Virus record (IMG/VR): IMGVR_UViG_3300022752_000173
Coordinates: 1-38,879 of that record
Direction: 5' to 3' (one strand)
DNA length: 38,879 nt
From: a virus
How positions within the stretch are numbered: the first letter of the stretch is position 1; each line of letters begins with the position of its first letter. The notes under the pieces are model-generated. The model saw nothing but the letters and a program-made list of their open reading frames with translations. It had not been told where the DNA came from and ran no database searches. Made by a program: the position numbers and the translations under genes. This document shows, piece after piece, positions 1 to 38,879 of the stretch.

Positions 1-424
1 GCGTAAAAACAGTATATTCAGATAAATCACTATAATTTGTGATTATGTGTGTTAAGTATTGATTCGCCTCACACATATTAGGGTTATTTTCAATTTGTAC
101 AACCCTATGACCAGAAAGTAAATCCATACTAAATTCTGGATGTCTATTAGTTAAACTTAGCACCTCATCTATTTCTTTGGATACACTTCTGGCAAATTTT
201 ATATCTTTTTTAAGTTCAGATAGAAAAGATAAAAAGGAATTGTTTGAGTAGTTTCGTGTGAAATTAAAATTTGAAATATCCCGCTTATACTCAAAGTCAG
301 CATGTTTTGCTTTGTTTTGATTTTGTTGTTTTGCCGTAGAATACTCAACAACAATACTCTCCATTCCTTTTGCCCAAGAAAGGTTTTCTCCATTACTAGC
401 AATAACTATTTCTAAGAATTTCAT
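1..424 (-). CDS. DUF3431-like protein, partial (cut by window edge)
   Basis: The frame is open from an ATG to the window edge without a stop, giving about 141 residues of an incomplete protein. The beginning (MKFLEIVIASNGENLSWAKG) and the last visible part (EANQYLTHIITNYSDLSEYTVF is the region, near residues 118-139) resemble the DUF3431 pattern of an N-terminal strand followed by a YLxHIIxNYxxLxxYTVF segment. That family is found near glycosyltransferases and its chemistry is unproven. The start overlaps the stop of the upstream gene as ATGA, so translation is probably coupled. The C-terminal half is missing, so the family call rests on the N-terminal part alone. Confidence 0.6.
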   Translation of the reverse strand, partial: MKFLEIVIASNGENLSWAKGMESIVVEYSTAKQQNQNKAKHADFEYKRDISNFNFTRNYSNNSFLSFLSELKKDIKFARSVSKEIDEVLSLTNRHPEFSMDLLSGHRVVQIENNPNMCEANQYLTHIITNYSDLSEYTVFT

Positions 425-696
425 TTAGATCCAAGTAGTTTTATGATCTGTTTGCGTAAATAGGTTGCGCTTTTATTGGCTTTTGCATCTTCGACCAATT
501 TAACTGATCTTTCGTAAAATGTAATGTAATAGTTTGCCAAGTCGAGTATTTCTTCCATTATTTCGCACATCAACGGCTTCTCTTCTATTTTGGTTCGGTA
601 CTTGGTATATCCCCTTAAATACTTGGCATACATCAAATCCTGCATCTTTTTAGACAATCTTTTACCGTGGGCGATTCTGTCCTTGGGTATTCTCAT
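421..696 (-). CDS. Small helical hypothetical protein after the endolysin
   Basis: This is a 91-residue, basic, mostly helical protein that I do not recognise with confidence. The chosen ATG has a good ribosome binding site (GGGAGAGGA about 5 bases upstream); a longer frame starting 39 bases earlier lacks one. It overlaps the endolysin end by 4 bases and its own stop overlaps the next start (ATGA). The centre (EIMEEILDLANYY) has an acidic EExxD pattern that recalls MazG-like nucleotide pyrophosphohydrolases, but it is too little to assign the function. Its place after holin, lipoprotein and peptidase suggests late expression. Confidence 0.6.
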   Translation of the reverse strand: MRIPKDRIAHGKRLSKKMQDLMYAKYLRGYTKYRTKIEEKPLMCEIMEEILDLANYYITFYERSVKLVEDAKANKSATYLRKQIIKLLGSK

Positions 697-1178
697 CGAA
701 GTCCTCTCCCGCCAACAGACCTTTTGATGCCCCAAATTCGCTCTACGATAGGGCTAAAAAGCGTCTTTGCTGGCTTCTGGGACGCTTGTAGCTCCCGCCA
801 GTTTTTAAAGTTACTATCCTCAAGATGGGGGAGTTCCCAAGAGATCGGGCGCAAACCGAATTCTTTGCCTATCCGTTGAGCCTTTAGGTAGCTTGCCGTA
901 TCGTCCCAAGAAGATTCTCCATTCCTTACTGGCACGAAATCTATCGCCCTTCCGTAGTTGTGGAAACTTTGACCAGCACTTGCATTTGTGACCTTGTTTC
1001 CTTTTGTGGATCTGCCCTGTTGATATAGTTTTTCTTGGTCTTCATTCGATCTGTATCCGCAATAGACAAGAATCTTTAGACCCTCTGCCATGCACTCTTC
1101 GTACCAGCGAATCACCCTTTCCTTAAAATCTGCCTGTAGTCCGTCGAATACCTTGTAGCTTCTCTCCTTGTAATTCAT
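693..1178 (-). CDS. Endolysin, M15-family L-alanyl-D-glutamate peptidase type
   Basis: This 161-residue protein matches the phage M15 peptidases (VanY/T5 endolysin type), which cleave the peptide stem of peptidoglycan to release virions. The conserved blocks are YRSNEDQEKLY (residues 42-52), SFHNYGRAIDF (71-81) and SWELPHLE (113-120). His73, Asp80 and His118 are the expected zinc ligands. No signal peptide is visible, so access to the wall would depend on the neighbouring holin. The start overlaps the lipoprotein stop by ATGA. The C-terminal 35 residues are basic and are not part of the core domain. Confidence 0.9.
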   Translation of the reverse strand: MNYKERSYKVFDGLQADFKERVIRWYEECMAEGLKILVYCGYRSNEDQEKLYQQGRSTKGNKVTNASAGQSFHNYGRAIDFVPVRNGESSWDDTASYLKAQRIGKEFGLRPISWELPHLEDSNFKNWRELQASQKPAKTLFSPIVERIWGIKRSVGGRGLR

Positions 1179-1408
1179 TTATTGCGCTCTACTTCGAGTT
1201 GGTACTGAAGCTCGTTGATTGTTTGAAGGGCATCTCTAGCCCAGCCCTTAACATCTTCATTGGATTTCATCACTTCTGCAAAGCGATAATCCGTGGTTAA
1301 AAATGTTACCGTGTCTGTAGGGAGGAATTGCGAGCTTGTACTAGCGCAACCACCAAGGAATGCCATTACTACCAGAGAACAAGCGATCAATCCGATCTTT
1401 GTTGTCAT
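1175..1408 (-). CDS. Lysis-cassette lipoprotein, spanin-like
   Basis: This 77-residue product begins with a type II signal peptide: a hydrophobic stretch from residue 5 to 18 and a lipobox LGGC with the lipidated cysteine at position 21. The rest is short, with a predicted helical C-terminus (ALQTINELQYQLEVERNK). It lies between the holin and the endolysin, the usual place of Rz1-like outer-membrane spanins or unimolecular spanins; no separate inner-membrane spanin partner is visible. I chose the ATG that begins the signal peptide, because the longer frame adds a charged leader incompatible with export. The exact role (o-spanin, u-spanin or unrelated lipoprotein) is inferred from location. 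Confidence 0.65.
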   Translation of the reverse strand: MTTKIGLIACSLVVMAFLGGCASTSSQFLPTDTVTFLTTDYRFAEVMKSNEDVKGWARDALQTINELQYQLEVERNK

Positions 1409-1498
1409 TCCGCTTTTTTCTAATCTCGGATTCTTTTTGTTCCTTCGTAGTCGGCCAGAACCGAAGAAGCAGATCAATTAAGGCTCCGATTAAGCGAA

Positions 1499-1681
1499 TC
1501 ACTTTTTATCGTCGATGTGTAGTCCGACAGTCTTCAAAAATGCAACGATCTTTTCTAACACGCTATCATCGGCGGGAGTGGGGGTAAGTTTTACGATAAC
1601 TCTAGCCAAAATCACAACTGCACCAAGAACCGCCACAATCGAGCCAAAGTTTTCAGTCGCCCAAGAGATAATGTTATTCAT
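1499..1681 (-). CDS. Putative holin
   Basis: This is a small protein (60 residues from the second ATG; 64 if the ATG at 1693 is used) with one clear transmembrane segment (SIVAVLGAVVILARVIVKL) followed by a charged cytoplasmic tail ending HIDDKK. Size, topology and position directly upstream of the lipoprotein and endolysin genes fit a phage holin, which permeabilises the inner membrane and times lysis. No ribosome binding site is evident; a TTGACA sequence precedes the start region and overlaps an inverted repeat. The function is inferred from context and topology, not from a family signature. Confidence 0.65.
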   Translation of the reverse strand: MNNIISWATENFGSIVAVLGAVVILARVIVKLTPTPADDSVLEKIVAFLKTVGLHIDDKK

Positions 1682-1688
1682 ATAGCTA

Positions 1689-1707
1689 GGCATAGTGTCA
1701 ATATGCC
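1689..1707. repeat. Inverted repeat GGCATA-N7-TATGCC at the holin start
   Basis: Six-base arms GGCATA and TATGCC flank a 7-base spacer and overlap the first possible start codon of the holin gene. It could be an operator or an RNA hairpin limiting early holin synthesis. Six-base arms can arise by chance. Confidence 0.3.
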
Positions 1708-1723
1708 ATAAAGCAAGTTATTA

Positions 1724-2758
1724 TTAGGCGTTGAAGTTGATGTACTTGCGTGGCCTCCAGCGAATGTGTCCTACAAACTCTCCTGTTAATTCGTGGTATG
1801 CTTCGTGGATCTCGATCTCATCCGTTCTCTTGCCGTCCTCCCCGACTTTTCTTTTTACATGACTGCAAAGGATGTGAGGGATTACACACATTTTTATGTC
1901 GGCTGGATGCCATTTGTTCCAACACAAAAACAGATCTTGAGTTCCTTTTAGTTCGTAGCCCTCAAAAGTAGCAAGAGAAAGTGCCTTCTTATTCATTATG
2001 GTGCATCCAAGACCAACCCAATCCGTGGGAACAATCGCACCTCGTCCGATGGCTGGATAAGCAGAGTCCATCCATCCCCTCTGTTTCCACCCCTTTGACT
2101 GAAGCTCGAATATGTTCCCCTTGGGTGGACAGGATTTTATCTTTTTATCCAATTCTTCCCATTCCTTTATCTCTGAATCGCTCGGCTTTTGCTTCTTTTC
2201 AAAAAGTTCCTTACCTCTTTCCTCACGCTTTTTTATTTGCTTCTTTAGGTCTGCTGGAATAATCCTCTCATCTTGCTTGAAGTCCTCTGCAATTGGATGT
2301 TGAGGATTTCCCCTACCACCGAGAAACTGACCATTTGGATAGGTGACCATAGCAACACCGTAGTATCCATCATCAAATTCAAGCGTTTGGAGCAAGACCT
2401 TTAGTGCGTTTGGCGGTACAAGAACATCACTCTCGATTGACCAAAATATGTCTGCATTGATTTCTCTGGCAAGGGAGAATGCCTTTTGCTGGATTCTTGC
2501 AATAATTAGCTGTGCGTCATCCTTGTAGGCTTTTTGAGAGTCCTCAACCCCAGCAGACTTTATAATATAGGTTGTCCATCCAGCTTGCTCTGCCCTTGCT
2601 TTGATGGCCTTACACTTTTCCTCGCACTCATCCGAGGTGTCCGTGCTTACTACAAGAGAACCAGAAAGCCCCTTAACAGATGCTATAAAATGCTCAAGCC
2701 AAGAGTCTATTGAGTAACACCATCCTTTAGTGAAGTACACCCCAGCACATATTCGCAT
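1724..2758 (-). CDS. GT-A-type glycosyltransferase-like protein
   Basis: This protein of 344 residues has the look of a GT-A fold glycosyltransferase: an N-terminal strand-rich part with VVSTDTSDE, an acidic nucleotide-sugar/metal motif SIESDVLVPP around residues 107-116, then VAMVTYPNG and a second conserved part with DWVGLGCTIMNKKAL. A charged helical insertion (about residues 165-210) interrupts it. I start at the ATG giving MRIC; the frame two codons upstream begins with TTG. It stands alone between the tail genes and the lysis cassette, apart from the larger glycan island. Donor sugar and acceptor cannot be read from the sequence. Confidence 0.6.
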   Translation of the reverse strand: MRICAGVYFTKGWCYSIDSWLEHFIASVKGLSGSLVVSTDTSDECEEKCKAIKARAEQAGWTTYIIKSAGVEDSQKAYKDDAQLIIARIQQKAFSLAREINADIFWSIESDVLVPPNALKVLLQTLEFDDGYYGVAMVTYPNGQFLGGRGNPQHPIAEDFKQDERIIPADLKKQIKKREERGKELFEKKQKPSDSEIKEWEELDKKIKSCPPKGNIFELQSKGWKQRGWMDSAYPAIGRGAIVPTDWVGLGCTIMNKKALSLATFEGYELKGTQDLFLCWNKWHPADIKMCVIPHILCSHVKRKVGEDGKRTDEIEIHEAYHELTGEFVGHIRWRPRKYINFNA

Positions 2759-2798
2759 TTTCAATTGCTAACAGAAAAACAAATACGCACAAGCATTT

Positions 2799-5027
2799 TC
2801 ATCCTCCGTAAGTATTGGAATATCGCAAAAGCCCCCTGTTAAACGAATTATAATCTACGGCATCATATGCACTATCTATCCTAATTTTGTTTCTATAAAT
2901 GTTGAAAGGCATATTAGACACACTTATTGGGAATGAGGATGTCGCAGAACCAGCAAATGTGGATTTAGCCGTGGTATATGCGTTAAGTAGGAGTTTATCC
3001 ATATTGTACGATGCATTTCCCTGTAGTCCTTGAGTGAAAAATACATCTGATGCGTTAAGCGGTATGGATGGCAAATAGCTGTTTATATAAGCAGAATCAA
3101 GATTTTCAACTGCTGTTCTTGCAAGCCTAGAAACCGAGCTTGCTGAATTTGCAAGAGCCATAGCAACAGATGTTGTTCTTGTAGTTTGAGAGGCTGGATT
3201 ATTCCCAATAAAATAGCTTATTGTTTGGTAAACATTAGTTGCCCCAATTCCGACATATGATGAAGATTGGCTAACTGTAACACTTTGATTTGATGTTGAG
3301 GCTCGATCTCCAGCAAATGTTCCATTATATACGCTGATCCAAGACGGATATTGACTACCATCTACACCTCCCCCAGTTCCTTCGGTGTTAAGGGCTACTA
3401 GAGCCAAAAGCACTAAACTACAATCTGCTGGAGAATAATTTTTATATGCAGTCGAGTAGCTTGGTTCTGCAAATGATGCCACAGAGGCTTTTTCAGTATA
3501 AAAAGTATCTGGGTTTGTGCTTTCGGGCGATCTGATAACTAATGCACTTTGCGGGAATATTGGCGCAAAGCTATATGCCCTTCCGTCTGGATTCCCTCCA
3601 GCATCTACCGTAATCCCATATACATTAGTTCTGTAAGTATATGGAGCAGTAGTTGTAACAAAACTTCGAACAACAAAAGATGTGGCTTTGTTTAATCCAG
3701 AAAGCTCAACAAACCTTGTAAAATTAGATGTGGTTGATATTGCCTGAACCTCCGAATAAGACGCACCTGAAACAGCAAAAACTGATGTATCATAGGTATA
3801 TATAAACCGCTGGGATGCTGAAACTAATTCCACGGATTCGGTTGATGTTCCAGCCGTATATATAGTTGTATCTACTGTATTGGTTTTGATGAATCCATAG
3901 AGAAAAGAGTTAATACTTCCTATGCTGGCTCTCTCTAGGGTAGTTGTCTGAGATGCTACTGCTGAAGTAGTTATTGTGTCATATGTAAGAGTATATGAGT
4001 CTTGAAAGTTTTCATTAGTAAATGCGCTTCCAAAACTAAAAACATCTCTTTGGTTGGAAGAGGAAAATGAGTCTGTTTCCATCAAAATCTTTGCATATTC
4101 TGATATGTCCTTACTGACCGCTGTTCCTGTATATACAAGCCCAAGGTTTTGCGCTCCACCACCAGAATAACCAATCCATTCTATTTTAAATGATTGCGAT
4201 AATCCCTGCACATCCCAATACACTTTACTGTCTGGATTGATTGTTTTAATACTACTAAGAGTTGTTTGTGTGTCCGTGTAAACAATACGAGTATATGTGG
4301 CTTCGCTATCTTCTAGTGGTCCATAAAAAGTTGCAGTTTCTTCCGTTGTTTTTCGAAGAGATACTTGAAGTGTTGTTGTTTCAGTTTTGTAGTTTCCAAA
4401 ATATGGTGGCAGAGATGGATTGTACGGAGCAGTAGTTGTAATTAGGGCTGATACTACAAAATCACTATTTGTATAGTAGGTTGTATAAGAGATCCCACCA
4501 GAACCACTAAACTGAGATGATGCTGGATTCCAAGATGCAGTAAAAGTATATGATGTATGCGATGAGTTTGTTTCAACTTGATTTGTATTGTCTATCAAGT
4601 AATCACCAGATATTGTTATTGCTCCATCTCCAAAAATTGTAATTACTGACTCAGAATCAGTTGCTCCAGAGTTACCCGAATTCAGTCCCGAAGTATCCGC
4701 TGGTACTTCACCTCCAGTACACAGTGGGTTAGTTGCGGGAGCATAGACTAAGTTAAAACTATTAAATGCAGCCGTAGAGCCAGTTCCTATTCTAGAATAA
4801 CTATAAAGCCCTCCCTCTGCTTCTTGTCCTCCTCCTGATGAATAACCAACAGCAGTTGTTGAAGAATATGAAATAATCCCATAGGCTCCAAATGGACCAC
4901 AACCAGCCTCTGCTGAAAAAGTACTGCTGGTTAATGTTGCAAGAGCAGGTGATGATTGTGAGGAAGAAAAGGTGCGACTTGCGTAGCTCGAAGTGCTGGC
5001 ACTCGTTAAATATTGTTGATAGGGCAT
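2799..5027 (-). CDS. Large Ser/Thr-rich virion protein, probable tail fiber or adhesin
   Basis: This 742-residue protein is extremely rich in Ser, Thr, Tyr, Gly and Asn, with few charged residues, no transmembrane segment and predicted beta structure throughout. TTTAPY-type segments recur (near residues 195 and 455). It is the last structural gene after tape measure and distal tail proteins, which is the usual place of a receptor-binding or fiber protein. The start overlaps the upstream stop as TAATG. No family is recognised. Its abundance of hydroxyl side chains makes it a possible acceptor for the glycosyltransferases encoded in the same window; that is inference. Confidence 0.6.
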   Translation of the reverse strand: MPYQQYLTSASTSSYASRTFSSSQSSPALATLTSSTFSAEAGCGPFGAYGIISYSSTTAVGYSSGGGQEAEGGLYSYSRIGTGSTAAFNSFNLVYAPATNPLCTGGEVPADTSGLNSGNSGATDSESVITIFGDGAITISGDYLIDNTNQVETNSSHTSYTFTASWNPASSQFSGSGGISYTTYYTNSDFVVSALITTTAPYNPSLPPYFGNYKTETTTLQVSLRKTTEETATFYGPLEDSEATYTRIVYTDTQTTLSSIKTINPDSKVYWDVQGLSQSFKIEWIGYSGGGAQNLGLVYTGTAVSKDISEYAKILMETDSFSSSNQRDVFSFGSAFTNENFQDSYTLTYDTITTSAVASQTTTLERASIGSINSFLYGFIKTNTVDTTIYTAGTSTESVELVSASQRFIYTYDTSVFAVSGASYSEVQAISTTSNFTRFVELSGLNKATSFVVRSFVTTTAPYTYRTNVYGITVDAGGNPDGRAYSFAPIFPQSALVIRSPESTNPDTFYTEKASVASFAEPSYSTAYKNYSPADCSLVLLALVALNTEGTGGGVDGSQYPSWISVYNGTFAGDRASTSNQSVTVSQSSSYVGIGATNVYQTISYFIGNNPASQTTRTTSVAMALANSASSVSRLARTAVENLDSAYINSYLPSIPLNASDVFFTQGLQGNASYNMDKLLLNAYTTAKSTFAGSATSSFPISVSNMPFNIYRNKIRIDSAYDAVDYNSFNRGLLRYSNTYGG

Positions 5028-5614
5028 TAGAATACCCAGTTATAGAATTGTGTATAGTTTCTTTCTCCAGCAACATAGTCATTCGCATCTTCTTGAAGTG
5101 ATGGGGCTATTCTTGCTTGAAGATGACCGCAAGAAATTGTTCTCTCGGTAATGCCAGCAGTTGTCATATATCCCACCATAATATTAAATTGTGTTGGGGC
5201 TGTGTCGGCTGTAGGCTGAACTGGGGTTCGCAGGGTTGTGTCTTTTTCAAGAACGCTTGAGATAATTACCTTTCCGTCCGTTGTGCATTTTAAGTAAAAA
5301 TAGTTATTTGAACTTGTAGTTACATTTGTTAATTTACCAAGCATATTTGATGGTAAAACTCCGTTAATTGTTCCAGCTTGAAATGTTACTTCATACCCAG
5401 ATGTAACTGCACTAGCTATTGGAGTAAATGGGCAGAGAGTCGCCTCACCCTGTGGCCTCCCAGCCTTAACAGTAATGGTCGTTCCACCAACCCCTCTCTT
5501 AAAAACTCCTCCCACTATAGATTGAAGCTGGCATTCACGAATGCTATCTATGATGTTATTCATCATATCAGCCGTAAGCGGCTGGCCTCTTTGAACTTTT
5601 CCTATTAGTGCCAT
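5027..5614 (-). CDS. Distal tail structural protein, hypothetical
   Basis: This 195-residue protein starts with a short helical part (MALIGKVQRGQPLTADMMNN...IIDSIREC region, residues 1-32) followed by beta-rich sequence. Phage proteins at this place often have an N-terminal particle-attachment helix of this sort, e.g. GQPLTADMMNNII. It sits between two paralogous tail proteins and the large Ser/Thr-rich protein, and probably forms part of the tail tip or fiber base. I do not recognise a named family. The leader is AT-rich and lacks a Shine-Dalgarno sequence, like several tail genes here. Confidence 0.55.
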   Translation of the reverse strand: MALIGKVQRGQPLTADMMNNIIDSIRECQLQSIVGGVFKRGVGGTTITVKAGRPQGEATLCPFTPIASAVTSGYEVTFQAGTINGVLPSNMLGKLTNVTTSSNNYFYLKCTTDGKVIISSVLEKDTTLRTPVQPTADTAPTQFNIMVGYMTTAGITERTISCGHLQARIAPSLQEDANDYVAGERNYTQFYNWVF

Positions 5615-5618
5615 AAAA

Positions 5619-6335
5619 TTATGTTGGAAGTGCTGGAGCTGCTACAGCCGTTCCATATATGTATGTGTTCCAGCCTTGCTCGCCAGAGGCTCTAAAATCT
5701 TGTGTTACATCGAATGCTTGCCCTCTCTTTACATAGGATATTCCAACGCAAAGCCAAGTAGCACCCTCAACAACTGCTGGAAAATCATCTGTGGCCGTTA
5801 CAATTCTCCCCACAGTTGATAGGTTTGTTGCTGATGCAGTAACGGAAGTTGTAAATGATCTCCTGTAAACAAGGTTTGGATTGAGATACGATGTAACGCC
5901 AAAGAAATTTCTTTGAGCATTTTTAGAAAATCCAGCAAAAGATCCGTCATCATTATATATTACATTTGCCGATCCAGCCGCTGTAACGATACTTGAGCCA
6001 CCACCAATATCTCCATTAAAGAAGTATTTATTGCTTTCTATCGGCTCTTCCCCAGTTGAGCTAGTCGAGTCTTGCTGAAGAGTTGTTCCCTCTTGTCCTT
6101 GATAGGTGACCGTAACTTCTGTAAATGCACCGCCACCACTGACTACATTTATTGCAACAGCCCTTAATGTTTGCCCCCCAATGCTTTTGGTTTGACTAAG
6201 CGTAGGAGTAACTACGGTTACGGAACGCAAAACCATATTCTTTTCCGTGTATGTAATTAGTCCTTCTTTGTTCTGCTCCCAAGAGGATTCTGGCATTAAA
6301 TTCGTGCCAGTATAGCCGATGTATGTCGCACTCAT
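5619..6335 (-). CDS. Tail protein, copy B of a tandem pair
   Basis: This 238-residue protein is a clear paralogue of the gene immediately upstream. Shared blocks are EEPIES (copy A: EEPISS), a SANVIYNDDGSFAGFSK block (copy A: TANVNYDADGIFVSFSK), FFGVTSYLNP (copy A: FFGVQSFLSP), YRRSF (YRRIY), and near the C-terminus FRASGEQGWNTYIY (YKASGSKGWNNFIY). The two diverged after a tandem duplication. Function is probably distal tail or baseplate-like, inferred from the place after the tape measure gene. Start and upstream stop overlap at ATAATG. Confidence 0.65.
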   Translation of the reverse strand: MSATYIGYTGTNLMPESSWEQNKEGLITYTEKNMVLRSVTVVTPTLSQTKSIGGQTLRAVAINVVSGGGAFTEVTVTYQGQEGTTLQQDSTSSTGEEPIESNKYFFNGDIGGGSSIVTAAGSANVIYNDDGSFAGFSKNAQRNFFGVTSYLNPNLVYRRSFTTSVTASATNLSTVGRIVTATDDFPAVVEGATWLCVGISYVKRGQAFDVTQDFRASGEQGWNTYIYGTAVAAPALPT

Positions 6336-7048
6336 TATGCTGTAAAGTATATGAAGTTGTTCCAGCCCTTTGAACCGCTTGCCTTATATTCTTCCACAAT
6401 TTCATACTGACCAGAGTTAGTTCTTTGATTTCCATTGTTTCTGATATTTACTGAATTCTTTAGCCAGTTTCTACCAGATGCTATTGTGGGTGGGCTTCCC
6501 GCTGGAGTTGCATAGATATAAGCAACTGTGTCTGTAATCCCCGCTGTTGGTTGGCTTCCAGTAGAGTATATTCTTCGGTATTGAACTTGAGGACTCAAGA
6601 AACTTTGCACTCCAAAGAATCCGTTTTCTGCTGTTTTTGAAAATGATACGAATATGCCGTCGGCATCATAGTTAACATTTGCCGTGCCAGCCGCGTTTTG
6701 AATAGATGTTGTGTATATTCCAGTACTAACTGTAAAGGCAACATGGGATGAGATTGGCTCTTCTTGTACGCTTGCAACAACCTCATATACCTCTGGTGCG
6801 GAGGAATCTCCACCGCTATATGTTTTTGTGACTTCCGCAAGCCCATCTTTTCTGTTTACGGATATATTTGTTAGAGCAAGGATTTTGCCAGAAATTGAAA
6901 CAGAATCTGAGCTTCCGATGTCTCCAGTAACAACATTGGCAAGCTGGTAGATGTTTGTTACTGCATATTCTATTTTTCCCCTATCAAAGTAGCGAGTAGA
7001 TTCGCTCGCCTTAACAGGGAAAGTTCCTTTGAATATTGGGGCTGGCAT
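6335..7048 (-). CDS. Tail protein, copy A of a tandem pair
   Basis: This 237-residue beta-rich protein directly follows the tape measure gene, where distal tail (Dit-like) or tail-tip proteins are usually encoded. It shares the EEPISS, FSK, FFGV, YRR and GWNxxIY blocks with the next gene, in the same order and spacing, so the two are paralogues. The first 30 residues differ fully between the copies, which suggests different partners. No established family is recognised. A hexameric or trimeric tail-tip ring made of both copies is possible but not shown. Confidence 0.65.
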   Translation of the reverse strand: MPAPIFKGTFPVKASESTRYFDRGKIEYAVTNIYQLANVVTGDIGSSDSVSISGKILALTNISVNRKDGLAEVTKTYSGGDSSAPEVYEVVASVQEEPISSHVAFTVSTGIYTTSIQNAAGTANVNYDADGIFVSFSKTAENGFFGVQSFLSPQVQYRRIYSTGSQPTAGITDTVAYIYATPAGSPPTIASGRNWLKNSVNIRNNGNQRTNSGQYEIVEEYKASGSKGWNNFIYFTA

Positions 7049-7049
7049 A

Positions 7050-9134
7050 TTAACTAAGGAAAGCTTTGACCATTCCCCCTTGATTCATTGATGGAACAAG
7101 TGCATTTTCAGTTACCTTTTTAGTTATGGGTTCAATAAGGGTTGCAACCTTTTCCATCACGGCTGTTTGTTTTTGAGTTTCTTTAACTATTGGATCAGCT
7201 GCCTTGAAAGCACCACCACCTCCACCAATTCTTTGTAGGCTGGAAACTCCCTCGGATGCCTTGCCACCACTCATAGACTTTACCTTTGCTCCTAAAACTT
7301 CTGCCCCAGCAATCTCGCTAACTGCTTTTTCTGTAGGCTTTCCAGCTACCGCTAATGCATTTAATTGCCCAACAAGACCAGAGGTTGCCTTTTTAGCTTT
7401 TTCTCCTTGAGCTGGAAATTCTTCTAGAGAATTTTTAAGAATATTAAATGAATCTGTTGCACCATTGACTGCGGTGCGAACTCCATCTGCTATGTTTTCA
7501 AATCCAGCCGTTATTGTTTCGTCAGCAAATGCGGAAATACCAGCCTTTCTTTCTGCAAAGTTAGCCTCCATGCCAGAACCTTTAAAGCCACCAACACCCA
7601 TTAGACTTGCAACCGCTGGAAGCTTTGTGGCAAGTAGCTCTAGGGACGACTCAAACGCTGTTTGTATCCCAGCTTGCAAATAAGCTATTGGAGTCGCAAA
7701 TGCCTTTACGAGAGTACCAGCTATAATAGATAATGATCCAACAATTGCACTTCCTATTCCAGAAAGTACAGCAGTAGATACATCTGCTTCTAGTAGCCTT
7801 TTAAGCAGATTGGAAGCAAATGTAAATGACCTTTGAAGCAAATCCTCTAATACAATTCCAGCAGTTTCAAACGATGCCTTCAAAAGATCAAATATCATTC
7901 CACTCTTAAATGCCCCAGTAAGAACCTCAACCCCAAACCTAATTTGTTCTCCTAGCTTTGCTCCAAATCCAGAAAGCATATCGCCCCCCTCAAAAAGCTT
8001 AAAAAGCTCAAGGATTGAAGGAGCTACTGCTCCAGCCATCTCAACAAAAAAACCTCGGAAAAATGACCCAGAGTCACGGAGTTTTGCTGAAATTTTTGAA
8101 AAGTTATCTGCATTTTTTGCCAAAGATTGACCAAGCTGACTTTGCTTTGTTCCTAGCTCTGCGAATCCAGCCTCTTTGAATACTCCCTTTAGGGAAGCTC
8201 CAGCCCTGCCAAATATTGAGAACGAAGCAGCTGTTTGTTCTGCTGATGTGGAAAGGTTCGATATTGCCTTGCCGATAATCATAAACTGCTGTTCTGGAGT
8301 CATCTTCATCAGATCGTCCACATTGAGTTTAAGACGAGCCAGCATATCGTTTGTAGGCTCTCCGTCTGCGTTTACGCCAGTTAAAGCTCTCTGCATATTT
8401 TGAAGCGCAACAGCACCAGACATTGAGCTAACCCCAGAGTTCTTTAATAGTTTTTGAAGGTCAACAAGAAATGGAATACTTGCACCTGTTCTTCCTGCGA
8501 GATTTTTCATCTCATCGCCCATCTCGATTGCACTCATTATTCCAATCTTAAAGAATCTATCTAAAGCACCAAATGCAATACCAAGGCCACCAACCGCCAC
8601 TCCAACTGGTTTTAATATGCTTAAAAAGCCACGAAAAGCACTAGAAACAGCACCGCCAACGGCTGTGGTTGCACTTTTAGCCATATTTGCAAGGCCACTT
8701 GCTACCGAGGAAATCCCAGATAAGGCACTCTTTGTTGCTCCAGATATAGCTTGTAGTGCCTTTACGGCTCCAAAAATTGAAATTCCAGCAACAACAGCAG
8801 ATGCTCCAATAATCTTAAAGGTTGGTGGAATCTTTGAAAGTATTGTTCCAACTTGAGATGCAAATGTTTTTAGATTTTGAAATCCATCAGATACCCTTTT
8901 TATAGCCGTTGGAAGTGCATTAAAAATTGACTGTAAATCTTTTGCTCCTTTTGTGATTATGCTGATCCTCTCAGATACCCCAGTAACCAAATCAAAAACT
9001 TTCCATGTAGTCCTTGCCACACTCCCAACGGCATTTAATGAGCTTCCGAAAGACGCAAGCTTGCCTTTTGCGCTATCAATAGCCGAATTAAATTTAGATA
9101 CATCAACCGATATTGCTCCTTGTGCTGTTTTCAT
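7050..9134 (-). CDS. Tail tape measure protein
   Basis: This 694-residue protein sets tail length in siphoviruses and is ejected through the tail during infection. It shows the typical composition: Ala/Gly/Ser/Lys-rich, alpha-helical, with several hydrophobic stretches (around residues 105-130, 165-200 and 455-490) that could insert into the host membrane, and a conserved-looking central part (RTGASIPFLVDLQKLL). By the usual rule of about 1.5 angstrom per residue it predicts a tail near 100 nm. It lies after the tail chaperone region with one small gene between. The start overlaps the upstream stop by ATGA. Confidence 0.88.
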   Translation of the reverse strand: MKTAQGAISVDVSKFNSAIDSAKGKLASFGSSLNAVGSVARTTWKVFDLVTGVSERISIITKGAKDLQSIFNALPTAIKRVSDGFQNLKTFASQVGTILSKIPPTFKIIGASAVVAGISIFGAVKALQAISGATKSALSGISSVASGLANMAKSATTAVGGAVSSAFRGFLSILKPVGVAVGGLGIAFGALDRFFKIGIMSAIEMGDEMKNLAGRTGASIPFLVDLQKLLKNSGVSSMSGAVALQNMQRALTGVNADGEPTNDMLARLKLNVDDLMKMTPEQQFMIIGKAISNLSTSAEQTAASFSIFGRAGASLKGVFKEAGFAELGTKQSQLGQSLAKNADNFSKISAKLRDSGSFFRGFFVEMAGAVAPSILELFKLFEGGDMLSGFGAKLGEQIRFGVEVLTGAFKSGMIFDLLKASFETAGIVLEDLLQRSFTFASNLLKRLLEADVSTAVLSGIGSAIVGSLSIIAGTLVKAFATPIAYLQAGIQTAFESSLELLATKLPAVASLMGVGGFKGSGMEANFAERKAGISAFADETITAGFENIADGVRTAVNGATDSFNILKNSLEEFPAQGEKAKKATSGLVGQLNALAVAGKPTEKAVSEIAGAEVLGAKVKSMSGGKASEGVSSLQRIGGGGGAFKAADPIVKETQKQTAVMEKVATLIEPITKKVTENALVPSMNQGGMVKAFLS

Positions 9135-9502
9135 TTGAAGTTAGAGAATGCCACCTCCAAGGCTTTATCAAGCTCTTCTTGCTTCCTTTCTCCTAAGTAT
9201 CTAGCCATAATGCTATTGGCTTGCTTTCTTTTATTTTCTACAAAATTACGACCAGCCCATACCGTGTTTGGGGTTTTCCATTGATTTGTGATAAACCACT
9301 TTTGCTTATTAAAGCTGAACCATTCACGGCCATTTCGCCCCTTGCTTAAAACTGCATCTTTTGACATAGCCTTTCTCCAAGCCTCTTTGCCCTTCTTATT
9401 GAGCCGTTCTGACGAGCCAGACAGACTTTTAGCCACATCGTTCTTGAGTGCATCAAGTCCGTATAGTAGCTCCCTGTCGTTCCATGTAATTGATATACTC
9501 AT
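9131..9502 (-). CDS. Small protein between tail chaperone and tape measure
   Basis: This basic 123-residue protein (FSFNKQKWFITNQWKTPNTV, WAGRNFVENKRKQANS) overlaps by ATGA with both the -1 frame of the tail chaperone upstream and the tape measure gene downstream. The N-terminal part (LLYGLDALKNDVAKSLSGS) and basic core are reminiscent of HK97 gp10 / minor tail protein type proteins, but the resemblance is weak. A gene inserted between chaperone and tape measure is uncommon, because these two are usually adjacent. A structural or tape-measure-binding role is likely. Confidence 0.6.
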   Translation of the reverse strand: MSISITWNDRELLYGLDALKNDVAKSLSGSSERLNKKGKEAWRKAMSKDAVLSKGRNGREWFSFNKQKWFITNQWKTPNTVWAGRNFVENKRKQANSIMARYLGERKQEELDKALEVAFSNFK

Positions 9503-10112
9503 ATCCCTAACTGTCTTTCTATGTCAGCTTTCCTTTTTGATATTTCAGTTCCCCACTCGGTTGTGATTCCATTCATCCTCCAAATACAATGCTGATACTG
9601 GAATCCCCTAGATAGTGGTAGTTCATTGAGTATGAATTCCTCCGTCCAGCCTGTTTGTGAGGCCAGAGTGATCACATAAGAGGCGATCCACTCTGGCTCG
9701 GCTAGTTTGGGCTTTCTCCTCCGCTAGACTTTCCATCGTCTTTAGGAGAAGCGATTGCAAGACCAGAGGAGCTAATGATTTCCTCGATCATCTTGCCAGC
9801 CTCCTCCAAGTCAGTGACCCTCAACTTGTCTGCCCACTCCAGAACCGAACCCCAGAACTTCTCTTTGCTATACGAATTCACCCGCACTTGAGCGATGGGA
9901 GCAGAGTGAATATAGATAAAGGAAAGAATATCAAACTCTGGATTCTCGCTTTCGCCTCCAGTAATTAGCTTGTTGCCGACCTTCTTGCAGATAAGGAGCG
10001 ACCCAGCCGTGAATGGGCGTAGCTTCACATCTCGAATGCTCGCCTCTTTAGGCACAAAGGCATCAGATCGTTTCTGGCTCAACACTTCTTCGTCATTCAT
10101 TAGGTCATTCAT
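9499..10112 (-). CDS. Tail assembly chaperone, long form made by -1 frameshift (gpGT-like)
   Basis: The long form joins the 136-residue short protein to 68 further residues read in the -1 frame, about 204 residues in all. The extension starts just before the short-frame stop and contains WIASYVITLASQTGWTEE and ELPLSRGFQY, which match the pattern of lambda gpT-like domains (an aromatic helix, TGW, then a PL..QY block). A slippery heptamer CCCAAAC lies directly before the TAG. In lambda-like phages the long form binds the tape measure and recruits tail tube subunits; the position before the tape measure gene fits. The extension has no start codon of its own with a ribosome binding site. Confidence 0.75.
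9702..10112 (-). CDS. Tail assembly chaperone, short form (gpG-like)
   Basis: This 136-residue protein is the unshifted product. It contains a conserved-looking block VKLRPFTAGSLLICKKVGNKL (its first 20 residues are VKLRPFTAGSLLICKKVGNK) at 30-50, followed by a helical domain with FDILSFIYIHSAPIAQV and a C-terminal helix EEAGKMIEEIISS. This layout fits the tail chaperones that precede tape measure genes. The last codons (ESPN) encode the slippery site. The start overlaps the preceding gene's stop by ATGA; a second ATG four codons on is an alternative. Confidence 0.7.
   Translation of the reverse strand: MNDLMNDEEVLSQKRSDAFVPKEASIRDVKLRPFTAGSLLICKKVGNKLITGGESENPEFDILSFIYIHSAPIAQVRVNSYSKEKFWGSVLEWADKLRVTDLEEAGKMIEEIISSSGLAIASPKDDGKSSGGESPN
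9705..9711 (-). other. -1 ribosomal frameshift slippery site CCCAAAC
   Basis: On the coding strand the bases read C CCA AAC TAG in frame 0, a canonical X-XXY-YYZ heptamer ending directly at the stop codon. A -1 slip places the ribosome in a frame that stays open for 68 codons up to the start of the next gene. Programmed -1 shifting at this place in tail chaperone genes is conserved among long-tailed phages. Confidence 0.8.
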
Positions 10113-10486
10113 AGTTTTGTCATTATCCTTCTCTTTTGTTCAGCAGTTGCGTTTTTGGGGTAAAGAAGCGTTTTTCCTCCGTACTTTACACGCACCATCG
10201 GAATGCTCTGTTTAATAACATCTAAAAGCCGATCTCGGTTATGGGCGTATGCCCAAAGGTATGCCAAGGGTTCTTCGAGATTCATTTTTTCTAAGCCACC
10301 CTTCCACTTGTGAGCATCTCTAGTTACCTCATTGTTTACATCATCAAAGATAAAATTGACTTCTGTTTTTCCGTTTTCTTCGATACAGCAAGACTCATTA
10401 TCTTTCAGCTTGTGACCCATCGTGAGCAAGGCACAGGCCAGCTTAATATTGTTTGTGATGTAAAGGAAGTCGCCAGTTTTAATCAT
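10109..10486 (-). CDS. Hypothetical protein upstream of tail chaperone, DUF5659-like
   Basis: This 125-residue protein starts MIKTGDFLYITNNIKLACAL and contains VNFIFDDVNNEVTRDAHKW, a pattern seen in small phage proteins of the DUF5659 type in which a short strand-helix unit (xxxNxxLAxALLxxG) is followed by an F-F-D strand. Function in that group is unknown. It lies between tail tube-like genes and the chaperone, and overlaps the chaperone start by ATGA. The ribosome binding site is not recognisable; a repeated CAGATTCCTA element occupies the leader. Confidence 0.55.
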   Translation of the reverse strand: MIKTGDFLYITNNIKLACALLTMGHKLKDNESCCIEENGKTEVNFIFDDVNNEVTRDAHKWKGGLEKMNLEEPLAYLWAYAHNRDRLLDVIKQSIPMVRVKYGGKTLLYPKNATAEQKRRIMTKL

Positions 10487-10509
10487 AGGAATCTGAGGTT
10501 AGGAATCTG
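10486..10509. repeat. Direct repeat TAGGAATCTG x2 in the leader
   Basis: Two identical 10-mers (CAGATTCCTA on the coding strand) are 14 bases apart in the leader, the second ending on the A of the start codon. A third exact copy is in the leader of the zinc-ribbon gene at 21244-21253. Purpose unknown. Confidence 0.35.
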
Positions 10510-10529
10510 TGGGGGGGTTGTCTATATCT

Positions 10530-10886
10530 TTATGCTATTCCGTCTCGCTGAACGATCTTGTACTTAATTTTGGCAAAGTCTTCAGATGACTTGCTCAAAT
10601 TCACTTCTTCCACATAGTATCCACCAGTAAGACCGCCAAAACCAACAAGATTTGTGGGGCTAAATGATCCACCTTGAGTTGCAGAGTTAGTGGTCGTGAT
10701 GTAGCCCTCAAGATTGTATTCGTTCTTTTTCCCAGTAAAAGCCACGCAAGCAACGCCACCATTAATATTTTTAGCCTCCACCTTGTTCGAGGAAGAATTC
10801 ACGGAAAGGTTGGTTGCAACCATCGTGCTTACCGCACTTGAAATTCCAAAACTAGTGGCTGTTCCTTTGATTATGGCTGCTGACAT
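10530..10886 (-). CDS. Tail tube-like structural protein B
   Basis: This 118-residue, beta-rich, small-residue-rich protein (IKGTATSFGISSAV, VACVAFTGKKNEYNLEGYIT, NLVGFGGLTGGYYVEEVNLSKSSEDF) fits a tail tube or tube-related protein by size, composition and place before the chaperone and tape measure. It can be aligned over its C-terminal two thirds with the gene upstream (VE..NG...VA, G.SF..T, and a final strand pair), so the two may share the tube fold. No ribosome binding site is seen; the leader is CAACATAATTTATG. Which of the two forms the tube is not decidable from sequence. Confidence 0.55.
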   Translation of the reverse strand: MSAAIIKGTATSFGISSAVSTMVATNLSVNSSSNKVEAKNINGGVACVAFTGKKNEYNLEGYITTTNSATQGGSFSPTNLVGFGGLTGGYYVEEVNLSKSSEDFAKIKYKIVQRDGIA

Positions 10887-10889
10887 AAA

Positions 10890-11246
10890 TTATGTTGCAC
10901 TCCCTAGATTAGTGTAGCCAACGGCTGAAATCTGAACCTCAGAAAATCCATCGTTGGTAAGAGTCCTTGAGGCACTCTCGATAAAAAGAGTATCTACTCC
11001 AGTTAGGAATGTATTTAAAGTTTGAGTAAATGAAGCACCAATGCTTCCAGAAACAGAACCGCTAACAATCGTAATGGATGCCGAGCTATTAGGATTAGAA
11101 ATCGCTACCGCTTGGAATGTTCCGTTTCCACCCATAAGCTCAACTGGGTCACATTTAATCGTCTCTTCGTAAGAGCGAACCACAGCAGATGACTCATCTG
11201 TAGTTCCGAACTTGAGAGTGGTAAGACCGATAGTTGTGAGAGCCAT
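10890..11246 (-). CDS. Tail tube-like structural protein A
   Basis: This 118-residue protein (TTIGLTTLKFGTT, CDPVELMGGNG, then alternating strands of Ser/Thr/Val/Ile) has the same length as the next gene and a similar strand pattern. A PVELMGGNG-like segment followed by a strand-rich body occurs in many phage tail tube or virion proteins. It precedes the tail chaperone region. A TTGACA hexamer lies 16 bases upstream of its ATG and overlaps the stop of the preceding gene. Family assignment is tentative. Confidence 0.55.
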   Translation of the reverse strand: MALTTIGLTTLKFGTTDESSAVVRSYEETIKCDPVELMGGNGTFQAVAISNPNSSASITIVSGSVSGSIGASFTQTLNTFLTGVDTLFIESASRTLTNDGFSEVQISAVGYTNLGSAT

Positions 11247-11264
11247 TCTAGTTTACTATTTGTG

Positions 11265-11498
11265 TCAACCTTTGCGGATCAAAGTTTCTCTAATAAACTC
11301 CCAAGCAAGAGTCATAAGTCCACCAACAATAGCAATCATTCCTAAAGCCTTATGCTTCAACGCTTCTAAAGACGATACCCTATTGGATAGATCGGCAAAG
11401 TTAGAAAGAGAAGTCTCGACCATGTTATAAAGCTGAACTTGCCGTTCTTCCATTCTTGCAAGCCTCTCCCGAATCTCTGAATCGTGTTTAGTAGGCAT
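11265..11498 (-). CDS. Coiled-coil membrane protein, XhlA/holin-like topology
   Basis: This 77-residue protein has an N-terminal heptad-rich coiled coil (EIRERLARMEERQVQLYNMV then SNRVSSLEALK) and one C-terminal transmembrane segment (GMIAIVGGLMTLAWEFI) ending in basic residues. This topology is that of XhlA-type haemolysin/holin accessory proteins. It is far from the lysis cassette and lies among tail genes, so a role in membrane attachment during infection or assembly is also possible. I use the ATG; an upstream GTG would add 18 basic residues and overlap the preceding gene in another frame. Confidence 0.55.
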   Translation of the reverse strand: MPTKHDSEIRERLARMEERQVQLYNMVETSLSNFADLSNRVSSLEALKHKALGMIAIVGGLMTLAWEFIRETLIRKG

Positions 11499-11499
11499 T

Positions 11500-11670
11500 T
11501 TAGTCTTTACCACTTTTTTTGATGATCTTACGGATAGCTTTTCTGGCTTCACGAAGCTCTGTTACCAGACGAACCGCTGGCTCTCCTTTTTTGATGCATG
11601 GCTCAAGAAATCCTTCGTCCCAGAGATATTGAATTGCTTTAATAACTTCATTTTCACGATTGTATTTCAT
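11500..11670 (-). CDS. Small charged helical protein, 56 residues
   Basis: This short frame begins MKYNRENEVIKAIQYLWDEG and ends KAIRKIIKKSGKD. It fills an otherwise empty stretch, has an ATG, and its TAA is two bases before the next ATG (TAAAATG), as expected in a tight operon. The sequence is amphipathic and helical, basic at the end, without membrane segment or known motif. Support is context and composition only; no ribosome binding site is visible. Confidence 0.5.
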   Translation of the reverse strand: MKYNRENEVIKAIQYLWDEGFLEPCIKKGEPAVRLVTELREARKAIRKIIKKSGKD

Positions 11671-11697
11671 ATTTAAAGATAAGCCACATAAGCCACC

Positions 11698-11937
11698 TCA
11701 ACTGTCACCTATCTTTAACGCATGGTCTGCGATATATTGTTCTAATTCTTCTTCAGTATCTGCAATAACCATGGTCAAGGGGCTAGATGTGTACCCAGAG
11801 CATTGTATTGGTTGAATTGTAATTACCTTTGTATCAGCATCATAAATCATCCACCAGTCTAATTCCGTAGTATGAACTTCATCTGGAAATGGGATAATCT
11901 GTTCTGCATTTACATTTTGATTGGAATAAATTTTCAT
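11698..11937 (-). CDS. Small protein following the LRR tail protein, hypothetical
   Basis: This 79-residue acidic protein has two tryptophans in LDWWMIYD, a strand-rich centre and an acidic helix DTEEELEQYIADHAL at its end. Small acidic proteins directly after fiber genes sometimes act as fiber assembly factors or caps; that is only a contextual suggestion. The start follows the stop of the LRR gene by one base (TTAATATG), without a Shine-Dalgarno sequence. Confidence 0.5.
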   Translation of the reverse strand: MKIYSNQNVNAEQIIPFPDEVHTTELDWWMIYDADTKVITIQPIQCSGYTSSPLTMVIADTEEELEQYIADHALKIGDS

Positions 11938-11938
11938 A

Positions 11939-13267
11939 TTAATTTGTTGTTACTGTCCAGCCTCTAGAGATAAGAGTAGCCTTATCTGTTATCCCTTGGC
12001 CAGTAGGTGAAGCATTTCCTGTTCCACCCAAATTCAAAATTCTAGTACCAGTTGTCTTGTTTGCCAAAACAAAAGCTGCTAAGATTGCGTTTACTGCGTT
12101 AGCCGTTAAAAGATTATTTTCCGCCCTAAAATCACCCAGACTATTAGAGATATAGCCCGACACATTTTCTCCTGCAAAGCCTGTTAATTGATTTGAGTAG
12201 CAGTAAAACGACCGAACATAAGCCCCACTTAAATTTGGAATTAATCCTGTAAGTTGATTTGAGTAACAAACAAAATTTTCTAGAAAAAAACAATCCCTTA
12301 AATAGGGAATCGATCCTGTGAGTTGATTATTGTTGCAACGAAAATCTATCAAATCAGTTGTTTGGCTTAAATTCGGAATTGATCCTGTAAGTTGGTTTGA
12401 ATAACAATAAAAGAATTGTAAATTATTCAATCCACTTAAATTTGGAATTGTTCCTGTTAGTTGATTATTGTTGCAACGGAATATCCGTAAATTAGATAAT
12501 AAACTTAAACTTGGAATTGATCCTGTGAGTTGGTTTGAATAACAAGCAAAATCTATTAGACTATTCAATCCGCTTAAGCTTGGAAATGATCCTGTTAGTT
12601 GGTTTGAGTAGCAATAAAATATTCTTAGATTACCCAATCCACTTAAACTTGGAATCGACCCTGTAAGTTGGTTTTGGAGGCAAGAAAAATTTTGCAAATC
12701 GTTCAATCCGCTTAAACTTGGAATTGATCCTGTGAGTTGATTGGAGTGACAAACAAAATTTTGTAATCTAATCAATCCACTCAAACTTGGAATCGACCCT
12801 GTAAGTTGATTTGAGTAGCAATAAAAATTTTCCAAATTATTCAATGCACTTAAGCTGGGAATAGATCCAATTACTTTATTATCAAAAAATTGAATATTTT
12901 TGAAATTACTATTTTGAGCATAACCAGACAGTGCTGTAATGTCATTGGAATTGCATCTAAACTCTTGTAAATTAGGAAAAGCAGATAAATTAATAGTTCC
13001 ACCAAGTCTTGGAGAGCTTGTGCCACAGATAATTTTTGTAACAACGGCGTTGTCATTTTCAAGCTCAATACCATTCGTAGTCCCCAGAGTCTTATTTACA
13101 CTCACCCCGCTTGTGAGGGGCGTAGTTGTTCCGTCACCCCAGTTTACAGTCAATGCATCGGTGAAAGTCGCTACAAATCCTGTAACAATCTTACCAGAAG
13201 TAAATAAAAGGTTAGTCCAGAACCCAAGATCAAGCCCAAATATGTATGGATTAATTAGGAAGCTCAT
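11939..13267 (-). CDS. Leucine-rich-repeat tail protein with PKD-like N-terminus
   Basis: This 442-residue protein starts with a PKD-like strand pair (DALTVNWGDGTTTPLTSG, residues 37-54), continues with leucine-rich repeats and ends in a cap (AVNAILAAFVLAN, LNLGGTGNASPTGQG, SRGWTVTTN). Nine regular repeats of exactly 23 residues lie at 143-349, each containing C-[YNHL]-[SNQ]-NQLTGSIPxLSGL, and degenerate repeats flank them. Such proteins are usually ligand-binding surfaces. Placed among fiber genes, it most likely binds host surface structures. One cysteine recurs in most repeats at the CxxNQLTG position. No signal peptide is present, which fits a virion rather than a secreted protein. Confidence 0.75.
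   Translation of the reverse strand: MSFLINPYIFGLDLGFWTNLLFTSGKIVTGFVATFTDALTVNWGDGTTTPLTSGVSVNKTLGTTNGIELENDNAVVTKIICGTSSPRLGGTINLSAFPNLQEFRCNSNDITALSGYAQNSNFKNIQFFDNKVIGSIPSLSALNNLENFYCYSNQLTGSIPSLSGLIRLQNFVCHSNQLTGSIPSLSGLNDLQNFSCLQNQLTGSIPSLSGLGNLRIFYCYSNQLTGSFPSLSGLNSLIDFACYSNQLTGSIPSLSLLSNLRIFRCNNNQLTGTIPNLSGLNNLQFFYCYSNQLTGSIPNLSQTTDLIDFRCNNNQLTGSIPYLRDCFFLENFVCYSNQLTGLIPNLSGAYVRSFYCYSNQLTGFAGENVSGYISNSLGDFRAENNLLTANAVNAILAAFVLANKTTGTRILNLGGTGNASPTGQGITDKATLISRGWTVTTN
12221..12841. repeat. Nine tandem 69-bp repeats encoding LRR units
   Basis: The DNA repeats with a 69-base period inside the LRR gene; each unit encodes 23 residues. Variation between units is concentrated in the first third of each unit, and the core encoding NQLTGSIP is nearly constant. 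Such arrays can gain or lose units by recombination or slippage. Confidence 0.85.
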
Positions 13268-13638
13268 AGTGTTCCTATTAAGACGACTTTTAAGCCTTTG
13301 CCAGCAGTAGTATTGCCAATCTGATCAATGTCGATAGTAATTTCAGAGTCGTTAGCAATAGAGGAATCTGAAATGACGGCGGGAGAAGCTGAGGTTAGCG
13401 ATGTTTTTTGAGTCGCATCTATTGATAGTTTGGTCGAAAGCACACTAGTTCCGCTTTCGTTAATGTCCACAATGATTGCAGAGCCTGTTGGGGCGAGATT
13501 AACCGAGGCACGGACACCAGTAAGCGTAAAAGCATAGGGGGATCGAAAAGTAACTTTGTTTGTACCTACTGTAAGATTGCTTACTTCATCAGAGCAAGCA
13601 ACGACCAATTCAACAAGCCTTGCACGAAATAGTGGCAT
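13264..13638 (-). CDS. Fiber-associated beta protein
   Basis: This 124-residue protein contains SDEVSNLTVGTNKVTFRSPYAFTLTGVRASV (core VTFRSPYAFTLTGVRASV, residues 28-45) and VDINESGTSVLSTKL. This beta-sandwich pattern recurs in phage proteins near tail fibers of aquatic and environmental phages. It overlaps the LRR gene by 4 bases and follows the repeat-fiber gene by 9 bases, so the three are probably made together and could form one adhesion assembly. Confidence 0.6.
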   Translation of the reverse strand: MPLFRARLVELVVACSDEVSNLTVGTNKVTFRSPYAFTLTGVRASVNLAPTGSAIIVDINESGTSVLSTKLSIDATQKTSLTSASPAVISDSSIANDSEITIDIDQIGNTTAGKGLKVVLIGTL

Positions 13639-13647
13639 CGTTTGTTC

Positions 13648-14877
13648 CTAACTAACTTGTGCTACTCTTGCCGTACCAGCCGTTGCGAATACAGCAGAGT
13701 GCGTGATTGATGCTTGGTTTAGTGGTGCTTCGTAGTAGTCACCAGCAGATAGACGAACTTGGTAGGAAAGTGTAGTGCAAGTTGTTCCAACAGAAATATG
13801 AAGATTCCCAGCACCTTCGTTAAAAATTGTTAGTACTTCTCTTGTTGCATTAAATCCAGCAAGAACAGTAGATGGCGTTGTGCTTGTAAAGTTGCTAGTC
13901 GTAACCGATGTTCCTTGAATATTTGCTATAGTGACTGTGTTTCCAATCGTAACGCTTGCAATAGATACTGCCTGTGTTGCTGGAAAATTAAGAATTGAAG
14001 TCGATCCCGTAATTGTAGCAGTTCCCAAAATGCTTGTTGATCCAGTAATGACTGCCGTACCAAAAGTTACAGAAGCTTGCGTAAATGTGACTGTTTGAGT
14101 TGCGGGAATATTAAGAATAGAAACAGAGCCAGTAATAACAGAAGTTCCAAAGGTTACTGAGGCAGTTGTAAATGTTACTGAAGGTGTACCACTAATAGAA
14201 GCGGTTACAGAACCAATCTGAGCAGTTCCAGCCCCAATAATAACTCCGTGAGTTGCAATCTGCGTGAATGTTACCGAGGGAGTGCCGATGATGCTAGTCG
14301 AACCTGTAATTACTGCTGTGCCAAAGGTAACAGGAGCTTGAGAAAATGTAACTGATGCTTGGGTAAAAGTGACTGCTTGAGTTGCTGGAAAGTTTAAGAT
14401 CGAGGTAGAGCCTGTAACTACTGCCGTGCCGAAGGTTACAGAAGCAGTTCCACTAATTGATGCTGTAACTGCTCCTTTGATTGTTTGAACGCCCAAATCA
14501 TCTACATGAATTGGATAAAGCTTATTGTCTGCTAAATTGTATCCACCAATTTGAATAGCTTCTGGTGGTGCAGAGCCACCAATCACAACTTGAGCGTCTG
14601 ATAGATAGATTCCTCCACCAATCGTTACGGCAGAAGCTCGAAGCTGTGCGTCCGTAAGGCCACCAGTAATTGTTACTTGGCCTAGTGTGACTGTGATATT
14701 TTCTAGGGCATTTAATGTATTGGGCCCAAGTTCAACGCCCGAAACAGCCGTTGCTATATCTGTAATCCCTTGTGTACCGAAGGATATAACCGTATGGGCT
14801 GGGATATGAGCGTTACTTACAAGAATCGTTGAAAGCGTGGTTAAAGACTGATTCCCATCACGAATTGGTAGTGGCAT
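13648..14877 (-). CDS. Repeat-rich tail fiber protein
   Basis: This protein of 409 residues has an N-terminal part of about 135 residues, a central series of short beta repeats with the units ITGSTSILNFPATQAV, VTFTQASVTFGTAV and VTASISGT shuffled in varying order (about residues 135-320), and a C-terminal domain (LTIFNEGAGNLHIS, YQVRLSAGDYYEAPL). The composition, almost only Thr, Ser, Val, Ile, Ala and Gly, suggests a beta-helical or triple-stranded fiber shaft. I use the ATG preceded by AGGGGG; an upstream TTG overlaps the previous stop. The C-terminal domain resembles known phage virion end domains, and may be the tip. Confidence 0.65.
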   Translation of the reverse strand: MPLPIRDGNQSLTTLSTILVSNAHIPAHTVISFGTQGITDIATAVSGVELGPNTLNALENITVTLGQVTITGGLTDAQLRASAVTIGGGIYLSDAQVVIGGSAPPEAIQIGGYNLADNKLYPIHVDDLGVQTIKGAVTASISGTASVTFGTAVVTGSTSILNFPATQAVTFTQASVTFSQAPVTFGTAVITGSTSIIGTPSVTFTQIATHGVIIGAGTAQIGSVTASISGTPSVTFTTASVTFGTSVITGSVSILNIPATQTVTFTQASVTFGTAVITGSTSILGTATITGSTSILNFPATQAVSIASVTIGNTVTIANIQGTSVTTSNFTSTTPSTVLAGFNATREVLTIFNEGAGNLHISVGTTCTTLSYQVRLSAGDYYEAPLNQASITHSAVFATAGTARVAQVS

Positions 14878-14894
14878 ATAGCTATTCCCCCTTG

Positions 14895-15392
14895 TCAAAT
14901 AACTGCTAGATACTGCGAGTTTAGATAGTCGCTAAAGTCAAGTTCTGAAACTCCATCGCCAGTAGGATCTGGTGTAACGATAGCAGATATGACCAATCCC
15001 CTTTTCCAAGCTCTCTTGCCTATCTCAATCGTAGGCGTTTGTGATGAAATCCTTGCCATATAAACCTTTAGATCAGTAGAGTTATCTTGAATCTCGAACT
15101 GAAGGCTTTGCCCAGTTCCATATAAACAGGCAAAAATATCTAGATAGGTCGAGTCAAAAGTGCTGAATGACACTTTGGCAGAGCTATCGGAGTAATCTAC
15201 CGCTACTTGCATATTATATACACCGCTATAAGGAGTAACTAGTTGGCCTATTGGCCTTGCTGAAATGGCAATATATGGGAAAAGTCTTGCCCCTGTCCGT
15301 GTGGTTGTGTAAACATTCACCCCAGTAACCGTAGAAAACAATGAAGCTATGGATTGCTCAAGCTGATAATCTGGAGAATTGGGCATGCTCAT
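14895..15392 (-). CDS. Tail terminator/completion-like protein, copy B
   Basis: This 165-residue protein has an N-terminal helix (DYQLEQSIASLFSTVTGVNVY), then RLFPYIAISARPI, a strand VYNMQVAVDY, and a C-terminal strand region. The arrangement is matched by the upstream gene, indicating an old duplication. Position between the head-closure-like gene and the tail tube genes, with this helix-strand order, fits tail terminator or tail completion proteins (lambda gpU/gpZ zone), which join tail tube to head. The start overlaps the previous stop (ATGA). Family is inferred, not recognised by a strict signature. Confidence 0.5.
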   Translation of the reverse strand: MSMPNSPDYQLEQSIASLFSTVTGVNVYTTTRTGARLFPYIAISARPIGQLVTPYSGVYNMQVAVDYSDSSAKVSFSTFDSTYLDIFACLYGTGQSLQFEIQDNSTDLKVYMARISSQTPTIEIGKRAWKRGLVISAIVTPDPTGDGVSELDFSDYLNSQYLAVI

Positions 15393-15814
15393 TTTGCAGT
15401 TACCTTAACATCCATCAAAATATCCGTAGCCCAAGTCCGTGACGGAGAGACAATCCTTTTTCCGATGTTTGTAATGTTGGCTATATAAAACTCTAGGCTG
15501 GTCGAAGCCGTACTCATTTGTAGGGCTAGGTTCGGATCGGTGTACAAGGCTTGTTGAATCTCAAAAAACTTTTGATCATATCCTTGGTTAGAAGATGTAT
15601 CAGCCCTAGCCACATATGAAACTGTAACATTCAGATCAAAAATACCAGTAAACGGAGCAACCTCCTCGCTGTTTATTTTTGCATCTACATACACAAAGGG
15701 GAGAAGTCTTGGACTAGCCCTTTCCGATGTAAAAAAATTAACTCCAGTAACACCCGCCGAAGTAATGGCGTATGCTATGGAAGTCTCTACCTCGTTCTCA
15801 ATTGAATTCGTCAT
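15389..15814 (-). CDS. Tail terminator/completion-like protein, copy A
   Basis: This 141-residue protein shows an N-terminal helix (IENEVETSIAYAITSAGVTGVNFF), then RLLPFVYVDAKIN, EVAPFTGIFDLNVTVSY and a C-terminal pair of strands. The same series (xGVNxxTxxRxxxRLxPxxxxxAxxxxxxVxPxxGxxxxxVxVxY) is present in copy B. It overlaps the upstream and downstream genes by 4 bases each. Two tandem proteins of this type next to a head-closure-like gene suggest that one closes the tail tube and the other the connector, but this is inference. Confidence 0.5.
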   Translation of the reverse strand: MTNSIENEVETSIAYAITSAGVTGVNFFTSERASPRLLPFVYVDAKINSEEVAPFTGIFDLNVTVSYVARADTSSNQGYDQKFFEIQQALYTDPNLALQMSTASTSLEFYIANITNIGKRIVSPSRTWATDILMDVKVTAK

Positions 15815-16134
15815 CCAGTCGTAATCTCAGCTACATCAATGTTATACGAAACCTCATCAGCCGAGATCGACCAGCGAGCAACCATCCTCTCTGTCCCGCC
15901 GACTGTGCATAGAGATCCAATAACAGGGGGAGCAGACACGGCAGAAGCTGAAACGATGAGAGTTTGAGCGATGTTATAAACCTCTCCCCCGACTTCCAGT
16001 TCAGAAGTAAAAGCTAGGTCAGTCACGGAAGCAGACACGGCATTGGTAGCCAAGCCAGTCACTACGGTATAAAGATCGCTGATTAGCTCGTTTAGGTCTG
16101 TTCCGAAAATGGTCGTATCCAAGCGTCCTGCCAT
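15811..16134 (-). CDS. Head-closure / head-tail connector-like protein
   Basis: This 107-residue beta-rich protein has a short N-terminal helix (LNELISDLYTVVTGLATN) followed by strands with ELEVGGEVYNIA, PPVIGSLCTVGGTERMVARW and SISADEVSYNIDVAEI. The pattern of an initial helix, a GG-turn and a terminal strand pair ending VSYxIDVAEIT fits head-closure or connector proteins located after head genes. It is the first tail-side gene after the glycan island. A TTGACA hexamer lies 16 bases upstream of the ATG; no Shine-Dalgarno sequence is visible. Confidence 0.5.
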   Translation of the reverse strand: MAGRLDTTIFGTDLNELISDLYTVVTGLATNAVSASVTDLAFTSELEVGGEVYNIAQTLIVSASAVSAPPVIGSLCTVGGTERMVARWSISADEVSYNIDVAEITTG

Positions 16135-16185
16135 ATTACATATATAGCTCTGTCAATTTCAGAGTAAATAACCACCTTGACCACT

Positions 16186-16209
16186 ATGCCCAAGCATTTC
16201 TAGGGGCAT
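16186..16209. repeat. Short inverted repeat in the 96-base gap after the glycan island
   Basis: Arms ATGCCC and GGGCAT are separated by 12 bases. There is no T-run after it on either strand, so it does not look like an intrinsic terminator. The remainder of this gap contains only AT-rich sequence and a TTGACA hexamer. Confidence 0.25.
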
Positions 16210-16230
16210 TTATGAGCGATTTTAGGCCAT

Positions 16231-16893
16231 TTAAAGGGTAATAATATTCGCCCCAAGCGTGTAATCGTCTTGATATACCCCTGTTGGCACTAGGTCATAA
16301 GACTCCCTAACGGCAGAAGCTATTATGGCTGGAGATGAGTTTATGCCTAGAAAGTTCCTAGCCCTTTGAATGAGGAAGGGCATATAGGCAACTGAACTAC
16401 AGCTTATCGCCTTCAGTCCGTTAATATCAAGTTCGTTCGGGCATAGAACTACAAGATTGTCCTTTCCGTACATTTCGACGGCCTTCTTGACCACCATAAG
16501 CGGATCTCGCCTAACCATCTGGCTTATCCCAAATGGAGCAACGAGGTCATAAACTCCAAGGTCTGGAGCCATCCAAATATTATCTAGGACGATCCTTTCA
16601 TCAACCGCCTCTGGAAACTCGCCTCCAAACACAAATTCTTCCCACCTTCTATCGCTTGCCCTGTATTCCTCATAAAGCAAAGGCCACACCTCCCTGTTGA
16701 ACACATAGTCAAACTTTTCATAGGCATCGTTAATTTTCTTATGCTTTACATAGGTTGTGCATTTTAAAATATCGGCATATTCATCCTTGCACTCAAAAAA
16801 TACTTCATCGCCCCTATCTGCAAACAGCTTTGCCAACGGCAACATTCTTAATATGTCGCCCAATCTCTGGTGATACTGTATTAGAACTTTCAC
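16231..16893 (-). CDS. GT9/heptosyltransferase-like glycosyltransferase
   Basis: This 220-residue protein starts with MKVLIQYHQRLGDILRMLPLAK (residues 2-21 hold the GT9-like RLGDILRMLPLAK block) and has a C-terminal block RARNFLGINSSPAIIASAV, the position where GT-B enzymes of family 9 bind the nucleotide sugar. At 220 residues it is shorter than typical heptosyltransferases (about 320-350), so part of the fold may be reduced. It is the last gene of a four-gene chain with ATGA overlaps and presumably acts on the same glycan. Sugar and acceptor are unknown. Confidence 0.6.
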   Translation of the reverse strand: MKVLIQYHQRLGDILRMLPLAKLFADRGDEVFFECKDEYADILKCTTYVKHKKINDAYEKFDYVFNREVWPLLYEEYRASDRRWEEFVFGGEFPEAVDERIVLDNIWMAPDLGVYDLVAPFGISQMVRRDPLMVVKKAVEMYGKDNLVVLCPNELDINGLKAISCSSVAYMPFLIQRARNFLGINSSPAIIASAVRESYDLVPTGVYQDDYTLGANIITL

Positions 16894-18743
16894 CCAGCAA
16901 AATATTCGGTAACTTTATGCTGTAAGGCTTTTTCAGATTCAAGCAACTGGATCTTCCTGCCCTTTGCATCTCTAGACTTTATTGCCAAGTCTGCGTTACT
17001 TTTGGTATAGGTATCCAATTGCTCATTATCCATAGAACCTCGTAGTCTTGCTGGTACTCCACATCCTGTGCAAAAGTGCTTAATCTGACCTTCAAATTCT
17101 CGGATTGGCTTTTTCCACCATCCCTCAACTACTGGATGTCCGTTGTCCGTGCCTCTTGCCAAATCGAAAGAAGCCGCCACCTCACAAAAATATGCTCTTA
17201 GATTGCCCTTGTTCTGAACGATGGATGCAGACCACTCCCTGTTCACATCACATCCAGCGATCTTTTCCCACATCTCCTTTTCTGGATACAGGTCTTTTAC
17301 TGCCGTCAGAAGGGGTGCGTGATGGGAATTTCCCACATAATATCCTCCATTGAATCCACGCTGATTGACCATTACATTGTGAAGGTCTTTCAGTTTTTCA
17401 TTCGCCCTTTCCTCGTTGTGAGGATTAAGATTTAATCCACCGAATGTCTTTTCAATTACCTCACGATGCTTGAAGTAGTTGTTCGTCCATAGCCCCCTTT
17501 GATGTTGATTGGGAATCTCGTCACGAAATACCTCGCATAACTTTTCAAACTGCGTATGAACACAGGGATTGCCTCCAATCATGGCGATGATTCCACCGAA
17601 ATCCTTTAGACTGCGAAGTGCCAAGCGGAAGTTTTCTGGGGTCATCTCCCACATGGAGTCTTGATTTTTAAGAAGGCGAGTGCAGTTAGAGCAAGCGAGA
17701 TCGCACTTATTTGTCACATCAATACAGATAATGTGCATATGCTCTGGGCTTCTCATCTTGCCAATAGCAATATCGGCGTAAGATTGACTCTCAAGATTCT
17801 CGGCTACTTTTTCCATAATAAAATCCTTTTCAAATATATGTCTATCTTTGGCTATGTTTTTCTGCTTTTCCTTGATTTCACCAATAGATAGCCGTTGGAT
17901 AAAGTCAGTCAAGCCAAACAAGTGTCGCTCCTCTGTGACATAGCAATACTTACTCCAATCAATTTTGTCTCCAAATGGAAACACATATTCGTCCGATACC
18001 AATATCGGTATTGAGCCATTCAGCAAAGCCTCTACAAACCGAAACGACCATCTGCCATACCCAGCAGGGCAAAGGGTGAATACCGACCTAGCCATAAGAT
18101 CGTGGCAGGTGATTTCCCCTAGTTTTTTTCTAACATCATAAGGAGATCCGATGACAATCTTTTCGCTTTCATATTTACTCTTAAATTCAAGCAATCTCCC
18201 GCCACGGATATGATCTGGGGGAAGGTGAAGCTGGGTCATGCTTCCAATAAATGAAAGCAGAATATCTCTGTTAACTTCCTTTTGCTTGATCGGCTCAGAT
18301 TGGTACGGAAGAATGGCTATGTCTTGCCTATGAAGAGTAGCCAATGACTCAAGTACAATTAAGATAAAGCGGTCATCCATCCAGCTATACTTTTTATCAT
18401 AAGCTCGAAGTGGGTTAGCTTCGTGCGTCATCTCATACCTTGACTCTGCTCTTTGCCCTACATCTCCAGTTGAAACAAGGATATGCCTTCCCTTATGAAG
18501 ATAGGCACAATGATTTACCAGAAGCTCTGGATCGACATTTGCGAATTGCAGTCCAGCCGTGAAGATAGGGACAAAGAAAAAATCAGCCTCATCTGGATTT
18601 TTTGTTTCGTACTTCTTGAAGAAGGTGTAAAAATCTACCAAGTACTGAAGATGCGGGTAGAGCCTATTTAGCTCTGCATAAAACAGGTTTTTCTGCCATA
18701 TCTCATTTGATAGTATGAGATCGTGGTAGATAAATATTTTCAT
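16890..18743 (-). CDS. Exostosin-like glycosyltransferase fused to a radical SAM domain
   Basis: This 617-residue protein has two halves. Residues 1 to about 325 look like an exostosin/GT47 domain: KIFIYHDLI, EADFFFVPIF (52-61), LSFIGSM (163-169), and the hallmark CPAGYGRWSFRFVEALLNGSIPIL (225-248). Residues 333-617 look like a radical SAM enzyme: CDLACSNC gives the cluster cysteines Cys347, Cys351 and Cys354, GGNP at 390-393 stands in for the usual GGEP, and C-terminal cysteines (498, 520, 558, 561) could hold an auxiliary cluster as in SPASM-type proteins. ATGA overlaps join it to genes on both sides. The reaction cannot be read from sequence; sugar or peptide radical modification are possible. 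Confidence 0.8.
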   Translation of the reverse strand: MKIFIYHDLILSNEIWQKNLFYAELNRLYPHLQYLVDFYTFFKKYETKNPDEADFFFVPIFTAGLQFANVDPELLVNHCAYLHKGRHILVSTGDVGQRAESRYEMTHEANPLRAYDKKYSWMDDRFILIVLESLATLHRQDIAILPYQSEPIKQKEVNRDILLSFIGSMTQLHLPPDHIRGGRLLEFKSKYESEKIVIGSPYDVRKKLGEITCHDLMARSVFTLCPAGYGRWSFRFVEALLNGSIPILVSDEYVFPFGDKIDWSKYCYVTEERHLFGLTDFIQRLSIGEIKEKQKNIAKDRHIFEKDFIMEKVAENLESQSYADIAIGKMRSPEHMHIICIDVTNKCDLACSNCTRLLKNQDSMWEMTPENFRLALRSLKDFGGIIAMIGGNPCVHTQFEKLCEVFRDEIPNQHQRGLWTNNYFKHREVIEKTFGGLNLNPHNEERANEKLKDLHNVMVNQRGFNGGYYVGNSHHAPLLTAVKDLYPEKEMWEKIAGCDVNREWSASIVQNKGNLRAYFCEVAASFDLARGTDNGHPVVEGWWKKPIREFEGQIKHFCTGCGVPARLRGSMDNEQLDTYTKSNADLAIKSRDAKGRKIQLLESEKALQHKVTEYFAG

Positions 18744-19288
18744 TTAACCTTTAGCCAGCAATCTCGTATAATTTCTGGAGCTTCAACAAGCTCGTCCACG
18801 GCACGGATTACTCCGTTATGAACTAAGGCATAGTCATGTCCAGCGAGTATCCCGCCCTTTTTAACCTTTGGCATCCAAGCAAGAATGTCTGCCTTCACGG
18901 ATTGGTATCTGTGGTCTGCGTCTATAAAAACCGCATCCAGAGATTCGTCTGCGTACATTTTGGAGGCCGAAACACTGTCAGTCCTAATCGGATTTATAAG
19001 ATTTATAACTGGCCGAAGATTGTCGATAAATGTTCCAAAAAGAGAGTTTCCCCTTATGTCGCTCATGTCCTTATGCTCCTGCGATCCAGACCAAGTATCC
19101 ACAACATCAATCCGTAGCTTTTTATGTTGTGCCTCTACCGCTAGGTAGCTTGTGCTTGCTCCCTTCCATGCGCCAACTTCTACGATATGCCCACCCATTG
19201 GGGCAGACTCGACTATTCTTTTATAAACATCTTGGTAGTTAAACCATTTTTCTCCAAATTTGTCATCCATCCAGTAGTGCTGGATCAC
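18740..19288 (-). CDS. Class I SAM-dependent methyltransferase
   Basis: This 182-residue protein has the Rossmann-like methyltransferase motifs: GGHIVEVGAWKGAST (32-46; SAM-binding motif I), RIDVVDTWSG (59-68; motif II), DAVFIDADHRYQSVKADI (118-135; motif IV) and KKGGILAGHDY (143-153). This combination is typical of the Methyltransf_24 group often found beside glycosyltransferases. It overlaps its neighbours by ATGA on both sides, so it is very probably part of the glycan pathway, for example O-methylation of a sugar. DNA methylation is unlikely because no catalytic (D/N)PPY motif is present. Confidence 0.8.
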   Translation of the reverse strand: MIQHYWMDDKFGEKWFNYQDVYKRIVESAPMGGHIVEVGAWKGASTSYLAVEAQHKKLRIDVVDTWSGSQEHKDMSDIRGNSLFGTFIDNLRPVINLINPIRTDSVSASKMYADESLDAVFIDADHRYQSVKADILAWMPKVKKGGILAGHDYALVHNGVIRAVDELVEAPEIIRDCWLKVK

Positions 19289-20964
19289 TTATTCCGTTCC
19301 TCGAAAATCTTCTTTCCAAGATCGTAGTTTGATTGTGCGTTATGGCGAACAAATACTTCGTCTTGTTGCCCATTGGTAAAGAATGGGTTCTGATGCTTAA
19401 ACACCAAGTCCCTTGCCTGTACTTGAATATCTTTTGTTCTTGTGGTGAATTCGTTGTCCGAGAAAATACCAGAGCATTGTGCGTATTCTGGGGCAAACAG
19501 ATTGCCACCCAAATAATCTATGGCTGGCTTTGTGCAGATTGCGATGCAAAGCAGATCGTCTGTTCGGTATCCGTCGGAAACAGCAAGCACGGCTGGCTTG
19601 GTTGGGTCTGGAAGCCTCTTTCGAATTTCCTCGTCCCACCCAACAGGGGGAATGAAATCATCCGATAACTGAATGATATATTTGCCCTTTGCCTGTTTTG
19701 CACAAGCATTCCACGCCCCTACACACTTGCCGTTTGGAACTATTACTTTCTCGTTTCCTGCGTACTCGTCGGCATCTACATCGACCCCAAGCAAATGCTG
19801 GATTTTATTTGGATGTTTTGCCATCGATAACCAAGCCCATCTTGCGCCTTGGAATCCGTTGGGTCTTGCCGTGGCATGGCATAGAGTAATATCGACCTCA
19901 CCAAAGTTCTTAACTTTATCCTGTTGAAGAAACTCTACCAGATCGTTCTGCCCTAATGCCCTAGCACATCTCTCATAAAGGTCTGGTGCTTCCCATTTGT
20001 AAATAGCTTCTTTCGTAGTCCAGTAGGCAATATTAGGGATTGGAATTGAGCAAGCGGAACGAGCTAGAGCCAACGCTTCGTTATAGTGCTTTCGTGCGTA
20101 GTAGTCCTCTGCGATATAAAATAACGCCTCGATTCTATGAGGGGCTAGTGCGTATGCACGAAAAAGCTCCTCACGCTTTGCCACTGGGTCAGAAAGGCAA
20201 CGACCAACAATAGTATGGCATTGAACACGGAGAATTGGGTCAAGCGTTGCATCGGCTAATGCTGTTTTTGCGTGTTGCATCGCCTCATCGTACTTGCCAG
20301 ACAAGAAGTATTCCTCTGCCTTGTAGAAGCGGAACAGATAATTTTCACGGATAGCTTCGTCTAAAATCCTATGATTTCTAGTTACGCTTGAACCTTTGTG
20401 ATCTATGGGTGCGTGAAGAATAAGCCCAGCGTGTGTTCCCATGGCTTTTGCACCCTCTGTGGATGTAGGTTTTAGCTGTTCGTGGACTGGGTATTTCCAC
20501 TTGAACTTTTTATTGCGAGTGATGCGTTCACGGACAGGACACAAGCCAGCAAGGGGTACGGAATACCCAGCAAAGATACAATCGTGGTCAGTTAGTTTTT
20601 CACCGATAGCAAAGAAGGCTTTTTCTGCTCCTTCCACAAGAACATCGTCAGCATCAAACCACATACAAAACTCTTGGGTGCAAGCCTCAAGTGCCGTGTT
20701 TCGTGCGTCTGCAAAGTTATCTAAATGCTCCCAATGACTAGCATCATCTTTGTTTTTATAGACTACTACTTTCGCTCCAAACTTCTTTCCGATCTCCTCA
20801 AGAATTGGAAGCCCTTCGTCCGTATGTTTTCCCATGGCCGAACAAAGCACGATTTCATCTGGCTTGAGTGCCTTGAAAGACTCTAAGGCTCTTGCAATAT
20901 ATTTTGACGCACACTCCCTAGATACGATTGCGTAAAGGGATAGGGTGAAGGGGAATCTGTCCAT
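19285..20964 (-). CDS. Two-domain glycosyltransferase with TPR-like middle
   Basis: This 559-residue protein begins with a GT2-type domain (LSLYAIVSRECASKYIARAL; metal-binding DADD at 104-107; FADARNTAL upstream of it). The middle (about 215-345) is helical with repeat-like pairs such as AEEYFLSGKYDEAMQHAKTAL and AEDYYARKHYNEALALARSA, as in TPR proteins. The last 210 residues form a second GT-A-like domain (GVDVDADEY near 394, YIIQLSDDFIPPVGW near 430-443). It may transfer two sugars or elongate a chain. It is the first gene of the ATGA-linked island. Confidence 0.78.
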   Translation of the reverse strand: MDRFPFTLSLYAIVSRECASKYIARALESFKALKPDEIVLCSAMGKHTDEGLPILEEIGKKFGAKVVVYKNKDDASHWEHLDNFADARNTALEACTQEFCMWFDADDVLVEGAEKAFFAIGEKLTDHDCIFAGYSVPLAGLCPVRERITRNKKFKWKYPVHEQLKPTSTEGAKAMGTHAGLILHAPIDHKGSSVTRNHRILDEAIRENYLFRFYKAEEYFLSGKYDEAMQHAKTALADATLDPILRVQCHTIVGRCLSDPVAKREELFRAYALAPHRIEALFYIAEDYYARKHYNEALALARSACSIPIPNIAYWTTKEAIYKWEAPDLYERCARALGQNDLVEFLQQDKVKNFGEVDITLCHATARPNGFQGARWAWLSMAKHPNKIQHLLGVDVDADEYAGNEKVIVPNGKCVGAWNACAKQAKGKYIIQLSDDFIPPVGWDEEIRKRLPDPTKPAVLAVSDGYRTDDLLCIAICTKPAIDYLGGNLFAPEYAQCSGIFSDNEFTTRTKDIQVQARDLVFKHQNPFFTNGQQDEVFVRHNAQSNYDLGKKIFEERNK

Positions 20965-21005
20965 CTGAGTATTTTGGTAATTTTATCTATTGTTACAAGC
21001 TTTTT

Positions 21006-21239
21006 TTACCATTTTTTCTCTGGGCAACTGGAGGTCTGTAATTTGATTTTTACAGCCATAAAACAGCCACATTTGTTGCATCTTCTATTTATATAGAATT
21101 CACATGAATCGCATACATTTTGCCTTTTTTGCTGTAGCTCTTCATTTGCAATATGGAATCCGTTCTTCATCCAATTTGCAATTTCACCTGTAGCACTTCC
21201 AAGCATTCTTGGAATAGAGGGATTCATTTCAATATGCAT
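21006..21239 (-). CDS. Small zinc-ribbon protein
   Basis: This 77-residue protein has a conserved helical first half (PSIPRMLGSATGEIANWM) and a cysteine-rich second half with Cys43, Cys46, Cys54, Cys57, Cys59 and Cys72 in the order CDSCEFYINRRCNKCGC then CPEKKW. The pattern CxxC...CxxCGC..K...CP..W is seen in small phage proteins of the DUF6171 type, commonly near glycan genes in environmental phages. It probably binds one or two zinc ions; function is unknown. An alternative ATG lies four codons in. Confidence 0.6.
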   Translation of the reverse strand: MHIEMNPSIPRMLGSATGEIANWMKNGFHIANEELQQKRQNVCDSCEFYINRRCNKCGCFMAVKIKLQTSSCPEKKW

Positions 21240-21274
21240 ATTTTAGGAATCTGATGGGGTCTGACAAGCAAAAC

Positions 21275-21415
21275 CTATGGCTTAAATTCTTCCCACGATC
21301 CGTTTGTAGGGGTTTCTGGATACTTTGTTGGATATTCCTCTTCTGGCTGTTGCTTGGTGCAAGAGGACAAAATTAAGAGCATTACTACAAATAAAAAGGG
21401 GAGAGGAACTTTCAT
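21275..21415 (-). CDS. Small lipoprotein directly after the major capsid gene
   Basis: This 46-residue protein has a clear type II signal peptide: MKVPLPFLFVVMLLILSSC, lipobox LSSC with the lipidated cysteine at 19. The mature part is only 28 residues and is acidic and proline-rich (PEEEYPTKYPETP). A strong ribosome binding site GGGGGGAGG precedes the ATG, but it is buried in a 14-base-pair hairpin. Small phage lipoproteins include superinfection-exclusion factors (for example T5 Llp), and that role is a reasonable guess here. It fills the gap between capsid and zinc-ribbon genes. Confidence 0.65.
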   Translation of the reverse strand: MKVPLPFLFVVMLLILSSCTKQQPEEEYPTKYPETPTNGSWEEFKP

Positions 21416-21428
21416 TCCTCCCCCCTTT
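21395..21428 (-). terminator. Strong intrinsic terminator after the capsid gene
   Basis: On the minus strand AAAGGGGGGAGGAA, loop TGAAAG, TTCCTCTCCCCTTT pair over all 14 positions with a single G-U wobble, and the stem is followed by TTATTTG, giving a TTTTTATTT tract. It starts about 20 bases after the capsid stop. The upstream arm contains the lipoprotein ribosome binding site, and the first base of its ATG is the last base of that arm. Confidence 0.8.
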
Positions 21429-21449
21429 CTACATGAACTAACCAACCAA

Positions 21450-22412
21450 TTACGAAGCGGAGTAAGAGGTCGTGATCAACTGCATCGCAGTAGAGTCGAT
21501 GACCTTGACCACACGATTCGAACGCACCCGAAGGATGTTCGAACGGCGACCTTCATCACGATAGCTCTCAGCAACGAAGGGAGCAGAAGCATCCTCGCTC
21601 CAGACAATCGTGCGACCCGCACCGCCAGAGGCGAAATCACCACCAGCAGTTTGTCCAACCGCCACATAGGTTGTGGGGAAGATGAACGAACCGCTGAAGG
21701 CTTGACCTTTAGCAGCTGAATTCCTTGCGGCTTTTCCAACTAACACTTTCTCAACGCCAGCCGCGGCGGCGATCTCTTGCTCAGACAACAGACGGCGAGA
21801 GTCAGTCGCAACAACACCGAAGAACTGATTCTGCGTCAGCGGTGAACGCCGAACGAGATCGAATACTTCTTGGTTCATTACAACCGTGTTGGCGATCACG
21901 CCCTGTTTCAGCAAACGCTGTTTGGCTGCTGCCACATCCGCTACGAAGTTAATCGTGGAGAGGTTGGTAACAGTGTAGTTGACCAAAGCGGCTGTTGCGG
22001 TGAAGGTGCTGGCATTAAACAAGGTAGAAGCACATTCGGCTTCATGCCCGATTTGAATGTTGCGGAGGAGGATCTTCGCAGTCTCGGTTTCTAGGCCGAA
22101 AAAGCGTGACACATCTGACGCAAGTGCATCAGGTACAACCTCTTCCAGTCCGTATTCAACGCATGTGAAATTATCGTTATCGAACGCCCTCGAAGAGCGT
22201 GGATATGCGCTGCCGGGAGCCACCAAGGAGGCATCGCTGTTCAAAAGTTCAGCGTTGCCCAAGTTTAACTTGAGGTACTGTCCAGCACGAACTGGGCTGT
22301 TATAGATCGGGAACAAATCGGTTCCGATAAATCCCTGATCTGCTTGGCTGGCCTGAATGACCGCCGTTGTGATGTCGCCACGAAGAGTGGCGTTTGAGGT
22401 GAGATAAGACAT
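21450..22412 (-). CDS. Major capsid protein
   Basis: This 320-residue protein is the best candidate for the major capsid subunit. It begins MSYLTSNATLRGDITTAVIQ, contains LFPIYNSPVRAGQYLKL, an acidic/aromatic EYGLEEVVPDAL block, VADVAAAKQRLLKQG with NTVVMNQEVFDLVRRSP (typical of the spine helix and following strand of HK97-fold proteins), and ends with ESYRDEGRRSNILRVRSNRVVKVID, a terminal strand pattern common in phage capsid proteins. The gene follows decoration and protease genes, has a good ribosome binding site (AAAGAAAGGA) and noticeably higher GC and C-ending codons than the tail genes, consistent with strong expression. Confidence 0.85.
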   Translation of the reverse strand: MSYLTSNATLRGDITTAVIQASQADQGFIGTDLFPIYNSPVRAGQYLKLNLGNAELLNSDASLVAPGSAYPRSSRAFDNDNFTCVEYGLEEVVPDALASDVSRFFGLETETAKILLRNIQIGHEAECASTLFNASTFTATAALVNYTVTNLSTINFVADVAAAKQRLLKQGVIANTVVMNQEVFDLVRRSPLTQNQFFGVVATDSRRLLSEQEIAAAAGVEKVLVGKAARNSAAKGQAFSGSFIFPTTYVAVGQTAGGDFASGGAGRTIVWSEDASAPFVAESYRDEGRRSNILRVRSNRVVKVIDSTAMQLITTSYSAS

Positions 22413-22430
22413 TTTTTTATATTCCTTTCT

Positions 22431-22784
22431 TTAGCGGGTGTAGAACACTTCGATGACATCGCCAGACGCACCAGCGTTCCGAACGACACCAGCAGTGATT
22501 GCACCACCAGCAGTGGATGTTGAAACTTGACCATTGATCGCTTGATAAACGAGCGATCCAGCCGTCACCAAGCTCGCACAACGAGCAAAGTTCGAGTTTT
22601 GGAAGAGTTTAACAAAGCCAACAGAACCGCTAACCACATCCTGCTGAAGAACGCCGATAGCGTTTCCTGCCGTGGTTGCGACCTGTGCCGTGTTGTCAGT
22701 AGTAGTCATGCTGACGATGCTGTTGGCTGTCACCGTAGAAGCGAAAGCCAGCGAGGCAAAGCCAGAATCAAATTGAGTTGCCAT
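22431..22784 (-). CDS. Head decoration protein-like (gpD position)
   Basis: This 117-residue protein is rich in Ala, Ser, Thr and Val and resembles capsid decoration/cement proteins (DUF2190-like): NSIVSMTTTDNTAQVATTAG, AIGVLQQDVVSGS, FARCASLVTAGSLVYQA and ITAGVVRNAGASGDVIEVFY. These strand-turn patterns (entry value, AIGVLQ, G..V, final G.VIEV) recur in that group. It sits directly before the major capsid gene, like lambda D before E. The ribosome binding site is AAAGAAAGG. Confidence 0.75.
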   Translation of the reverse strand: MATQFDSGFASLAFASTVTANSIVSMTTTDNTAQVATTAGNAIGVLQQDVVSGSVGFVKLFQNSNFARCASLVTAGSLVYQAINGQVSTSTAGGAITAGVVRNAGASGDVIEVFYTR

Positions 22785-22802
22785 AGTTTTGTTTACCTTT
22801 CT

Positions 22803-24368
22803 TTAGAAGCTTTTGCTAAAGCCACCAGCGGAAAGCTCTTTCCGATATTGTTCTGTGTATTTTCCAACACAAAGACGAAGAGCTTCGCCCTTGGAGATGT
22901 TATTTGCTTTCATCTCAAAATTGACCAGTTCCGAAAAGGTTTCGGGCTTTTTCTCGTTAACAGCGGGAGCCGAATGAGAAATAGGAGCCGACACCATCTT
23001 GGAGAGTTCGGTGCGGATTTCATTCAGCACACCAGAAAGCTCGATCTTGCCAGCCTCAACAGCAGACATTTCAGCTTTTTCTTCTTTCTTTTTCTTGGCC
23101 TCTTCCGAATAAGGAAATGCACCCATATCCTCAGTAGGATTACCTTCTGCACCTTTTTTGTCGATTTTAGGATCGAGAGCGGCGGAGGCCGACATTTCAG
23201 CTTTTGGCTCCTCGGTGGGAGTAGGATTCATTTTGGCTTCGAGGGCAGATAGGCGGGAAGCGAAATCTTCCATATACTTCCCGAAATCTTCCATGTTATA
23301 AGAAGGCGTAACCTTCTTTTCAGTGGTTTCAGTCGTAGTTTCCATATTACTCAAATTAACCTTGTCAACTACTATACGACCAGAATCCGCTGAAAATAAG
23401 CCTGTTGGGTTCGAAGCTGGGTGCTGAACTAGATCGGCAGAATAGAGTTCAGAGCATCTTGCAAGGTCAAAATTTGACCCATTTAGCTCTGATTCTCCAC
23501 TGAACGAAATCGAAATCCCAAACGCATCTGGGATCTCGGAGGCCAAGTCCATGTAGTACTTCGCACGATCTTGGCGACTCTTGAGAAAAGTCAAATCAGC
23601 GAGAAGCTTGCTTCCGCTTTCGTCAATTCTGAAGTTAGTGAGTTTGCCGATAATATCAGCAATCCCTGCACCGTGATTTTCGTTTACCTTCACTCCACCC
23701 TTGAATTGCTCTGCACAATTCTTCACTTGTTCTAGAGTGGTTCCGTCGATTTCAAGCTGATGGCCTTTTGCCATGCCTGTAGTTAACACCGAAACTCCTT
23801 TTAAAGTCATATTGTTTCCCTCCTCGTAATTATATTTCTTATTGCCCTGTCCTTGAATAACTGCGGTAGGAATAGTTCCCGCTGGGGTACTTCCACCAGT
23901 GGGGTATGCCATTTCCTCTTCGTCTTCTTTTTCTTCGGCTTCGTCTTCATCCTCTTCCTCGTCCTCAGAGGTTGATTTTCCAATAGCTGGCTCGATGTCC
24001 GTAGAGTCGCTTCCAGATTCGCCGTCAGACTGGCTCTGGCTCTCTAGGTTTTCCTCGTTATTGTCGAAGATCTCGGAGGCAATTTCAGCACGATCAGCCG
24101 AATCTGGGAATAGCCCGATCATGTTCTCATCGGATACAAAACGACCCATGAAATCTGTGAAAGTCTCACCCTCATCTGGAGTTAATAGGCTCCTATTGGA
24201 TGCAAGATTCTTCCTTCTCTGCTTCTTTTTTGCCTCTCTAAAGAGACTAGCCCCTACGGCATATCGCTGTTTGTTATCCGTGTAATCCTTAACAGCAGTG
24301 GAGTTACCCATGAATTTTGACATGAAATCAGCAAGAGACTCGCCTTTTTTGGGTGTAGGTAGGGGCAT
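22803..24368 (-). CDS. Prohead protease fused to scaffold-like C-terminus
   Basis: This protein of 521 residues starts with two copies of a short module (PTPKKGESLADFMSKFM...NKQRYAVGASLF is copy 1, residues 5-43; PDEGETFTDFMGRFV and ADRAEIASEIF belong to copy 2, 64-101). An acidic linker (115-152) leads to a protease-like domain (about 188-330) with NENHGAG (His232) and IPDAFGISISF (Ser286/Ser288), the His and Ser blocks of phage prohead proteases. The rest (355-521) is charged and helical with AEMSA at 390-394 and 432-436, scaffold-like, and may be cut during maturation. The start at MPLPTP is chosen because the module begins there. It precedes decoration and capsid genes. Confidence 0.75.
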   Translation of the reverse strand: MPLPTPKKGESLADFMSKFMGNSTAVKDYTDNKQRYAVGASLFREAKKKQRRKNLASNRSLLTPDEGETFTDFMGRFVSDENMIGLFPDSADRAEIASEIFDNNEENLESQSQSDGESGSDSTDIEPAIGKSTSEDEEEDEDEAEEKEDEEEMAYPTGGSTPAGTIPTAVIQGQGNKKYNYEEGNNMTLKGVSVLTTGMAKGHQLEIDGTTLEQVKNCAEQFKGGVKVNENHGAGIADIIGKLTNFRIDESGSKLLADLTFLKSRQDRAKYYMDLASEIPDAFGISISFSGESELNGSNFDLARCSELYSADLVQHPASNPTGLFSADSGRIVVDKVNLSNMETTTETTEKKVTPSYNMEDFGKYMEDFASRLSALEAKMNPTPTEEPKAEMSASAALDPKIDKKGAEGNPTEDMGAFPYSEEAKKKKEEKAEMSAVEAGKIELSGVLNEIRTELSKMVSAPISHSAPAVNEKKPETFSELVNFEMKANNISKGEALRLCVGKYTEQYRKELSAGGFSKSF

Positions 24369-24382
24369 ACACCATCGAAAAG

Positions 24383-24413
24383 TGTCAACTGCTATATGTG
24401 TAGTATCTTGACA
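24383..24413. promoter_or_regulatory. Divergent intergenic region with opposed TTGACA hexamers
   Basis: The 59 bases between the protease start (minus) and the virion-like gene (plus) carry TTGACA on each strand (24383-24388 minus, 24408-24413 plus), each exactly 14 bases before a start codon. Neither has a suitable -10 at 17 bases. A minus-strand TTGGCC-N17-TATAGC is the best promoter-like match in the same region. The function of the hexamers is unknown. Confidence 0.35.
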
Positions 24414-24427
24414 GGCCAAGCACTACT

Positions 24428-25174
24428 GTGCCTCTATCAATAAATCACCTATTAGCTTTAGATTGGAAATCTTGGGTATGCAGAAACAATCCAGCCGATG
24501 CAAGTCCAGTAAGTATTTTTGCTTTTAGTGACAATGTAACCACTAATTTAAGGACGCTTTGGGATGGGCTTCCTGTTGTCTGGCAACATCCAACAACCGC
24601 AACAACACTTTCAATTGTAACGACAGCAGTTACAGCAGATACTGGTGGAAAGATTTTAATAAACGGCCTAGATTCAAATTGGAATGCAATTACAGAATCT
24701 ATTACTCTTAACGGAGTCACTCCAGTTGTTACCACGAATTCATTTATTAGAGTAAATGGATTGTCGATGACCGCACCAGCCAGCGGTAGAACTTCAAATG
24801 TGGGAACAATTACAGCAAAGGCAAACTCGACTACTTTTGCACAGATCAATCCAGCCATCGGAAGAACGCAAGCTGGGGTGTATTCTGTACCCAATGGATA
24901 TACATTACTTATATATTCTGTAGATGCCTTTAGTGGTGATGCGGGTCAAAGTAACTATGTCACATTCGATGTTTCAGTAACACCAAACGCATCTCCAACT
25001 CCAGTCACATTCAAGCTTTTGCAAACAACTTTTCTTGAGAGCTTTTCCGTGCAAAGGCTAGTGCCTCAAATTCAATTACAAAAAACAGACATTGAGTGGG
25101 AATTTAAGGTCAATAGCGGAACGCAGACTGTCAGCCTTATCGTGCAGGGAATGTTGCTGAAGAACGCAGACTAG
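24428..25174 (+). CDS. Virion-like beta protein on the opposite strand
   Basis: This 248-residue protein starts at GTG (no in-frame ATG nearby) and has beta-rich repeats with ITESITLNGVTPVVTTNSFIRVN, NVGTITAK, INPAIGRTQAGVYSVPNGYTLLIYSV. The series LNG...TTNSFxRVN, N.GTITA and a Y(S/T)VPxGYT block is seen in structural proteins of environmental phages, so a virion surface or fiber role is likely. It is oriented against the surrounding late genes, and its stop shares CTAG with the stop of the convergent minus-strand gene. That implies a promoter of its own. A TTGACA lies 14 bases upstream. Confidence 0.65.
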   Translation: MPLSINHLLALDWKSWVCRNNPADASPVSIFAFSDNVTTNLRTLWDGLPVVWQHPTTATTLSIVTTAVTADTGGKILINGLDSNWNAITESITLNGVTPVVTTNSFIRVNGLSMTAPASGRTSNVGTITAKANSTTFAQINPAIGRTQAGVYSVPNGYTLLIYSVDAFSGDAGQSNYVTFDVSVTPNASPTPVTFKLLQTTFLESFSVQRLVPQIQLQKTDIEWEFKVNSGTQTVSLIVQGMLLKNAD

Positions 25175-25266
25175 AATAGCTTGAATACAAAGTGGATCAC
25201 CAGCATATAAAAGAAGCTGGCTAGAATCCACCCGATGCAGATGTGTTTCAGATCTCGATAGTTCAT
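25171..25266 (-). CDS. Very small membrane protein, 31 residues
   Basis: The product MNYRDLKHICIGWILASFFY continues into a hydrophobic end (VIHFVFKLF), giving one transmembrane helix with a charged N-terminus. The ATG overlaps the upstream stop (ATGA), and the TAG shares CTAG with the opposing gene. The tight packing and composition favour a real gene, although no ribosome binding site other than coupling is visible. Confidence 0.5.
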   Translation of the reverse strand: MNYRDLKHICIGWILASFFYMLVIHFVFKLF

Positions 25267-25484
25267 GCTTCCTCCTGTATTGCCAGATCCGCTAGTTTAT
25301 TCTCGATCTTGGTCTTAACGGCAACGATTGCGCCGTACTCGGTTTCGGATGCCACATTATGAGGCCATACCCTACTGCCATCCCTACCTAGCAGTACCCA
25401 GCTATCCGTATCTACTTCTACAGCCCTGTCGCATTTAAGGACAGCCTTTAGATCGTCTGGAAGGTTTAGAACGATTGTGTTCAT
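25263..25484 (-). CDS. Accessory small protein, hypothetical
   Basis: This 73-residue acidic protein begins MNTIVLNLPDDLKAVLKCDR and has WVLLGRDGSRVWPHN in the middle and a helical end. The gene has a good ribosome binding site (AAGGAGG, 4-5 bases from ATG). It lies in a run of five similarly small genes and ends with an ATGA overlap to the 31-residue membrane protein. No known family. Confidence 0.6.
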   Translation of the reverse strand: MNTIVLNLPDDLKAVLKCDRAVEVDTDSWVLLGRDGSRVWPHNVASETEYGAIVAVKTKIENKLADLAIQEEA

Positions 25485-25493
25485 GTTGCCTCC

Positions 25494-25769
25494 TTATACT
25501 GGCAGAAGACTTGCGATCTTCTGCTCAAGAGTCGTTTCCGCTACTGCCGTGCAACTACAGGTCTTAGGATCGACCTCGAATACCCGATAGAGTACTTCAA
25601 TCACCTTGTAATAGCCAGCCTTTGCCTTGGTTGGCTTATCGCCTGTGATTGCCCACAGCAGATATTGACGGACATTACTGTTCTGGGAACCGTACAACTG
25701 GAATATTCTGGACGGTAGAATACCAAGTTGATTGATTGCTTTCAATGCTCTCTCTTGTTTGCTGTTCAT
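25494..25769 (-). CDS. Accessory small helical protein, hypothetical
   Basis: This 91-residue protein (ERALKAINQLGILPSRIFQLYGSQNSNVRQYLLWAITG) has a helical N-terminal part that could be DNA-binding, a lysine-rich centre (DKPTKAKAGYYK) and CSC near the end. The leader carries CCCAGAAAGGA followed by AACCATGAACA, nearly identical to the leaders of the two neighbouring accessory genes. Function unknown. Confidence 0.6.
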   Translation of the reverse strand: MNSKQERALKAINQLGILPSRIFQLYGSQNSNVRQYLLWAITGDKPTKAKAGYYKVIEVLYRVFEVDPKTCSCTAVAETTLEQKIASLLPV

Positions 25770-25799
25770 GGTTTTTGTCCTTTCTGGGTTTCGGGTTGC

Positions 25800-26015
25800 T
25801 TACCAAAAGTTCGATAGGAGTTTTTCCTCTTCCTCTTTACTTGCAATATGGAAGCTGTCCTTATCGACTTGATCCACAAGTTTTGGATCTTCTTTTAGCC
25901 ACCTATTGCGAGCGTTTTTATAGGCATCCCTACGGTTGATGCCAGACGCAGTGTTCCATCCACCATCCTTAAAGAAGTAGGTGTAGCTTTTAATTTTTTT
26001 AACTTGGTTGTTCAT
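25800..26015 (-). CDS. Accessory small protein, hypothetical
   Basis: The 71-residue product begins MNNQVKKIKSYTYFFKDGGW and contains RRDAYKNARNRWLKEDP. I use the ATG directly after the conserved leader (CCCAGAAAGGA), not the upstream ATG that overlaps the previous gene. It is charged and probably soluble; the aromatic N-terminal strand plus a basic helix suggests a small alpha/beta domain. Function unknown. Confidence 0.6.
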   Translation of the reverse strand: MNNQVKKIKSYTYFFKDGGWNTASGINRRDAYKNARNRWLKEDPKLVDQVDKDSFHIASKEEEEKLLSNFW

Positions 26016-26034
26016 GGTTGTATTCCTTTCTGGG

Positions 26035-26256
26035 TTAGGGCGCATCTACAACTTCGAGATAGGTTGGCTCGAAACGATTCCAAGCCTCTACCGCCTCTTG
26101 CTTGGTTAGGCGAATTGCATGGTATTTATCGTGTTCTCCGAAGAATCCATCGATGATTGTCGGCTTACCACCAAACGGAGAGGCATGCTCGACTCTCGTA
26201 AGGTAGATTGGATCTCCGTATCGGTTGCTTCGCAGTAGGTATTTTTTGTTGTTCAT
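26035..26256 (-). CDS. Accessory small protein, hypothetical
   Basis: This 73-residue protein starts MNNKKYLLRSNRYGDPIYLT and ends EPTYLEVVDAP. The ribosome binding site AAGAAAGGA and the ACCATGAACAACAA start context match those of the next accessory gene. A helix TKQEAVEAWNRF follows a strand-rich N-terminal half. It has no recognised family and follows the papain-like protein gene in the same direction. Confidence 0.6.
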   Translation of the reverse strand: MNNKKYLLRSNRYGDPIYLTRVEHASPFGGKPTIIDGFFGEHDKYHAIRLTKQEAVEAWNRFEPTYLEVVDAP

Positions 26257-26283
26257 GGTTTTGTTTCCTTTCTTATTGTGGCA

Positions 26284-26802
26284 CTAGATTACATAATCCA
26301 GAGCCGTTTGGCAAGAAGAATCTTTTGCACTGGGAATAAACTCCCATGCGTCCGTGATCCGCTGGCGGGGAGTGTTGCGGATATTGTCGAGGATGATTCC
26401 ATCGACCACCGCAAAGGCATGACCGCTACGGCGACAATAGAATCTCCCCTTCGAATACTTTTGAATAAATTCTCCAAGCGTAGTGGGCTTAAAGGTTCGG
26501 ACTCCATCGCCATACCTATCGATTATTTTGGAAAAGCTGATGTTGCTTTTTTGGGCTTGATCCAAAAGCGTCTGGCAGTGGAACCCCCGCCGTCTCTGCC
26601 GTCCTGCGTCCCTACCGATTTTATGAGCCACGCTGTACTCGATGCTGGCCGTCAGAGCCAAGGCACGAATGGTGCAATCACGATATTCTTTCAATCGTGT
26701 TTTGCTCAACCCGCCATCGGTTTTGACTTGAGGAACTCCATGCTTGTTTCCGACTGGATAACTTTTTCCGTCGATCTGGATTCTGGTTTGTTCATTTGTC
26801 AT
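26284..26802 (-). CDS. Papain-like cysteine peptidase candidate
   Basis: This 172-residue protein has a Cys-His-Asp arrangement in the order seen in small papain-like peptidases: RDCTIRALALTASIEYSVAH (Cys43 at the start of a helix), then TLGEFIQKYSKGRFYCRRSGHAFAVVDG (His128 on a strand) and IILDN (Asp139). The blocks DCTIRAL, GRF and GHAFAVVDGIILD recur in small phage proteins of this kind; substrate unknown. The chosen ATG lies six bases after a TTGCCA-N17-TACAGT promoter, so the message would be leaderless; an in-frame ATG 39 bases upstream would precede that promoter and lacks a ribosome binding site. Confidence 0.6.
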   Translation of the reverse strand: MTNEQTRIQIDGKSYPVGNKHGVPQVKTDGGLSKTRLKEYRDCTIRALALTASIEYSVAHKIGRDAGRQRRRGFHCQTLLDQAQKSNISFSKIIDRYGDGVRTFKPTTLGEFIQKYSKGRFYCRRSGHAFAVVDGIILDNIRNTPRQRITDAWEFIPSAKDSSCQTALDYVI

Positions 26803-26808
26803 GGTGGT

Positions 26809-26837
26809 ACTGTACATCATTCCAACCCGCTTGGCAA
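26809..26837 (-). promoter_or_regulatory. Sigma70-like promoter with predicted leaderless transcript (minus)
   Basis: TTGCCA, 17 bases, TACAGT, then ACCACC and ATG. The usual start of transcription 7 bases after the -10 box coincides with the A of the ATG. Confidence 0.6.
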
Positions 26838-26839
26838 GC
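26829..26839. promoter_or_regulatory. Possible operator GCTTG-G-CAAGC
   Basis: This is an 11-base palindrome with a central base, overlapping the -35 box of the minus-strand promoter. It would be well placed for a repressor, but a 5-base arm is short. Confidence 0.3.
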
Positions 26840-26884
26840 ATTATTTAATCTTTTTTTACCCCCTAAAATTATTTTATTTTGTTG

Positions 26885-26913
26885 TTGACTTCGAAGCCGT
26901 TTGGCAGTACACT
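26885..26913 (+). promoter_or_regulatory. Sigma70-like promoter with predicted leaderless transcript (plus)
   Basis: TTGACT, 17 bases, TACACT, then CCTCCC and ATG. Spacing and -10 box are almost the same as in the opposing promoter. No ribosome binding site precedes the start codon. Confidence 0.65.
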
Positions 26914-26919
26914 CCTCCC

Positions 26920-27774
26920 ATGATCAAAAACATCCAAGACATCAAACGGCTGAAACCCTCTGAAATTCGCAACCTCCCGAAAGCCGAACTGGAGGAGATC
27001 CTTCCTCTTCTTCGTGCCGAGTACAAAAGATATAAGTCGTTCGCCAGTCTCATTGAAAATGATTCCGAACGGCATGAAGCTGTAAATACAGAATTTCGGC
27101 TAGATGAGTTGTATCGTGCTGGGCAGAGTCGCTTGGAGAAGTATGCCAAGGAAGAGCGCAAGGCTCTCCGTGAGTCCAAGCAGAATTCCAAGGAGATTGA
27201 GCGCAAGCGGATCGAGGATCTTGCCTCTACTCTCCGCAAGAACTTGGTTCCTGTTGAGAATGCTCTTTCCGAGTCGATCATTGAGCGTGACAATCTCCGA
27301 CTAAAGAACCAAGACAAGTTCTTCAAGTCGCTTCCCAAGCCCTATGTGATCTATTACAAGTCTAGACACTCGACTGATAACAGCGATGATAAGATTACAT
27401 ACAGCGAATTCCATCAGCAGTATGGCCGTTTCTGGGAAACGAAACGACTGGATTACAGCGAATCTTGCCCAGAGAAAGTCAGCAAGAAGCTAGGACTCGC
27501 AAAAAAGATCGAGAAAGATGCCAAGGATTACGCCAAGATTGCCTGTGATCAGTTTGCCTTCAAGATCGTGCAGAAGACTGAGCAGGAGATCAAAGAGCGT
27601 GGCACTGATGACAAGATCGTTTCGACCTCCTACGAGGGTAATGTGAATCCTTGGGATGGCGGTCAAGTGATCGTGACCACGACCAAGGGCAAGTATGTCT
27701 GGAACACCAAGGTGATTCTGAACTTCTCGAAATACGGACTCCCCTTCAACCAGTGGCCGACTCGGTTGGCCTAG
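26920..27774 (+). CDS. Coiled-coil accessory protein, hypothetical
   Basis: This 284-residue protein starts MIKNIQDIKRLKPSEIRNLP. Residues about 20-135 form a long, charged helical/coiled-coil region (RLEKYAKEERKALRESK, SKEIERKRIEDLASTLRKN). The second half has YVIYYKSRHSTD, a helical region and a C-terminal beta part with GNVNPWDGGQVIVTTTKGKY and WNTKVILNFSKYG. The open frame extends 214 codons further upstream, but there it runs antisense to the peptidase gene, and the promoter sits directly before this ATG. It is the only gene of the plus-strand transcript and ends by sharing CTAG with a small minus-strand gene. Function unknown. Confidence 0.7.
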   Translation: MIKNIQDIKRLKPSEIRNLPKAELEEILPLLRAEYKRYKSFASLIENDSERHEAVNTEFRLDELYRAGQSRLEKYAKEERKALRESKQNSKEIERKRIEDLASTLRKNLVPVENALSESIIERDNLRLKNQDKFFKSLPKPYVIYYKSRHSTDNSDDKITYSEFHQQYGRFWETKRLDYSESCPEKVSKKLGLAKKIEKDAKDYAKIACDQFAFKIVQKTEQEIKERGTDDKIVSTSYEGNVNPWDGGQVIVTTTKGKYVWNTKVILNFSKYGLPFNQWPTRLA

Positions 27775-27893
27775 TCCTTCTTGGAATCTTTGGTCTTCTT
27801 GATCTCTTTGAGTGCTTCGATCATGTTGTCCAGAGATTTGTCATCACGGCTGGACAATTCATCTGCCAGCGGATCAGTCGAAGAGGTTGCCAT
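27771..27893 (-). CDS. Small charged protein after the multi-domain gene
   Basis: This 40-residue product reads MATSSTDPLADELSSRDDKS and then a lysine-rich helix (MIEALKEIKKTKDSKKD). It overlaps the end of the multi-domain gene by 20 bases, with AAAGG before its ATG, and its TAG overlaps the opposing gene's stop at CTAG. The composition is plausible for a small virion-associated or scaffold-like protein. Evidence is positional only. Confidence 0.45.
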   Translation of the reverse strand: MATSSTDPLADELSSRDDKSLDNMIEALKEIKKTKDSKKD

Positions 27894-30800
27894 GGGTTGC
27901 CTTTACTGGAGCAGTGCCTTTGCTCCGATCTGCGTTTCCGTCTAGAGAATAACCGATGTCGGCTATCCCTTCAGAAGTTAATTTGCTCCAAGTGTTCCTA
28001 GCTTGTTGGGCAGATCCCTTGATGTAATTGTAGGGAACATAGCGTCCGTTGGGTTTATTGAATCGTTGGGAAGCTCTGGTCAAAGCCACTTTATCATCCA
28101 CATCCACATGAACTATCCCGATTTTATATCCAACCGATTTTAGCGTTTTTGCCATGTCTGCAACCTTATTAGAGTTTTTACCAGTGATGTCGATCAAAAG
28201 ATTGTGATTTTCCATAACTGCCCTTGGGAATACGATCTTCTCGGATATAAGCGCAGACTCCTCATGGAACGCACCAGCATTCCAGCCCTCGAATCCCTTT
28301 GACTTACCCTTAACCGAATCGGGATCGATCTTAGTTGTTTCTTTTCCGTTTAGGATCTTTTCTGCAAATGGTCTTCCAGTAGTCGTTTTCCCGCTGGCTG
28401 GAGATCCCATGAGAATTACTGCAATAGGATTGTCCGACTTGGCCTTTGGATTCAGTTCGCTTTCAATAACGGAATCCTTCCAAGCCTTATGTTCTGGGGT
28501 TGGGTTTTCAAATGTTTCTACGATGTCTTTCTTTTGGATGTATCGCTTGGGATCTCTGAGCGACCAATGGGTTACTGGGGCATTCTCCGAACCCTCTGCT
28601 TGGGCAACTTCCTTTTGCAATCTAGCCATCTTTTCAATTGTTGCTTTGGTTTTTGGCTCTGCATTTAGTCTTTCAATCTCTTTTTCAATTTCATCAATTG
28701 AACTGCTTGCTTGGGATTGTTTCTCGCCCTTGGATGATTTGCCCTTTGTCTTGCCCTTGGCTCCTCCACCGCCCCCTCCACCCTTCCCAGACCATCTTCC
28801 CTTTTCATCCCTTGGCTGATCTGCACTATAGAACTCAATCTTTTCTCCGTTGTATTGGAAGACAAATGACTCGACGGCTACTGCTTCGTCAAACTGGAAT
28901 CCCTCGGAACCATCATCTGGAAGTTCAATCACGATGGGTACATAAATCAACTTACTGCCATCTGCCAATTCTTTTGTCGCCACAGGGGATGGTTTGGGGC
29001 CGTTCTCGTAAACATATTTCCTAATCGAATCGACCTCGAAGATCTGCATTTTTTTGATGGCACTTGGAGATACTGCGCCGTCCTTGGTAAAGATTTTTGA
29101 CACAGCGGCTAACCCAGTCTTGCCCATCTTCTGAGCCTTGGTTGTTGGGATATTGTCGGCAACGCTTTTAAAGCCATCTGCTAATACGCTGATAATCCCG
29201 ATCATCTGCTTCCCGCCAATCTTGGGTGATGACCCAGAACGCAGTACACCGTACTCCATGGCTAGATCCAAACTGTCCGTGCTGTACACCTTGCCACCAC
29301 CCCAAACGCCACTTTTAGAGGGTTTTAGGCCGTCTCTTCGTATGTCTTTAAGCACATCTGCCGAAGTTCCGTGGTAGAGGGTAGTAGCCTCTCCAGTCTG
29401 CTTGCTTGCCTCCGCTGGATTATCTTGCGCCCATCTGGGTGTGGGTGTAGCTCCTTCAGCTATTGCTCCACCACCAGTCCACCTTCCAGAATTATCCCTC
29501 TGTTGGTTTGGATCGAAAAACTCTATCGCTTGATAGCTCCTGTAATAATTACGCCCTCCCCTTCGTTGTAATCCGAGATGAACTCGATTCGGGAAAGATC
29601 GCTCATAGTTGTCGATGATTCCTTTATAGGCTTTTTTTCCTGCAATCCTTGTGTCTCCACCGATGAACTCTCCAACGCCTCTGACTGCTTCTGATTTTCC
29701 ATTTATTGCTCCTAGAAATTTGGCAACATTAGCGGTCAACTGCGATCCTTGGTCTAGGATTGTTACGCTAGTCTTGGCTCTGTCGCCTACCATTGTTCTA
29801 AAACTAATTCCATTATCTGACAATATTTTTCTGACCTCATCCATTGGCCTGTCTGCTGAGATTTTATGCAGAATATCGGGGCCGTCCTTCTTCTTCTGAA
29901 AGGCGACAACTGCTTTTTGGTTTAGGCTCGCCCCCAGTTTGGATGCCGTGTATTTAAGTTGGTCAAAGTCCTTCACTCCCTTTACATCGATCTTAATCGA
30001 ATTCTCTGCGCCATCCTCCCAGTCACCCACCCCAGACTCGACCTTTCCATCCATGTCTTGCTTCTTAATGGCATCTCTTGCGATGCTTACTGCTCTGGCA
30101 TGTTCTGGCGAATCGGTCATTTTCTTCGCCTCTTCGTAATTCATGTTCTCTTTGATGTTCGGGGAAACAAGGATCTCGCCACCGCCCCCACTACCAGTCC
30201 ACTTCCCAGAGGCATCTCTTTCTTGATTTGGATCGTAGGCGAAAGTAGTTACCTCAAATGTCTTCTTTCCCTCAATCTCTTCACGAATGGCAACTGCAAT
30301 TGCATCTGCCAAGTAGTCTGCCACATCGTCCATGTCTGGATCTTTTTCGAGCGTTACAATATTACCGTTTGCCGACATGGGGCGAACCCCGATTCCCTTG
30401 CGAACTATGTTTGAGACTTGCCTACCGCCTTCAACTTTTCTGTATTCAGCTATTGCCCCCTTTACGAATCCTCTTAATGCGGATTGCCCAGCAACGATGG
30501 CTCCGACCTGTGGATTGAACAAAGACCCGACGAGAATTTTATACCTGTCTCCATGTGCGCTTTTGACTGCTTCGATAGCCCCCTTCGATCCAATACCGAT
30601 TGTTCTGGAAACTCCACGCAAGAATTGCTGGCCGTTGTCGCTGGCAAGCCAATTCTTAATTTGAGAGGCTTTAGAAGCACCATACTGCCCAGCCACCTTG
30701 GCTCCATTGGCAATAGCTGTAATGCCATCTACAGCCCCTTTTACGCTCGATTTTGCCATATCTAGGGCTGGATTTCCCTTTTGAGCCTTCTCGATAAGCT

Positions 30801-31671
30801 TACCCTTGAACCCCCCACCCCCACCACTCCACCTTCCAGATTCATCCCTAGTCTGTGATGGATCGTATAGGAGAGTTGCGGAATCAGATAATTCAAAGGT
30901 TTTTCCGTTGTATGAAAAAGCTTTTTTTACTGTTGGCGTGTTCGGGACAAATTGCTTCCCCTTCTTACTGCCCTCTGCCTTTGTTCGATTTGCCCCTGCC
31001 TTCTGTGCTGGAGTAAGCTTATCCCATACTCGCTGTGGTAGATACCTTTTATCTTTGCCCTTGCGTAGCGATGGCTTTCCGTCCGATGTAGTCCACTTCT
31101 CTTTTCCCCATTTCTTGAGGCTGGCCTGTGACTTGCTTCTTCCACCCTTGTAACCACCCCCAGCTTTTTCGTATGCCTGTACAAGTAGCTGTGCTTTTCT
31201 TGCAGACCATTGACCAGCCTTTCCTCCGCTTGTGCCACGAAGAATCCTGTTTTTAATTCTCTCCCGAAGTTTTGGTTTCGTGTATTTTTGAAGCTCTAGG
31301 TTTGCGCTGTCCGTAATGGGGCCTCCAACAATCCACGCACTGCAAGTTCTCATTGAGGCGCATTTAAAGTCGAAGATTTCGCAGTAACCCAGATCGCCAG
31401 CTTGTTCAACTTCCTGTGCGTCTGTTCCAATGCCTTTGCTGATGCAGTCCATGAGTTTCTTTGTCTTATTAAATCCAGCACAGTTCCCGCAACGCATGGT
31501 CTTTGCTTCTTCGACAGATCCCCCAAAGGTCTTTGCTTTCTCTGTCCAGTACGCTTCATTCGGTTCCTTGGGATTGGCGGGGCCGTATTGCGCTACATCA
31601 ATAGCCTTTTGACGATTGGCTAAATTGGTTTTGATGTCCTGTGTAGGGAGTGGACAATTACTCTCGGCCAT
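27874..31671 (-). CDS. Modular multi-domain (polyvalent-type) protein with ART-like and zeta-toxin-like domains
   Basis: This 1265-residue protein has five parts. Part 1 (1-265): cysteine cluster (61, 64, 76, 97, 104, 110) and a basic domain with KKWGKEKWTTSDGKPS (186-201). Parts 2-5 each begin after a linker of the form DPxQxRDxxGRWxGGGG (near 270, 480, 720 and 950). Part 2 (290-470) is Ala/Gly-rich, possibly membrane-active. Part 3 (500-715) is unrecognised. Part 4 (740-940) has TTLYHGTS, IRRDGLKPS and GGKVYSTDSLDLAMEYG, as in ADP-ribosyltransferase-like domains. Part 5 (970-1265) is a zeta-toxin-type kinase with P-loop GSPASGKTTT (1089-1098). Located between portal and protease; probably packaged and ejected (inference). 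Confidence 0.8.
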   Translation of the reverse strand: MAESNCPLPTQDIKTNLANRQKAIDVAQYGPANPKEPNEAYWTEKAKTFGGSVEEAKTMRCGNCAGFNKTKKLMDCISKGIGTDAQEVEQAGDLGYCEIFDFKCASMRTCSAWIVGGPITDSANLELQKYTKPKLRERIKNRILRGTSGGKAGQWSARKAQLLVQAYEKAGGGYKGGRSKSQASLKKWGKEKWTTSDGKPSLRKGKDKRYLPQRVWDKLTPAQKAGANRTKAEGSKKGKQFVPNTPTVKKAFSYNGKTFELSDSATLLYDPSQTRDESGRWSGGGGGFKGKLIEKAQKGNPALDMAKSSVKGAVDGITAIANGAKVAGQYGASKASQIKNWLASDNGQQFLRGVSRTIGIGSKGAIEAVKSAHGDRYKILVGSLFNPQVGAIVAGQSALRGFVKGAIAEYRKVEGGRQVSNIVRKGIGVRPMSANGNIVTLEKDPDMDDVADYLADAIAVAIREEIEGKKTFEVTTFAYDPNQERDASGKWTGSGGGGEILVSPNIKENMNYEEAKKMTDSPEHARAVSIARDAIKKQDMDGKVESGVGDWEDGAENSIKIDVKGVKDFDQLKYTASKLGASLNQKAVVAFQKKKDGPDILHKISADRPMDEVRKILSDNGISFRTMVGDRAKTSVTILDQGSQLTANVAKFLGAINGKSEAVRGVGEFIGGDTRIAGKKAYKGIIDNYERSFPNRVHLGLQRRGGRNYYRSYQAIEFFDPNQQRDNSGRWTGGGAIAEGATPTPRWAQDNPAEASKQTGEATTLYHGTSADVLKDIRRDGLKPSKSGVWGGGKVYSTDSLDLAMEYGVLRSGSSPKIGGKQMIGIISVLADGFKSVADNIPTTKAQKMGKTGLAAVSKIFTKDGAVSPSAIKKMQIFEVDSIRKYVYENGPKPSPVATKELADGSKLIYVPIVIELPDDGSEGFQFDEAVAVESFVFQYNGEKIEFYSADQPRDEKGRWSGKGGGGGGGAKGKTKGKSSKGEKQSQASSSIDEIEKEIERLNAEPKTKATIEKMARLQKEVAQAEGSENAPVTHWSLRDPKRYIQKKDIVETFENPTPEHKAWKDSVIESELNPKAKSDNPIAVILMGSPASGKTTTGRPFAEKILNGKETTKIDPDSVKGKSKGFEGWNAGAFHEESALISEKIVFPRAVMENHNLLIDITGKNSNKVADMAKTLKSVGYKIGIVHVDVDDKVALTRASQRFNKPNGRYVPYNYIKGSAQQARNTWSKLTSEGIADIGYSLDGNADRSKGTAPVKATHGNLFD

Positions 31672-33674
31672 TATTCGCTCCGTGCTTTGTCCAATTGACC
31701 GACAATCTTTTTAGCCCTTGCAAGTCCTGCATCACCGCCCCACCCCATGTATGCTTGCCATCCTTTGCCTTGCTCGCTCCATGTCGAACCCTTCTTGTCC
31801 ACCTCATGTCGTGAAAGGAAGCTGTAGATCCTGCGCCAAGTGCGGGGAGAAAGCTTTTTGCGTCCGATAATGTCCCTAGCCCTTGCGATTCCAACCTGTG
31901 TCATTCCACGCTGGCTGGCTGGCTTTTCAGCCCTTACCCGCAAGGCAGACTTGGCAGACTCGACCATCCCATCACTAGGGTAAAGATCAATATCAGAGAT
32001 GTTTTGCATCTCAATTGCATCCAGTACCATCTCCGCATCCTGTGTGGTAAATTCTTTAGAGGTGCTTGTACGCCTAGCCCTAGAGGGAACATAATCGTCC
32101 TCTAGGTGCTGTTGCTTTATCTTGGCTACTTCTTCTTTGGGCTGTTCATCTGAAACCTGTGGCTGTTCCTCTGGTGCTGGTGCTTGCGCCTGTGGGAACG
32201 CTGGCATGGCTGGCTTGAAAGCCTCGGAAATAGATTCGATTGGAACATCCATCTCTTTCGAAAGATCTTGAGCATACTTCACCTCGTAGGCTCGTTGCCG
32301 TAGTGCCTCCTCGTAGTCCTCTCCTTTAGCTCCGTACACCTCAGCCGCTGTCCGAAGACCCGCCTTGAACTCGCTGATATTTGCTTGTGAATCGCGGCCT
32401 ACATCTATGGTGCTATCTGAGGGGTAAATCCACTTGCCCTTCGTAAAGTTGCTATTGGGCGGGATCTTGCCCCTAGCAATTCCGTCTGCTATTACCAAGT
32501 TCTTAATCTTATCAAAGAAGCGATCCTCTAGGATATTCTGCCAACGCTTGAATGTGCGTGAGGCCAATGCCATCTCAAGCCGTACTGTCGGCCCCCCTAG
32601 CTTGGACAAATCGTAGCAGAATCCAAAGGGAAGATTAAAGGCCAGTGCGATCATGTGAACGATCAAATCCACATAGCCTTGGAATGCTGAAGAGGGACGA
32701 TTGCTCTCGAACATCTTCATTTCAGAACCAGTAGGGATATAGTTGATTTGACCCCTCTGCATGTTCTCAATGTTCATCGTATTGCCGTAGGAGTCTGTCT
32801 GTGCTTGGTTGAAGTAGGATGCGGGATCATCAGAAGATCCAGTGGCATTCGAGATTGTCATAATGCGGAAAGCCGCGTTCTTAACGGCAAGGTTTTCGGC
32901 ATCCATGGTTTCAGCAAGATCCTTGCAATAGTTTATAACAGAGGCCAGATGGCTACGACCACGAACTTCATCCAGTCGAAGGGGATCGTAAATGAATAGG
33001 AAAGACGATGCTGGAATCTCCTGTGCATCTGTATAGAAGTTGCCCTGCGTCCGTCGATAGACTTTGTAGGATTCGGTGCGTCCGTACTGATCGAATCTTA
33101 CGCCACCAATATACTCTTGGCTGGATGTGGGATTATCGAACATGCCTCCAATACGATCTGCTTCTACTGCTTGTAGCCTTATATCCGAATTCGGATCGAC
33201 TTGCCCATCAATAGAGTTTTGCCTTGTGATAACAAAGCCAACATCGCCGTCACGAAGTACGGAACGAAGAGCAAGATGGGAAAGGGCATGGAAATTATTC
33301 CTACCAAAGAAGTCGCACTTTTTGCACCAAGCCGACCAGTAATCCTCGTAGGATTGGTCAACTGCCCTGTCTCCAGTGCGGGACATATAGCGGAAATTAC
33401 CAAGGGCATACTGCGAGAATTTAAGAAGGATTGACCTAATAATTGGATTGTTATCCTCTAGATCACGACCAGCTTTAATAAGCTCGATGCGCTCGTAAGT
33501 AGAATTGTATCCTTCGCCACCAGATAATGGCCGTGATGGCAATCTGTCTCTAAGTGGATATGCTCCAGCAAATCTGGTTAATTCTGTAAGCTTGCACTTG
33601 TCAGCAAGTCTCTTGACCCCAAACTTGGGGTTGATTGCGGTAATCGCTTTTTCTAGGAAGTTTAGTTGAGGCAT
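31671..33674 (-). CDS. Portal protein, lambda gpB family, with C-terminal extension
   Basis: This 667-residue protein forms the ring through which DNA enters and leaves the head. Conserved blocks include RDLEDNNPIIRSILLKFSQYALG, SVLRDGDVGFVITRQ, IRLQAVEADRIGG, SSFLFIYDPLRLDEVRGRSHLA and FNLPFGFCYDL. After a Pro/Gln-rich linker (about 490-525) comes an extra C-terminal domain with ASQRGMTQVGIARARDI, RTWRRIYSFLSRHEVDKKG and GKGWQAYMGWGGDAGLARAKK, a module also found attached to other phage head proteins and of unknown role. The gene overlaps the next by TAATG. Position after TerL and the gpW-like gene agrees with lambda order. Confidence 0.9.
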   Translation of the reverse strand: MPQLNFLEKAITAINPKFGVKRLADKCKLTELTRFAGAYPLRDRLPSRPLSGGEGYNSTYERIELIKAGRDLEDNNPIIRSILLKFSQYALGNFRYMSRTGDRAVDQSYEDYWSAWCKKCDFFGRNNFHALSHLALRSVLRDGDVGFVITRQNSIDGQVDPNSDIRLQAVEADRIGGMFDNPTSSQEYIGGVRFDQYGRTESYKVYRRTQGNFYTDAQEIPASSFLFIYDPLRLDEVRGRSHLASVINYCKDLAETMDAENLAVKNAAFRIMTISNATGSSDDPASYFNQAQTDSYGNTMNIENMQRGQINYIPTGSEMKMFESNRPSSAFQGYVDLIVHMIALAFNLPFGFCYDLSKLGGPTVRLEMALASRTFKRWQNILEDRFFDKIKNLVIADGIARGKIPPNSNFTKGKWIYPSDSTIDVGRDSQANISEFKAGLRTAAEVYGAKGEDYEEALRQRAYEVKYAQDLSKEMDVPIESISEAFKPAMPAFPQAQAPAPEEQPQVSDEQPKEEVAKIKQQHLEDDYVPSRARRTSTSKEFTTQDAEMVLDAIEMQNISDIDLYPSDGMVESAKSALRVRAEKPASQRGMTQVGIARARDIIGRKKLSPRTWRRIYSFLSRHEVDKKGSTWSEQGKGWQAYMGWGGDAGLARAKKIVGQLDKARSE

Positions 33675-33714
33675 TTGATTATCTTATTATTTATCGCTAT
33701 TTATATCAACCACT

Positions 33715-33972
33715 TTAATTCCTGCCACCCCTTGAATAATCTGGGAAAGTGCGATTGATCCTAGCCCTCGGCCCCGCCAAACGATTGATAGCCGCCGTGC
33801 ATTCCATTACTGTATTCTGTAGCTCCTGTAAATTTGCTCTCGTAAGTTGCCTTCCACCAATGCTATAGGATGCTCCAGTCTTTAGGATGGCTTCGATTGC
33901 TGTTAGGGTTTCTGTGCGAATCTGTGTAACTGTGGCTAGGTCTAAGCCGTAATATACACCTTGGATAGCCAT
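33715..33972 (-). CDS. Head-tail connector, gpW-like
   Basis: This 85-residue protein has a helical first half (DLATVTQIRTETLTAIEAIL), a turn-strand ASYSIGGRQLTR and a second helix (ANLQELQNTVMECTAAINRL). This helix-hairpin-helix arrangement, with the GRxxTRxxLxEL core and basic disordered end, fits lambda gpW, which joins the portal end of the filled head to tail connectors. Location between large terminase and portal is the same as in lambda. A TTGACA sequence containing the previous stop lies 13 bases upstream. Confidence 0.75.
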   Translation of the reverse strand: MAIQGVYYGLDLATVTQIRTETLTAIEAILKTGASYSIGGRQLTRANLQELQNTVMECTAAINRLAGPRARINRTFPDYSRGGRN

Positions 33973-33987
33973 GCTTTTGTATAGCTG

Positions 33988-34170
33988 TCAACTCTTGCGC
34001 CTATATTTACGCCGTTGTTTTACCCGCTTCCAGATAACTTCGTTTTGATCCAGATTACAAGAAATGGACATCATTTTGCTGTAGAAGCCGTATCCAAGCC
34101 CTGTTGCCAGCATGAAATAGCTGAATACATGGCCGATATAATAAAACACATAGGATAAAATTGTATTCAC
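33988..34170 (-). CDS. Small membrane protein between terminase and connector
   Basis: This 60-residue protein has one long hydrophobic stretch (ILSYVFYYIGHVFSYFMLAT) and a strongly basic end (WKRVKQRRKYRRKS). It overlaps the terminase stop by ATGA. No family is recognised. A single-pass protein with a basic cytoplasmic end could bind nucleic acid at the membrane, but nothing in the sequence proves this. Confidence 0.55.
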   Translation of the reverse strand: MNTILSYVFYYIGHVFSYFMLATGLGYGFYSKMMSISCNLDQNEVIWKRVKQRRKYRRKS

Positions 34171-35960
34171 TCCTTTACCTCCTCAATTTCGATTTTGTCA
34201 TTCTGGGGAACTGGCATGCACCCAGACAACATGGCTCCTACTAGGTTCATGCATTCTGCGTCCATCAAGTGATTATCCTTTCGGATTCGATGCCATACCA
34301 TTTTAGTCCTGCCAGAAAGCGGATTATATTTTGCCCTCTTCACCTCTGCGCTTAAATGGCTGTGCCACTCTTCGGGGCAATCGTCTGGTATTTCCCACTT
34401 CGACATTTTCCCATTCTTCAGCAAGCTCAACATATCTTTTACTGATGGGTTCGACCATCGAATGACAGGGCATTTAGATTTTGTTAGCCCCTCTGCCTGT
34501 GCTGTTCTCCCAGTTCCAGATAGAGGATCTCCCCAGTTTATCGTGCTGTATGGCCTTATCATTCGCCCAGTTGGTGTGATGTGAACGAACTGCGCCGAGT
34601 CAGATCCCAGCAAGCAAGTCCACCCCCACCTACAAGCTTGGAAGTAAACCTCTCTGGTATTAGAACCACTGTCGCAAAATACCATTTTGTCGCCTACGCC
34701 CCAGTCCAGTTGCAAGGATCGTAGGGCATCCCATGATTCCAGCCTTCCACACCATTCCAGCTTTGACTCTCCGTTGTTTTTCCATCCACGCACGACTACC
34801 CACATGTGGAACCCCTTCGCCTCTTGAATGTCTGCTGTGATGATTGTCTTGTCGCAACCCTCAAATTTCTGCCCCATCTTATACCCAGATCCAGATACCT
34901 TCATCTGATTCTCCTCTTCGACCTCCACCCAAGGTTGCCCAAGCACTGAATTCACGAAATTCTGCAACCCCATGACGCTCTTCTTGTCGTTTAGGAATTG
35001 TACGCAAAGCTTCCCAAATGTTTCCCAAGGGGAATAAATGCCCGAAAGATGGTAGGATTTGACTTGAGGCTCTGGATTAAGGTTTGTTGGCTTCCATTTG
35101 CCCATTCTAAGCATCTTTGTCTTGTGGCCGTCAGTTATCCTTCCCTTGCACGAAACGCACTCATAATAGGCACTGGAGCGCACTTTTTCGTTATCCCACT
35201 CCCCATCTTCATTCTTGGCGTTCTCGTCCCACTTTACTTGAGGCCAAGTCAGTATTTGTTCCTCGCTACAAAAGGGACATGGGACATAGTAGTATCTCTG
35301 GTCACCCCTCTTGAAGCTTTGCCAGATATGGCCGTAATCTGTGGTTGGGGTGGATGTTTGTACCGTAAGGGATAAGGGGTAGGTCTTCGTCCTAACCTCT
35401 GCCAACTGGATAGAATTGGCCTCCTTGGATGTTGCCTCCGACATCTTATCAGTTTCGTCGCAAATCAATAATCCTACAGAGCGTGAGGCGAGATTGGCTG
35501 GAGAGTTACTGCCAAAGAACCAAACAGACATTTTATCGAAATGCTGTTCCATCAACTTGTACTTATCCAGATTCTTTGGCTTATGCCGTGCTAATGCCTC
35601 GCAATCGTCCACCATGGGCAACCAGCGGTACTCTGAGAAGGATCTGGCTAGATTCTCGTTTGGCATGACCCACATGGTAGGAATGGGCTTTAAATCGAGT
35701 CTGTACGCCAGCCCAGCTAGGATCGATGTAGTTTTGGCTGTCTGCGCCCCCCAGCACAGGATCATGGTTCGCAATCGCTCGTCTCTGAAGTTCTCCAGTG
35801 GTTCACGAACATATGGGGTGAGGAGGGTTGAATACGGCCCCGCAGTGGAGGACACTCGCTCCGAAAGGTACAGATTAGACTCAGCCCATTCTGTAACCGA
35901 AAGATCCTTCTTTGGTATCCAGAATGTCTGGGCGAGAAGCTCTAGCTCTTGCGTTGTCAC
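34167..35960 (-). CDS. terL: Terminase large subunit, GpA type
   Basis: This 597-residue ATPase-nuclease pumps DNA into proheads and cuts it. It fits the lambda gpA family: an adapted Walker A GAQTAKTT (71-78), Walker B LLICDE (164-169), a zinc ribbon with Cys228, Cys231, Cys268 and Cys271, and a nuclease-like part with TIITADIQEAKGFHMWVVVRG (first acidic residue Asp near 375) and VFCDSGSNTREVY. It starts at GTG within a GTGA overlap with the upstream stop. Walker A lacks the usual GxxGxGK glycines, as is normal for this family. Size agrees with gpA (about 640). Confidence 0.92.
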   Translation of the reverse strand: MTTQELELLAQTFWIPKKDLSVTEWAESNLYLSERVSSTAGPYSTLLTPYVREPLENFRDERLRTMILCWGAQTAKTTSILAGLAYRLDLKPIPTMWVMPNENLARSFSEYRWLPMVDDCEALARHKPKNLDKYKLMEQHFDKMSVWFFGSNSPANLASRSVGLLICDETDKMSEATSKEANSIQLAEVRTKTYPLSLTVQTSTPTTDYGHIWQSFKRGDQRYYYVPCPFCSEEQILTWPQVKWDENAKNEDGEWDNEKVRSSAYYECVSCKGRITDGHKTKMLRMGKWKPTNLNPEPQVKSYHLSGIYSPWETFGKLCVQFLNDKKSVMGLQNFVNSVLGQPWVEVEEENQMKVSGSGYKMGQKFEGCDKTIITADIQEAKGFHMWVVVRGWKNNGESKLEWCGRLESWDALRSLQLDWGVGDKMVFCDSGSNTREVYFQACRWGWTCLLGSDSAQFVHITPTGRMIRPYSTINWGDPLSGTGRTAQAEGLTKSKCPVIRWSNPSVKDMLSLLKNGKMSKWEIPDDCPEEWHSHLSAEVKRAKYNPLSGRTKMVWHRIRKDNHLMDAECMNLVGAMLSGCMPVPQNDKIEIEEVKE

Positions 35961-36484
35961 AGTCTAAAATCCTCATAGATTGAAAGAAGTTTAGTCCCTG
36001 CTGGGTAAAGGATTTTCTCGTCCTCTGTCTGGCAAATAACATTTCTTGGATGCTTTAGAAGGTCAAATGACCAGTTCAGAAGAACATCATCCATCTGCAT
36101 GTCAGTGAAAATAATGTCTCTGGATGGGCGCATCCTCCATAGGAATTCAATCCCTGTCCTGCTAATATTGTAGCGTTCTGGAAGATTCGGGGCGATCCCA
36201 ACCCAAGAGCGCATTTTGAATTTTGAAAGCCTGTAGATAATATCTATGCAAGCTTGCTGGCTGTTCCCGCAAGACCACACAGGATAGCCCTTGGCACTTA
36301 GTATCTTTGAGTTTTTCTTTTCGGTGCTTGTGTGTGGAGAAAAAAAGAATAGATGCGGGTAGATCGTATGGCCTATGCAGTCTTCAGCTAGAAAGATTGC
36401 AGATTTTGCGTGTCTGCTTTTTTGATCTCCGCAACAGATGATGGCCGCCTCATCTGGCCTTTCATACTTATCCGAGATTCCCAT
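35957..36484 (-). CDS. Hypothetical protein between ParB-like gene and terminase
   Basis: This 175-residue protein (PDEAAIICCGDQKSRHAKSA, HLFFFSPHTSTEKKNSKIL, SRTGIEFLWRMRPSRDIIFT, LLNWSFDLLKHPRNVI) looks like a compact alpha/beta domain without known motifs. It overlaps the ParB-like gene by 17 bases and the terminase by 4, so it is translated with the packaging operon. The GYPVWSCGNSQQACIDIIY segment resembles nothing I can name. A packaging or DNA-modification accessory role is suggested only by context. Confidence 0.6.
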   Translation of the reverse strand: MGISDKYERPDEAAIICCGDQKSRHAKSAIFLAEDCIGHTIYPHLFFFSPHTSTEKKNSKILSAKGYPVWSCGNSQQACIDIIYRLSKFKMRSWVGIAPNLPERYNISRTGIEFLWRMRPSRDIIFTDMQMDDVLLNWSFDLLKHPRNVICQTEDEKILYPAGTKLLSIYEDFRL

Positions 36485-37067
36485 GGGTTTCGTGAACGCA
36501 TGCCAAGATTATATTGGCGATTCCCTCGATTTTCTTGCTATCCCCGATCTGCTTGACCTTCCCCATTAAATCCTTCAAATCCTTTTTTTCGACATAAAGC
36601 GGAATCATTTCCACATCGGCTGTCTCAATTTCCTCTTTCATGTCCTCAACTTCTGGTGGCGCACCAGTAAGCATCTTTTCGATCTCCTCTTTGGAGAATC
36701 CAGTCAGTTCAATGTTTAGTTCTGTTTGATCAATCTCTTCGAGTAGGTTTTTGAGTGCTTCGTTGTCGAATTCCCCCGAAAGGTTGTTGAGTGCGAGGTT
36801 GGCGACTTTCTCCTTGTCCTCTGGTAGATCGACTGCCCAGACATCGACTTCCGTGCGCCCCATAGCTTGGTAGATCTTAAACCTCTGATGCCCCCCAATG
36901 ATCCTGTTTCCAGTCCGAACATTGATCGTGATGGGTTGAATGTCTCCAAGCTCTCCAAGGCTTTTCGTGAGGCGACCCAACGCCTCTGGAGTAATTTTTC
37001 GAGGATTGTAGCCAGCCCCTTGTATCTCACTAAGCTTTAACCTCAATATCTTGGGGTACTTGTTCAT
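36468..37067 (-). CDS. ParB-like nuclease-domain protein
   Basis: This 199-residue protein has the N-terminal ParB/Srx domain: LRLKLSEIQGAGYNPRKIT (8-26), LTKSLGELGDIQPITIN, GNRIIGGHQRFKIYQAMG (53-70; GGHQR is the nucleotide-binding box) and VDLPEDKEKVANLALNNLSGEF. The C-terminal part is acidic and lacks the ParB HTH. Such proteins commonly sit beside phage terminases and DNA methyltransferases. Some act on nucleotide or DNA modification, but the reaction here is unknown. It overlaps the small terminase gene by 38 bases. Confidence 0.8.
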   Translation of the reverse strand: MNKYPKILRLKLSEIQGAGYNPRKITPEALGRLTKSLGELGDIQPITINVRTGNRIIGGHQRFKIYQAMGRTEVDVWAVDLPEDKEKVANLALNNLSGEFDNEALKNLLEEIDQTELNIELTGFSKEEIEKMLTGAPPEVEDMKEEIETADVEMIPLYVEKKDLKDLMGKVKQIGDSKKIEGIANIILACVHETHGNLG

Positions 37068-37722
37068 TTGCAGTTAAAATGGTTTCATTTTCGTCCAAGT
37101 CAACATCTTTCATATCCCCCAGCTTGCCTCCTTTCGTTTTCTCGATTACTGCGATGATCTGCTTCACCCCATCAGCAATTGCATCTTTAGCAAGCTCTGG
37201 ATCGCTTGGGTTCGCCCTTCTGCAAACACTAGCCCCCAACCCCTCCATTAGATTGCGAATGGTCATCATGTATCTTGCAAAGATGTTTCTCGCCACATCT
37301 GCGTCTATCTTTGATCCCATCGCAACCTGTAACGACTCGACTTTGATCTCTGCCTCCATCCTGCTTTTCACTGCTTCACGATGCGCCTTGACCAAGCTTG
37401 GCAATTTATGGGTTTCGTTGTTTACCTGTGCGTTGTGCAAAATCGCATACGATACCTTTTCAGTATTTCTTGCCCTAGCCAAGCATCCATAAATATCGTC
37501 CCTAGAAAGATCGCCCTTGCTTACTGGAACTGAAGTGTCCTTGGGGATAACAACCCCTCCAGAGATGCTGTTCGAGGAAAGCTTACCAGATCGCTCCCTG
37601 TTGTTTTCCCTCCAAGCAGTTGCATTCTCAATCGTATCTGTTGGCATCCCCTTATTTTTAAGCTTCGAGATATAGGGCTGGGAGCATCCCCAAGCGTCTG
37701 CTATTTCCTGTAGTGTTGCCAT
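37030..37722 (-). CDS. terS: Terminase small subunit, Nu1-like
   Basis: This 230-residue protein starts with a helix-turn-helix, LQEIADAWGCSQPYISKLKNKG (the first 20 residues, 4-23, hold the helices), then MPTDTIENATAWRENN, the pattern of Nu1-type DNA-recognition domains. A middle helical region (LPSLVKAHREAVKSRMEAEIKVESLQ) probably forms the oligomer. It is the first gene of the packaging operon, with TATAAT 17 bases before its ATG and the palindrome ACCTATAGGT between. It would bind the packaging site; that site was not identified here. Confidence 0.75.
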   Translation of the reverse strand: MATLQEIADAWGCSQPYISKLKNKGMPTDTIENATAWRENNRERSGKLSSNSISGGVVIPKDTSVPVSKGDLSRDDIYGCLARARNTEKVSYAILHNAQVNNETHKLPSLVKAHREAVKSRMEAEIKVESLQVAMGSKIDADVARNIFARYMMTIRNLMEGLGASVCRRANPSDPELAKDAIADGVKQIIAVIEKTKGGKLGDMKDVDLDENETILTANEQVPQDIEVKA

Positions 37723-37727
37723 TTAGT

Positions 37728-37745
37728 ACCTATAGGTTCATTATA
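37728..37745 (-). promoter_or_regulatory. Probable promoter and palindrome upstream of terS
   Basis: TATAAT (37740-37745) is a perfect -10 box, though no convincing -35 is found 17 bases upstream. The 10-base perfect palindrome ACCTATAGGT (37728-37737) lies over the predicted start of transcription, where a repressor or small-terminase binding site would block it. Confidence 0.5.
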
Positions 37746-37768
37746 AGCCCAAACAAGACTTATTTGCT

Positions 37769-38797
37769 CTAACCCTGCTTTCTGAACACAAAGACTGGCT
37801 CAGACTTGTACCCACCCTTCGTTATTGAGCTTAACAATAGCCTAAGAGTCTCGACATGGGCTAACCCTTGCTCCAAGCATATTTTGACTGTATCGCTTTC
37901 AAGCGTTTGATGGGATTTAACATTGGCTATATTTATGATTAGATGGCCTCCAGCCTTTAGGCCAATAAGGCAGTTCTTGATGGTTTGACCAAGAAACTTC
38001 TCGTTCCAGTTTTCCTTAGATTCAAATTTCTTATAGCTCTGGGTTTCCTCGTTAGAATATTTTTCAGTATTAAAATAGGGTGGAGAGGTGAAGCATAGGT
38101 CTAGGGTATTTGGCGTTGGCACAAAATCTTCACTTCCAGATTTTAGGATAATTGCGTTCATGCTTGGGAAAAGCTCGCTCTTCATTTTCATCAGCCCATC
38201 GAATGTTTTTAAGCAAGGCTCAGTTCCAATGTACCTTCCAACAACTCTGGATATTAGCGCACCCAAAAGCCTTCCTCCATACCCACATGACATATCCCAA
38301 ACTGTTCCTCCCTTTGGGCAATACCTTTTATAAATTGCGCCAGCCGCTGTGGGTCTAAAGTTCGATACCCCCTGCGTTCCACTAAAAGTCCTCAGTGCTT
38401 TTCGTATTCCAGATTCAGAAAAATATGTGCCTCTTTTTAGCCTTCTCCTAATGGCCTTCATGAATAGTTCATCATCAGAGTAAACCTCGAATGGGGTCTT
38501 CATCTTGTTGGATCTTACCTCCCATGAGTGAGGGAAGTACGACCAAGCCAAGGCCAACCCATGCATCGTCATTCGTATCTTGTTTTCCTCAATGATCCCA
38601 TCACCACCCCTATCGAAGAATGCCTGTAGTTTGCCAAGCTCCTGTATTTTTTCTTTCTCTGAGAATTCGTAATAAGGAAATCCCATCGATCTGTAATGTT
38701 TAAAAATATCTTCAGCCAGCCTATTTGTTGCGTCTTCTGAAAGATATTCCCACTGTTCTCTGCTAATTCTTCCTTCGATCAGCATGGGCAACTTCAT
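37769..38797 (-). CDS. DNA methyltransferase, SPPY type
   Basis: This 342-residue protein carries motif I VWDMSCGYGG (166-175, SAM binding) before the catalytic motif IV TSPPYF (237-242), followed by NTEKYSNEETQSYKKF and a motif VIII-like GGHLIINIAN. TSPPY is typical of amino-methyltransferases that modify N4-cytosine or N6-adenine in DNA. No restriction partner is visible, so it is probably an orphan enzyme protecting phage DNA or marking packaging sites. The N-terminal 140 residues (IFKHYRSMGFPYYEFSEKEK, GVSNFRPTAAGAIY) are specific to this subgroup and may recognise the target. The start lacks a Shine-Dalgarno sequence. Confidence 0.82.
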   Translation of the reverse strand: MKLPMLIEGRISREQWEYLSEDATNRLAEDIFKHYRSMGFPYYEFSEKEKIQELGKLQAFFDRGGDGIIEENKIRMTMHGLALAWSYFPHSWEVRSNKMKTPFEVYSDDELFMKAIRRRLKRGTYFSESGIRKALRTFSGTQGVSNFRPTAAGAIYKRYCPKGGTVWDMSCGYGGRLLGALISRVVGRYIGTEPCLKTFDGLMKMKSELFPSMNAIILKSGSEDFVPTPNTLDLCFTSPPYFNTEKYSNEETQSYKKFESKENWNEKFLGQTIKNCLIGLKAGGHLIINIANVKSHQTLESDTVKICLEQGLAHVETLRLLLSSITKGGYKSEPVFVFRKQG

Positions 38798-38822
38798 TAA
38801 ATTATTATTTGTATTTTATGTT

Positions 38823-38846
38823 ATAACTTAATGTTCAGTAAGTTAT
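38823..38846. repeat. Perfect inverted repeat ATAACTTA-N8-TAAGTTAT
   Basis: Eight-base perfect arms flank an 8-base spacer in the AT-rich region upstream of the methyltransferase gene. Placement suggests an operator. The rest of the sequence to the right edge shows no gene. Confidence 0.4.
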
Positions 38847-38879
38847 GTAGTTAAGAATTTAAGCAGGGCTTCGCCAACC

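Follow-up and report, generated by a model that had tools for sequence, protein, structure and literature searches.

Gene content of the fusion locus

We analysed a viral window, meaning the whole stretch of 38,879 nucleotides of IMG/VR record IMGVR_UViG_3300022752_000173, and found on its minus strand a coding sequence (16890..18743) for a 617-amino acid (aa) protein with an ATG start, a TGA stop and no internal stop. The original prediction had described this gene, without naming the strand, as a single uninterrupted frame that joins an exostosin-like glycosyltransferase to a radical SAM enzyme, and both halves are indeed present. The N-terminal half (residues 1-317; 17793..18743, minus) belongs to GT47/exostosin, as its score exceeds the gathering threshold across most of the domain (PF03016, E=2.3e-24, 86.7 bits against a cut-off of 33.4; residues 45-275 cover profile positions 49-283 of 293), and a profile built from ten GT47 halves found human EXT1 at 1.6e-13. 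The exostosin hallmark lies where it had been predicted, at residues 225-248 (CPAGYGRWSFRFVEALLNGSIPIL; 18000..18071, minus), and is largely invariant across the GT47-half alignment. The sequence suggests that this half is a sugar transferase, with inverting glycosyl transfer as its predicted activity. A GT47-like gene without radical SAM also occurs in the cultured cyanophage Synechococcus phage S-SKS1 (L018, 5602-6447), in a cluster of GDP-fucose synthesis and glycosyltransferase genes.

The C-terminal half (residues 318-617; 16893..17792, minus) is a radical SAM domain of the twitch type, assigned from a structure model, matches to SpeY and BtrN, and stand-alone relatives. It carries a CxxxCxxC motif (C347/C351/C354; 17682..17705, minus), predicted to hold the SAM-binding 4Fe-4S cluster, and four twitch cysteines (C498, C520, C558 and C561; 17061..17252, minus), predicted to hold an auxiliary 4Fe-4S cluster.

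The fusion gene is part of a cassette of four genes on the minus strand that overlap by 4 nt at each junction. The first encodes a GT2-TPR-GT2 glycosyltransferase of 559 aa (19285..20964) with TPR repeats and two stretches matching PF00535 (3.8e-11), the C-terminal one (0.00026) falling just under the Pfam cut-off. The second, whose end overlaps the fusion start, is a SAM methyltransferase (Methyltransf_24; 18740..19288); this slot is taken by a different methyltransferase in two of the related contigs (L003 and L012) and is empty in three others (L026, L027 and L083). The last, overlapping the fusion stop, encodes a 220-aa protein (16231..16893) that is conserved with the fusion. Its likeness to GT9 heptosyltransferases is a resemblance seen by eye, since Pfam, PHROG, NCBIfam and PDB-profile comparisons returned no match. 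The cassette is placed between the major head protein, encoded directly upstream (21450..22412, minus; phrog_1005, 4.1e-27), and downstream structural-side genes; beyond them comes a tape-measure-like protein (7050-9134). A close relative, L173 (head protein 97% identical), keeps the GT2-TPR and GT9-like genes in the corresponding region (10854-13866), lacks the methyltransferase and the fusion, and has a different methyltransferase downstream of the 220-aa gene. By this natural swap, the fusion behaves as an exchangeable module within a glycosylation cassette that is otherwise retained.

Three other regions of the window drew our attention. Among the tail-side genes, 11939-13267 encodes a leucine-rich-repeat protein (LRR_4, 6e-21) that may serve in adhesion or host recognition. 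The genes at 14895-15392 and 15389-15814 may be a duplicated pair of tail-completion type; in relatives, the homologue of the latter is followed by a paralogue with 25-31% identity. Directly after the portal gene, a 1265-aa protein (27874-31671) has a kinase/ATPase-like C-terminus (polynucleotide kinase PHROG, 4.7e-8).

Conservation of the join

The identical GT47-radical SAM join was found intact in ten other IMG/VR contigs, with 72-95% identity in seven (L001-L006 and L012), more distant sequences in L026 and L027, and a truncated copy in L083. Both halves evolve under purifying selection, with a pairwise dN/dS of about 0.02-0.10 for pairs that allowed an estimate of dS, and the constraint is stricter on the radical SAM half. 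Together, these observations refute a missed stop or a sequencing or assembly error between the halves, which the original prediction had named as a result that would refute it. In the radical SAM tree, the fusion proteins form a single clade (support 100/99). The radical SAM half and the stand-alone proteins share an ADxAIxKMRxP start, and the join is therefore close to linker-free, as the half begins where the stand-alone proteins begin. A model of the full-length fusion from ten sequences reached a pLDDT of 45 and its structure was left uninterpreted.

The radical SAM half has a twitch fold

Exactly seven cysteines are invariant in an alignment of 45 diverse members, namely the three of the CxxxCxxC motif, which had been predicted at residues 347-354, and the four that had been noticed near the C-terminus. 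All seven are kept in 45/45 sequences, so that the loss of Fe-S cysteines in homologs, the other refuting result named in the original prediction, is not observed. PF04055 (Radical_SAM) matches residues 343-414 with 21.1 bits against a cut-off of 29.5, and the relatives scanned with this model likewise stay below the gathering score. Despite these sub-threshold matches, the half is a divergent member of the superfamily by motif and by its modelled fold, which is unambiguous: the domain modelled from the 45-sequence alignment has a pLDDT of 94 and a pTM of 0.91. A structural search ranked SpeY first (Z 17.9 over 238 residues at 3.2 A) and BtrN second (Z 13.4), with the next match at 11.2. Foldseek concurred on both (2e-9 and 2.5e-5, respectively), and BtrN also ranked top in a sequence-profile search of the PDB (5.5e-5). 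Sequence identity to the two enzymes is at most 17%.

In the model, one of the four twitch cysteines precedes a beta-hairpin, one follows it and the remaining two are found where the next helix ends (in model numbering, C181, hairpin 189-201, C203, helix 230-243 and C241/C244), as described for the twitch of BtrN (PMC6231123). The domain thus shows the Cys-hairpin-Cys-helix-Cys layout of BtrN and SpeY with a single auxiliary set. The twitch half alone gave no relevant match when compared with the PDB by sequence profile, and the assignment accordingly rests on structure and cysteines. The radical SAM part of the original prediction holds, while its SPASM part does not: the SPASM motif (CX9-15GX4C-gap-CX2CX5CX3C-gap-C) requires seven cysteines and only four C-terminal ones are conserved here.

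BtrN is a two-electron dehydrogenase of a cyclitol alcohol in which all four twitch cysteines ligate one 4Fe-4S cluster (PMC9012708). A fold like that of BtrN and SpeY points to a carbinol-centred reaction. The shared fold does not fix the reaction, as the twitch class also includes MoaA, which cyclises GTP, and SkfB, which acts on peptides. Among carbinol-centred reactions, we favour oxidation of a sugar over its epimerisation, which is less likely. As an epimerase, the radical SAM half would invert the carbinol carbon and a cysteine would re-donate the hydrogen, as in NeoN and HygY. To judge from the title of a HygY study cited in PMC10991966, a single cysteine can turn twitch epimerases into dehydrogenases and vice versa (Cys249 in NeoN), and candidates for such a residue exist in C403, present in 41/45 sequences, and in C340 and C394, conserved in nearly all of the main clade. 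However, the 45-sequence alignment contains no eighth invariant cysteine, C394 is Val in L094, and the nearest solved folds are dehydrogenases. The missing NeoN-like cysteine leans to oxidation and the near-conserved C403 leaves room for epimerisation, which we consider rather unlikely.

Relatives in phages and bacteria

A profile-guided scan of IMG/VR recovered 66 viral loci, and a broader scan kept 80 of 93. In most phages, the radical SAM domain is encoded by a separate gene of about 300 aa. A scan of genome contigs with a narrower alignment gave no match, and bacterial members emerged only with a broader alignment, which returned ten loci; eight clearly belong to the family, at 52-60% identity. 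Three loci, on contigs of metagenome-assembled genomes (MAGs), carry a GT2 domain in frame behind the radical SAM domain (L095, L097 and L098; 2.8e-27 for the GT2 domain of L095, that of L097 being assigned by eye), and GT2 is also fused C-terminally to the radical SAM domain in the IMG/VR contig L154. Three others (L091-L093) have a C-terminal extension that looks, by eye, like an FkbM methyltransferase, though Pfam gave no confirmation, and in a Pelagibacteraceae member (L096) the domain stands alone. L094 has a phage-type neighbourhood and probably derives from a phage, its contig having been binned with a MAG. A distant bacterial relative (L109) has a C-terminal domain that looks GT-A-like by eye and sits on a long branch, which makes its position in the tree uncertain. 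Close members were rare in the genomes sampled around these relatives, with the seed genome as the only one in each of two orders; three further sampled genomes gave distant matches.

These relatives bear on a trivial reading of the protein, in which two independent enzymes share a reading frame by chance and without functional coupling. Most relatives are separate proteins, so fusion is not required; nevertheless, the phage fusion is a single old clade held under purifying selection, and fusion to a glycosyltransferase arose separately in bacteria with the domain order reversed. We consider a chance fusion very improbable.

No relative of the radical SAM domain was found at E<=0.01 among 50,697 records of cultured phages and 72,556 plasmids. 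Outside its core motif, the family is not covered by any NCBIfam or PHROG model; the PHROG matches of the window member are weak, and we rejected the best NCBIfam match, "tetraether lipid synthase" (27 bits against a cut-off of 450, core motif only). Consistent with the remark in the original prediction that such a pair had not been seen described, our searches of the open-access literature found no description of it. The superfamilies and twitch chemistry are known, but the family, its architecture and its setting appear undescribed in that literature.

Linkage with glycosyltransferases

We grouped 64 anchored phage loci into 29 clusters at 90% identity and detected a glycosyltransferase fused to the radical SAM domain or within two genes of it in 28 of them. 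Gene picking had initially given 23/29, to which tblastn added a GT2 gene in L047, L049, L068, L080 and L059; in L033, L035 and L037, the neighbour was called GT-A-type from a weak Anp1 match (8.8e-5, below the cut-off). The sole cluster without a glycosyltransferase (L055) is cut at the contig edge. GT2 genes also lie near the radical SAM gene in three more distant relatives (L162, L168 and L170). Among the bacterial members, L096 is accompanied by genes for a GT61, a nucleotidyltransferase, a dehydratase and a GT2, all within about 6 kb. A GT25 gene lies directly upstream in L091; a second radical SAM gene (10314-11900) and two GT25-like genes were noted nearby.

Phages of the L007 type have the gene order sugar-nucleotide enzyme, GT2, radical SAM, terminase. 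The first of these genes in L007 (6014-6877) is a homolog of UDP-glucuronate decarboxylase (UDP-xylose synthase), with human UXS1 at 4.8e-98 and the next family at 2.3e-32, which makes UDP-xylose the first donor candidate in these phages. Relatives of this gene occur near about 11 of the 29 clusters; in the fused lineage, none lies near the fusion.

In phages, the radical SAM domain is therefore usually a separate gene beside GT2 genes, which answers whether the two halves occur as neighbours elsewhere. The proposal that sugar transfer is coupled to a radical step gains from this, functional coupling being strongly suggested, while the pairing extends beyond this protein. Fusion in two domain orders and adjacency in every phage cluster that could be assessed speak for a role of the radical SAM enzyme in glycan building.

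Many twitch and SPASM enzymes act on peptides, and the lower-ranking structural matches of the model include SuiB, anSME and SkfB. The protein could thus be a maturase of the RiPP type that modifies a virion protein or a small peptide, with glycosylation as a parallel event on the same target. We regard this as improbable: the stand-alone form has about 20 residues ahead of its first barrel strand, too few to hold an N-terminal RiPP recognition element, the nearest folds are small-molecule sugar-alcohol enzymes, and the partners are glycosyltransferases, sugar-nucleotide enzymes and methyltransferases. Of the substrates first proposed for the radical SAM half (peptides, sugars or cofactors), the structural neighbours point to sugars, with alcohol dehydrogenation or epimerisation as the reaction.

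Proposed function

We propose, as the probable explanation, that the fusion is a bifunctional glycan-tailoring enzyme that combines sugar transfer by GT47 with oxidation by the radical SAM domain, most likely for glycosylation of a virion protein. The GT47 domain would transfer a sugar from an NDP-sugar donor, and the oxygen-sensitive twitch radical SAM domain would then act on the transferred sugar, its acceptor or its donor. Cleavage of SAM would yield a 5'-deoxyadenosyl radical that abstracts hydrogen from a carbinol carbon, and the second electron would pass to the auxiliary cluster ligated by the four cysteines, forming a keto-sugar as expected of a dehydrogenase like SpeY or BtrN. The main variant of this scheme would be epimerisation at the same carbon. 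The GT2-TPR-GT2 protein, the methyltransferase and the 220-aa GT9-like protein would be co-translated partners, and the cassette, made with the head and tail genes, would most likely glycosylate a virion protein. This target is suggested by the gene position and by the reported glycosylation of mycobacteriophage capsids.

The same chemistry could instead serve to modify a host surface glycan during infection, e.g., as a superinfection block. Phage glycosyltransferases have often been assigned to O-chain modification (PMC7029224), and the bacterial members adjoin genes of surface-polysaccharide type. Yet a simple hydropathy scan of the four cassette enzymes gave no candidate transmembrane segment, and the cassette lies between head and tail-side genes in at least eight contigs, with the gene next to terminase in other phages; we therefore judge a host target somewhat unlikely and retain the virion protein as the preferred one. 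A wider reading, which we put forward tentatively, is that twitch radical SAM dehydrogenases form a phage-borne family that remodels virion glycans in place after glycosyl transfer, giving keto or epimerised sugars, with the transferase physically fused. Viral glycan biosynthesis would then have its first radical SAM step, and phages would share the enzyme with an undescribed bacterial family in which it is fused to another glycosyltransferase in reverse order.

If the proposal is correct, radical SAM sugar chemistry, mainly known from antibiotic pathways, would extend to phage glycans, and one defined protein would tie sugar transfer to radical tailoring. Oxidised sugars, invisible to sequence-based glycan prediction, would join the repertoire of virus surfaces. 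The near-universal presence of a fused or adjacent glycosyltransferase in the phages checked suggests that phages radically rework the sugars that they build. The stand-alone relatives of about 300 aa are convenient for assay, and the UXS1-like neighbour suggests which donor to try first.

Comparison with known systems

Glycans on the capsids of mycobacteriophages Che8 and Rita have been linked to phage glycosyltransferases (PMC11256854), which is a precedent for the proposed target; it differs in that no radical SAM step is mentioned there. Epimerases of the NeoN/HygY/AviX12 type, likened here by description, are also of the twitch type and act on sugars already in an oligosaccharide or aminoglycoside, but they are not known to be fused or phage-borne.

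SpeY is an enzyme of an antibiotic pathway, that of spectinomycin, and its label as a dehydrogenase comes from the PDB entry title. It is the closest solved fold (PDB 7wzv/7wzx/7x0b), with a radical SAM core plus twitch and about the same length as our domain, but shares 12-17% identity with it and is not fused to a glycosyltransferase. BtrN (2-deoxy-scyllo-inosamine dehydrogenase, PDB 4m7t) is the second-closest fold, the top profile match and has the same four-Cys auxiliary layout; it differs in its sequence (14% identity), its substrate, which is a free cyclitol, and the lack of a glycosyltransferase partner.

The N-terminal half matches nearly the whole GT47 domain of the exostosins (human EXT1/EXT2), with an SFRxxEAL-type stretch that aligns with EXT1. 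EXT1 is a larger protein with a second glycosyltransferase domain of a different kind, whereas the partner domain here is a radical SAM enzyme.
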